The translations under genes were made by a program, and so were the position numbers. The notes under the pieces are model-generated. The model made no database searches. It was not told where the DNA came from and was given only the letters and a program-made list of their open reading frames with translations. Shown here one piece after another: positions 1 through 64,000 of a DNA stretch of 64,000 bases (position 1 is the stretch's first letter; every line of letters begins with the position of its first letter). Origin of the DNA: Adineta ricciae (taxonomy: Eukaryota; Rotifera; Eurotatoria; Adinetida; Adinetidae); NCBI GenBank assembly GCA_905250025.1, contig CAJNOJ010000029.1, forward strand, positions 62,001-126,000, given 5' to 3'.

Positions 1-12
1 TTTTCTTTCTAG

Positions 13-277
13 ACTTTATCAAATGCAGTACGATGAACAGCAAGCTCTATTACAACGAACTCGAAAGCAGCAAACTGGTAGTGGAAATCGTAATGAAAAA
101 ATTCGAACATACAATATTCCCCAAAATCGTATTTCTGACGAACGTTTGGAAGAAAATGTGCATCACGTCAGCGAATTTCTCCACGGTACTCATCGTCTAC
201 ATGCGATGATTGAAGAATTAAAACAACAAGATAGATTACATCGTTTTATTGAATTGACAAATAAATCTTCGTCGTAG
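13..277 (+). CDS. Peptide chain release factor 1 (mitochondrial type), C-terminal exon only
   Basis: This is the 3' part of a class I release factor, which frees the finished peptide when a UAA or UAG stop codon sits in the ribosomal A site. An acceptor (ttttctttctag) ends at 12, and the exon runs in frame to TAG at 275-277. The block [20 protein letters not shown] matches the highly conserved GSGDRSxxxRTYNFPQxRVTDHR segment just after the GGQ domain of RF1/MTRF1. The rest is the usual helical end. The GGQ motif and the codon-recognition domain lie upstream of the window. The NIPQ and SDERL variants point to the organellar (MTRF1/MTRF1L) branch rather than bacteria, and the intron makes it nuclear. 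I cannot tell MTRF1 from MTRF1L. The next gene starts only 25 bp after the stop. Confidence 0.88.
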
Positions 278-302
278 ATTAGACCTCTGTTTGTTCTTCT
301 AG

Positions 303-1028
303 ATGGAACAGGAACTATTAACTGTGGTGAACAACGAAATTCAACAAGCAGTTCAAAATGCGTTAACTTATTTATCGACTCATCAACTTCTATTAAATCA
401 ACTATCGGATTCACCACGATGCCGATCATTGAGTAGCAGCCCACAAACGCCTTTTCACAAAACGATTTCACGTTGTTCGGATCCGTTGATCAACAACGAG
501 TTCGTTCAATATGAACCGCTGTCTTTGCCGAACAATCAGAAAACTAAAAGATTAGCTGATATTCAATATTCTTTCAGTTTATATCAACCATTCTTCACGA
601 AAGCACATGATCAACAACAGCAACATCTGACGGGAATACGAAGCTTTGCTGATGAACTAGTTGAACAATCGATCGAATCTGCTTTATATCAGGTTTGTCA
701 TCTCATATCTACACGAGCTTTTTTCTAAATGACAGAATAGATCCAGGAAGACGAACCAGCGTGTTCGTCCGAAACTCTTCAAACGCTCAATTTATATCTC
801 GGTGATATGGTATCTTCTCTTATCCAACAAATGATAACATCGATTCATTCGTCAGACGTTGAAAACTTGTCCAATCAAATAACAAAAGATATCATGGGCT
901 CAGCTCTATCAACCGTGACCAACGAAACAACATCCGAATGTGAAGACAACGATGAATCTGTCGATTCTCTTGTAGATAATCTTACTGAACGAATCTATAC
1001 AGATTCGACAGAAAAGCTCAAAAAGTAA
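303..1028 (+). CDS. Unknown helix-rich protein (225 aa), possible PKA-anchoring helix
   Basis: Two exons, 303-692 and 741-1028, are joined by a 48-bp phase-0 intron (cag|gtttgt ... aatag|atc), giving 225 residues. I do not recognise a family. The protein is acidic, polar and has no signal peptide or membrane segment. Residues about 117-135 (ADELVEQSIESALYQIQ) form an amphipathic helix resembling the RII-binding helices of A-kinase anchoring proteins, although it does not fit that consensus perfectly. Further amphipathic helices occur at the N-terminus (ELLTVVNNEIQQAVQNAL) and in exon 2 (SLIQQMITSI, SLVDNLTERI). The start is ATG 303, which directly follows a splice acceptor (ttcttctag). The gene sits 25 bp behind the release factor, so the two may share a transcript. 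Confidence 0.6.
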
Positions 1029-1502
1029 TAGTGAATCATTTTTGAAAATTCACATGCTATTTACTTCTTATTCACTCAGAATATTCATGACCAAGAACGA
1101 TACGGATTGGATGTGACTTCATTTTTTCGTGATATCAGTGATAAAAAAATAATTTTTTTGTAATATGTGTGCCTTTTTTCGATGCGTTTTATACTTTAAA
1201 ATAAAAACAAATGTGTTTTTTCCTATTTACGTTCTGCTTCTACGTGGATGATTGTGAATAGCTCCTGTAGATGTCATCGATGCTTGAACAATTTTATTGA
1301 ATTCGGTAAAAAATTTTTGTCGATCACACTAAATTAATGAAAATTATTCACATGATTGACTAAAATGTAATTTAACATGATAAACGTTCATTTGAGCAAT
1401 ACTATTTATTGATCCGTAACAAAAATAATGACTCATCACTGTTTTGTTCCCTTTTATGTTATGTCTATATATCTTTTTGCATAAACGTTTTTCCCATTAA
1501 CT
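1029..1502. other. Intergenic, 3' UTR plus promoter of erlin
   Basis: AT-rich with no convincing exon. AATAAA-type signals lie at about 1198-1205, after the unknown gene. Nothing else was recognised. Confidence 0.5.
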
Positions 1503-2682
1503 ATGGTTTTAAAGTGGTTAGTTGCATTTGGCGTCGTTGCAGCCATGATTCCTTTGGGTATTCATCAAATACCAGAAGGACATGTTGGTATTTATTACAG
1601 GCAAGTGATATTCCATCTTATCAACCACAAATCATGATTAGATCTTAGGGGTGGGGCACTTCTTACATCGATGACAGCACCGGGCTATCATGTTATGATA
1701 CCCTTTCTCACCACAGTCAAGATTGTTCAAACAACTTTACAAACCGATGAAGGTAGAACATCGAATCAGAAAGGTTGAGGGTGAGAAATTCTCAGTTGTT
1801 TTTAGTGAAAAACATCCCGTGTGGTACGAGCGGCGGTACAATGATTTACTTCGATAAAATCGAAGTGGTAAATATATTAAACCGTGATGCTGTGATTGAT
1901 ATCGTACGAAATTACACTGTCTACTATGATCGAACATTGATTTTCGATAAAATTCATCATGAAGTTAATCAATTTTGCTCGGTGCATACACTTCAAGAGG
2001 TCTACATTGATCTTTTCTCCAGTATTGATGATCATCTCAAACGAACATTACAATCGGATTTAAATAATTTAGCGCCGGGACTTTACATAAGTTCTGTTCG
2101 AGGTAACAAAAAGTTGATCAAACATGAAATGATGCTATGCATATATCTTTCTCTATAGTCACGAAACCGAAAATTCCCGAAGCTATTCGTCGAAATTATG
2201 AAACAATGGAACAAGAAAAGACACAGTAAGTACAATCGATGATCTGTTCGAACTGTTTTATTGATATTTAACTCAGATATATGATTACAACTGCACATCA
2301 GAAAGTTGTGGAAAAGGAAGCGGAAACGGATCGTCGTCGTGCTGTGATCGAAGCTGAGAAAGTAGCTCAAGTAGCTAAGATTCAATACGAACAAAAAATT
2401 CTGGGCAAAGAAAGTGAAAAGAAGATTGCCGAAATCGAAGCTGAAATGCATTTAGCTCGGGAACGTTCGCTAGCCGATGCAAATAAATACAAGAGCGATA
2501 CAGAAGCAGAATCGAACAAGGTGAAATTAACACCAGCATATCTTCAATGGTCCATGTATCAAGCCATCGCTCAAAATGCAAAAATCTATTTCGGAAATGC
2601 TATTCCAAACATTTTTACGTCTGACATGAAATTTGATGACCAATCGCAAACAGCCAAGCGCAAACCAACGCAAACGGCTTAA
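1503..2682 (+). CDS. ERLIN2: Erlin (ER lipid-raft prohibitin-family protein)
   Basis: Erlins are SPFH/prohibitin-fold proteins of the ER membrane. They assemble into large rings, bind activated IP3 receptors and recruit the RNF170 ligase for ER-associated degradation. Five exons (1503-1600, 1649-1752, 1806-2102, 2159-2225, 2277-2682) give 323 aa, close to the usual 340. Visible hallmarks are an N-terminal membrane anchor (residues 1-20), [26 protein letters not shown]-like [35 protein letters not shown] and the coiled coil around [20 protein letters not shown], ending in [10 protein letters not shown]. Intron 1 (1601-1648) is GC-AG (ACAG|GCAAGT). A polyadenylation signal aataaa lies near 2783. 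ERLIN1 and ERLIN2 cannot be separated here, so the symbol is nominal. Confidence 0.95.
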
Positions 2683-3046
2683 CGCAAAACAAGAAACCTT
2701 TTAGTCGTTATTTTCTTTTCAACTGTGATAATCGTCTGCTTTCTCATTTCTCTTATCATGTGTGCTTTTGTTTGAAACTACAATAAACTTTGTCTATGCA
2801 GGAATTTGATTTGATTGAACTCGACTATCTTCATTCAGTGTGTTTCACCAATGCACAACAGCATCATTCTGTTATCATATCGAATTTCATCTCCATTCAA
2901 TTTTCTTTCTTCAACTCGGAAGTTTTGGTAAATTGATTTTTTTAATGATCAACGAGAAGAAAAATAGTTTGATTGATCATGTAATCAAACCTATCAGAGT
3001 ACAAGTATATATATATATACATTCTGAATAGGAAAAAAACATAACA
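2683..3046. other. Intergenic between erlin and PINCH genes
   Basis: Holds the erlin 3' UTR (aataaa near 2783) and the upstream region of the next gene. A short TA run sits at about 3006-3020. No other feature was seen. Confidence 0.5.
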
Positions 3047-5471
3047 ATGGAACGAAAACGCTTGCAACAGCAACGATTGAAACAACAGCAGCAAGAACGG
3101 TTTTGTGTAAGTCAACAAGATCTCACCGAAGCAATTGCTCGGATGAAACCAGCACGACGTGCGACACATACGAATCTCTTGAATGTCTCATCACCATCAT
3201 CAACTGTATCGTTATGTTCAGTGGAAACGTTAACTGTTCCGTCAGTTTCGGAATTAATTAAAGGCTACGAAGCACGTGCGAGTTCAACGCCTTATGTAAG
3301 CGCTCAAGACTTTCTACCGATAGATAATATTGTTGCTACCGACCGAGTAGAATCTAATTGTGGCCATCCTACAAAAAATATCAAGGTTAATAATAACGAC
3401 GACAATATTTCTTCTTCTTCTTCTCCGCCTTCTACTTCTAACAATAATAATCAAACACTTACAGAAAAAATACATCAAGATCAAGTCACTGGAGATAGAG
3501 AACAAGAGGCAACAAAGAAAGAACAAATACATCAAACATTGGATAACGATCGTTATAATAAACGCGAGCAAACGTCATCCACCTCGTCATCGTATTACAG
3601 CATTCAAAGTGCTCAGCAGCCGGTAGCGATGTTAACACGTACTCGAAGTCAAGAGTCCGCAAATTCCAAACGACAAAATCGATGTTTTAGTGAAGTACTT
3701 AACAAAGAAACGGAGCTCAATAATGCTCTAGCTGATTTAATATCATTATCTAATGATGCGAATACATCCTCGTCTGTGTCTTCGTCATCGCGATCATTAG
3801 CAAATATGTCGCAACAACGGCGAGCTTCGAGTGTGAATGATAACAGCAATAGTATATCATCAAGCATTGCTCTGTTAAACAATCTACTGGAAACATTTGA
3901 ATTAGACAATGAAGGATATAAAAGTCAACTATCGAAGAAAACCAATGTCGATTCCACGAAAGCGAACAATAAGTTTTGGTTTGAGAGGAGACATTGAAAA
4001 ATAAGTATGAAATGAAATTATGTTTTAGTTTTATGACATCGGATAATGTATGCGCAAATTGTAAACAGTCGTTTGCGATAAACGAACAAATTATTAATGC
4101 CGCTGGCCAAATTTGGCATACACAATGCTTTGTGTAAGTATGAATTGAAATTTTGTGATAAATAAAGCGTTGATTATCAATTTGTAGGTGTGCTCAATGT
4201 TTTCAACCTTTCGAAAATGGATTATATTTCGAAGTAATTCTTTTGAAGATCTTGACGTTTTTCTTTGATGTACAGTTTCTTTTTTTTAAGCACGATGGTC
4301 GTAAATATTGTGAACGAGATTTTCAAATGCTATTCGCACCATGCTGTGCTGAATGTGGTAAGAACTTTTCTCGGAAAATCTGTTTGTTCCTATTTTTAAG
4401 ACTTCTTAGCACATCCAATTGTCGGTCGAGTTATCCGAGCCATCCAAAAATGTTTTCATCCCGATTGTTTTCGCTGTCATGTATGTCACATACCGTTACT
4501 TGAGATTGGCTTCTCGAAAAACAATGGAAAGTAAGCGAATAATCAGAAAGATAAAGAACACCTCGAAATTCTCTAGAGCTTTGTGTCGGGAATGTCATCT
4601 GAAAGAAAAACAGAAAGATCCGACCTTTTCTCAACCGATCTGTTCAACATGTCAGTGAGTAAAACCGAAATGGAATCTATCGATTCAAACTCGCTCGTTT
4701 TTCTTTTTCGAGGCAAGTCATCGAAAGTAAATATATCAAATACAGAGGTGAATGTTACCACGCCTATCATTTTCAATGCACAACTTGCCGGTTAGTCTCA
4801 TTTAAGAACGGATGAGAAAGATTTTCACGTATTGATTGTTTAGTGTGGAATTGGATGAAAATGCTCAAGACGTACGTGGTTTATTGTATTGTCAAGCATG
4901 TTATAATAAACTTGATTTACCTGTGTGTGCGGCATGTCGACGTTTAATTGATGATCGAGTTGTCAGTGCTCTGGGAAAACAATGGCACGTCGAGGTTTGA
5001 TTTATATATACACCTTAACATGAATCATGATTGATGAGTTCTTCATAGCATTTCTGTTGTGCACGCTGTGGTCAAGCGTTTCTCGGCAATAAACATTTCG
5101 AACACAAAGGTTTAGCTTATTGTGAAACAGATTATCACTTTCTTTTCGGTTCGTCATGTTTTATTTGCAGTCGAGTGCTTGTCGATGGAGGTAACACAGA
5201 AACTCTTTTTCTTCTCTCACTTTTTAGATCATCAACGGAATCTTTTTCTGTTTTAGCTTATGTTGCGTGTAATAAAAAGTATTGTGTGGATCATTTTGCT
5301 TGCTCAACATGCGAAACACAAATGAATGAGAAAAGTAAATTTTACGATGTTGATGCCACACCGGTTTGCAAACCATGTTACGGCAAACTACCATCGGATA
5401 TTCGAAAATCGTTAGAACAAAATCAGAAAAAGAAGCCGTTATCATCGATTTTGAAACAAACGATTGTTTAA
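3047..5471 (+). CDS. LIMS1: PINCH-type five-LIM adaptor with long disordered N-terminal extension
   Basis: PINCH binds integrin-linked kinase and parvin at integrin adhesions. Ten exons fit: 3047-3978, 4029-4133, 4188-4233, 4291-4357, 4401-4530, 4577-4654, 4713-4790, 4844-4994, 5049-5190, 5257-5471, giving 647 aa. Five LIM domains begin at about residue 317 ([14 protein letters not shown], then [20 protein letters not shown]). They follow PINCH closely: [47 protein letters not shown] and CFACSTC are near diagnostic. The first 312 residues are Gln-, Ser- and Asn-rich and unlike known PINCH. They include leucine-rich helices resembling LD motifs ([13 protein letters not shown]). The two parts are joined by a 50-bp phase-2 intron (gtttga...ttttag). 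If that intron is not used, the first ORF (3047-3997) is a separate gene and PINCH starts at ATG 4033. Confidence 0.85.
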
Positions 5472-5617
5472 TCTGTGTCCGTCGCCGCCTTTTTTTTCTT
5501 CAATAATAAATTCTTTTCCTCTGCAAGTTTTAAGAGAAAGAAAAGGAAAAATGTACAGTTTATTGACATTTACATGTAACTGAAGTAACAGCATGTAATG
5601 CACATGTAGTTTTCGTT

Positions 5618-6433
5618 TTGAAAATGATGGTCAACCTCCAACTCGCTAGTTTCCTTCTTTTTGTTTCGTGCATTCATTTCATTTCCTCTCATCAACGTAT
5701 CTATTGTGTGATCAAAACGTTCGGTCAAAATTTAGCAACACGAGCATTGACTGTACATCAAACGTGGGCGAACCGATGTGATAAACATGTTTTTCTAATA
5801 GCAACTAATCTTACAAAATGGAATAATACCATTTTACCTATTTTAAACCTTTTCGACGTGGGGGATAATTATGTCGAATTAAGTATAAAAGTATTTGATG
5901 CAATTAATCTTATTATTCAACAACCTCAACCCTACGATTTCGATTGGTTACTAATGGCTGACGACGATACATATATAATTATGGAGAATTTACGTCAATT
6001 ATTGTACGAAACATCAGAACCATTGGCATTCGGGCATGTCTTCGCACCGAACAACGGCGCACCTGTTCATTTGAGCGGTGGTGCGGGTTATGTCATAAAT
6101 ACCGTAGCGTTGAAACGAATGTTACCTAATTTACAGACGACTTGCTCCCAATGGTATGTCCCAGGAATGGAAGATGTCTATGTCAGTCGTTGTTTACAAC
6201 ATCTCAATGTAACCTTGGATGGTGCTATAGACGGTTTGCATCATCGATTCTTTCCACTGGAATTACTATCACTGTATTATATGGAGTATCCGCAATGGTA
6301 TTTGGATTATAACACATTGAAAACCTATCCTGGTTTTGATTGTTGTTCGACGCAATCAATTAGTTTTCATTATATGACTCGAGAGTGGATGAATCTAATC
6401 GAATGGACGCGGTATTTAGATGAAACGAAATAA
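5618..6433 (+). CDS. C1GALT1: Core-1 beta-1,3-galactosyltransferase-like (GT31) enzyme
   Basis: Intronless, 271 aa. The family transfers galactose from UDP-Gal to GalNAc-Ser/Thr in the Golgi, making core-1 O-glycan. An N-terminal hydrophobic stretch (residues about 8-24) can act as a signal anchor or signal peptide. Family marks are the TWANRCDKHVFL block, the metal-binding MADDDTY motif (about 112-118), the GGAGYV segment and the GMEDVYVSRCL motif with its acidic residue. The protein is shorter than human C1GALT1 (363 aa), mostly because the stem is short, so it may be one of the many C1GALT paralogs of invertebrates. The donor and acceptor sugars are assumed from the family. It lies 146 bp after the PINCH stop. 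Confidence 0.88.
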   Translation: MKMMVNLQLASFLLFVSCIHFISSHQRIYCVIKTFGQNLATRALTVHQTWANRCDKHVFLIATNLTKWNNTILPILNLFDVGDNYVELSIKVFDAINLIIQQPQPYDFDWLLMADDDTYIIMENLRQLLYETSEPLAFGHVFAPNNGAPVHLSGGAGYVINTVALKRMLPNLQTTCSQWYVPGMEDVYVSRCLQHLNVTLDGAIDGLHHRFFPLELLSLYYMEYPQWYLDYNTLKTYPGFDCCSTQSISFHYMTREWMNLIEWTRYLDETK

Positions 6434-6873
6434 CTGTAGACACTTTTTTTTGTAAGCTTCATGAGCGACACGATGAGTCTTCGATACATAGCGATATCTA
6501 CAGTGAATATCACGAATACATTTTAGATTGCTATTTGCTGCAGGAAGCTAAATTCATGTCTTTTATCGATTGGTTAAAATAAAATTTGAGTGTATGATGT
6601 TCTTTTTCGTCATCATATGCCCTGCACTTTAAATAGAGCTTCGATCACGAATACCTACGTGAGAGAGCACGGCGACAGATTAGTAATCGATGCATTATTC
6701 GCTGTTTTATCATATGATCGAACGCCTTATATGTTTTAGATTAGTTTCCTTTTCGGAAAAACTTCTATCGTTAGTATTCTTATTATCATTTATTCTCCAT
6801 TCCAATATTATTTACGGTAAATAGTTCGATGTAAACAAATTCTTTCGTTGCTATTTTCGGATTCGAATAGATA
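6434..6873. other. Intergenic
   Basis: 3' UTR of the galactosyltransferase gene (aataaa-type signal near 6578) and upstream region of SMIM14. No coding signal was seen. Confidence 0.5.
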
Positions 6874-7405
6874 ATGGACGGTGCTGGTGGTAACCTTGGC
6901 AATGGTGATTTTGATCCTTGCGAATGCATTGTAAGTTTGACTTCTCGAACGTCTTCGAATCTAGTTTGCTTGTTTTATTTTATGAAGAATATGTTTCAAA
7001 TGAATCATGAACGAGCTATGAATCGTTTAACTGATATGCTTCGTAATGCACAAACGACATGTACAGACACGGAATGTTTTACTGGACCATGTACGTTGCG
7101 ACTAACTGCAGATTTGCCTTTGAGAAAAATGACCGATTCCTCCTTTTCTAGTACCAGGCCTACAAAATACTGGTGGTGGTAATACAGGAATGACAAATAT
7201 GTACATAATGCTAGCAATATGGTTTGCTATTGCGTTCTTACTCTTTCTTTTTCGACCACGTACTCTCCGAAATAACCGTGACAATCTCGGTAAACCCTCG
7301 AATCAAGTAAGATCCACGAAAATGTCCACTCCAATCTGACTTCTTTCCTTATCGCAGGGCCCATCTCGTAATGATCGAGATCCACCCGGACCAACCATCC
7401 AATAA
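6874..7405 (+). CDS. SMIM14: Small integral membrane protein 14
   Basis: Four exons (6874-6930, 6988-7090, 7152-7306, 7358-7405) give 120 aa. The match to vertebrate SMIM14 is clear along the whole length: FDPCEC near the N-terminus, the ERAMNRLTDMLRNAQ helix, TDTEC, one membrane segment (IMLAIWFAIAFLLFLFRP) and a proline-rich end DPPGPTIQ. SMIM14 is a conserved single-pass ER protein whose molecular role is poorly known. Phases are 0, 1, 0. It is a good example of a gene that is invisible as one long reading frame. Confidence 0.93.
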
Positions 7406-8390
7406 ATGGATCTAGACCAAGCTTCATCTTAGTATTACGTATATTTTTCAAAATCATTCTTTGTTGTATATTTTAATCGATGGGATATGATATGATATGA
7501 TATGATATGATATAGTTATATTTTCCATACACTCTGTCTTCGTTTTTTTTCTCTGCCTTTTGTTGCTTTGATGGAATTTTCTCTCTTGTACCACCGAGCA
7601 ATACGAACTTGTATATACATATTGAAAGATTGTTTTGAAACAAACGCTTATTTCAAGTAATAAAAACAATTGGTTACGGATATATGAATAATTGATTGTT
7701 GTATCACTAATCGAGCATCGACTAGAACAACAGATGTATTCTCGCTGTCGTTGCACTAATAGAAAGCGTAGGCGAATAAATGACAAGCATGCCTTGCCTT
7801 GCCTTGCCTTTCTTTCGCAAGCAAGTATCATCTTCGAGAAGGAAATGTACAATCATCAAAGGGGATATTGCCGTACTATTTGGATGTTTTTCTCATCAAC
7901 AACATAACTGAGGAAGAAAAACATAATGGAAATGGATGGAACACAACTTCTCTTGAATGACGAAGGCGAAGCACAAGAAGAACTGTTGTTCGAAGACATG
8001 TCACCCAAGAACGAAGGAAAAACAACAGAGGACAGTTAGATCGCAAAGTATCTCCGCCTCTCTTCGAGGAAAAATAAATATACAATTCCTTTCTATATCT
8101 ATCAACGGTATACATACATATAAATTACTTGTGCATCGCACAGTTTGATACATACTCGACTAAGTTAGATCAGTAAGTTTGCTTTTGTAGATAATTCAAA
8201 GAGAGCAAAACAAGAGAAAAAAGATGATTATGAAAAACTGTTTATCGAAGATCGCGGAACTGGATAAATGTGTTTTTCTTTCATATTGTTTTACGCATCA
8301 CTTCTGATAGCATTCAAGTATCTTCTACTATTTTCTTTTCTCATTCACTAGACACAAATCACTTATCTTTCACTAAATAATACATTAAGA
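7406..8390. other. Intergenic with short tandem repeats
   Basis: Contains a GATAT pentanucleotide array (7484-7514), four GCCTT units (7791-7810) and otherwise low-complexity AT-rich sequence upstream of the CH-domain gene. No exon is supported. Confidence 0.5.
7484..7514. repeat. (GATAT)n microsatellite
   Basis: About six perfect copies of the 5-bp unit, 80 bp after the SMIM14 stop. Confidence 0.9.
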
Positions 8391-9071
<681 letters not shown>

Positions 9072-9187
9072 CAAAAGAAAAGCAACTGACATGAATACAA
9101 AGAAATAATACATCGTTTTTTTTCTCTTGTGTATCATATCTTTCACTCATCCTATTTTACTCAATAGAAAACAAAAAGCGTTTTTTT

Positions 9188-9819
9188 TTACGTTATTATA
9201 CAAGCACATGCATTGGGTGGTTTGATTTTTTCTAAATTATCATACTGCAAATGTTTTATAGCACCACAGACAACATCACCAATACCAACATTTCCCTTCA
9301 CACTGATCTCATATACATCGATGCCAGTCGATTTGAATTGATCGATCGCGGCTTGACTGACGGCACGTTCGTGTTCGAGATCGATTTTGTTCGCAACGAT
9401 TAGAATTGGCAAATGTTTCGATTGATACGAAAGTTTCAAACGAATAGTTTCATAGAAAAATTTGAGGTTCAAAAAACTTTCTTCGTCAGTAATTGAGAAT
9501 AGAATTAAACAAGCCGTTGGAATTGCGTCGGACAACGTCAATTTATCGAGTTCATACGTGGTGGTGATCTCGCGAAAGAGTAATGTGTAATCGTATCCAT
9601 CGATAATTGTTTGATAACGAGTTGTTGATTCGTCATTTGCCCGTCGATGAGAAGGAAATTCATTTCGAACGTAGCGAGTAATAAACGATGATTTTCCAAC
9701 ACACGTTTCACCTACGACTAAAATACTAAAGAATAGAAAATAATTAGTTGATTGAAATTCTGATGTCTTCATCATCAGTACCGATATTCTGATGTAGCTG
9801 GTAATCGATGTTTTGGCAT
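9188..9819 (-). CDS. Atypical Ras-like small GTPase lacking the DxxG motif
   Basis: Two exons on the minus strand (9782-9819 and 9188-9725) give 191 aa. Residues 14-26 are ILVVGETCVGKSS, a good P-loop (G1). ANKIDLE is G4 and EISVKG is a G5-like block. Where G3 (DTAGQE) should be, the sequence reads LLFREITTTYEL, so neither the catalytic Gln nor the DxxG Asp/Gly is present. The C-terminus ends in CACIIT, which fits a CaaX prenylation box. It is probably a membrane-attached Ras-superfamily member with altered or no GTP hydrolysis, as in the RGK and related divergent groups. The Ras, Rab or Rho branch is not clear. Confidence 0.85.
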
Positions 9820-10555
9820 AATGTCAAAATAAAACTTGTTATTGCCGCGTTTTTTTTGTCTATCGATGCGAAAGACGACGCGTTTCTCTCTCCTTTCGGT
9901 AATATGTAATGAAATATTGACTATTTACTTTAAAAAAGAACAAAAAAAGGAGAGAACACATGTAATAAAGACATACATGTTTTCGGTTTTATTTATTTCA
10001 ATGTATAGTAACTATTAAAGAGAATTTCAGTCTGATGATGAATCATCATTACATTCGGTAGCTTTCATTGTACACGAAGTAACGTCGAGTTGATTGATGT
10101 TCTAATGAAAAGAAGTGAATGAGAAATTGCTTTACGATCAAACTCTACCACTTCAGACATATACTTCATTGACTGGAAGTTCTTTGTTCCGTCATGTTTC
10201 TCATTGATATGTATTGATTACATATATGTAACTTATCTGTCCCGTACCGGCTTCGCTCATCAGTGTTAATCGAGCGACCGTTTGTTCTTTTTTTAGTATC
10301 TCATGTGTCAATGTTACGAAATTTTGATTCACAATTTTGTTCTACACGTTCCGAATGCTTATAAGTGAAAGAAAACGAATGTATTCGTAAAGAAGTCTTA
10401 TGCATACACAGTTCTTTTTCTCTTTCAAAAATAACATTTTCGTTGTTTGACAGCTACGTGATGCAGTGTACAACCGCTCGAAATGCAGATCCCATTGGCT
10501 CCATTTGAATGTATATTTTCTTTCTTCCTTTTACTTTTAGAAAGAATTTCACAGC
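9820..10555. other. Intergenic, divergent promoter region
   Basis: Lies between the minus-strand GTPase start and the plus-strand membrane-protein gene. A pyrimidine-rich acceptor (ttttacttttag) ends at 10541, just before the next ATG, suggesting a 5' UTR intron or a trans-splice site. No exon was seen. Confidence 0.45.
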
Positions 10556-11323
10556 ATGGAGTATCATCGACCGTTTTCGTACACAAAACATAGTCAACAC
10601 AGTCTCCCAATGATCCAGCAGAAAACGATGGATCCGAAATTTATTGTCGTTCTATTTTGCGTCGAAGCTGGTGCGTTATTTTTCAATAGTCTTCATGTTC
10701 GTGCACCTGAAATTTATCTTTACAATGCTTATAACCAACTTCCGTTCACATACAATATTTCCTCTCAAACCTACTCGTGTTTTGCCAAAGTCAATCATTG
10801 TATATACGAACATAAACAACTACGTTTTTTGAAAACGATTCACATTGTATTCATCTCAATTATTGTTTTATGCTACTTATCTCTGTTCGTTATTATTCTA
10901 CGTAAATGGGAAAATAGCAAAGTTCGAAAAGATCTCGGCATCACATGGTATGGTGCTATACAATTACTCGTTCTGTTAACATTGGCATTACATACACTTT
11001 TGATGGTTATCTTGTATGAAAGAGATTATTTAAATATTTATCAGTGTAGTCGTGAGAGTCGATTAGTACGTGCGGAAAATCTTTTTACTTATGTCGTACT
11101 TAGCATGCTTGAAGTTGCGTATATTGGCTTTGACATTTTGAATCGTCAAGCGTCTATTCATGCATTGCATCAAAATTTCGAATATCGTGCACGTGCAGCT
11201 GAACATTTAACGCCTTCGGATGACTTTCATGTAGGCAATCCGAATCAGCGACGATATTGTACACCAAGCGAAAGTTTTGAAACAATCAATCAAGATTTTC
11301 AATTAGAAAACATCGAAATTTAG
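10556..11323 (+). CDS. Four-pass membrane protein of unknown function
   Basis: Single exon, 255 aa (231 aa if the later ATG at 10628 is used). I do not recognise the family. Four hydrophobic helices are visible: FIVVLFCVEAGALFF, IHIVFISIIVLCYLSLFVII, WYGAIQLLVLLTLALHTLLM and LFTYVVLSMLEVAYIGFDIL. The loop after helix 1 carries two cysteines and an N-glycosylation site (NIS), so it is probably extracellular or lumenal. A polar C-terminal tail follows. A splice acceptor sits 14 bp before the start. Confidence 0.65.
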   Translation: MEYHRPFSYTKHSQHSLPMIQQKTMDPKFIVVLFCVEAGALFFNSLHVRAPEIYLYNAYNQLPFTYNISSQTYSCFAKVNHCIYEHKQLRFLKTIHIVFISIIVLCYLSLFVIILRKWENSKVRKDLGITWYGAIQLLVLLTLALHTLLMVILYERDYLNIYQCSRESRLVRAENLFTYVVLSMLEVAYIGFDILNRQASIHALHQNFEYRARAAEHLTPSDDFHVGNPNQRRYCTPSESFETINQDFQLENIEI

Positions 11324-12059
11324 CATAGAAATCAAAAGATTAGTCTGTATTCGATCACGAGTAATATTATCAAATAAAATCTCATTGCTTCCGACCAGAT
11401 CTCGGTAGCCACTTTGATATTAAACTTTTCCGAATCATGTTCAACTTTTTGAGGACTTATGTAGAACTTCTCGGGAGTTTCTACTTTGATCTGAGCATCA
11501 TGTGCACAACTGTCAGTGACATGTTCGTTTATTTTTAATGAACGTATTTGACTTCATTTCTCCGTTGTTAAAAATTCTACTTGTAATTCATAACTACTGG
11601 TTCAATCTTCATAATGATGGGTTCTATTTATATCCACATGTCACAAACATGAATTATAAGATACTACGAGCATCTGATTAATTAATTCTATATAATTTTT
11701 TTGCTCGATCCGCCTCTCATGTGACGTTTCATTCCGTGTGATCGACACTTTAATTCATTCTATAAAATGTCTCTCCAGAAGTAAAAGTCAGGCATTATAT
11801 TTTTAAACTTCAAAACGGCAGTTCATTATTTTTCGCGCATGAACACTTCATAGTTGGGTGTGTGTTGAATCGTTTTTTCAGTACAACCTGGCTAATTGGT
11901 GACAGATTAAAATGAACTGATTAACTATTAGAACATCATATATGGTGTCGATGTGTTTGCGTATCTAAATCTTCCGCATAATTGACACCATTCACTAATT
12001 CTATAGTATTTCGATTTTAGAAATAACCCATTGTTGTTTACGCCAATAGTATAACACAT
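11324..12059. other. Intergenic
   Basis: AT-rich sequence between two membrane-protein genes; an aataaa-type signal lies near 11372. No coding, repeat or RNA signal was recognised. Confidence 0.5.
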
Positions 12060-13244
12060 ATGAGCAATTCGAGTTCCTTGTTTTCGGTTCTAACACCATT
12101 GGACCTTACCTACATCTCTGCTTCGATGGATATCTATCTCTACGGATATACCTTGGTTATGTTCATCGGATTGATTGGTAACATCTGTCAAATTATAACA
12201 TTTTCACAGAAGTTCATGCAGAGCTTAAGCACAGGTATCTTATTCCTGGCAATGAGTATATCTGACACAATATATATATTACAATGTTTATACGTTGTGA
12301 TTGTTTATGGATTCAAAATTTCCGACAGGTCCAATTACGGTCAAACATGCCAGTTTCGGCACTTCATGAATTATTTATCAACTAACTTCAGCGCATGGAT
12401 GCTCACAACAAGTATGTCATCTTTCTATAAATATCTCAACAAATCATTCGTTCTGATTGTAGTCACATGTGATCGATGGATACGTTCACGATATCCCATC
12501 AAAGCCAAACAGATTTGTAGACCGCGAATAGCAGTTTATGCCATCATAGTGGCATTGACCTTCGATTTTGTTCTAAATTTTCATCTACTAACACCAATGT
12601 TCGGTCAAATAGCACCAGGAGTAACAACAAATTGTGGTGCTAATCGATCATATCCAACTTACACATACTTTTATACATACTTTTGGCCAATTATAGTCAC
12701 TCTTTCTGTGACAATCGTTCCTGCATGTATCATGATTTATTTTCTTATATCAATTGCTCACACGATCAAAACTCGACGGAATCGAGTTCAACCAATAGGT
12801 TCAACAGCCGCCAATCCACATGAACGGCGTCGCGCACATTATCTTCATCGTCAAATGTTAATACTGATGTTTGCGACATTAATTCTTTTCTTTCTAACAA
12901 CAATTCCAGTGGCACTATTCCGTCTGACTTTCTCAATATTTAATATTCAACAATCATTCTCGTTTAGTCTTCTCTTAGCATCCATATTTGGCTTAATAAC
13001 AACAATAAATTATTCATTAAACTTCTATTTGCATTCGTTAACATCAAATCTATTTCGAAAACAGTTCTTTCACTGTTTTCCGTGTGTTATTACAATTACA
13101 TCACGGAATCACAACCGTAATTTAGAGACAGGCAACAGTATGCAACGATACGTGACTCGTGCACCGCAAGGTACGATCACACAACTTATGCAACAACAAT
13201 TGTACCATAATGAGACTGACCTGAACTGCACAACAATGACGTGA
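12060..13244 (+). CDS. Rhodopsin-family G protein-coupled receptor (peptide-receptor type)
   Basis: Seven hydrophobic helices are visible. The first carries GLIGNICQI (the GN motif), helix III ends in CDRWIRSRYP (DRY variant) and helix VII ends in SLNFYLHS (variant of NPxxY). The reading frame is open through 12060-13244, but residues SMSSFYKYLNKSFVL would break helix III. Bases 12412-12462 form a 51-bp GT-AG intron of 3n length without a stop. Removing it gives LTTITCDRW and a 377-aa receptor. CDS: 12060-12411 and 12463-13244. Cysteines before helix III (TCQF) and in loop 2 (TNCG) can form the usual disulfide. The ligand is unknown. Confidence 0.88.
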   Translation: MSNSSSLFSVLTPLDLTYISASMDIYLYGYTLVMFIGLIGNICQIITFSQKFMQSLSTGILFLAMSISDTIYILQCLYVVIVYGFKISDRSNYGQTCQFRHFMNYLSTNFSAWMLTTSMSSFYKYLNKSFVLIVVTCDRWIRSRYPIKAKQICRPRIAVYAIIVALTFDFVLNFHLLTPMFGQIAPGVTTNCGANRSYPTYTYFYTYFWPIIVTLSVTIVPACIMIYFLISIAHTIKTRRNRVQPIGSTAANPHERRRAHYLHRQMLILMFATLILFFLTTIPVALFRLTFSIFNIQQSFSFSLLLASIFGLITTINYSLNFYLHSLTSNLFRKQFFHCFPCVITITSRNHNRNLETGNSMQRYVTRAPQGTITQLMQQQLYHNETDLNCTTMT

Positions 13245-15234
13245 CGATCTGGAGTATGTCATTTTAAAAAGTACTCTCTCCACAGACTATTGTCCCCCTT
13301 ATTAATATAGATACGAATATTATAGAATATTCTATGAATTAATAAAATATTCATCAAACATTAGTATGCCTATCAATAACTCAAACACGGAATGAGATTT
13401 TCCTTTCGTATGACTAGTAATTGATTCTGTTGAATAATAAACCATTTACCGCAATGACCCAGCACAGCTCGTGATATCAAGTTTTCTCGTATGTTGAGAT
13501 GAAAGATATTCAATTCAGGGATGAAAACCCATAAAATATTCATTCAATAGGCGTGAATTATTCATAAAAATACAGTATTCACACATCATCTACTCAGGAG
13601 ACAGTTGTCATGTTAAGTTCTGGTTATCTATAATTGAAGACGAATGAGGTTGAGGTTATATAATACTCCAAAATATGTGCGATCGACAAGGCGAAGATAT
13701 TTTCTTCAAAACATAATCTTATTAAGCGTGTTAACAAAGTACTTTTAAATCTTGCAGAATATCAAGTTCGAACAGTAGATATTCTTTAGGATAGAGCATT
13801 TGCGTATTAAGTTATGCAATATGGATCTTAAGTCGCGCATTCAAGTGTCCAGTAGGCGAGAACCTTGAAAAAAAAAGTCTTAATCCTTATTCTCTCTTTT
13901 CTCTCATATCATAACGCGCACATTTATCCAATTTGCCATTTCGTTTCTTATTTACACTATACAGCCGCATTAATACCTGCTGATATTATCCCATGAAAGA
14001 CAAAAATAACTCAAACCGAGCGTATTTTTCATTACACGCATGACTAAATCAAACCTGCGGAGAAAATCTTCCTTGATCATTTATTCTTTTGAATCATCTA
14101 TCCTTAAATCCACACCCTATAACAATTTCTCATCTAACCAGAATACTTACGCATAGACATTACCTATTCACATAACATAGCAGACTATCACAATGCGAAT
14201 AAAACTTGTACTCGATGGCTTTGATTATAGTCTGATCCACATAGTGGACACGTAAAAATACAATTATCGACATAGACAGGCAAGTCATTCCTGGGTAAAC
14301 ATGTATATACGAGTTTTCATTATTAATAAAACAAAAACACGTATGGTCTGCGATAGTTTTCAATAGACCAGAATGAATAGTTTCTTTTCTGAGTAAGAAA
14401 TAAGACAGATAAGCCTATTAGCAGAAGTTATTTACGGAAAAATCATTATTGTTGATTATAAATACGAAAAGGTTATTGATTTTGTTTTTCGTCTTTTTCA
14501 ATTAACATTGTTTGAATAAGAAAACAAGCGCAAGAGAACGGCCTTTGCGATAATTTATTTATATTATTCTTTAGAAAACCGAACAAAGGCGAGGTAAAAC
14601 TTCATGCCACTGAATTAGTTCTTAGTTGAGTGTACTTAATTCTGCAGACAAAAACAACTTTTCCTAGCCAAGCATTATCGTATCGATAAGAATCAACATT
14701 GTCTTTCTCCGACTTGTGAAATCAATAGCCAAAAAAAAACCATGATATACAATTAGTAGTTCGAACCGAGGGTAAATATGTCATGTTTCTATTGAGATAG
14801 AAACTGTTCGATGAATACAGGAAATTCAGCATGGTACATTAGTTTTCTTGATTATGTGGCAAGTTCGAGAGTAATTTATAATGGGAAAGTCAAAATTTGT
14901 CATTGTGATGAATATCTCTTTGATAGCAATTGACAGAAGGAGCAAAATACGAAACATTATTTTCTTCTTTATTATCATTTGTTCGTTTCACGTTTAGCAA
15001 CTTATAGTATATGAAAGAACGAGTCGATCTCTCGTTTTTTTTTCTTCTTTTGTGTAGCTTTCTTTGCATTCTTGCTTGCTAATTATGATTCGTACTTTTC
15101 TTTCACTTCTTTTTCAGATAACAACCCAAAGTCGTCGTGTTAGCAGTATATTAGAACAAAAAGACTATCAAATCGTTGATGTGTGTTGCGTCTGATTAAT
15201 TTCACATGACAAATCAGCTCTTCAAGAGAAAGAT
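13245..15234. other. Long intergenic stretch with one isolated exon-like segment
   Basis: About 2 kb between two receptor genes. Most of it shows no coding bias. The only notable item is a short SH3BGRL-like segment near 15119-15180, described separately. No RNA gene was recognised. Confidence 0.5.
15119..15180 (+). pseudogene. Isolated exon resembling SH3BGRL / glutaredoxin-like protein
   Basis: After a strong acceptor (ctttttcag, ending at 15118) the frame reads ITTQSRRVSSILEQKDYQIV and VD, followed by a possible donor (gtgtgt). This resembles the second strand and helix of SH3BGRL family proteins (IKSQQ..V..ILDGKRIQYQLVDI). I find no first or third exon of that family nearby, so it may be a gene relic or an exon of a gene I cannot assemble. 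Confidence 0.3.
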
Positions 15235-17636
15235 ATGTTTGGTTTGGTCCATTGTAATGCTTCAATATTAGCTCGACAAAATACTGATCCTACTCTGCTC
15301 TTCGTTCGGCTATTAGTCAAAGACTGGCTCTGGCCGATCATAACTTTTTTCGGTAAGTATACATCTTCAAATGTCATGGAGACCATGTCAGTTCATTCCA
15401 AAGCAAACCGTATAATTAAAGATACAACAGTATTTGCATATGTCGTGAGCTTCCGATATAGGTTCGAAATGACATGCACTAGTTATTTCTTGTTGATAAA
15501 CAAGAAATTGATTGTTTTTCTTCTAGGTGTCACCGGTAATATTTTAGCAGTTATTGTACTTACAAAACGACGTATGATAGTATCATCGACGAACAACTAT
15601 CTCATTGCTTTAGCACTTGTTGACGCCGCTTATTTGTTCTTGACATTAATATTAAATACATTGCAAAATCCTTGTTTTACTGATCGATCTTTCGCTCAAA
15701 TTCTTCTAACAATCTGCCGGCCAATAGCTGACTTTTCTTCGAATACGAGTGTTTGGCTAACAGTGACATTTACCGTTGAACGCTGGGTAGCTATTACATA
15801 CCCATTGCAAAGTCGTACATGGTGTACCGTACATCGCGCACGAAAGATCATCTTCAGTGTTATGTGCGCCGCATTTCTTTGCACGTTACCGTCGGCATTC
15901 GAAATGAAGCTCGTACGAATCATTGAAAGAAAAATCATCGCCAATAGGACAACTCTTGTTAGCCGTATTGGTGCAAGGCCAACGACTCTAGGGAATAGTG
16001 TGCTGTATCATCAGATTTACTTCAACTTCGTCACGTACGTGTATTGAATTACAGATTGAAATCTGTTTTTAGTCCTGCTACAGTAGAAACTGGTGGGAGA
16101 CATCTAGAATTTCAAAAAGAAATGCAAGATGAAGACTATGATTTTGTGTGAAGACAAACGATAATTACTAATTTGATAGTTCAGCTTGTGGGAGATTGAA
16201 GATAATTAATTTTATACTGAAAAAACACAATTGAGGAGAATCTTGTCTTGCCTGATTTCTAAAACTATGTCGATTTACAAACTCATGATTTCTTCACAGT
16301 AGAATAAATAGGTCCTTCTGAGACATCAGTATTAAATAAAGGTGGAGGACAGAACTTTATCTTAGCTTCTTCAATTACATCCAGGAATCTTCAGTAATAA
16401 TTTACATTGCCTAGTCTTATTTCATCATTTCTATTTGGTTCGTTTTTCTCTTTAGTTTTGCCATTATATGGATTCCACTCGTGTTACTTCTGATATTTAA
16501 TACAATCCTTATTTCTTATGTACGTCGTTCGAAACGAAAACTGCAACAGAATCAAGATGGTATTGAACTGCGTCGACATAATCGAAGTAGTCAAAGTGAA
16601 CAACGGAAAACAACGATTATGTTGAGTAAGTTCATACAATCGATCCAAACAATTTCCAATTCTTGTCTTTTCTAGTTGCTGTTGTCATTGTCTTTACCGT
16701 TTGTCAAATTCCCCAAGCGATTTCGCTAACCGTTCTGTCGATCTTTCCAACATTGGCTCGAACGTCTCGAGTTTTAATATTTAATAACTTCGCCAATTGT
16801 TTAGTGGCCGTCAATGCATCGATCAACTTTGTTCTATATTGTTGCTTCTCCGAACGATTTCGTGTGACGTTTCGTTCGAACTTTACCTTTCTTAGTAAAC
16901 ACTGTGCACAATACATCAAACCGGAATGGTCGAAGTCTACTACTCGTGGATATCCATGTCGAAATTCATTTGATGATATTTCTCAAGTAGGCAACTCAAG
17001 CCCTGGTCCTCAATTACATACACGCGTATCGAATTTGAGCGGCGACATTCATCTCAAACATATGGCTCGCTTCAACTCGTATCAGAGTCAATCGTTCGAA
17101 GAAAATGAACAAATCTGGTGTTTACGATTTTCGCTTTGTACGCCGAAAATCAAAAAATCACGACAGAGTTCGGAATCAAAAGACACGCAATTCTTTCCAA
17201 AACCAGGATCGGTAAGGAGAAGACTTTTTTCATTGAATTCAAAAAAACAAATCTGTTCTTCTATTTACAGAGAACTTCAACGATTAGTTCGATAAAAAGT
17301 CCCGCTCATATCGTTCGCCAAATACCAACATTTCATTTTCCGTCTGTCGCTTCGAATCGAACATTAAAAGTGCTCATTGATCGCACGGAACCTGATTCGA
17401 GATTCGCAGACAAGCAATCGCCACTCATTCCATCGAAACAAGTCTCGTTCTCTTTTTCTGAAGTTGATCGAACCGTTTTAAAGTCGAGATTTCATCCGAA
17501 GTTTTATTCGTATCGCTCATTGTCTGATAAAAAACAAATTAACGAGCAGATATGGATAAAACGAATTCGGTCTGAGCAAGATCTGAACCGACGAAAGTCA
17601 TCTTTTTCAAAAGAAATTCTTGATGTTACTGTATAA
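15235..17636 (+). CDS. FMRFamide-receptor-like GPCR with long cytoplasmic tail
   Basis: Five exons (15235-15352, 15527-16034, 16456-16625, 16676-17211, 17271-17636) give 565 aa. Helix I contains GVTGNILAVIVL. Helix II has LIALALVDAAYL. Helix III runs into TVERWVAITYPLQSR, helix VI has VFTVCQIP, and helix VII has NASINFVLYCCFSERFR, an NPxxY variant typical of the insect FMRFamide-receptor group. Exon 2 holds helices I-IV and exon 4 helices VI-VII. The tail of about 250 residues is Ser-, Arg- and Lys-rich. Intron 3 (16035-16455, 421 bp) is long for this locus. Signalling by a neuropeptide is expected from the family; the ligand is unknown. Confidence 0.87.
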
Positions 17637-17976
17637 TAAATCTCCAGTGTGATTGCATATAAACTAAATCTTTCGAGCGATCTTATTCCCATGAGATCAA
17701 TCAATCTGAACCGTTATATGTGATAATGATAGATATTGATATTCGATTATCGCCTATGAGCAACTTGAAAAAGACGAATGGGGTTCGTTGGATGAACTCT
17801 ATTGAAGGTCATTCTGCTTTTCTTCTTCTCTCTCTCTCTCGCTCTCTCTTGGTCTTCGTTCATTGGCTGACAAGAGAAGCAGGTGTGACCACTCTTCATT
17901 TCGTTCCTCTCATTCATAGACATCATCCTAATTATAATGCCGTTGATTTTCAACATCGATTGCCTTGTTTAGCTCC
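17637..17976. other. Intergenic with CT-rich tract
   Basis: Separates the receptor from the SH3 gene. A (CT)n-like tract lies at about 17822-17851. Otherwise nothing was recognised. Confidence 0.5.
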
Positions 17977-19685
17977 ATGGAAGAATCAAAAACATTCGCC
18001 AGATTGCTACGTATCCTTCAATTTCGAAAGCATGTGAAAGGTAAAACTTATTCAAACGAATATTACGAATTTTCTTTTGAATGGTATTGAAAAAACGACG
18101 GATAATTATACTCCTTCTATAGATTATAAAACCCTTTCCATTTCGTCCCTTTTTCTTACATATTAATCACTCGTAGAAATGTGGGATTCGTGTAATATTC
18201 TAAGTAAGCGGGAAGTTCGTTTTTTGTTTAGTCGAATGAACTCAGATGAAATGTCGGAAAAAAACTTATATGTTATTGCTTTGTTATTTTAGAACTGACA
18301 AGTGCTTGTAAGCGTATCAATAAGGAACGACGTTGTGAATTTGTTCCGAACAAGTCGAAAGCCGATTCTTTAGAAAGGGTATGATTAATTGGTTACCTAA
18401 ATTCATGACTAATAGTGCTTTCATCTTAGCATTCAAGAAAAGATAGAACTAAAAGTTCATGTCATTCATTAACACCAAAGGAATGTCAACCGACGGAACA
18501 TGCCGACGAGCCGTTCGCCAATGGTTCTAGTGATGAACATCTGTCTAATGCAACACCTACGTCACCAGCCAATCTGTCTATGGTTATTTCTCAGTCGTAT
18601 AAACCGTTACATGCCAAATCAACACAATTCAATAGGAAGACTATTGCCGTAACGAAAGGTATTAAACGTGCATACAGCCACTTTGTTCTGCTTGAACACA
18701 CTCATTTCGAGTGTCTGATTTAAAAGCATTAGGCAATCGAAGTGATCGATGGAAGACAGTCGAACTAGCATTTAATTGCTTTTTTAACACCTATCGTTTC
18801 GTCTCATTGACGGTATCTACGTCAATATGGATTGTTAATCTTCACGTTCGTGCAGATCAATAATGAAAGATGCGATACAGATGTTTTTTCTTCTTCTCCA
18901 TCTCGACTTGACTACCTAATTGGAAACAAATAGAACATAGCTAGGGCGTGAATGACACAGATATTGAATTTCGTTCAAAAGAAAACGATTAGTTCTTTGT
19001 GTCTTTAGGTACACATGTCAAAGCTTTGTATAAAATATCCAATTGGGTCTTTATTGAAAATCCTAAGACTGGTGAAACTGGCTTGATACCGATCTATTGT
19101 CTTAGCTTACCTGAAACTCTCGCAACATCATTCGACTCACCATCGCAGAACAATATTAGTCTACTGAATGTCAGTGTCTATGAGAAACCACGTTATTCAC
19201 GTTTGTCAATTATGAATAATCGCTCCTATGATGTTTCAACACCACCCCCTGGTCGCTTTATTTCAACAATCGGACCATGTCAATTAAATAATGAATCACA
19301 AGTCTCAACATGTCCGCGTTCGTTGAAAACGAGTACTTTCACGCGGCAATTAGCAAAAGATGAATCGACTTTATCACGACAAATTTCAAATGTATCACTT
19401 CATGAATATGACGCTTATGGAACATTGAATACCACACGATGCAGAAATTTATCCTTTAGTATTGTTGATCGTGAGCCAGTTATACTTCGTCGCAATCAAC
19501 GTTTGCGCGTGATCGAAAGTTATCAGAAGCAATTTGTTGGTGACATAAGTGTATTGGAATCTGAAGTTGTGGTGCCTGTCAATACGATCGAATCTATCGG
19601 CAATTGGAAATTGATTCGACGAGGCGACGGAAAGCAAGGTTACATCCCAGAACATATTGTTGTACTCGATAAGAATTTTACTTGA
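17977..19685 (+). CDS. Protein with two SH3 domains, otherwise unknown
   Basis: Four exons (17977-18040, 18293-18378, 18430-18658, 19009-19685) are in perfect phase and give 351 aa. A basic helical N-terminus (FARLLRILQFRKHVKELTSA) leads into a polar linker. The first SH3-like domain reads TIAVTKGTHVKALYKISNWV then GETGLIP, and lacks the ALYDY start. The second is more complete: VIESYQKQFVGDISVLESEV ... NWKLIRRGDGKQGYIPEHIV, ending close to the C-terminus. SH3 domains bind proline-rich ligands, so this is probably an adaptor. I cannot assign it to a named family. Introns of 252 and 350 bp are long for this window. Confidence 0.78.
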
Positions 19686-20001
19686 TAAATTTAACTTTTA
19701 TACGATATTTTATTCATCAATAAAATCAAATGTCCTTGTAACTAATCTTGAGTAGCTTTCGATGAAATAGAATGTTGAGTTTTCTCTTCTCTTAGAGATT
19801 TTATTTTTCACATAGTTACAGTACAAACAAAGAAAATCGATCAATTTAAGTTAATCTCCATCGGAACAATCAGATTAATAACTATAACAGAAAATATCCT
19901 GATATATTCGTTATTAATACATCATTCAAATCCATGAACATAGAGATAAACAAGAAATTGAAAATGCCATATAGAAAAATGTGCTTTTCTTTCATTTGTA
20001 T
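19686..20001. other. Convergent 3' region
   Basis: Shared 3' flank of the SH3 gene (plus; aataaa near 19719) and of selenophosphate synthetase (minus). It contains the predicted SECIS hairpin given separately. Confidence 0.6.
19861..19932 (-). promoter_or_regulatory. Predicted SECIS element in the SEPHS 3' UTR
   Basis: On the minus strand, 77 nt after the SEPHS stop, the core ATGA (19925-19922) is followed after 13 nt by the unpaired AA (19908-19907). On the 3' side lies TGAT (19872-19869). Between them ATTAATAAC (19918-19910) pairs over nine bases with GTTATTAAT (19882-19874). A small hairpin (TATC/GATA) in the apical loop fits a type II SECIS. This is the element that lets UGA be read as selenocysteine. 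Confidence 0.75.
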
Positions 20002-21364
20002 CTACCATAATTCACCTTCGGTATCCTTCGCAGGTACTTCAATAATTCTCGGCTTCTCGATGATCTTCGCCGTTCGGCCACCTTTTTCTACTACTCCAAT
20101 GATCCATGCTTGATAACCTTCTTGCGCTTGGATGTCTTTACAATAAGCAGCTGCTTGTTCACGCGGTAAAACAACAAGTAAACCGCCAGATGTTTCCGAG
20201 CTCGTACCTTGTAATAAACCAAATGCATTGCCACAAGCTTTACTTATCGTTGCCATTTTAGCAATTATTGGCAAATTATGTATCACAAAGGAAACGTCAT
20301 GTTTTTGATGTTTAGCTAAATTTTGAGCATGTCCTAGTAGACCGAAACCAGTTACATCTGTACATGCATGTGCATTGTACTTATGCATGAGGGATGCGCC
20401 TAGAAGAAATCCAAATAAAATTTGTTCACTGATAAGGTGATTCTTTGAATATGAATCATACCGATTTTATTCAATCTCGCCATAGAATTCATTGCACGTT
20501 GATAGGCTTTTCGAACATCATCTTCACTTATCACAGATTTAATACGATTCCATCGATCGGGATTTTCCAACCATTGATGAGCATTGACAGCAACTTGTGT
20601 ACCTAATGGTTTAGTCAAGACTAATACATCACCGACAATGGCATTCTCTGGAATGATGATTTCATTTTGTGTACAAACAGATGTGGCTACGCCACCCACA
20701 ATTAACCATGGATTAATGACTGTTTGACCACCTTGAACAGCCGTGCCAGCTTCTTCAGCACAATCCTAAACAGAACATATTCAAGCGCTAGAAAAACACC
20801 GCCACTCGTTCCGTTCTCGACGTACTTTAAATCCTTGAAGGATCAATGGCATGATAGTATCACGTTCTTTCTCAGTCATTTTATTGCTCGTACTCAAGAG
20901 CATTAACATATTATCTACTTCTACAGCTCCCATTGCATATACATCGCTTAGAACGTTGGCACATGCGATTTTGCCCATGACGTACGGATCATCGACTAGT
21001 GGATAGAAGAATGCAGTTGATTGTACCAGAAAAAGTCCGCCATGCCGTATTGGTATAACGCATGAATCAAGACCAATTCCTACGAAATGGCACTCGAAAA
21101 CAATCGATGTTCTCATGAACTTAAGAATAAAAAGAAAAATCTGAACATACCGACCACCGGTGTAGGTTTGGACTCAAGCATAAGTCCTTGGTGATGTTGT
21201 CCATCACCGTAGCCGTTTTTATCGGCTGTTTGAAGTCCCTCGAGCAGCCGGTGGAGCACATCTCGAGGAACTTTACATCCTCAACCTTTAAGATCGGACA
21301 GTTTCGTTAAACGAAAATCAGCCGATAGATTATAATCCAATGGATCAAAATATTTTCTATACAT
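20002..21364 (-). CDS. SEPHS2: Selenophosphate synthetase with in-frame UGA (selenocysteine)
   Basis: Makes selenophosphate, the selenium donor for Sec-tRNA, from selenide and ATP. Four minus-strand exons (21151-21364, 20826-21079, 20462-20765, 20002-20399) give 389 residues if the UGA at 21283-21281 (codon 28) is read as Sec. The context is SDLKG-Sec-GCKVP, exactly the catalytic Cys/Sec site of SelD proteins. Other family marks are [67 protein letters not shown] and the [13 protein letters not shown] block. Translation from the next ATG would remove the active site. A SECIS-like hairpin lies in the 3' UTR. The start is in exon 1 ([13 protein letters not shown]), 246 bp downstream of RMND5A on the same strand. 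Confidence 0.95.
21281..21283 (-). other. UGA selenocysteine codon of SEPHS
   Basis: Codon 28 of the synthetase. The conserved motif continues without a break on both sides of the UGA (LKG / GCKVP). The same UGA is present in the second copy at 25577-25579. Confidence 0.88.
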
Positions 21365-21610
21365 TTCAGTATGCGATGTGTTTTATCTAGAAGATCATGA
21401 GCAAATAAGAAAATTTACATAATTAAAACGAAAGTATCCACTGATCTTCATTATTGACACAGACAAACAAAAATGACGACGAAAAAATACGTTATAATAC
21501 AATAAAAGGAAGAAAACCGGATTGATGGTGTTCAAAAGAACAGCTGTCGCGCATCCGACGGACTCTGCTCTATAATGACAAAATACAATTATCATATCGA
21601 AAATGAACAT

Positions 21611-22812
21611 TCAACGGTTACCTAATGGACAGTATGGACATTTCAACTTATTCTGGATCGACAATTTATTCAATGCATCTTTCGATATAACATGACCGCA
21701 AACGAGTTTCATAGGAGGATTTTGATCAGTGGTTTGCTGCCGAAGAATTGGACAAGCAAACACACTGTGATATCGATGTTCTTGGCCAACGTCGATTTCG
21801 ATTGGTAATTCATCTTTCGATAAAATATGGCACACCTGAGTATTTTGCATCGCATTTACAATACTAAAATCAAAGCAAACAATCAACCGAACATTAGCAA
21901 ATGATAGAAATTTTATTCTTACCTCATCAATGCTGGCAAAGCTTGAAACCCGATTTTCATCACGACATACAATGGACTGTCTTGAGCTAATCCGACTTGT
22001 TGAAAAGCTTGTTGCATGAAAAGTTCGGATAATTGTAACCATAGATGGGGCTCAAGAAGGTACTTATAAGGAGATTTAGCTAAATCACGCTGTGCGAAAA
22101 CTAATGCACCCATTAATTGATTCACTTCTTGTTCACATTGTCCTTTGCTGATAGAATATTGTCGCAGATTTGCTAAATAGGTCTTTGCTTGTTGAAAATT
22201 TTCGGTTTGTAATAGTTGTACAAAACGCATTTTATGCAAATTGAATTCCAAAAGACTGCCCGTTTGATTTAGTTGATTTCGATGACGGAGACACCAATCG
22301 ATAGCTGGCAGAAGATTCCTTTCTCGGATGTTCTCTAAAATCATATTAATCTCTTCGAGAAAATTCTTTTCGAGATTGAATAAGTCATTATCGTTTAATT
22401 TCGTTTCTTCGATTAATTTATCAGCTATCGCCATGCGTCCTTGCCGATAAAGATCTTCGCAAATAATCATATAAATTAATTTGTATTTTTCGGGCGTATC
22501 GAATAATTCCGTTATCGGAACATTACCAAAGTCTGATTGGAAGCATTTATCAATTGTTTTACCGATCTTTGATATCGAACCGTGCAGTTCTTTATGCTTA
22601 TCACTGTACTGCTTCGCTAATGGTTTAATTGTATTTTGAAGCGATGTTTTAATTAAATGAGAATCACTCATTGGCTGAGAGAGCGCACGTTGCAATTGTT
22701 CAATAACATGATCGACATTGCTTTCGATGTTGCTATAATATTCTTGAACAGATTCGATGGCTTTATCTACATCTTTTTCGACGAGATTTAACATATTAGT
22801 TGTCATAGACAT
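21611..22812 (-). CDS. RMND5A: RMND5A / GID2-type RING E3 subunit of the CTLH complex (copy 1)
   Basis: Subunit of the GID/CTLH ubiquitin ligase. Two exons (21923-22812, 21611-21863) give 380 aa, near the 391 of human RMND5A. Order: N-terminal coiled region, LisH-like [17 protein letters not shown] (about 122-138), CTLH region from about 155 ([19 protein letters not shown]) and a C-terminal degenerate [33 protein letters not shown]. As in the family, the RING lacks some zinc ligands. The start at 22812 faces the Emi1-like gene 450 bp away. Confidence 0.95.
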
Positions 22813-23262
22813 GTTTCGCTTTCTAGTCGAAGAAAGACACAGATATGTACATATACATCTGACAGATCAAGGCGATAGACAAAGGCGAACCAATCAGATT
22901 CATTTGAAGAGCCCCTATCGGAATATTTTGTCGGAAAAAATATTTCGAGAAAATCAAATTGAAAAAACGAATTTTCTTGTAAAAAATATTTTGTTCCCGA
23001 TAGATGCATGTCAAGAACAACAAGTTCATTGTTCACCGAAAACAAAGAGCGAACGAAAAGTAAAGTAAAAGAAAGTACACCTTTGTGAAGCTGAACTTTT
23101 CAAGGCGTACCGCGCTGCACATCAATCGGTTGGAGATTAGTACGTAACTTATTATTGATTCAGTATATCTCTTTTATTCTCTGTCCACGTCGGTAGGTCA
23201 GATGTGAACTGCTGTACATTTATTTCTTCTAGATTTTTTTTCTAATTCGGCATTGAGCAATC
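22813..23262. other. Divergent promoter region, copy 1
   Basis: Separates RMND5A (minus) from the Emi1-like gene (plus). An acceptor-like tctttctag sits at 23224-23232, shortly before the plus-strand ATG. No other feature was seen. Confidence 0.5.
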
Positions 23263-24159
23263 ATGTCGAGTTACGATAATGATGAGAATATCGATAGTTA
23301 CAATGATTCTCTTGATAGTCAACTAGATTCCGGTTACTTAACATTTAATTCATCTTGTACCTCCTCCTCGTATTTAACATCTCCCACGCGACTCTCGCCA
23401 TCACATGTCACCTTCAATCAGATCGATTCTCCATTTGCTGAACAATACACAAATCCCATTAATGTAAAATTTCTTTCAATCATCGATTACGAAAACTATC
23501 GGACAACAAGAAAGCATTTCGATATCTTAACGCAACTCTCTCATCGTAATGCATATCATTTAATCGATGAAGTCTTAAAACATTTGTCGGCCGTTGATCT
23601 CAATCAGAGTTTGAATGTTTGTAAAACTTGGTCTATTATCGTCTCCGACTATCTTCGACGGAAACAAACGAAAACTGTCAAACGAAACCTTTTCAACGAT
23701 CAAGATGCCAAAGTAAACAACGCACCAATGCATTCGATAACCAATCTGAATCTATCGACAAGTCAGCGCGTGAAACTAACATCGAAGGAAAATGATAATT
23801 GTCTTACAGCTAGTTCCATGACATTTCGCTATGGATATCTGAAATATTTACATGGGCCAACAGTTACAAAACGATGTCCACTTTGTGGCTTTGTTTCCGT
23901 TGTCGATACAAACGATCAGCACGGGTATGGCTTTCTCTTTTCATGTGCAGATTATTGATGTTTGTTTATTTTCAGTATTTGCACAAATCCACTATGTCAG
24001 AATAGTTTTTGCCAATATTGCTCGGGTCCATATCATCCATCGAGTCCATGTAAAACAACTATTGGTCCAATAAAGTCTCCATGGCGCCAACGTTCATCGA
24101 TATCTCCAATATTTTCCAATAAAACACGAAATAATCTACGTCGTTTGTTAATACGTTAA
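23263..24159 (+). CDS. FBXO5: Emi1/Emi2-like F-box protein with zinc-binding region (copy 1)
   Basis: Emi proteins inhibit the anaphase-promoting complex (APC/C). Two exons (23263-23924, 23976-24159) give 281 aa, shorter than human FBXO5 (447). An acidic, Ser-rich N-terminus is followed by an F-box-like region (about 85-125: LIDEVLKHLSAVDLNQSLNV then CKTWSIIVSDYL). The C-terminal zinc-binding region has paired cysteines: KRCPLCG, ICTNPLCQNSFCQYCSGPYH and PC. The tail NNLRRLLIR resembles the RL tail that docks Emi1 on the APC/C. The intron falls inside the zinc-binding region. FBXO5 and FBXO43 cannot be told apart here, so the symbol is nominal. Confidence 0.82.
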
Positions 24160-24784
24160 AACTCTCGATAAGTTTATTCATTTCGAGTTGTTTTAGATGC
24201 CATTCGGCATTTGCCTGATCTTTTAAAAAGAAGTTGATAATTATTTAATTTCATCTGTAGATGCTATTGTTCTTGTTTTTCTTTTCTTTCTGTATAAATG
24301 TGTGTGTGTACGTGTGTGCAACGAAAAAGTACGTTAAATATAATAATATTGATTGTCAAAATATCCGCTTGTTTATTATCGATTTTTACGAGAAAAAAGG
24401 TTTAATTAAAGTTTCATATTAACATCGGAAGAATGGTAAAGCTCCAATTTCCGTTCGATTGACAAACGCAAGTTCGAGTACTATAAATATTTCACATGTG
24501 CGAATATATTCCGAATAAAATTACATAGTTTTGTTAGAAATGAAAACTACAATGAGATGTTTATCTTGAAGAGAGCAATACTGATAAAGTATTCGTAGCA
24601 TCCGTAAATGTTGAGAAAAAGAAACAAACGGAGAGAGAGAGAATATATGTACAGAAGAAAAGTCAGTCAACTGTGTTCAGTGTTGTTTGCTGAATGAGCA
24701 ACGTGAAATTCGTTGTAATGTTGTTTTCGTTTTGATTCGAATTGTTTTCTTCGTTCTACGAAACAGAGATGAATCCACTAATAG
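24160..24784. other. Convergent 3' flanks, copy 1
   Basis: 3' UTRs of the Emi1-like gene and PPP1R2. A TG-rich stretch (about 24300-24320) and a GA run (about 24630-24642) differ in length from copy 2. No gene was seen. Confidence 0.5.
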
Positions 24785-25492
24785 TTAAATCATTTTGAAA
24801 AACAAACCGTGCTCTTCGGGAGACAAGGACTGCTTGTCGATCTCATGCTGTTCGTCATCTTGAACATGCACATGATGCGCTTGATTATGGTGACGGGATA
24901 GTGATGAAGGAGAATGTATAAGAATCGGTCTAATAGATGATGCTCCTTCAGATCCGGATGCTTCTTCCTGTTCGAGTGCTCGTAGTTCAGCTTCGATTTG
25001 TTTTTTATGTAAACGAACGATTTCAAACTCGTTATAATGCTCTTTTCGATGTTGTTCAAATTGTTTTCGCTGTTCTGAAAAAGCAACTCTTCTATATACA
25101 TTTTTGTTCCCTACGGTAAACAGTAGAATGAAGTACCTGACGTTGGACTATGATCCTGAGCCGATGCTTTTGCCGAGCTATCCGTCGATATCCGCGATGG
25201 ACCACATGAAGATTCATTTAATCTACAAAAGAGAAAGAGAAAGAGAAAGAGAGAAAGTCTGCAACCAGAAATAAAGTCACAGCGAAGGAAAAACCTGTTG
25301 GCAAGTGCATCAGGATCAACGCCTGAAAATATTGCTTCATTATTATTAAATCCAGTATCCATGTCTTCATCAATATTATCACTCGGAGCATACGGTGTTT
25401 TCGGTTCTTCGATTTTCATATGGCCATAATCTTTGTCAATTGGATGATAAGTTGCAATTATATTCATTTCATCAAAATGAGGTATTTTATTA
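24785..25492 (-). CDS. PPP1R2: Protein phosphatase 1 inhibitor 2 (copy 1, first exon missing)
   Basis: Inhibitor-2 binds and chaperones PP1. Exons 25295-25492, 25137-25222 and 24785-25074 are present. The first exon (RSILK motif) would lie beyond the N at 25510, so this copy is cut at a contig end rather than biologically broken. Marks: [26 protein letters not shown], then the basic helix [16 protein letters not shown]. The stop is TAA here and TGA in copy 2, with the same last residue. Confidence 0.9.
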
Positions 25493-25509
25493 CTAAAAAT
25501 ACAAAGATT

Positions 25510-25510
25510 N
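25510..25510. other. Single N at a contig junction
   Basis: One ambiguous base separates the end of copy 1 from the beginning of copy 2. The sequence on its right restarts exactly what began at 21215. Confidence 0.98.
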
Positions 25511-25660
25511 GTTTTTATCGGCTGTTTGAAGTCCCTCGAGCAGCCGGTGGAGCACATCTCGAGGAACTTTACATCCTCAACCTTTAAGATCGGACAGTTT
25601 CGTTAAACGAAAATCAGCCGATAGATTATAATCCAATGGATCAAAATATTTTCTATACAT
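25511..25660 (-). pseudogene. SEPHS2: SEPHS first-exon fragment (copy 2, cut by the N)
   Basis: Fifty codons from the ATG at 25660-25658, including the in-frame UGA at 25579-25577, then cut at the N. The remaining exons exist only once, at 20002-21079. It is an artefactual or allelic fragment, not an independent gene. Confidence 0.85.
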
Positions 25661-25906
25661 TTCAGTATGCGATGTGCTTTATCTAGAAGATCATGAACAA
25701 ATAAGAAAATTTACATAATTAAAACGAAAGTATCCACTGATCTTCATTATTGACACAGACAAACAAAAATGACGACGAAAAAATACGCTATAATACAATA
25801 AAAGAAAGAAAACCGGATTGATGGCGTTCAAAAGAACAGCTGTCGCGCATCCGACGGACTCTGCTCTATAATGATAAAATACAATTATCATACCGAAAAT
25901 GAACAT

Positions 25907-27108
25907 TCAACGGTTACCTAATGGACAGTATGGACATTTCAACTTATTCTGGATTGATAGTTTATTCAATGCATCTTTCGATATAACATGACCACAAACG
26001 AGTTTCATAGGAGGATTTTGATCAGTGGTTTGCTGCCGAAGAATCGGACAAGCAAACACACTGTGATATCGATGTTCTTGGCCAACGTCGATTTCGATTG
26101 GTAATTCATCTTTCGATAAAATATGGCATACTTGAGTATTTTGCATCGCATTTACAATACTAAAATCAAAGCAAACAATCGACCGAACATTAGCAGGTGA
26201 TGGAAATTTGATTCTTACCTCATCAATGCTGGCAAAGCTTGAAACCCGATTTTCATCACGACATACAATGGACTGTCTTGAGCTAATCCGACTTGTTGAA
26301 AAGCTTGTTGCATGAAAAGTTCGGATAATTGTAACCATAGATGAGGTTCAAGAAGATACTTATAAGGCGATTTAGCTAAATCACGCTGTGCGAAAACTAA
26401 TGCACCCATTAATTGATTCACTTCTTGTTCACATTGTCCTTTGCTGATAGAATATTGTCGTAGATTTGCCAAATAAGTCTTTGCTTGTTGAAAATTTTCG
26501 GTTTGTAATAGTTGTACAAAACGCATTTTATGCAAATGGAATTCCAAAAGACTGCCCGTTTGATTTAGTTGATTTCGATGGCGGAGACACCAATCGATAG
26601 CTGGCAGAAGATTCCTTTCTCGGATGTTCTCTAAAATTGTATTAATCTCTTCGAGAAAATTCTTTTCGAGATTGAATAAGTCATTATCGTTTAATTTCGT
26701 TTCTTCGATTAATTTATCAGCTATCGCCATGCGTCCTTGCCGATAAAGATCTTCACAAATAATCATATAAATTAATTTGTATTTTTCGGGCGTATCGAAT
26801 AATTCCGTTATCGGAACATTACCAAAGTCTGATTGGAAGCATTTATCAATTGTTTTACCGATCTTTGATATCGAGCCGTGCAGCTCTTTATGCTTATCAC
26901 TATACTGCTTCGCTAATGGTTTAATTGTATTTTGAAGAGATGTTTTCACTAAATGAGAATCACTCATTGGCTGAGAGAGCGCACGTTGTAATTGTTCAAT
27001 AACATGATCGAGATTGTTTTCGATGTTGCTATAATATTCTTGAACAGATTCGATGGCTTTATCTACATCTTTTTCGACGAGATTCAACATATTAGTTGTC
27101 ATAGACAT
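25907..27108 (-). CDS. RMND5A: RMND5A / GID2-type RING E3 subunit (copy 2)
   Basis: Same two-exon structure as copy 1 (26219-27108, 25907-26159) and 380 aa. The long first exon differs at only five residues from copy 1 (for example S/N and V/L near residue 30, M/T and N/H in the CTLH region), and the RING part is identical. All differences are conservative and both copies are open, as expected for two alleles. Confidence 0.94.
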
Positions 27109-27557
27109 GTTTCGCTTTCTAATCGAAGAAAGACACAGATATGTACATATACATCTGACAGATCAAGGCGATAGACAAAGGCGGACCAATCAGATTCATT
27201 TGGACAGCCCCTATCGGTATATTTTGTCGGAAAAAATATTTCGAGAAAATCAAATTGAAAAAGCGAATTTTCTTGTAAAAAATATTTTATTTCCGATAGA
27301 CGCATGTCGTGAACAACAAGTTCATTGTCCACCGGAAACAAAGAGCGAACGAAAAGTAAAGTAAAAGGAAGTACACCTTTGTGAAGTTGAACTTTTCGAG
27401 GCGTACCGTGCTGCACATCAATCGGTTGGAGATTAGTACGTAGCTTATTATTGATTCAGTGTATCTCTTTTATTCCCTGTTCACGTCGGTATGTCAGATG
27501 TGAACTGCTGTACATTTATTTCTTCTAGATTTTTTTCTAATTCGACATTGAGCAATC
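27109..27557. other. Divergent promoter region, copy 2
   Basis: Counterpart of 22813-23262 with scattered substitutions; no additional feature. Confidence 0.5.
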
Positions 27558-28453
27558 ATGTCGAGTTACGATAATGACGAGAATATCGATAGTTACAATG
27601 ATTCTCTTGATAGTCAACTAGATTCCGGTTACTTAACATTTAATTCATCGTGTACCTCCTTGTCGTATTTAACATCTCCCACGCGTCTCTCGCCGTCACA
27701 TGTCACCTTCAATCAGATCGATTCTCCATTTGCTGAACAATATACAAATCCCATTGATGTAAAATTTCTTTCAATCATCGATTACGAAAACTATCGAACA
27801 ACAAGAAAGCACTTCGATATCTTAACGCAACTCTCTCATCGTAATGCATATCATTTAATCGATGAAGTCTTAAAATATTTGTCGACCGTTGATCTCAATC
27901 AGAGTTTGAATGTTTGTAAAACTTGGTCTATTATCGTCTCCGACTACCTTCGACGGAAACAAACGAAAACTGTCAAACGAAACCTTTTCAACGATCAAGA
28001 TGTCAAAATAATCAACGCACCAATGCATCCGATAACCAATCTGAATTCACCGACAACTCAGCGCGTGAAACTGGCATCGAAGGAAAATGATAATCATCTT
28101 ACAGCTAGTTCCATGACATTTCGTTATGGATATCTGAAATATTTGCATGGCCCAACAGTTACAAAACGGTGTCCGCTCTGTGGCTTTGTTTCCGTTGTCG
28201 ATACAAACGATCAGCACGGGTAGGATTGTTTCTTTTCATGTACAGATTCTTGACGTTTGTTTATTTTAGCATTTGCACAAATCCGTTATGTCAGAATAGC
28301 TTTTGCCAATATTGTTCGGGTCCATATCATCCATCGAGTCCATGTAAAACAACTATTGGTCCAATAAAGTCTCCATGGCGCCAACGTTCATCGATATCTC
28401 CAATATTTTCCAATAAAACACGAAATAATCTACGTCGCTTGTTAATACGTTAA
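27558..28453 (+). CDS. FBXO5: Emi1/Emi2-like F-box protein (copy 2)
   Basis: Exons 27558-28219 and 28270-28453, 281 aa. It differs from copy 1 at about a dozen residues, mainly in the Ser-rich N-terminus and the linker after the F-box. The F-box, zinc ligands and RL tail are kept. The intron (50 bp) carries several substitutions, and its donor is gtaggat rather than gtatggc. Confidence 0.82.
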
Positions 28454-29067
28454 AACTCTCGATAAGTTTATTCATTTCGAGTTGTTTTAGATGCCATTCG
28501 GCATTTGCCTGATCTTTTAAAAAGAAGTTGATAATTATATAATTTCATCTGTAGATGCTATTGTTCTTGTTTTTCTTTTCTTTCTGTATAAATGTGTGTA
28601 TGCAAGGAAAAAGTACGTTAAATATAATAATCTTGATTGTCAAAATATCCGCTTGTTTATTATCGATTTTTACGAGAAAAAAGGTTTAATTAAAGTCTCA
28701 TATTAACATCGGAAGAATGGTGAAAGCTCTAATTTCCGTTCGATTGACAAACGCACGTTCGAGTACTATAAATATTTCACATGAGCGAATATATTCCGAA
28801 TAAAATTACATAGTTTTGTTAGAAATGAAAACTACAATGAGATGTTTATCTTGAAGAAAGCAATACTGACAAAGTATTCGTAGCATCCGTAAATGTTTAG
28901 AAAAAGAAACAAACGGAAAGAGAGAATATATGTACAGAAGAAAAATCAGTCAACTGTGTTCAGTGTTGTTTGCTGAATGAGCAACGTGAAATTCGTTGTA
29001 ATGTTGCTTTCGTTTTGATTCGAATTGTTTTCTTCGTTCTACGAAACAGAGATGAATCGAATAATAG
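28454..29067. other. Convergent 3' flanks, copy 2
   Basis: Counterpart of 24160-24784. The TG tract is shorter here (28591-28601). No gene was seen. Confidence 0.5.
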
Positions 29068-29985
29068 TCAAATCATTTTGAAAAACAAACCGCGCTCTTC
29101 GGGAGACAAGGAGTGCTCGTCGACCTCATGTTGTTCGTCATCTTGAACATGCACATGATGCGCTTGATTATGATGACGGGATAGTGATGAAGGAGAATGT
29201 ATCAGAATCGGTTTAATAGATGATGCTCCTTCAGATCCAGATGCTTCTTCCTGTTCAAGTGCTCGTAGTTCAGCTTCGATTTGTTTTTTATGTAAACGAA
29301 CGATTTCAAATTCGTTATAATGTTCTTTTCGATGTTGTTCAAATTGTTTTCGCTGTTCTGAAAAAGCAACTCTTCTGTATACATTTTTGTTCCTTACAGT
29401 AAACAGTAGAACGAAGTACCTAACGTTGGACTATGATCCTGAGTTGATGCTTTTGCCGAATGATCCGTCGATATCCGCGATGAACCACATGACGATTCAT
29501 TTAATCTACAAAATAAAGAGAGAGAAAGTCTGCAACCAGGAATAAAGTCACAACAAAGAAAGAAACCTGTCGGCAAGCGCATTAGGATCAACGCCTGAAG
29601 ATATCGCTTCATTATTATTAAATCCAGTATCCATGTCTTCATCAATATTATCACTCGGAGCATACGGTGTTTTCGGTTCTTCGATTTTCATATGGCCATA
29701 ATCTTTGTCAATTGGATGATAAGTTGCAATTATATTCATTTCATCAAAATGAGGTATTTTATTACTAAAAATACAAAGATTCTCTCCGTGTGTCGACTTA
29801 ATCGATGTTTACCTTCGACTTTCGGATCGTTTCATCCCGGTTGTTGGATATGTCGTGACATCTTGACGATTATCTAATCGATTTTCATCGAGACTTTTCG
29901 TTGTCTTGAGTATGCTTCGTGCTGGTAGCATGTTTAAATTAGCAACCGGATCATGTTCTTCACTATTAGTTAGATTTGACGACAT
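29068..29985 (-). CDS. PPP1R2: Protein phosphatase 1 inhibitor 2 (complete copy)
   Basis: Four exons (29813-29985, 29567-29764, 29420-29505, 29068-29357) give 248 aa. All PP1-contact elements of the family are seen: the N-terminal PARSILKTTKS (human GILKN region), [31 protein letters not shown] (the Thr equivalent to the GSK3 site) and the helix [20 protein letters not shown] His-rich tail ([10 protein letters not shown]) follows. The donor of exon 3 is TTAG|gtactt; using it restores the frame into exon 4 (LEQRKQFEQ). Confidence 0.93.
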
Positions 29986-30453
29986 GACTTTGGTTTCGAT
30001 TGCTGATTTTACATCTAAAAGAAAAGCAGATGTTTGTCACTTGATGATAAACTAAGTGCACTTCATCACAAGGAAGAAAAAGTATAAATAAATGAAATGT
30101 TGAAAAAAGAAGAAGATAGACAATTATAGAGCTGACGATAGCTTGAATATTCTCGTCTTCTTCTTTCTTCACCCTGTTCTGTCTTGTAGTGAGACCTCGC
30201 TGCGTTCTTTTCCTAGTAACGAAAGATGAAGAGAGAGAGAGAGAGAGAGAGAGAGAAGGAGAAAAAGAAAAAGAAAGAACTGTCAGAAAAACGGCCCTGA
30301 TTGTATACATTATTGAGTTGTTTTACAGATTAATTACGATTGTTTGCTTCCGGTCTTTTTTGTTTCATTTTCCATCTATCTATCTATCATCATCATCACT
30401 ATATTTAGATGAGATTTTCATGACATACTCAGATGTGTGAATAAAGTTTGTAA
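29986..30453. other. Intergenic with GA microsatellite
   Basis: Upstream of PPP1R2 and downstream of the DUF488 gene, both on minus. A (GA)n run lies at 30229-30256 and short CTAT and CAT runs near 30375-30400. Confidence 0.55.
30229..30256. repeat. (GA)n microsatellite
   Basis: About 14 uninterrupted GA dinucleotides, continuing into an A/G-rich tract to about 30275. Confidence 0.9.
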
Positions 30454-30996
30454 TCATATTACTGAATTATTACTCGGGTAAATATTCGTGTTACTGTGTT
30501 CATTAAGTTTTGCCATGGAATTGATTTGATGCTCGCGTGTTTCACCGTTGAAAAGAATATGAAGTACCTGAACATGATGAACAAGACATAAACAATCAGC
30601 GAGCAATAAACGATGACATTCTTCGGGATTATTTTCCGAACACATGAGAACCAGTGTAGAAGACGAACATTGTGAAACTAAATCATTTACGGCTTGCTGA
30701 AATTCCTTGCGTTGCATATGATCAGCATAAGCATGCAAATCGGAATCGATTAAACCATCATTAAGATCACCTAAAGATTTCCGTCGACGACGACGTCCAC
30801 CGAGTATATCACCTTGAAATGAATATCGAAATAAACATGTACGTTCGAGACGATCAATATTGAAATGTGGATAGCGAGTTGATCGAGGCGAACGACGTAT
30901 ATCAATGATGAGTTCAATATCATAACGTTTTAATAGAGAGGAAAATGTTTCGAAATCATGCGAAGAATGCCCGATAGTGTAGATGAGCTGAACCAT
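30454..30996 (-). CDS. DUF488-family protein
   Basis: Single exon, 180 aa. The family signature is clear: IYTIGHSSHDFETF at the N-terminus, IIDIRRSPRSTRYPHFN, a LGGRR-type turn, and MCSENNPEECHRLLLADCL near residue 118. DUF488 proteins are widespread in bacteria, archaea, fungi and plants, and rare in animals; their biochemical role is unknown. The Cys/His of the CSE..PEECHR block are kept, so the protein is probably functional. Lack of introns among intron-rich neighbours fits horizontal acquisition, but single-exon native genes also occur here. Confidence 0.85.
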   Translation of the reverse strand: MVQLIYTIGHSSHDFETFSSLLKRYDIELIIDIRRSPRSTRYPHFNIDRLERTCLFRYSFQGDILGGRRRRRKSLGDLNDGLIDSDLHAYADHMQRKEFQQAVNDLVSQCSSSTLVLMCSENNPEECHRLLLADCLCLVHHVQVLHILFNGETREHQINSMAKLNEHSNTNIYPSNNSVI

Positions 30997-31318
30997 TTTT
31001 TCTAATTAGTTTTTAATAGAAAAGTGTCAGGTTACGATAAGTATAATGATGAAGTCGATGTCATGTCGCCACATGCAATTTAAGTCTTCCACTGATGCTC
31101 CTGCCCGTTGCTCTCTCGACTATAGAGGGCGGATGAGAAGATCTGATTAGTTCAGTGAAATTAACCGATTAGAATTGTAATCAATAAATCAGTAAACATT
31201 ACCAAACTGACATTTATATTTCTGTAGGAGATCGTTCATGACCTTTTTTGCTTTTTAACAACATCATTTGATTCGATACCATTTCTTCTAATGAGATATT
31301 TCGAAATCATTCTTCTGC
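30997..31318. other. Divergent promoter region
   Basis: Lies between the DUF488 gene (minus) and eIF2B-beta (plus). No conserved element was recognised. Confidence 0.5.
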
Positions 31319-32766
31319 ATGTTGCATCAGCCTCAACATATGATTGCGAATCCAACGGATGTTCATCGTACTGTTTTAGACCATAGACAAATTTCATTTA
31401 CGATGGCACGTATACCAATTGAAGTTGAAAACGAAATCGACCGATTTTGTAATAATGTGAAACAATCAACCTACACCCATTCACGTGATCTAGCCTTGGC
31501 AACTATATTGATACTAAAGAAACTGATCGGAGAATCCAAATGGGCAAATGCAAGCGAATTGATAACTTTAATTCGTTCGTATGCACATCGAATCAATGAA
31601 GGACAACCTGTTGATAGTATCACATTTAATATTATCAGGTATGTCACTCGGATAGAAACTCTGCGATGTCAAAGGTCAGAATTATGCTCAGAAAGATAAT
31701 GACATTTGAATGTCAAATAACAGAAAACATTAATGAGCACTTGTGTAGAGTAAGGCAAAATACAATCTATCGGCTTATGAAATGTTGCTGATGTAAAAGA
31801 TCGTCTTCATTCAAGCTCTCTGTCTTTCTCGTCTTTAGACATATTCTAAAATTAATTCGTGAAGTATCCGTTCGGATTATTCACGGTCGAAATGAAGGTA
31901 GCGATATATCCTTGACACTTCAAGCTGTACTAAATGATCGCGCAACGATGTCAACGACGAATGAAGATGAAAGCGATAATCTCGATGAAAATTTCCAATT
32001 AAAAAAACAACAAATTCAAGCGGATCTGACGGAATCGCTTCCAATGAGCAATGTCGAAGGCAGTGTGTCTGTTCAACGTCTTCGACCTGACATCATGGAC
32101 GATTTGAATTGGTATTCGAACGAAATAGACTTAAGTGTAAAGAATCTTGCTCAACAAGCCTTAGCACACATTCACGCCAATGAGATCATCCTAACATTAG
32201 GCTATTCTTACACTGTGGAACAATTCTTTAAGTATGCAGCGAGCAAAAAACGGCAATTTCATGTTTTCATTCTCGAACATGCGCCGTTCTTCACCGGACA
32301 TAAAATGGCAGTCAACTTATCACAAGCAAATATTCCTGTGACGGTTGTTACTGATTCAGCTGTCTATGCAATCATGGCTCGTGTTAACAAAATTCTTATC
32401 GGTACACGAAGTCTTCTGGCAAATGGAGGTTTAACCGCGAAGTCTGGCACATACAGTTTGGCATTAGCTGCAAAAAACTTCAATGTTCCATTGCTTGTCT
32501 GTGCACCAACGTATAAATTCTCTCCAACTTATCTTCCATCATTCGATCCAGTTATGTGCAATAGTTTTCCATCGCCCGAAAATATTCTTTCATATCAATC
32601 GAGCTATCAGTCATCGTTAGATATCGTTGTGCCCATGCATGATTATGTTCCACCGGAATTAGTTACATTGATTATTGGCAGCGGCATGGGTAATGCTCCA
32701 TCGTATGTTTATCGAATTGTTAGCGAACTATACAGTGCCGAAGACAATGATCTTGAGCGTTCATGA
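31319..32766 (+). CDS. EIF2B2: Translation initiation factor eIF2B subunit beta
   Basis: Regulatory subunit of the eIF2 guanine-nucleotide exchange factor. Two exons (31319-31638, 31839-32766) with a 200-bp phase-2 intron give 415 aa (human 351). Matches run throughout: FNIIRHILKLIREVS across the splice, LAQQALAHIHANEIILTLGY, HKMAVNLSQANIPVTVVTD, RVNKILIGTRSLLANGGL, SLALAAKNFNVPLLVCAP, VPPELVTLIIGSGMGNAPSY. The first ATG (31319) adds 28 residues before MARIPIEVE; the ATG at 31403 is also possible. A polar insert lies near residues 140-170. Confidence 0.95.
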
Positions 32767-32920
32767 GCGAATTTGTCAAGATAAAGTTTCCTTTTTTTAT
32801 ATTACCGAAAATGATTTGTTATTTTTTCTTTCTTGTCTACGGTGATCTTATGAGAAATAAACATTGCTGTTTTCTCTATTCTAGATGATGTAAAACGAGA
32901 GTAAGGACATTTTTGCGGAT

Positions 32921-35871
32921 ATGGCATCAGCAAATAAAGCTTCATTGCCAAAATCGCTTGAAATTAAAACGAAATCGATTGAAACAACTTTAGTACCACT
33001 GGTGACGCAAATCTCTACCTTAGTCAATTTTAAAGAACGACCACGATCGTCGTCGTCAGCTATCAATGAGAAGACGTTGCAAGCCATCAATCGAGTGGGG
33101 GATGCTGTACACATGGCTGTGGAACGATTTGTCTCTGTGGGAGAATCGATTGCTAACGAAAATGCTGAAATTCGATCAGATTTAATCGATGCCTGTCAAG
33201 AAGCTCGACTAGCTGGTTTGTTTTTTCTTCTACTACACTTGTTTTAACAGTTATTGCTGCCTTTTCTTTTCATAGGTGATTCCATTAAAAGGATAACATG
33301 TGCAGAATACGATGCAACCGGCAAACCAATTTGTGTTACTGATAGACAATGCATGGTACAAGCAGCGCGTGGTTTGCTAAGTGCTGTAACCCGTGTTCTA
33401 CTACTTGCTGATATGATTGTTGTTAAACAAATCATCTCTATTAAGAAAAAGGTTATATCTCTTCTTGATTTTTGTAAGGAAGAAAATATCGCTCTTGTTT
33501 ACTATAGGTCATATCGACTTTAAATCGATTAGAATCAGTCTCGTCATTCTCTGAGTTTGTTAAACTATTTGGAGTCTATGGCAGTCAAATGGTGGAACTG
33601 GCACATCTAACCGGCGATCGACAGAATGTAATTTTGGGTTTCTCGATTGAAAACAATAACAAGTACTTTGTTTATTTAGGATCTGAAAGACGAACGTCGT
33701 CGATCACAACTTTCCGCTTCGCGAACCATTCTCGAAAAATCGACGATGCTGATTTTGACTTCGTCGAAGGTAACGAATTTTCCAATGAGCTCGAAAAAGA
33801 AAACATTCGAATTCTATTTTAGTCGTATCTTCGTCACATTGAATGTGTTCATTCTCGTCAATGCCGAGATCTGGTGTACGATCAAGTCCGTCGTGCCCTA
33901 GAATTAGTAGGTTTAATCGTCTATGATTCGGGCTCGACAACAGCAACACTAAATCCGACGCTGATACTTCAGTTGACGAAAGATGAGATTAATTTCGTTA
34001 AATCACTACGACAATTTGAAGTAAAACAGATGCTAATTTTCATCGGATCTGCTAACTTTATGTTTGTAGTACGCACTAGAAATGTTAAATGTTTCAGTAA
34101 CATCTTCAACGAAAGAACAACTCGAAGACTTGTGTAACAAGGCCATTGATAATAGTCAAGATTTCACCGACTCAGTTTACATCAGTATCGAGCAACGAGA
34201 AAAAGTTTTAGATTATCATAAAAAGCTACAAGAGCAATTGGCAGAAATCATTACTTTTATTACTAATAACAATGAAATTGGCTTTACAATAAAAAGCGAT
34301 GTTCTGCCATTAGCGATACAAACAATTCAGCATATCGGACATGACTTTCGAAAAGATGTAAGTCACGGTTATTGTTTTTTTTCTGACAAGTTCACACGTT
34401 CTTGTATTTCCAGTTGGAACAAATAGCTATGCTTCGTGCGTCAGAATTTTTCCGTACACATGATGAAACAGTTTTGTTGAATGAGCTAAAAACATTCTCA
34501 TTAACCAGTCGATTCGATTTCCTACAAGAAGCCATTGATCGTTTCCGAGAGCAAGCTGAAATCGCCATCGAATTGAGTAAACTTCTGAAACATATCAGTT
34601 CCTGTGATCAACTGCAAGTATCCAGTGAATATCATGATATGTTACTAGAGAATTTATCGAATATGGTAAGGGAGAAAGTAGCGAGATGTATAATTACAGC
34701 TTGTGGCTTTTTTCAGATCATTGCATCGGCACAATCAGTGGCGGTACATCCAACGAGTCGAGTACCGAAGGAAAACCTTGATGTTCTATGTCGATTTTGG
34801 GAACAAGAAATCAATGATTTTTCCGTTCTGGTAAAAGAAATCCAAGATTACATTGAAGGTCGCGGCGAAAAGACAGTTTATTTATCATTACCAAGACCCG
34901 GTAAACATGGAACGACATCGAAAGGTATGATTAATATATTTGCTGTATTTTACAAGTTGATTTGCTTTAGCCGGTTTCAAACCTACGAAACTTGATTCCG
35001 AAGAGCAAGCTAAAATAGCCAAAGCAGGTTTAGAAATGAAATTGGTCACATCGGAAATGGATGCGGAAGCTGAAAAATGGGATGAACCACAAAACGAAAT
35101 AGCTAAGGTTTGTTGTGTACCTTATTGTAAAAACATCATACGGTCTTCGTTTCAGCGAGCAAAGAATATGTCATCGATGGCCTATTCAATGTATCTTTTT
35201 ACTCGAGGCGAAGGAACTTTACGTACAACACAAGATTTATTCACACAAGCTTATTATTTTGTTGAGGAAGGAACTCGTCTTTCAGCAATCATACATGAAT
35301 TCATTCATCAAGTAATTTCTTACGCTTATAAGAAGAATATTTACAAACATTTGTATTACAGATACCTAGTAAGAGTACGCGACAGGATATGCTGATTCAA
35401 TTAGAAAGAATACCTTTAATGTGCCACCAATTGAAACTAAAATTAAAATCTCCGGTATCAGGAAAGAGTTCAACATTTGCAAAAGTAAAATGTTTAAACA
35501 TGACTCTTTGATGAAATTGACAAATTTCTGTTTGTTCAGGTTGATACAGTTATATGTGAGGCACGAGATCTAATGAATGCTGTCACTCGCTTATGCACGA
35601 ATGTATTTGTTTATCAAGCCAAGGTGAATCATTTCTACTGACAAAATCTATTATTATGAATTCTTTTTGTCTACTTTAGTACAACATTGTAAATAACCGT
35701 ACAATGCCAAGTGCTAAGCAACATTCGCGGCTACCGTTTGCACCGAGTAGATGGTATCGAACGCCATCCACGGAACGAGACGATCGTATGGAAATAAAAT
35801 CTGATCGTACAATACGTTCAACATCTTTACAACGACCATCAACATATTTACCAGCATTTGATCATATTTGA
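32921..35871 (+). CDS. CTNNAL1: Alpha-catulin (vinculin/alpha-catenin family)
   Basis: A cytoskeletal scaffold related to alpha-catenin and vinculin, implicated in Rho signalling. Thirteen exons: 32921-33215, 33276-33451, 33508-33627, 33680-33769, 33823-34020, 34070-34357, 34414-34665, 34717-34924, 34971-35107, 35156-35311, 35362-35484, 35540-35623, 35680-35871, giving 772 aa (human 734). Diagnostic blocks are LEIKTKSIETTLVPLVTQIS, INRVGDAVHMAVERFV, VKLFGVYGSQMVELAHLTGD, HPTSRVPKENLDVLC, PDSEEQAKIAK-like LDSEEQAKIAKAGLEMKLVT and NMSSMAYSMYLFTRGEGTL. All junctions keep frame. A rotifer-specific basic tail closes it. An acceptor (tattctag, ending at 32884) suggests a spliced 5' leader. Confidence 0.95.
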
Positions 35872-38800
35872 TTTGTTTTTTTTTTCAGTCGTTTTCTCGT
35901 GATCAACTCTGATGTGTGATTTGATTGATTGATCGTTTGGTTTTTAGAAAACTACGTGTGGAGTAACCTTGTCTTTTCTATCCTAATATTAGTCATTCTT
36001 CTTATCTCAGAATTGTATATTTTCAATTTTCTCTTTTGTAAAAGTTCATGTTTGTTTTTCCTCGGCTTTCAATCAGCTTATGCGTAAGAAATACATACAA
36101 CAGATAAAATAGAATAGGGTCAACCAAAACTATGACGTGTATTTTCATTATCGAAAGAGAAAATGACGTTTAAATTAACTAATGCTTATTCTATCTGATA
36201 TTCTTAACAAGAAATTAGAGAGCACGTTGATATTCCAAGGAACATCTTATGCTAAAAAAGTAGAGCTCATCCGTTGGATTTGCTGACCCTTTTCTGAAAG
36301 TATTAGAAAACTAGTAGATAAACGCTCTCACTTAGACCTCAATCTAATTGGCATCGAACTGAAGTCACTTTTATGCTCATTCTTTCTTCACTCATGTCAG
36401 ATTACTTTCAATTCATTTATCCAAAGACGTAAACAAAACGAACACCGTTTATAAAAATTTATTCATCGACTCTCTTCAGACTACTCTGAATAAAAAATCA
36501 ATTTATTTTCATTTATTTTATCTCCTCTAAGCAATTCAAATAAGCGTCTAGTTGTTCGTCGGCCACTCACCGCTAGCCGTTAATGTCCAACTTTCATTCT
36601 TTCATCTAGTTTAGAATTCCCTTCAGAATGAATCAAACCGTTTCTTTCCATTCCCTGCTGAAGAATCACTAACTTTGTGCCGTTCTGACTGTCCAAAACA
36701 GCATTTGTCAGAGGAAATATTACTTTGAGTGGTTAGCATCAGATAATGTTTGTGTAATATAACTGTTTGTATAATTGTGATGTTATCAATGTGCTGATGT
36801 GTATGAATATCCAACAGTCTGATGTTAATCAGCTATTTCGTTTCAGTTCTCCATATTGCTGCTTCAAACACTATCGCCTAAAAAAACTTCTTTGCAAAAA
36901 TCGACCTTTGTCTAAAAAACAGAACAGGATTTTCTATTGAAAAACTAACAACAGATTACAGATCTCGGGAACTGATTACCCTTCGGTCAACCCTTATTTG
37001 ACAATATAAGCACTAATCATTAGCTAATTAACTAATTAAATAGTTAGTATTTGCGAAAACTAACATCGGATTCGGGATCCTTGACGTCGATTACCTTGCA
37101 ATAATAACTTCGTAAGGAACGTCGTTAAGTTTTCATTGATTTATGAAATGCTGCAATCTGATTGGCTTGGACAGACAAACTTTAAGTGGTTTTAACGCGG
37201 CTATAAACCTTTTTCACAGAAAAGGGAATAAATTGATTAGTTTAGACCATTCTTCACAAATATCAGGAAATCAACGTTTTATAGTTATGAATCGACAATT
37301 TTTCAAGAGGAATCGTAATCAGTTATTAGACTCTAGTCGAAGTTGATATGATAAATTGTTAGAATATTCCAAAAGAATACGATATCAATAGAAATCGAAG
37401 AAAAATTTCGATCTTTAATGTGAATTGTAATAGAGAAAATATATTAACACATTGTAGGATGATTTTTGTTTTGGTGATTTTGAGTTTTGAACACATTGCG
37501 ACCTAAAGAAGTATTTTTATATGAAGTCAGCATAGAGATCAGTCATTCGTACAGAAAAAGGATCAGACGTCCGTACGCAAAAAAGATCAGTCATTCGTAC
37601 GAAAAAAAGATCAGTCATTCGTACAGAAAAAAGGATCAGACGTCCGTACGAAAAAAAGATCAGTCATTCGTACGAAAAAAAGATCAGTCATTCGTACAGA
37701 AAAAGGATCAGTCGTCTGTACGCAAAAAAGATCAGTCATTCGTACAGAAAAAAGGATCAGACGTCTGTACGCAAAAAAGATCAGTCATTCGTACGAAAAA
37801 AAGATCAGTCATTCGTACAGAAAAAGGGTCAGACGTCCGTACGAAAAAAAGATCAGTCATTCGTATCTTTAACTATCGTTAACGGTTATTGAAAGCAAGG
37901 CGTAAACACTGTTAAATTAACAGTGCTAATTACTCACTCACCCGTACCGTGCTAATATTAAAGGAAAACGGGGTTAGTTTAATGGAGAAAAGGGACGAAA
38001 ATGTGGGCAAATGAAAGAGACAAAAAATAAAAATGTACGCCATCTCCACTTGTTTATAAGCCGCTACAACATTAATATTTTCTTATTCGAAAGGAAGCAA
38101 CTTCATCGCAGCAACAAGGCATGGTCACACTGGGTTTCATTAGAAGCAGTAAGTACGTGAATGCTTTTTTCTAGACTCCATGTCGAAAAGTACGGGCTGG
38201 ATCCAGAAGAAAGACACTGGAAATTAACGGAAAGTGGAAGCAGGAATCCTTCGAGCGGATCCAGGTCACGGTATCATCCGGTTCTCTCCGGAACTGAAAG
38301 AAAACAGGCAAATCCACTCGTAGGATCCGGGAGTCGGAACCATTGCCCTGAATCTTCATTAGGAATTAACAATACCAATATCGATAAATACTATTAGTAT
38401 TGGTATCGTTACACTCCTAGGCTTTATCTTCTAGCGTCTACAGATGCTTCAATATCAACGAGGTCTATATGTTTTTGGCCTGAAGACACATTGAGCTCTT
38501 TTATATAGAAAAAGATGATGATATACAGCTTGTCTACTGGACAACCCTTGAAGATTAGGAATTCGATTACACAAACACTGTACGGTGACACCGACTCATA
38601 TTTTATGCAAATATGGATCATAGTTGTCTACAGAACATGACCATCTTGCTCGATCCCGTCCCGTCTTGCCCTAAGATGTTATCATATGCCTTCCTATCCC
38701 GTTTTACTCTTCACGATAAGAGAGGACGGAGCAGAATAACATGCACTGTAGATAGTTCTAATATGGACACAGTACTGTCAGCAATAGTAGATAGCAATTA

Positions 38801-39136
38801 CTAGTGTCAGTATATTTATATCACTGTAAATGGAGAAAGGATTAGATGATACTTTAGAAAATCAACGCCATCTGCAAAGAATCTATGTGATGAGTGCTAT
38901 ATAGTTACAGTTTTCAGTTTTTTTTATACCTTTTCTCATTTGGGTAATGATCTTGCCTTGTGATGGAGAGTAAATGTAGCGTAAACACAAGTAGAAACAG
39001 AACAATTGCGGCAGTTTGCTTCAAATGTTAATAAAATACGTATAGGTTCGATTGCTGGTAGACTTATTGAATTTGCTGACATTTTTGATGACTCGGAGCT
39101 ACTAGTCAACAACCTTTGCTTCTATTTAACATAGTG
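35872..39136. other. 3.3-kb gene-poor stretch
   Basis: No supported gene. It contains the 24-bp minisatellite (37537-37866), a GGATCC-rich segment (about 38200-38345) with a short open frame, and AT-rich filler. An acceptor at 39133-39134 precedes the next start. Confidence 0.55.
37537..37866. repeat. 24-bp minisatellite, 14 units
   Basis: Fourteen direct units of 23-25 bp, each beginning GATCAG (once GGTCAG) and containing GTAC, ending in an A-rich run. Two variants alternate irregularly, TCATTCGTAC and (A/T)CGTC(C/T)GTAC. There are no unique spacers, so it is not a CRISPR array. The 24-bp average keeps a frame open for 131 codons (KKDQSFV-like repeats), which is probably a by-product. Confidence 0.92.
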
Positions 39137-42100
39137 ATGAACAATTGGTTTCGTGGTAATGACCGCAGCGAAGAAGCACAGCTAGCGGCGAGCCCACGGT
39201 ACGAACACCTAAATTGTAAATCTTTATTGTTTATACTCCTGTTTCGAAGGCTTCTGAAAAGATGGCCAATAATCACAGCTATATTGTTGGCATTCTGTGG
39301 TTTGTTCGTGATCGCTGCGGTGATTGTCTTGTCGATAATCCCCATATACCTTTCTACAAAGGACACTAGCTCTCCAGCGGAGAGCAACAATAATGGTATT
39401 GAAATTAGTGCTACTAACATTTCTTGTTCTCACTTTCTATGTTTGAGCAGACAAAATGATCGCGATTGCATTTGCTACCGACTATACTGGTAACACGTCA
39501 TCTGGGATAACAAACTACGCAGCAGTCGCGCAACAGGTATGTTTATATTTCTTAGTGAAGTGCCATCATTCGACTATTTACATGCTATAGATAAACGAAT
39601 ATTTGGGCTACAGTAGGAACACCCTTAGTGTGCGATTAATTACCTTCAGCGGTGTTGGTGAAAGAAAGAAGCGGGACACGGGGTGAGCTATTCGATTATA
39701 GTTTTCATTGACTGTAGTCTGTTTGATAAATTCTATCGTGTCTAGTTCTGGCATCTCTTGTAATGTTAACAATGGAATAAACTACAGTACGGCAAATGGC
39801 TCTGCTATGGGCATGTCCATTATTGTCAACAACTGCCCAAGAACACGATGTGTCACAAATCAATGCATTCAGAACTGCTTGGCCGAAATCAAATCCAGCC
39901 TATTATCAGTGTTTGGCTCAACCCACCTGTCATTAACTTTTCAAACTACCGACGGACAAACTATCAAAACTTCTTGTAGATTTTGTCAGTTTGGCAGCAT
40001 CAGTTCAGGTAAATAGTTCTGGCTCTGTGAAACACGACCTACAAAAGAGTGTTCAAGGATTAAGGGTAGAAATTTAGACCCCTCCTCATAGACCATGACC
40101 GACAGATGGAAAACGTCATTATCGAAAGCAATATTCTAGAAAACTCCTAAACGTCAAATGATACACTAGCGCATACAAAAGGATACTACGGATTTAACTC
40201 TACACAAATTTATATAGCATAGCCAGGTTGAAGACAGGATATAAATGGGTCGTAGACAACATTTCCCACAAACCTCTTGTCAAGTGTAGAGTTTTCTTGC
40301 GATGTCATTATTAATTGAAACTCAATATAAGAATCTAGCTAATTTGCTTTCAACGCTACTTTCCCATTTCTCAGAAAACACCATTCCACAGCTCTTGTCT
40401 AGTTCGTTTGTATACATATTTTCCCAACTAAACATTGTTGAACTAAATCGTGCTTTCTGAGAACGAACTTACAAAAACAGTCAAAATAGTTTCTTCGCGT
40501 TTCGCAATTCTATTCCGTAAAGGATTGCGCTCACAACTTTTTACTTTCATCATCTTTAGTCTGTTAAATAAGCTGCACCGCATGGATCACATATGTTCCA
40601 TTCGACTGCATCTAAATACTATACTCTCTGATAGAAAGCTGAAATCAGAGTAGTCGCCGTGATCAGCCCGCTGGCACAGAAGTTTTAGTAGTTTACTCTT
40701 GTAGGTTCGACGTGCATTGACGGTGTTAAAAATGGGTTTGAAACAGATGTAGATTGCGGTGGCGCAGCTTGTGTATCACAAAGCAAGACATGTGGCACTG
40801 GTTTGGTTTGTGGTAGCAGTAGAGATTGTACAAGTAGAGTGTGTACTAACGGAACTTGTCAAGGTAAGTGATTATGCAGTGAAAGATTAGAACTGCCAAA
40901 CGCTTTGATTATTAGCACCGACATGCACTGACGGTGTTAAGAATGGACTGGAGACAGGTGCCGATTGTGGTGGCGCTGCTTGTGTATCACAAGGCAAGAC
41001 ATGTGGCACTGGCTTAGGCTGTGGTAGTAGTACCGATTGTACGAGTGGAGTGTGTACCAGTGGAACGTGTCAAGGTAAGTGATTATGTAATAGAAGATTA
41101 TGCCTGCCATATCCATTGGTTTTAGCACCAACTTGCACTGACGGTGTTAAGAATGGGCTGGAGACAGGTGCCGATTGTGGTGGCGCTGCTTGTGTATCAC
41201 AAAGCAAGACATGTGGCACTGGCTTCGGCTGTGGTAGTAGTACCGATTGTACGAGTGGAGTGTGTACTAGTGGCACTTGTCAAGGTAAGTGATTATGTAA
41301 TAGAAGATTATGCCTGCCATATCCATTGGTTTTAGCACCGACATGCACTGACGGTGTTAAGAATGGGCTGGAGACAGGTGCCGATTGTGGTGGCGCTGAT
41401 TGTTTATCACAAGGCAAGACATGTGGCACTGGCTTAGGCTGTGGTAGTAGTACCGATTGTACGAGTGGAGTGTGTACCAGTGGAACCTGTCAAGGTAAGC
41501 GATTATGCAGTGAAAGATTAGAACTGCCAAACGCTTTGATTATTAGCACCGACATGCACTGACGGTGTTAAGAATGGGCTGGAGACAAGCGTCGATTGTG
41601 GCGGTGTTACTTGTGTATCACAAAGCAAGACATGTGGCACTGGCTTAGGCTGTGGTAGTAGTACCGATTGTACAAGTGGAGTGTGTACTAGTGGAACTTG
41701 TCAAGGTAAGCGATTATGCAGTGAAAGATTACGTGTGCCAAACGCTTTGATTTTTAGCACCGACATGCACTGACGGTGTTAAGAATGGACTGGAGACAAG
41801 TGCCGATTGTGGTGGCGCTGCTTGTGTATCACAAAGCAAGACATGTGGCACTGGCTTAGGTTGTGGTAGTAGTACCGATTGTACAAGTGGAGTGTGTACT
41901 AGTGGAACTTGTCAAGGTAAGTGATTATGCAGTGAAAGATTAGAACTGCCAAACGCTTTGATTTTTAGCACCGACATGCACTGACGGTGTTAAGAATGGG
42001 CTGGAGACAAGCGTCGATTGTGGCGGTGTTACTTGTGTATCACAAAGCAAGACATGTGGCACTGGCTTAGGCTGTGGTAGTAGTACCGATTGTACAAGTG

Positions 42101-44584
42101 GAGTGTGTACTAGTGGAACTTGTCAAGGTAAGCGATTATGCAGTGAAAGATTACGTGTGCCAAACGCTTTGATTTTTAGCACCGACATGCACCGACGGTG
42201 TTAAGAATGGACTGGAGACAAGTGTCGATTGTGGTGGCGCTGATTGTGTATCACAAAGCAAGACATGTGACACTGGCTTAGGCTGTGGTAGTAGTACCGA
42301 TTGTACAAGTGGAATGTGTGATAGTGGAACTTGTATAGGTCAGTTATAAATTTTATTAAAATTGATTAGGTTCTTTGATAAGAAAGACCGTTACGCCTAT
42401 GATTGAGTTCTGTTATGAGCCAAATAATCTGTAGTGTGACGAGGAAATTGCAAAGTATTCGGTAGACGTTTTTTCATTGCTTAAACATCGATGGATGCGT
42501 AGATAAGCGATGTTGCTTAGGAATAGACGCAGTTTATTTTGGATCTATTGTTCTTTGAGTGAATAGGACACTCGAAAAGCTCAACGACTACGTAACGGTA
42601 GAATTTGGCTTTCACGGAAGCTATGAAGCTTGAAACACATGCAGTGTGTTCTATATTTTTTAGGAATGTATTCTGAGTCTGCCCATAAATTGAGTGAAGT
42701 CATATTTTCGGATTACATTTGAGAATTGAAACTGCTTACGACTAAGGACGCCACGAGGTGCTGAAAAATACGACTTGTATTCGAACCATGGCAACGAATC
42801 CGAATTGTCTAATAGCGGACGAAAAGAAAGGTCTAATCTTCTGGGGAGGCACCCGTATTTGAGTTATAAAAATAAAAGTTTAGTTTCTTTGTATTTTGCT
42901 TCATCTGGGGGATAGATGAATCTTTCTTGGATATTATGGCAATATTAGACAAAGCAATGAAAAAACCGTCTCTTATTTATTGATTTCTATTGTCAGTTTT
43001 TAGTTATTCAGTTTCTCATGCATGTTTTGAACGTGTTCGGAGTGATTATAGAGTGGTAGGTTAGTGTGTAACTGTTAAGGATAGTGTCGCGATGCGGCTG
43101 CGCATAGGAGGCAGGACTGTGATCACGTTATGTATCAATTTAGTGACTCGTGTGAGACGAATATTTCAATTGTAGAATGTTTCTATGCTTTAATTATGAA
43201 AGACAGTTCCAACACCGCCACAGAGTCGAATGTCAAAGCAGCTTAAGTTCAGACTATCCATAGATAGATAGCTTTACCATATAATTATGTTTTTGTTAAT
43301 GGGGTATTATATTTTCTAATAACCAATGATTCAATAGAATTATTACAACTGGATACATGAAGTTTTGTTTTCGACCGATCGAATCGGTTATCGGCTTTCC
43401 AGTCTCCTAGGGCTAAGGGTGTTGTCAAGAAGTAATGGAAGTTAGCATATCCTGCGGACATCCGCTCATGGACTTGTGATGAATGTGAGACTCCTGGGAT
43501 AGATAGCTCTCGACATTCTGCATCGAGTAGTGTTATTTAGATGGAAATCCATCCACAACAACTCGAATAATACCAGTAAATACTAGCAAAAACACCACTC
43601 GATGCAGAATGTCGAGAGGTATCTATCCTAAGAGTCTCACATTCATCACAAGTCCATGAGCGAACATCTGCAGGATATACTTGAATCCGCTGCTAACTTC
43701 CGTTACGTAATATTTGTAGCCTGAGAAGATGATTGATTAGTGAGATATGGAAAGAGATCTATATAAATGACACTTTGATCGTGTATCTAAGTAATTCTAC
43801 TCACTCTCACATTGTAGATCAAATTTCACTTGCCGCTGTGAATGGAATAATTCAAGCTGTTTACAATACATTTGTGGGCGGTGATAGTACAGCATCAACA
43901 CCCGGCACCGGTATTGGTCANCCGTTACGTAATATTTGTAGCCTGAGAAGATGATTGATTAGTGAGATATGGAAAGAGATCTATATAAATGACACTTTGA
44001 TCGTGTATCTAAGTAATTCTACTCACTCTCACATTGTAGATCAAATTTCACTTGCCGCTGTGAATGGAATAATTCAAGCTGTTTACAATACATTTGTGGG
44101 CGGTGATAGTACAGCATCAACACCCGGCACCGGTATTGGTCAGTACCCACCGTCTCAATCACCAGAGGCGGCGTGGGATAATGATAGATCAACTGTGTAT
44201 ATAAATTTTGGATCATGTACATCGTCTGATAATAATAATCAGTGTGGTTTGAACACTGGCTTCTATCTTGAATTACAACGTGGTTCAACTGTAGTGACGG
44301 CGTTTCAATTGTACACAGGCAGTGATCATTCTGAACGTGATCCGCTAATCGTGTCGTTAGAAGGAAGTAATCAATCAGGATCAAATCTGGCACTTGGTAG
44401 CAGTTGGACTCTTATTTATAATGGCAATAGTGGATTAGCAACCTATCCGGGTCCTAATAGCGGCGGCTCGATACAGCAAACAGACAACACGATTTCGTAT
44501 AAGAGTTATCGATTTCTTGTGTCTGGAAAACGATCAACGTCAAACAGTGTTCTGTATTCTGAACTGATATTTTATGGATACTAA
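39137..44584 (+). CDS. Single-pass membrane protein with eight cysteine-rich repeats and a C-terminal discoidin-like region
   Basis: Thirteen phase-consistent exons give 838 aa: 39137-39395, 39451-39536, 39591-39682, 39746-40008; repeats 40705-40863, 40916-41074, 41126-41284, 41336-41494, 41547-41705, 41758-41916, 41969-42127, 42180-42338; last exon 44040-44584. Exon 1 encodes one membrane helix (IITAILLAFCGLFVIAAVIV), so a type II topology is likely. Exons 2-4 form an unknown domain (MIAIAFATDYTGN). Each repeat exon is exactly 159 nt, phase 1-1, 53 residues with eight cysteines (TCTDGVKNG, DCGG, KTCGTG, DCTSGVC, GTC). The last exon resembles an F5/8-type galactose-binding fold (FYLELQRGSTVVTAFQLYTG). 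Function unknown; possibly an adhesion or recognition protein. Confidence 0.8.
40705..42338 (+). repeat. Eight tandem 211-bp exon+intron units
   Basis: Each unit is a 159-bp exon plus a 51-52-bp intron, and the introns are almost as similar as the exons. Units 2-3 share one intron type (atgcctgccatatcc) and units 5-6 and 7-8 look like a duplicated pair. Unit 1 and the end of unit 8 are the most diverged. Confidence 0.95.
43432..43706. mobile_element. Foldback (inverted-repeat) element in an intron
   Basis: Left arm 43432-43535 and right arm about 43590-43706 are imperfect reverse complements over roughly 100 bp, with a loop of about 54 bp. Matching parts include CGACATTCTGCATCGAGT against its complement and the outer ends gtaaYggaagttagc. 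The right arm has a small insertion (ttgaatccg). Non-coding; it looks like a MITE or foldback element. Confidence 0.75.
43700..43920. repeat. 221-bp exact duplicate, left copy
   Basis: Identical to 43922-44142. It includes the acceptor and the first 103 bp of the last exon of the cysteine-rich gene and stops at the N. Confidence 0.95.
43921..43921. other. Single N at a contig junction
   Basis: Flanked on both sides by the same 221 bp, as expected for an overlap that was not merged. Confidence 0.98.
43922..44142. repeat. 221-bp exact duplicate, right copy
   Basis: Continues into the full last exon of the cysteine-rich gene (44040-44584). Confidence 0.95.
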
Positions 44585-47500
44585 CATGTTTATCTTACTG
44601 TTGGAAACTAATTCAACGCTCTGCCAGTCCAGGTTCTCCTCTTGTAGAGTTTAACGTCTTGAATTTTTTGTCTTTTCAAAACGCGTTTGTTTATTATCAT
44701 ATCTCATTGTTGTAAGCATTCGTCACTCTTACACTTTTCTGCGCTTGTAAGTTTTATCCAATTCCACTATCTATATCATTATGGGCAAACTGTGTTATAG
44801 TATAAATGGATTCTTCATTTCAAATTACTCGAATCGCATCTAAATACGAATATCTCCGTAGAAATTCTAAGAGAATACTCTTTTAAAGGTTAAACATTGT
44901 AATTTAGACAAAAACCAGTGTTGATTGTTTATGTCAAGAACAAATAAGTCGTAGATTACCTTGCGACATGATACTGCCAATGTGTCGTTGTGAGAACGAC
45001 TTGAAACTCACCAATCGAACGCTTTTTGAAATAATTGGTGATGTTCAGAAATTTTTTTTAATTCGTTGATTCCCCCAAGTTTTTAGCTGTTTTTTACATA
45101 ATGATTTTATTCAGCGTCTTTTATGTCGTTATCTTAGAACATGAATAGCCATTGAGCAGTATCATTCGTTGGTATTAAATGAGCGACCGATACAGTAATT
45201 TCCATTGGAACCAGATTAAATTACTCATATATACACCTCCACGAACATACATCTATTGATGAAATTTTCGATTCATAGTGTCCTACTAGGAAACATTAAA
45301 TAATACTAAAACTTCGTAAGTTCCATTTCTCATCACTTCCATTTCTGAGTTCACTCAAAAATAAATTCACCTCTACTCTCTCTATCTGCAATTCCCACCC
45401 CGAAGATATTTCTGCAACTTTATCCGGGTTCCAAGTTCTCTACTTGTTTCGTGTCAGTTCATATAGGCAGAATTCAGGCTGCATCTATTTAGAATTTAGT
45501 GAGAAGGAGAGTGAAATTTCCGAAAACGGTAAAAAATACGTTAAGTTCTGAATCGCTTCACTGTGCCGATTGTGAATGTGCTGAGGTAGGTGTTAAACTA
45601 TCGTGAGTGAATGATACTATGCGTAAGGTTTTTTTGAGTAGATAGTTGTCCAGCCAATGGTCTTACGCATTTGTATAATGTTAGAATCTCGCTGAAATAA
45701 CAGTTGTTCGTCACTGGTGTATTCAGCTCAATAACTGAATCTCTTGTTCAGAGGAGAATTAGGAAGCAAACAGAAAGTTTTCCTGTAATTACAGGTATGA
45801 ATATAAACCTTCACAGGTATCTGGAGATGTATGAGTTACTGTGGCGAGTGACAGAATGAAATTCACATCCATTGGATATAATTAGTTCGGTGTACCTCAA
45901 GTGAGACACATATAGTAGCTTGTTTACTAGGTGCACGATTGTTTTATTGAATAAAGGAAATTTTGAGGAACTTCAAAGATGCTGTGCAAGCCAACGGCAA
46001 TGAATTAGTAAAGTTTATTATATCTATCGATTCGATCGAGAATATGACGCTTATTTGTTGTGGAAACTTATATATACAAACAAAAATGAATTGAGACAAT
46101 TTCCATTTAGTTTTGTTTCAGTTGTTTGTCATTGTACTTTGTACATTTGCTATAAAAAATTATTTCACTATCGGATTTTGTCGATTCTAGTTAATAGGAT
46201 CCAATAAGTCGTCGGAACTCAATGCGATTCCGTTCCCCGTTCTACGATAAAATCCGACAGCTTTCGATCAAAGCCTATGGCATGGCATCCGACTCTATGA
46301 TTGGACGACCTGGGTACGGGTGGAGATGAAAACTTTTATTATTGGAGCCGATGTTGGGCACGCATATCTGAACGCATAAATCGTGCAAGGACTCGAATCA
46401 TGCGCTAAGATATCTTACGTCCAAATTGATGCCTTTTACAGAACGAAATTGCTCGATTATCGATTTCTACAAGTGGAGAAAATAATAAAATTTGTGCTTC
46501 AGATCACAGTAATCTATAGTGCGAAATTCTTCGTACAAAATGTCGTCGAGTCTTTCAATTACCTCAAAGCAACTAATCAGTGTATAGAATAGTCTACTAT
46601 GAATAGAATTTGACGCTGCTTCGAGGCATACGTTCAACATTTTGTTCGAACGTTACCTTAGTAAACAAGAACTTTTTTTGGAGGCACGAAAATCGTATTT
46701 GTACAACGTATTTCAAGACTTTTATTCAATTCTCAATTTATAGCATTTGCATTGTACGGCACCCTAAACCAGATAGTATTCTTGGTGTATAATATTTGCT
46801 ATAACACAAGTCATAACAATAAGGAAAACCGCAGTCTGCTGGAAAGCTACATTTTCTTTACAAAATCGCCATTTATCGAAAATTTATTTTTTCCCGAATT
46901 CCCACTTTTCAAAACAGAGCATTTTATGTGTTTAATACGAGCTAAAGCAGAAAGCAAACAGTGTGTTTTCCAGATCAAAATGTGTTTTCGAAAACTGAAT
47001 GAGTGATAGCTGTGTTATACAAACATCATCTTCAATTCGCCGAAAAAATGTTCTCATAGTTCGCTAAGTTTCATCTAAGAATTACTGCGAACATTTATCT
47101 AGAAACAACAGCAGATATTTATCTCCTCGGACATTTTCTCGCGTCCTACAGCGAATTATAGGTAGGCGTAAATTGATTACGTATGTATCAACGGCTAGCC
47201 ATTAAGCGATGGAGTTTTGAGTAAACACAGCTTGTACGCGAAAACTGCTCGCTGACAAATGGTTAGTTGGTTCGATTCATGGAAACGGATCGCTCTTTAC
47301 CTTTTATTAACTCTAGTATATGCTACTGCAGTGCCATCGTTCAGCTGAGAATCAATAGCAATCACCGTTCCTGATTTGGTTTTCAAAGCGTTTGAATGTG
47401 CTGAGCACTGAGAAAATTCTTTCAGAAAAGGGTCAGCGGATCCATCGGATGAGCGGTACTTGTGGTAAATATGGGTATGTTCTCATTCTCAGAGGCGCGA

Positions 47501-48003
47501 AAGGCCGTTTCTTTTATGCACTTGACACCAGATGCACGTTTCACTAGTGGCGATCATATTTTTACGAGTAGATCAAGAAAATCTAGCAAATATTTTGCAC
47601 GCTTGTATGATATTCCACTGATAAGAACATTGTGATTTATAAGTTAATAGTATATGATCAAAGAGATTATTTTGAGGAAAATGCTCAAAACAGGCCTTTG
47701 CTGTTTGTGCCAAGCCTGTAATATGCTGAATGCTATAGATGGCTGCACATACCAAATGTTCTCCGTTTTCATCTTTGACAATTTCCTTATGAGTTATAAA
47801 TCTTTTGGCACTAAAGTTTCATGAAAATGTTACATCCATTTTCTGTGCGTTGTTGATGTATTGTATATATCTACTAATACAATGTATGAGTCATCGGGTG
47901 TTAAACACTAATCGGATTGGTTGCTTGTAGTATGTGTCTATCTAACGTAACGCTGTTACGTTTCAATAGTATATTTACTTCTAAACACGCAAAATAAGGA
48001 GTG
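44585..48003. other. 3.4-kb gene-poor stretch
   Basis: Only short open frames without family resemblance or splice support. No repeat array, tRNA or transposase motif was recognised. Confidence 0.5.
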
Positions 48004-50890
48004 ATGGCTGACGTTTCATGGGATGAAATTCGTAGTTTACGAGCTGATTTTCTCAATTTACAATTATCCGAAACGGCCAATAAGTAATCTATCAACGATT
48101 GTCGATTTTTTTCTCCGTGTAATATTTCATTATCTAGACTATCCGAGCGAAATTGTGTCGAATTGATTGGATTATTGGTAAAAGAAGGTTTACTGAATGT
48201 TATATATACTACCGATGGTAAGGATATTATAACTGAACAGCGACTGATCCGAGAAATTCTCGACGAAATCTATGCGAATGGAGGTATGTACTTCGGCATT
48301 TTGTTGACTTTTCGTATTCTCGAAATATCCATCTACAGGTCGTATTAATATTGTCGATTTGGCACAGCATCTTCGCATTGATTTAACTTACATTGAAGGT
48401 AAAGTCGGCGACGTCTGTAAAGAAGATCCGACTTTACAATTTATTTTGGGACAATTTATTTCTGCGTGAGTTGCATTGAAAGACAAATGAAAATTGTCTA
48501 TTTACTTTTGTCTTTTAAGCAATTATACCAATCGTTTGGTGGAGGAAATCAATGATATGCTGGTCGAACGTGGTTTAATTCCATTTAGTGACTTGATCCG
48601 TCAATTTGATTTGCCGACAGAATATTTGAATTCAATTGTTACGAACCGAATTATTGGCTCGGCATTAAATGGTATTAAGTACGAATCAGGAACATTATAT
48701 ACCGAAAATTATGTTCGTTTACAACAAAATATCCTTATTGGCTATCTTCAAGCAGCACTTTTACCTGTACGTGTAAATGAAATAATAAAAAATACTCGTG
48801 TTAATGAAAATCTTATCCAAGGTAAACTAGCATGAACTTACTGATAAAATCGATCTCTTCAATTTTCAGGTCTGATCGTCAATCTAATTCGTGAGAATCG
48901 AATCAACGGGACTCTGATTGGCACAACAAGAGAGAGTTCAATTTTTAATCCAAAAGTCTACACCGATGCTCAAGCGAAATATATTGACTCGTTTTTTACC
49001 CAGAATGGCTATATTGAATATTCACTTGTACGTAATCTTGGTGTTACTGATCCTGAAGGGCAAACAAAGTTAGTGTTAAAAGATCGTCAACAGACTTTGT
49101 ATTTAATTTCTGGTTGTGTTGATCTGCCAAAATTTCTTCCTCAATTGGAAATGAATATTGAACAAGGATTAGTTTCGAATGAATATGTGGATTTGACAAC
49201 TTTAATACCGAACAGTTTTACTGATAACGATATTGAAAAGTTATTAAAATCTGAAGGATCAATCAAAGAAGTGATCAAGTCATCAGGTGGCGAACTTCTT
49301 TCGAATACATTTGTTATCAGTAAAGAATTGCAAGACAAAATCGACAAGAAACTGAATGAAATTTGTCAAGAATACGCAGAGAAGGTAAGAACCAATTCAA
49401 CAGAATGAAGACGAATCGATTTGTTTTGCTTTGAAGGAATCAGCTCATTGTACTCCGCAATTGTATGCCGCCGCCCTTCAAGGAAATATTGCATTAGCTT
49501 CATCGTCATCATCAGCAACTGCCAAAGGTGCAGTAGCGAAAAAACCTGCCGCATCCGCTGGCAAACGTAAAGGCGCATCGAAAGTTTCTGAGGAAACAAG
49601 TACAAATCAAGAAACGATTCCATTCGTTGGTAAAGATGAAATCAAATCTCAAATTCGATCCATCAACGATGAATTACCTGATGAAATTCTCGATTTACTA
49701 ACCGATAATCTTTATAGGTAAGAAAAATTGAGTCAAAACAGCGGGTTCTTCATTATTCGTTTTCAAATTCTAGCGTCAAAAGTCGTCAATATCTGGATCA
49801 ATTTATTCAACGCGTGAAGGAAAGTTTTGTCGCGAAAGAATCTGAGGCAGGTAGTGATACAACACGGAAGAATGAAATAAAAAATGTACAAGAATCGATT
49901 AAACAAATGCATGCAAACATTTGTATATTTTCACGTGCAATTGAACAGTTAATAGCAGAAAACGAAACCGGTCTTGGTAAATTTCCTATATAGAATGACC
50001 CGTTTCATCGAACTAAATAAAAAATGCAATTTTAGCTGAAACTCTACAGCGACATTTAATCCGTTCGCTCTGCTCCGACATGTGCGATAACATCTTACGA
50101 GAACTCGATCCATCTGCAAATTCGAAAACAGGACAACTAACTATCGAAGTAAGGTTCATTCTCACGTGTACATACACCATTTCCAACCTGATGAACTCTC
50201 ATCTTTTCCAAGGAACGAAACAAACTCATACAAAAAATGTCCGAACCCAATCGTAGTTTCCTATCGAAAGTCAATGAATCTCTCAACGGCAAAGTAAATT
50301 CGATTGTGTTTTCTCCTCCGAATCTAGTTTTAATTATTGAAGAATGTTGAGACAACTTTAACTCGACTTGAAGATGCAGCCAATGATCTACTTCAACTAT
50401 CATTGAAACGTCCGAATAAGAAGAACGAAAAGTACGCTTTGAACTTTTGTCGTAGGTGTAAAGCATGTTGGATTATTCTAGAGATATTGCATTGGATATT
50501 CGCGAAAAACTCAAAGCGAAGCTAACAGATGAACAAGATCCAGCAATGATTCTTCATCTCACCGTGACTTTGATCTTCTATGCTGTTACCACGGGCCGAT
50601 TTATTCATGCTCCAGGTAAAGCTGTGCCAGCATTGATCAAATATTTATCGAAAGCACTCCCAACTAATGTTAATCAACGTTTACATGAAATGCAAGGTAA
50701 GCATTTCTTTCGTATTTTATAAGAGTACAGTGTTCTTTGCGCAGATTATGTCATCCAACAATCCACAACAGGCGCTGCAGCTGCACCGTTGTCCACCGAC
50801 AGAATTGAGTTCATTAAAAAGTTAGGTTTAAGTGCGAAAGAAAACATGTCATTTGCATCGTTTTCAACGGATACGGATGAAGCGCAATAA
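48004..50890 (+). CDS. UFL1: E3 UFM1-protein ligase 1
   Basis: Transfers the ubiquitin-like modifier UFM1 from UFC1 to substrates at the ER and ribosome. Twelve exons: 48004-48083, 48138-48283, 48339-48465, 48520-48821, 48870-49384, 49437-49717, 49774-49976, 50036-50148, 50213-50293, 50343-50431, 50464-50696, 50745-50890, giving 771 aa (human 794). Hallmarks: the start MADVSWDEIRSLRADF, LSERNCVELIG, GRINIVDLAQHL, YTNRLVEEINDMLVERGLIP, VDSFFxQNGYLE-like IDSFFTQNGYIEYS, a basic Ala/Lys linker (about 400-430), and MILHLTVTLIFYAVTTGRFI then HAPGKAVP. The exon 11 acceptor (gtgtaaag) was chosen for frame. No internal stop remains. Confidence 0.95.
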
Positions 50891-51963
50891 ACGTTTAACT
50901 TTTCTTCAATGAAAAAATAAAATTACCATCGAATATTTATATATAAAGTATGGTTTTGGGATATATTTTAAGAAATAAAGAGACAAAACAATTTTAATTA
51001 AAAGAACGTTTTATAAATTCTTTATAATATTTGTTTGAAAGAAATAATTAATAGCTAGGAGATTTCGATAACATCCAATCATGTGTACTGATAAAGGACA
51101 AAGTATATAGCACTGTATTGACTGATTATTCTGATCATGCTCTCTCTGTGTTTTTGACAGCAATCACGTGATAGTATACAGGCTAAAATAAATGTTACTT
51201 ATCACTAATGTGACAGTTAATACACGCTTGTCGTTAAATGTCGAAAAATGACTGAATAAACAATAAAGTTCTTCCTACAACAAACTAACGCAAATTTTAT
51301 TTAGATCAAAGAAGACGACGAAATCTTGCAATGTTCAAATTTTCTTCATTTTCAGAAATTACCGCACTACATGACTAACATGTTTTAAAGGACTAAAGAC
51401 TAAATAGCGAAAAGTTTTACATATGACACAAACCATGAGCTAATAATACGCGATGTGAAGAGCTATCAATCATTATTAGCTATGCATCACAGCAAGAATG
51501 GCTGCATTCTCGCGTTATCTAAAATTTTGACATTGATGGTCAAACATTTCACATATTACAGAATGTGATTCTTTTTCTGTACATGTATGTATTACAGATC
51601 GAACAATTTCTGTCGTGAAAATAATAATCCCGTGTTCTTCCTAGTATTTTAATCAAAAAAGTTTTCCATCGGAACAATTGCTCACGTTTCCCAGCTTACT
51701 CGTCTATGCCTAACACACATGGCAATACTGCTATGTAATAAAAATGAAATAGAAGCGGTTAACGAAGACGAATCGACTCATCGATCAGTACAATAAAGCC
51801 ATATTTTTAGCTTTGATTTCATCATTTTAGAGTCGGTTCGTGATGATGGCTGTGGATATCCAACATTTACCCAAATCGTTACTCTCGTTCACATTTTTGC
51901 CTTTACTCTGACTCTCACTCTCATCCATACCCATAGAACAAGATATATTATGTTAAATTTCAG
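50891..51963. other. Intergenic
   Basis: 3' UTR of UFL1 (aataaa near 50918) and the upstream region of NAT. AT-rich; nothing else was recognised. It ends in a splice acceptor (aaatttcag) abutting the NAT ATG. Confidence 0.5.
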
Positions 51964-52884
51964 ATGGAAAACGATGATCGTGTTGATGAATATTTGAAAC
52001 GAATAGAAGTCAATCGCCCGAAAGATGTATCGGATGAAGAATATCTGGCTCAATTGCATGTGGGCCATTTAACACACATACCATTCGAAACGTTTGATTT
52101 GATCGACATTAAACAATTGAATATTGAACAAGATCAAATCTTTCGCAAACTCGTACAAGAAAAGCGTGGTGGAGTTTGTTGCGAAATGAATGGTCTCTTT
52201 GCGTTTATTTTGCAGAATTTTAACTATAAAATTGAACTCATTCCATGTGGAGTTTATGCAACAGAGACAGAAAGTTATTCTGATCTTTATACGCACATTG
52301 CCATGCGTATCACAACGAAAAATGGTACAAAGTATCTATGTGATGTTGGTTTCTCAATGGATCCGCTTACACCATTATATTTTCAAACGGATTGTGTTCA
52401 ATATGCTTTAAATGGCTTTTATCAAATAATCAAATCCGAGGATCAATTGTATTATCAACTTAGAAATGGTTGTCTGAAAAATAAAAACGATCAGTTTTCT
52501 CTCACATCATCTTCATTGGAAACTTCAATTGTTGATATCGATCCGGAGCGTATTGCATGGCGTATGAGTTATCGATTTCCGATTGATTTCGACCAGAAAA
52601 CATTGACATTAGACGATTACAAGTTCAAATGTCCGTCCATTGTTCATTCGCCCGATATTATACTCAATCATCAATCGATTTGTCATATACATACGTACCA
52701 ACCAACAGTTGGTGCTTATAGTTTAAATGGTAAAAAGTATTCTGAATGGATTTTCGAAGATGGACACGCGATCCGTAAAAGTGCACCATCATCGATTGAT
52801 GACAAGGAAGTAGAGAAACTGTTGCAAGAAAAATTCAATTTAAACATTGAACGAAAAATTGAACTTGTTGATTCCTTAATATGA
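51964..52884 (+). CDS. NAT: Arylamine N-acetyltransferase
   Basis: Acetylates arylamines and hydrazines with acetyl-CoA. Single exon, 306 aa. The full catalytic triad is visible: Cys72 in EKRGGVCCEMN, His111 in YTHIAM and Asp127 in CDVGF; the HIPFETFD block near residue 38 is also typical. NATs are common in bacteria and fungi and in vertebrates, but patchy in invertebrates. Together with the intronless frame this makes horizontal origin plausible, though the sequence alone does not show a donor. A splice acceptor ends exactly at the base before the ATG. Confidence 0.93.
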   Translation: MENDDRVDEYLKRIEVNRPKDVSDEEYLAQLHVGHLTHIPFETFDLIDIKQLNIEQDQIFRKLVQEKRGGVCCEMNGLFAFILQNFNYKIELIPCGVYATETESYSDLYTHIAMRITTKNGTKYLCDVGFSMDPLTPLYFQTDCVQYALNGFYQIIKSEDQLYYQLRNGCLKNKNDQFSLTSSSLETSIVDIDPERIAWRMSYRFPIDFDQKTLTLDDYKFKCPSIVHSPDIILNHQSICHIHTYQPTVGAYSLNGKKYSEWIFEDGHAIRKSAPSSIDDKEVEKLLQEKFNLNIERKIELVDSLI

Positions 52885-54704
52885 ATAAATGCTTATTTTT
52901 ATCTTTCACAGCTGCTATATGTAGTCCTACGAAGATTGTCATTCAATCATTTTATCTTATTGATAACCTTGATACTACTGCTGAGAAAATGAGAACATGG
53001 ATAGATTATTATATCGATATCTATATTATTAATTGGCAAATAGCATGGATGGTATATCGAATAGCGAGAGAGACAGGAAAAGGTGTTGAAAATGTGATAG
53101 TTAACATTTATCAACTAATATGTCCTCTGTCTATCGAAAGAAGACCTGAATGAATCAATGCAATCTTTCTCTTTCTCTTCCATATGCCGATACGTATGAT
53201 TGAGATTGTCAATATTCTTAAGGTCTTTCTCCTCAAAGCTTTAGTCAGCATTTGCTCGATCGAGATCGATTCAATCGTCACATCTGATTTTCATTTGTAA
53301 ACACCAAGAGTATCAGTTCGTTGAATGTCTTATCAGTAACAATGGAATGATTTTATTCCTGGAAGTAACAGACAATATATCACATCGATCTAAATATTTT
53401 ACCTAACCAAGGTGACACACATGTCGATTGAAATCTAACCTTAGTGATAGATGACATGCATAACCTTGACGATTCTATTATCAATTATTAAAATAGTTTT
53501 CCTCAAAGACCAAGAAAATGCCAGAATGTCTGCTTGAAGATACTTATCTACTTGTTAACATCCTTCAAATAGGACATACATATAGAAAAAAAAATAGAAA
53601 AATCTCTTCTTGTTTTCTATTTATTAGCTAATGACATTTCGATTGAAAGAACTTGTTACATATTAATAACAAATGCGTATGTTTATTGGAATACAAAAAT
53701 ATCGTTGCTTTTGCTTCATTCTTTTCTCTCCTTTCTCCTTCATGCATCTTCTAAGATTGCATATAATCATCATAATAACAACACGGCACACAAAGCACAA
53801 CGAGATGTAAATCATATTCTTTCGTCGTTTTGAAATATATCCTGTGTATATAGTAGAATATTAATTGAAATAAACGTCAAGCAATTATTTTCATATATAT
53901 ATATATCGGTGTGTAGGAGAAAAAAACAACGCCTATTACTTCACGATCTTAAAATAAAATCAAGAAAAGAACTGTGTGTGTGTGTTCGTGGTAGTTGTTA
54001 TTGATAATTAATCAGTGCTTAAGAAGAAAAAGAAAAAAACTCGGAATGAAACACCTGCATAAAAACATAATTCTATATACATAAAGATTTACGTGCTTGC
54101 GGTTGATCTATTCTTCCAGTTTTTGATATTTACCTAAAGTATACTAGTGATAATTCGTTCATGTGCCAATCATATTTGAATTCGAAAGAGATGGTCGAAT
54201 GCTGGCAAGTTCTTTTTTTTCATGACTCGATAATTAGATGTTGAAGTTTTTGACAGATGCTTCTTCATTTATACTTCACACAATCAAAGGTTGACCTTGG
54301 TATGAATATGTTTTTTCTTTTCAAGAAAAAAAAGAGAGATTAATTTCAGAGTCGGTTTGGAGGGTGAGACACTATTGAAATATATACACCGCTTTGTCGG
54401 TCGTACGTAGACAGACACACACATACGCATGCGAAAAAACGATCACTATCGATAACAGTTTTTTTTGTGTGTCGTCTCCATCGCTTTCTCTCTCGCTTGT
54501 CTTCCTCCTGTCTATCTATCTTTTGTAGGTATTTTTTTTTATTTTCTAGTTTTGTTTCTCTTTGTCTCTCTTTCTCATACAGACTATCCGGTTGTTTTCT
54601 ACGCTTTACTCTCTCTCTCTCTCTGTTATTATAGTGTTGGCAACGGTGACTAACGGGTTCTACTTTAGTCTTCAACAGGAATCTCTATATTTCCTTGTTT
54701 AAAG
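52885..54704. other. 1.8-kb intergenic stretch
   Basis: AT-rich, with a short TA run (about 53893-53906) and a CT-rich tract (about 54475-54625) before the TINAG-like gene. A short frame overlapping the NAT stop is not convincing. No gene was recognised. Confidence 0.5.
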
Positions 54705-56144
54705 ATGACATGGATATTTTTCTTCGTAAATATTCTAATTTTATTATTGAATACAACGAATTCTCGTTACGCTGAATGGGAAGAAATCAAACCATACTGT
54801 TCTGTACGTCCACATCCTCAATGTTGTGCTAGTCGAGATGATGATTGTTTCATGCCTTATTATGATTCGCGATGCTATTGCGATGCATTTTGTTTTCGTG
54901 GCATTGATAATCATGATTGCTGTCCTGATCATGATTCCGTTTGTAAAGGTGAAAATGTCTCATTACCAACAACACCTGCACCTCAACCAACCGGTAAATG
55001 TTATGACCCATCAACAAATCGACAATACTCATTCGGTGAATCATTTCTACGTGATTGTAATTTATGCCGTTGCACTACACTTGGATTTCAAACAATATTG
55101 TCATGCGAAGAAGACTTATGTGTCAATAGTGATGAACTTATTTCACATATTAATCAACAACAGCAATATTTAGGTTACAAAGTACGAAAATATGATAAAT
55201 TTAATGGCGTGAAAGTTAAAGATGCATTAAATCATTATTTGGGTACAATACCTGATCGAAGTTTACGTACCATGGTCGACAATGCACCTGACAATCCAAC
55301 CGATTACTATCATATGGATGATGTTCATGCTTATGATATTCGTTCGAATGCTTCACTTGTCGGCAAAATTCGCGGCGTACGTGACCAAGGCAAATGTGGT
55401 ATTTCATGGGCATTGTCAACAGTCGATGTTGCTGCTGATCGACTGTCACTCGTACACAACATCAAATCACCGAAGGAACCTTTAAGTGTGCAAAATATTC
55501 TTTCGTGTACAGATAAAGCAGCGAAAGATGACTGTCAAGGTGGACGGGTTGCTTACGCCTGGGGTTTCATCAAAGATCGTGGTGTTGTAACAGAAAATTG
55601 TTATCCTTATGAAAGCGGTCAGACAGGTCGTATTGATGAATGTAAACTTCATTTGTCCGATGCTGATCTACAGAGCATTGCTCAACATCGAAAAGTCAGC
55701 AATATTCAATGTCCGTCAAATACGAAAGACGGCGAACATTTTAATTTTGGACCTGCCTATCGTGTCCGCGATGAAGTTCGTTCGATTAAATATGAAATTC
55801 GTTTTCGTGGCCCTGTTCAAGCGACTATGCGTGTTACACCCGAATTTTTCTTATATGATTCTGGTGTATATCGTTGTGGTGGTTCCAATTTTGAACGACA
55901 AAATCCTCGGTATGCCAATTTAGCTGCTTACCATTCGATTCGTTTACTTGGCTGGGGCGCAAATTATGATCAACAAGGACAACCAAAAGACCATTATTGG
56001 ATTGTAGCAAATTCTTGGGGTACAGGCTGGGGTAATAATGGATATTTTCATATTGGTTTTGGTGAATGTGAAATTCAAGAAACCGTTATTGCAACATACG
56101 GTAAATCTACTGAAGTACTTAAGAAAAAGAGTCGACGACAATAA
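54705..56144 (+). CDS. TINAGL1: Tubulointerstitial nephritis antigen-like protein (inactive papain homolog)
   Basis: Secreted matrix protein. Single exon, 479 aa. Order: signal peptide (1-20), a Cys-rich somatomedin-B-like segment (about 40-80, CYCDAFCFRGIDNHDCCPD), a second Cys-rich segment (CNLCRCTT, about 118-126) and a papain-fold domain from about 205 to 465. At the active site the sequence is DQGKCGISWALS, so Ser234 stands where papain has Cys. His410 (AYHSIRLLGWG) and Asn436 (VANSWG) are kept. The Cys-to-Ser change is the mark of TINAG proteins, which are non-peptidases in the basement membrane. Confidence 0.93.
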   Translation: MTWIFFFVNILILLLNTTNSRYAEWEEIKPYCSVRPHPQCCASRDDDCFMPYYDSRCYCDAFCFRGIDNHDCCPDHDSVCKGENVSLPTTPAPQPTGKCYDPSTNRQYSFGESFLRDCNLCRCTTLGFQTILSCEEDLCVNSDELISHINQQQQYLGYKVRKYDKFNGVKVKDALNHYLGTIPDRSLRTMVDNAPDNPTDYYHMDDVHAYDIRSNASLVGKIRGVRDQGKCGISWALSTVDVAADRLSLVHNIKSPKEPLSVQNILSCTDKAAKDDCQGGRVAYAWGFIKDRGVVTENCYPYESGQTGRIDECKLHLSDADLQSIAQHRKVSNIQCPSNTKDGEHFNFGPAYRVRDEVRSIKYEIRFRGPVQATMRVTPEFFLYDSGVYRCGGSNFERQNPRYANLAAYHSIRLLGWGANYDQQGQPKDHYWIVANSWGTGWGNNGYFHIGFGECEIQETVIATYGKSTEVLKKKSRRQ

Positions 56145-56865
56145 AAAAGAAATGGCGGTATTTCACTTCTGAACAGTCAAAAACATATGTATGCGTGTTG
56201 TGTGTTAGATTTTCAATATCTCTCTTCTTTTCGTTCTGTTTCCTATTAGTTTTCGATTTCTTTTTTGATATAAACAGGAATGATTCTCTTTACCACTTGA
56301 TATGATACATGTTTGTCAACCGCTGACGTCGATCGCTGAGTAGGAGGCGAAATACAAGTGATCAGATTTCTTTTTTTTGCGTATAGAAGAAGATCAAAAT
56401 AATAATGTCAAAGAAAGTTGCTGTTATTGTTGGATATGTCGATGTATTCTGGCCTTCTCTTTCTCTTTCATCTTCAAGAGGCGTTTTCTTTTTGTATTGA
56501 ATCAATTGACCTTGTTAGAGTTACCAGTCACTCTTTCTATTAATCTCACTTTGCTAATTTGACACATATACATAGATATTGACGATTTGCGTCCTGTGCT
56601 GACGCTTTACAAATTAGAAATGAACTGATTGTCATACGAGCTCGATGAGAAAAGAGAATCTGATCAAATGACGCTATTGTTGTTGTTTACATAAATCATA
56701 TATCAATTTCGATTGTCATACTAAACAAACAAACACGTTACAAGTTTTATTCATCATGATGTTGTTTTTTCACATTCGAAAATAACTGTAACGTTTTGCT
56801 TTAAAGATTTTCTATTTTTCATTTTATCGAAAGGTTTATTGAACAATATGCGTGTCTTTTTCCAT
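56145..56865. other. Convergent 3' region
   Basis: Between TINAG-like (plus) and the neuropeptide gene (minus). A short frame near 56377-56562 has no support. Nothing else was recognised. Confidence 0.5.
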
Positions 56866-57231
56866 TTAACCAACTTGAGCCCATGATGGTCGTTTGTTGC
56901 GGAAAGCGGCTGCTCGTTTTCCCACCGCTGCCCAACTTGGTCGTTTTAGACGTTGAGCATTGACATCTAAACTTTTCGTTTGTCGAAGCAACGGATACAG
57001 TGACGATGTATCGGCAAAAATTTCTGGATGAGACTGTTCAGTCAATTGACTGAGATACTCGTCGAGCGTATCAATATCGGCTAGCGGATTGTTGATTGAA
57101 TCCGTCGTAGAAGTTGGAGCATTGTTCGGTACTGATTCATTGACAATCAATTCACATGGACATGGATTTGCCATCGATATTGATAAAATAGCCAGTAGAA
57201 ATGATAAACAAACGAGCGATAAACGAAACAT
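56866..57231 (-). CDS. Neuropeptide precursor with two PSWAxV-amide peptides
   Basis: Single exon, 121 aa. It has a signal peptide of about 21 residues (FRLSLVCLSFLLAILSISMA) and an acidic spacer. Two C-terminal cassettes follow: KR-PSWAAVG-KR (about 97-105) and KR-PSWAQVG immediately before the stop. Dibasic cleavage and use of Gly as amide donor would give PSWAAV-amide and PSWAQV-amide. If cleavage falls elsewhere, RPSWAxV-amide is possible. The last peptide needs no C-terminal cleavage. I do not know a named family with this motif; the -xV-amide end recalls Mytilus inhibitory peptides only weakly. Two peptide-type receptors lie in the same window. Confidence 0.85.
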   Translation of the reverse strand: MFRLSLVCLSFLLAILSISMANPCPCELIVNESVPNNAPTSTTDSINNPLADIDTLDEYLSQLTEQSHPEIFADTSSLYPLLRQTKSLDVNAQRLKRPSWAAVGKRAAAFRNKRPSWAQVG

Positions 57232-57807
57232 GATTGATAATCTTTGCTTGCTAACAGATAAGGATCAGAACTGACTTGAAATGTATGTATATATATCTAT
57301 GGGAATGGTTTCAGAGAATGCCATAAGAACGAGCATATATATATATATATATATGGTGAACGGAGAGAAAAGACTAGCATTTAAAGATTCAAGGCGGACA
57401 ATTCATCTGGTATGTGTCTTCTATTGATCACATTTCTTCTAGTAATTACATGATTTGTCATGTTTGAAAGAAGATCGATTCAATTAGCTGGTTTTGTTGA
57501 GTAATACCAGATACCTTGTCTTGCATATTTTAAATTGAATTCTGCTCATTTTTATCTCTGTTCATCGGTCATGGATTGTCAACTCTGCGTCAGTCAATGT
57601 TATCGATGACAGTGGAACTCATATTCTATTCAAAACGATCTGAGTATACTATATATTAGGTGATGAGCGGTGAACCTGTACCTACAGTGAAGTAGTATAT
57701 TTAATCGAATAATTCCAAATGTAATATTTAGTAAAGAAAGTTTAGTAACTATGCTAGATCAGTCTTTTTTAAATGAAATTAGAACTTTCGCTTTGCGATT
57801 ATCAATG
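57232..57807. other. Intergenic with TA microsatellite
   Basis: Upstream of the neuropeptide gene and downstream of urocanase, both on minus. (TA)n lies at 57334-57354, plus a shorter run near 57284-57298. Confidence 0.6.
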
Positions 57808-60468
57808 TCACATGGATAATTTCTTCAAACATTCTTTCGTTATGTCATTGGGTAATGTTACTTTCAATTTAGATTCTTTGCCCATCGCGCGTTCCACTGT
57901 TTGACGAGCATTCTTATTTCCTGACCATGAACGTCGACTAACACCATTGATAACATCCCAGTATAACATTTGTCGAATATTCTCATCCGATTTTGTACTT
58001 CCATCAAGAAACATGCCGAAACCACCTAAATAGAGAATATCAGTTGTATATTTTGTCACAGAATGAGACGTTCTTTACCATTCATAACTTCGCCAAAACC
58101 TACACCGCCACCGTTATGCAGTGCTACCCAAGTTGCACCACGAAACGCATCCCCGATGATATTCTGTACTGACATATCTGAAAGAAAGTGAATTTGGAAT
58201 GAAGTCGACTTGATTCATTTTGACATACCAGCACAGAATGCAGATCCATCTTCCACATTGGATGTTTCACGAAAAGGCGAATCTGTTCCAGACACATCAT
58301 GATGATCTCGAGAGAGAATAACTGGACCTTTCAAGCGGCCTTCTCGGATCGCTTGGTTGAATGCCAAGCCAATATTGATTCGACCTATTTGATCTGAATA
58401 GAGAATTCGTGCTTGCGAGCCAACGACTAATTTAGCTTCATTTGCTTGTCGAATCCATTTTAAATTATTGTCATATTGCTCCAAGACATTAGTTGGAGCT
58501 ATACAAACAAGAATTTACATTTGGAAAACATATATGATGCTACACTTACTATTTTCTGCCAACATGAGTTTTTCAATGACATCTCCAGCAATTTTATCCG
58601 TTTGTTGAAGATCACTTTCTAAGCCAGATGCACACACCCATCTAAACTAAAGATAAACAGTGTTTCATATAAAGTACAATCTAACCGAAATGGACCGAAG
58701 CCAAGTGAGAATATATCTCCCATAATATCTTGGACATATGATGGATATTTGAAACGAATACAATGCTGTTCACCACTACCACCAACCGGCGCACCTTTCC
58801 AACAGAAATACAATTTTCATACTGACCTTCATCAGAGAATTTGAATTCTACCTGCACGTTTAGCTGTGAGCAAGAATGCATTTCCGTAGTCGAAAAAGTA
58901 CATTCCACGTTCATGTAGTTTATCAATAGCTGCAATTTGTCGTCGAATGCTAAGTGTGATAAGGCAGAAGAAAGTCAAAGCAGAATTGATATACAGAGTA
59001 AGGCAACCTTTCGTGAACAAGCTCCTTGAATTTTTCGGGATCACTTTTCATGCATCGTCGAGCTTCATCATAGGACAACTATAATCTTGTAAAATAAAGG
59101 AGCTAAGCGGTAAAGACTATTTATTTACTTGAACTGGATAATATCCTCCAATATATGGATCGTGACATGATGTTTGATCAGATCCAAGATCCACTAAATT
59201 GTCTTCTTCTTGTGCTAAACGTTCCCTAAACACGATTGTTTTCATATGACAAACTACAAGAAAATATGTTCTTACCACAAATCGACGACATTTCCAACAT
59301 AGCCAATTGAAGTCGAAAGTTTCTTTTCTCGACACACTCGAATACGATCAATCAATTGATTAAGATCATAGATCAATTCTTGACACCAGCCTTGTGCGTG
59401 TCGTTTTTTCGCTGCATCTTCGCTCACTTCTGCAATTACACCAACGCATCCGAGAAGTTGACATGCTTTTGGTTGAGCACCAGACATGCCACCCATGCCC
59501 GACGAAACGAATACTTTTCCACCGAGATCATTTGAATCGAATTTCTTTCGCACAGCGTTCATGATTGTAATCTTACAGAAATATCCTAAGTTTACTAAAT
59601 CCAAAATGAGATTTTGATACGTACGAATGTGCCATGTACGATTCCTTGTGGACCAATGTAACAGTACGATCCCGCTGTCATCTGACCATACATAGTACAG
59701 CCAAGTGCAAACATACGTTCGTAATCACTTATTGACGAATAATTCGGAATGACCTAAATTATGATAAATACTTTTTTCATACTAGATTTCAAAGTTCATG
59801 AACGTACCAGACCATTTGTAATGACAACACGTGGAGAAAATTCCGTTCTCGTTGGAAACAAACCCATCGGATGTCCTGAATACATTACAAGTACTTGTTC
59901 ATCTGTCATAATACTCAAATAATTCATCACTAATAAAAACTAAAACAAACATCATTGATTTTCCTTTTCAAGTCAATAAGCGACTGCGATATTTTACTTG
60001 AGCCCAATTCGAAAAGATTTGCCCATTTCCACCGTATGTGACCAATTCATCAGGAAATTGTGCCACTCTTTTATCCAAATTATTCATTATCATTAACATA
60101 ATTGCGGCAGCTGCTTTACATTTACATGTATACTCATCAATAGGGTACGCACGCATATCAATATCGGGTTGAAATCGATACATGTATATATGCCCATACG
60201 TATCCAATTCGTATTTGAATTCATCGACCAAATGTACTTGAACTTTGGCCGGAAAATAACGAAGTGCATTTTTAATCGCTAACTAAAAGTCAATGATTTC
60301 CATTTTCAGATTCGAAAAATTCGATTACGTTACTTTGCGTTCTTCGTTGGATAACGATGATTTTCTGTAGGGTGCATGTGGAACATCTGTACTACGAGAT
60401 TTCTTTGGCGGTGGTAAAGGATCCAATGGTAATCCTGCGCAAAGTTTTCTAAGGATTTCACTCGCCAT
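57808..60468 (-). CDS. UROC1: Urocanate hydratase (urocanase)
   Basis: Second step of histidine breakdown: urocanate to imidazolonepropionate, using NAD. Thirteen minus-strand exons: 60334-60468, 59998-60282, 59808-59939, 59625-59753, 59276-59571, 59129-59225, 59008-59078, 58852-58949, 58686-58794, 58550-58641, 58229-58498, 58079-58177, 57808-58025. The product is 676 aa, the same length as I recall for human UROC1. Marks: RFQPDIDMRAYPI, LVTYGGNGQIFSNWAQ, VMYSGHPMGLFP, FVSSGMGGMSGAQ, VDLGSDQTSCHDPYIGGYYP, KYPSYVQDIMGDIFSLGFGP, LSRDHHDVSGTDSPFRETSN, ALHNGGGVGFGEV. An apparent frame break at 58830-58850 disappears if 58795-58851 is spliced (RAG|APVGG). A splice acceptor (tttgtttcag) abuts the ATG. 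Confidence 0.96.
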
Positions 60469-60723
60469 CTGAAACAAAAACAAATGCGTAATTTTGATCC
60501 TTTTATAGGTCGAGCTAATGACGACTAAAATACCTGCGCAAACAGAACACACCCTCCGAAATAAAGACATGTGATCTATTATTCGATGGAGAGTAAATGA
60601 TTAAAGAAAAAAAATAGTCGAATGTGTGATGCACTCAACCGTAACTAGCTTAACTTTTGTGCATAATTTCAGTCAAATGATGAGAAAAGAGCGCTTTTTA
60701 ATAAATCGCCAAAATTATTTATC
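60469..60723. promoter_or_regulatory. Compact divergent promoter, urocanase / dynein
   Basis: 255 bp lie between two divergent start codons. The pyrimidine-rich acceptor of the urocanase leader occupies the left edge. No TATA-like or other element is convincing. Confidence 0.45.
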
Positions 60724-63700
60724 ATGAATACAGATATTCGATCGACTGATGAACGAAAAGTTCAAGAAGAAGAAACTCTTGCAAATACAACAATCAATAG
60801 TGTTCATACATTTCTTTTTGATATCTTAGCATTCTTTTTTAATTCTCAAACAAATCTAATTGTAGAGTACTGTCAAGAAACACAAAATGTATGTGAAAAA
60901 TATGTTGACGTCGACTAGAGAGGTTGCTAGTTGATTTCAGTGGACTCCCATTCAACGATTTATAAACGATGAAAGCACACATATCTTGCCTATCTTTTTC
61001 TGTGATCTTCAAGAACGAAATCGTCTTAGTAAAGGATCAACCATTGGTAAATATAATCTCTTGTGGTAGTACAAATCATAAATACTCAGCTTCAATTAGT
61101 TCTATCGAATTTCAATCGAGCTACGAAAATTGAAGAAGCTTGCATAGAAGTATGTTGATCGTATCGATACATTCTCTTGTTTATTGTCCATGTAATGCTA
61201 GATAGGAATTGATAAGCCATTCGAAGATGGTGGTGTGATATTTCTTAAACCAAATACCGTGAAATTAACAGAGAAGAACTATAAGAATGTAGTATAGGAA
61301 AACGTTTTCGAATTTGATTCGATTTCTTTCTTTAGGAATTGATTGTTTTCTCGATGAACTTTGATTTGCCAAATTTTGATCTCATGACCAATCTCGAAGT
61401 TCAATTATCTAGTTATCTACCATCGATAAAGAGAGCGGATGAATGGAAACGATTGAATCTCGTCAATGAAAATACGCATCGAATTAAATTTAACCTAATC
61501 TATCAGATGGAGCAAAATGTCGATTTCCTTCGAACAGTTCATACGTCATTGATAGATCGTATACAATTATCAAATGTACCCATGCGCTTACAACATGATA
61601 CACAAGAGATCATTCATCCGAATTCATTGTTACGTTTTGCTCAGGACACAGAATTGGTTCAACAAGCGGAAGAGACAATGCTGGATTGGATAAGAGAGAT
61701 TCAGCAGGTGCAGAAGTTCGTTCATTTATTTTGATAGAATTTCTTGTCTGTTTTGTTAGTTCTATCGAAAGAGTGTATCCATTCGACAAATGAATTCGAC
61801 TACGGGCCCATTGAACGAACTAGCATATTGGAGGAAGCAAATGCTCCAGTTACATTCTCTCATCAGTCAACTTCGATTACCTCCTAATCGTGCAGTTATT
61901 TATCTATTGAATATCGTTGCTAGTCCTCGTTCAATTGTTCGTAGAAGAAAATACGTTTGTTAGAAGAGAAGAGCTCTGTTTTCTTTAGGAATGGAGAGAA
62001 ATTGATAAGAAATTAACGGAGAGTATGAACGAAGCACGTGACCATTATAAATACTTGATGATTCTGGCGAAATACATTGGTCCACTCTATTCAACTGAAC
62101 CCGTAATATAACATTCATGCAATACGGATTTTCTTTTACACTTTCACTGATTTCAGTATGTAATTCAAGAAAGTCTGCCCAGTCTTCTAAATACCACCGT
62201 GCTTATCAACTCATGTTCCGAGATTTATTCGAAACCAGATAAAATAGCTGCTCTACTTGTGACTGTAAGTTCAGTAGACTATGCTTTCTTTCCCTCACAC
62301 AACTCTCGCAACAGATTACCAATCAAATTGTAATCAGCAGCAAAAACTATCTCACCAATAATCATACAATCGACCTTCGTCTACTGAATACAAAAGAGTT
62401 GTTACAACGTATTGAGAATGTTCATAATTTATATATCACCTATCAAGAGGTTTTCCTGAAAACGAAGCAAAGAATTGAAAATCAATATGCTGATCAAAGT
62501 TCCAACCATCTATCTGAACGTCATGTCCTTGGTAAACTAGCATTTCTTGATCAACGTTTGTCTAAAGTATAGGACTTGAATGTCATTCGATGTTCTCGTT
62601 ATCAAACATGTTTATTTAGCTTCGAGAAATTATCGCATCGTTTGATATCTATTCGTTGCTATCCCAATCACGAATCGATGGTCTTGAACAGATTGCTCAC
62701 ATGTACAAGAAAGCGCAAGCAGAATTTTTAGCTCTAAAACTCGATTTCTTCAATCCGGATGATCGACAATTCGATACATTTTACAATAAATTAAACCAAA
62801 TCCTCTCAGACGTTGATGTAAGATCAAATTGTCCACCGTTTTCTTATGTGAAATAGTTTCCCGTTTAGCAAAGGCTATATCAAACTTTTCATAAAGATCT
62901 TTATCGTATACTTCGTTCACCATCCCATAATTCTTCGAATGCATTAAAATTCTTGATACGCTACGAGAATCTTCATATACCTTTCTTTGATTCCAGTGAA
63001 TTTCTAATCGATCTTCTTCACTGGTACGAAAAAGAGGAGCTTCAAGTAACACAAACATCTAATTCGATATTTTGCAACTAGAACCTTTCTTTTCCATAGA
63101 AAGTGAAAAACATTTATAATAAGTGTCGAAGTACACCGACCATCGAACGAGACCACTCTCCGATTATTGGTACGGCGGAAAGAAGATGATATTTTGAACA
63201 AAACTAATTTTAGGTCGAATTTTATGGGCAAGACGAATGTACAAACGTATCCAAAATCCTTATGTTGAATTTCTCAAACGATCAGAATTGAAAGAACATT
63301 CCCTGATGACAAATCTCACGAAGAACTTTATGACTGTCGCAAATGGATTTTCGATCTACGAACTTCTCTATCATCGTCACTGGTTCGTGATCTTCGAGTT
63401 GATGCACGACGTATAGAGATTGAAGAAAGATTTTAGGTACAACTCACTGCCTGATATTGTCAATGTCATGTGTAATCCTGTTCTCGTTCGACAAAATCTC
63501 CTCCGACAATTGTATATCAACTACGATCCGTTGATTGATGTTATTCTCCATGATTGCGAATTACTAGTACGATCATCAATTACAGTACCGGATTTGGGAT
63601 ACAATCTACTATTAGAAAAAGATCGAATTCAGTTATCCTATGAGAGATTGAAAGTAACATGAAAACAGTAAAGAGATACGATAGGATAATGATTATGTTG

Positions 63701-64000
63701 TAGAAATTACTGAAAGATCTTTCGGTTTTACTAGCAAAAGCACACCCAACAAGTTATGAATTGGTTGAAAAAGTCATGACACAAGTAAGAAGCATCGAAA
63801 TTCCTTGTTTAAACTCGTTATGATTAGGTTGATAATACACTTGCTATTGGTTTGAATCGTCTCAATTGGCTGTCGAAAAACCTCGATGAATTATTTCTGC
63901 CTGCTGAAGAAAACATTGCTTCGATGTCGGATTTTCTTGGTCAAATATCTTCGTTGATCATTCATCGCATCGAGGAGCCCATCCATGAAGTATCTCGTTT
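60724..64000 (+). CDS. Axonemal-type dynein heavy chain, N-terminal part (runs off the window)
   Basis: Motor subunit of ciliary dynein; the window holds the tail (DHC_N1) region. Sixteen exons keep frame: 60724-60888, 60941-61046, 61100-61149, 61202-61288, 61336-61707, 61760-61936, 61989-62102, 62157-62264, 62315-62566, 62620-62817, 62869-63045, 63100-63169, 63214-63382, 63437-63653, 63704-63784, 63828 onward. Family blocks: STTGPLNELAYWRKQMLQLH, EWREIDKKLTESMNEARDHY then KYLMILAKYIGPLY, VTNQI at exon 8/9, FDIYSLLSQSRIDGLEQI, DVDQRL, IIGRILWARRMYKRI, ELLYHRHWYNSL and LYINYDPLIDVILHDCELL. The start MNTDIRSTDERK may not be the true one. The motor domain is beyond the window, so the class (for example DNAH5/8 or DNAH9/11) is not settled. 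Confidence 0.88.

Follow-up and report, generated by a model that had tools for sequence, protein, structure and literature searches.

Two PSWAxV peptides in a probable amidated neuropeptide precursor, retained as a duplicated gene pair in the bdelloid rotifer Adineta ricciae

The question raised by this locus is what is made by a short open frame of Adineta ricciae that ends in two copies of a PSWA(A/Q)VG sequence set among dibasic residues. The frame lies in the analysed stretch of 64,000 nucleotides (the window), and read from its sequence it most likely encodes the precursor of an amidated neuropeptide or peptide hormone, with a probability of about 0.85. It runs uninterrupted on the minus strand from an ATG at 57231 to a TAA ending at 56866, giving 121 amino acids and a stop, and so fits exactly the coordinates 56866..57231 of the initial annotation, which had named no strand. 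Taken from the uninterrupted frame, the gene would consist of a single exon. The features are as follows.

56866..57231, minus strand: precursor open reading frame, 121 amino acids plus stop (open frame and paralogue)
57169..57231, minus strand: predicted signal peptide, residues 1-21, with the SMA/NPCPC cut placed by eye (hydropathy; the paralogue start FVKS/CPC is similar)
57154..57162, minus strand: CPC motif at the start of the mature protein (identical in the paralogue)
56968..56997, minus strand: conserved island YPL(L/V)xxxxKSL, N-terminal to the cassettes (alignment with the paralogue)
56941..56946, minus strand: KR cleavage site ahead of peptide 1 (sequence)
56920..56940, minus strand: peptide 1, PSWAAV plus amide-donor Gly; PSWATV in the paralogue (sequence, alignment)
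56914..56919, minus strand: KR cleavage site after peptide 1 (sequence)
56890..56895, minus strand: KR cleavage site ahead of peptide 2 (sequence)
56869..56889, minus strand: peptide 2, PSWAQV plus terminal Gly abutting the stop; identical in the paralogue (sequence, alignment)
56835..56840, minus strand: AATAAA polyadenylation-like signal, 25 nt past the stop (sequence)
54669..56144, plus strand: papain-family (Peptidase_C1) neighbour outside the peptide system, tail-to-tail with the peptide gene (Pfam match; paralogous locus)

From its N-terminus the precursor reads as a signal-type start, NPCPCEL, a spacer rich in Asp, Glu, Ser and Thr, YPLLRQTKSL, RLKR, PSWAAVG (residues 98-104), KR, AAAFRN, KR and PSWAQVG (residues 115-121, immediately 5' of the stop), with the KR sites at residues 96-97, 105-106 and 113-114. 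Residues 1-21 look like a signal peptide: the Kyte-Doolittle maximum over 12-mers is 2.82 at residues 7-18 and stays at or below 0.98 beyond residue 25, and the same hydropathy measure finds a signal-type hydrophobic core in the second copy of the gene described below. The translated frame confirms what had been claimed for it at the outset, namely a signal-type start, dibasic sites and two PSWA(A/Q)VG copies, one bounded by KR and the other at the stop codon. A signal-type N-terminus, dibasic-flanked peptides ending in Gly and conserved peptides among drifting spacers, the marks of an amidated precursor, are all present.

Chance seems a poor source for such an arrangement. With an amidation cassette defined as dibasic-x(4-12)-G-dibasic or end, just one of the 106 Met-started frames of at least 60 amino acids in the window contains any, and that one is the peptide frame, which has two. 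When the mature part was shuffled 200,000 times, a cassette having a core of six residues appeared at least once in 61 shuffles and twice in none. The back-translated KRPSWAxVG pattern has four matches in the 130 Mb genome, two in the window gene and two in its paralogue, and the reversed pattern, used as a control, has none.

The paralogue carries much of the argument. A search of the animal's own genome (130.5 Mb, 1033 contigs) finds one clear second copy on contig C10 (780944-781267; E 3.4e-16, 39% identical), and a further match at E 1.1, in which the cassettes are absent, was dropped as chance. The C10 copy repeats the order of parts: a signal-type start, CPC, a spacer, YPLVHHAKSL, RFKR, PSWATVG, KR, SSIVLK, KR, PSWAQVG and stop, and a polyadenylation-like signal 30 nt past it. 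Across the cassettes and their flanking KR sites (residues 96-106 and 113-121) 19 of 20 residues are identical, against 25 of the 92 that align elsewhere (Fisher p 1.5e-8, a statistic on two sequences from one genome). Nei-Gojobori estimates run the same way, with dN 0.79 and dS 1.66 for residues 23-93, dN 0.16 and dS 0.80 for residues 94-121, and dN 0.53 and dS 1.17 for the whole gene. The layout, the amidation signals and the way in which the cassettes, more than the rest, were conserved after an old duplication together support the amidated-precursor architecture that the initial annotation had put forward. The Ser codon is AGT in cassette 1 and TCA in cassette 2 of both genes; the gene therefore probably already had both cassettes when it was duplicated. 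Cassette 2, from KR to Gly (27 bases, window 56869-56895), differs by one base between the two copies; its divergence lies below the surrounding synonymous level, which could reflect local constraint, gene conversion or chance.

That the frame is non-functional, kept open by chance or as a recent copy, is extremely unlikely, given cassettes intact at a dS of about 1.2, both frames open, polyadenylation-like signals after both, and a duplicated block that extends over tens of kb. A non-neural role for the secreted peptide, in defence, a gland or development, with the same enzymes processing it, deserves more weight and is still unlikely. Sequence by itself says nothing of cell type, and conservation between two sequences of one genome is compatible with another reason for it such as defence; against this, six-residue uncharged amidated cores, conserved precisely while the spacers drift freely, would suit a receptor ligand better than a membrane-active peptide.

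As an amidated neuropeptide or hormone precursor the product would enter the secretory pathway, be cut and trimmed at KR by a convertase and a carboxypeptidase, and have its Gly turned into an amide by PHM/PAM, and so PSWAAV-NH2 and PSWAQV-NH2 would be released to act on one or more GPCRs. Proline directly after KR makes a poor site for furin-like convertases, and arthropod CCAP has a KR-PF start. Because of this proline the position of the first cut is uncertain, and cleavage between K and R may yield Arg-started RPSWAxV-amides as alternative mature forms. The genome encodes both a PHM-type domain and convertase P-domains. Cu2_monoox_C has 16 genome matches, three of which were compared with solved structures: one is PHM/PAM-like (1.3e-18 to PHM/PAM structures), and the other two are closest to dopamine beta-hydroxylase. 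The convertase P-domain has 13 exon-level matches, 3 of them with internal stops; this family was also matched in one of 14 control genomes and so is not exclusive to animals.

The surroundings of the two genes bear on their age. Each peptide gene stands tail-to-tail with a papain-family gene (54669-56144 in the window; 7866-9335, minus strand, in L004, the stretch C10:776000-785900). The proteins of this peptidase pair are 73% identical in tblastn with dS 1.10 and dN 0.17. Since the peptide genes have a similar dS, the two duplications appear to be of the same age. Further along, on the papain-family side, which is the side of the C10 peptide gene that the block comparison covered, C10 785,000-814,700 (three stretches of 9.9 kb) corresponds, in reversed order, to window positions running from about 35.9 down to about 15.9 kb (matches at E up to 1e-5). 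Between the matched block and the papain-family gene lie about 18.7 kb in the window as against about 3.3 kb of match-free C10 sequence. An N-acetyltransferase gene (51961-52881) sits inside this window stretch without a C10 match (36000-54600). Window positions 21-30 kb are matched twice by C10, which suggests a tandem duplication in the window's copy of the block; the C10 block fits two parallel window stretches about 4.3 kb apart, for example 21955-22821 and 26251-27117 (within 21600-30000). On the other side of the peptide gene, upstream, urocanase exons occupy window 58218-59724 on the minus strand, and L004 holds no frame that matches them. Collinear duplicated blocks are what is expected of bdelloids, and from their collinearity over tens of kb the two peptide genes are read as ohnologues. 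For Adineta vaga, a passage of PMC4498783 reports degenerate tetraploidy of ancient origin. With both ohnologues kept, three forms are possible, the PSWAAV, PSWATV and PSWAQV amides.

The C10 copy is a nested gene. A dynein heavy-chain gene of the same orientation encloses its whole frame (L004 4933-5271, plus strand) in an 840-bp GT-AG intron (4574-5413), and the dynein frame resumes across the intron as ..VNVENYK/FSESGTYYVPQ... Three adjoining scanned frames match Dynein_heavy with AAA_lid_11, Dynein_C and again Dynein_C in Pfam, and a genome search with the exon 3' of the intron gave 9 matches at E up to 1e-4, one of them the exon itself and the closest of the others 54% identical. No dynein was found in the window, where L004 frames of at least 25 amino acids match the peptide and papain-family genes only (E 1e-3). 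On these sequences the dynein copy was probably lost from the window block and the peptide gene retained there; a later insertion of either gene is possible.

How a nested gene might free its message is a matter for speculation, for which a pyrimidine-rich tract that ends, 36 bases upstream of its ATG, in TTTCTCAG offers a candidate spliced-leader acceptor that could act through trans-splicing. The spliced leader printed as the Rotifera consensus in Table 1 of PMC3795323 has no exact 23-mer match in the genome; at up to 3 mismatches it has 46, of which 41 differ at one base (the first), 3 at two and 2 at three, with none for the control. The lack of an exact match speaks against a simple rotifer reading, but the near-exact copies support the rotifer attribution. 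Thirty-four of the 41 one-mismatch copies form 17 divergent pairs, minus then plus, on contigs C6, C8, C43, C77, C79, C99 and C146, and in 14 of these pairs the copy starts are 151-154 bases apart. A TGTGGG telomere-type repeat gave 28 matches and its reversed control 30, the control being the same repeat in another phase.

Tentatively, and with somewhat less than even odds, PSWAxV-amide may belong to a peptide-receptor system of its own, one that originated in, or is confined to, bdelloids (or Gnathifera), older than the tetraploidy and kept in both ohnologues, the nested copy perhaps trans-spliced and the other standing alone in a block in which no dynein was found. Rotifers and other gnathiferans are described in a passage of a 2021 survey as a poorly sampled frontier of spiralian neuropeptide work; the survey credits one study, which included three Rotaria species, with very few identified precursors (PMC8557429). 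Comparing ohnologues within one genome supplies concrete ligands for mass spectrometry and receptor assays, PSWAAV-NH2, PSWAQV-NH2 and PSWATV-NH2, and suggests a route to lineage-specific peptides in degenerate tetraploids, which is to look for secreted pairs conserved mainly in their KR-bounded cores.

What is new here is probably the PSWAxV peptide family, the amidated precursor as a kind of gene being already well known. The family is apparently, and we think probably, undescribed and comes so far from a single genome. That the motif matches no established family, as first proposed, held in the Pfam search and in the motif tests for individual families: Pfam returned no family for the window copy (E up to 1) or for the paralogue (E up to 0.01). 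A PDB sequence search gave four chance-level matches at E up to 10, the best at 0.82, and 25 pattern stretches in viral contigs and 30 in prokaryote genome contigs included no relative, as expected for an animal gene. Among the best-ranked matches in open-licence PMC main texts, which exclude the supplements where precursor lists usually sit, no PSWAxV peptide appeared; papers that matched the core strings were judged unrelated by their titles and opening abstract lines, and amide-name matches in such texts were to 'PSWamide' only, mostly in AKH/RPCH/ACP peptides or receptors.

Could the gene belong to a known family and have diverged strongly within it? The best candidate would be the bombesin / EP / CCHamide group, which has in common with PSWAxV a W-A near a short amidated end, the bombesin core being WAVGHLM-amide and the annelid EP core WAIH. 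Such a descent is quite unlikely. One EP as printed in PMC5996578, GKCRGRWSIHACLGGNamide, reads W-S-I-H at this place, and according to a passage of PMC6617912, from 2019, EP/CCHamides almost always contain two cysteines and occur as one copy straight after the signal peptide, whereas the PSWAxV peptides are cysteine-free and lie in two copies at the C-terminus. The two rotifer species examined both have EPs according to the same passage, and Adineta vaga is in the paper's data list; a canonical EP is therefore probably present in bdelloids alongside the PSWAxV gene.

A derived luqin/RYamide or a derived AKH/RPCH-type peptide, proposed on the strength of a common PSW, is very unlikely. 'PSWamide' occurs in the AKH/RPCH literature, and some members end in ..SPSWamide; AKH/RPCH peptides, however, start with Gln or pyroglutamate, have a Trp at or close to the amidated C-terminus and come as one copy after the signal peptide, whereas the PSWAxV precursor has no such start, no Trp-amide and two C-terminal copies. 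Aplysia luqin, APSWRPQGRF-amide in a passage of PMC7041311, also contains PSW, but the RF/RY/RWamide end and the C-terminal cysteine pair of the luqin/RYamide family are absent from the PSWAxV precursor.

Valine amides offer another comparison. Among the short amidated-peptide precursors of spiralians, those of PxFVamide, or Mytilus inhibitory peptides, are alike in having a signal peptide, short dibasic-flanked peptides, a Gly donor and a C-terminal Val amide, and fulicin and CAPA are further Val-amide precursors. The PSWAxV precursor differs from these in having no P-x-F-V, FxEFV or PRV core and in its two copies only, at the C-terminus; the motif -P-x-F-V-amide is given in a passage of PMC5996578, and the core here is PSWAxV. 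Among amidated neuropeptides, a 2015 paper describes those with a C-terminal valine amide as the smallest group (PMC4603347).

CCAP itself has a FCNxFxGC core, which PSWAxV lacks, and the genome has separate CCAP-like genes. The CCAP pattern has five genome matches, of which three are short frames without a precursor layout and two (C3:1105823 region, minus strand; C8:979454 region, plus strand) are precursor-like, each having a hydrophobic stretch at the N-terminus, the conserved stretch NR(L/M)C...AC and a single C-terminal FFCNGFIGC; from their sequences these two are apparently another retained gene pair. A CCAP ligand is reported for Rotifera in a passage of PMC6660194. The two precursors end KR-FFCNGFIGCKSASG-stop and KR-FFCNGFIGCRNAGR-stop, one in G-stop and the other in GR-stop. 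The placement of a peptide at the very C-terminus, which the initial annotation had regarded as unusual, turns out otherwise, as both CCAP-like precursors of the same genome have it too; the C-terminal region is likewise where some parasitic flatworms have their luqin peptides, according to a passage of PMC7041311. The CCAP-like genes thus resemble the PSWAxV genes as a short secreted-type pair with the peptide at the C-terminus after KR and a Gly at the stop or one residue before it, and differ in a FFCNGFIGC core with two cysteines, present in one copy.
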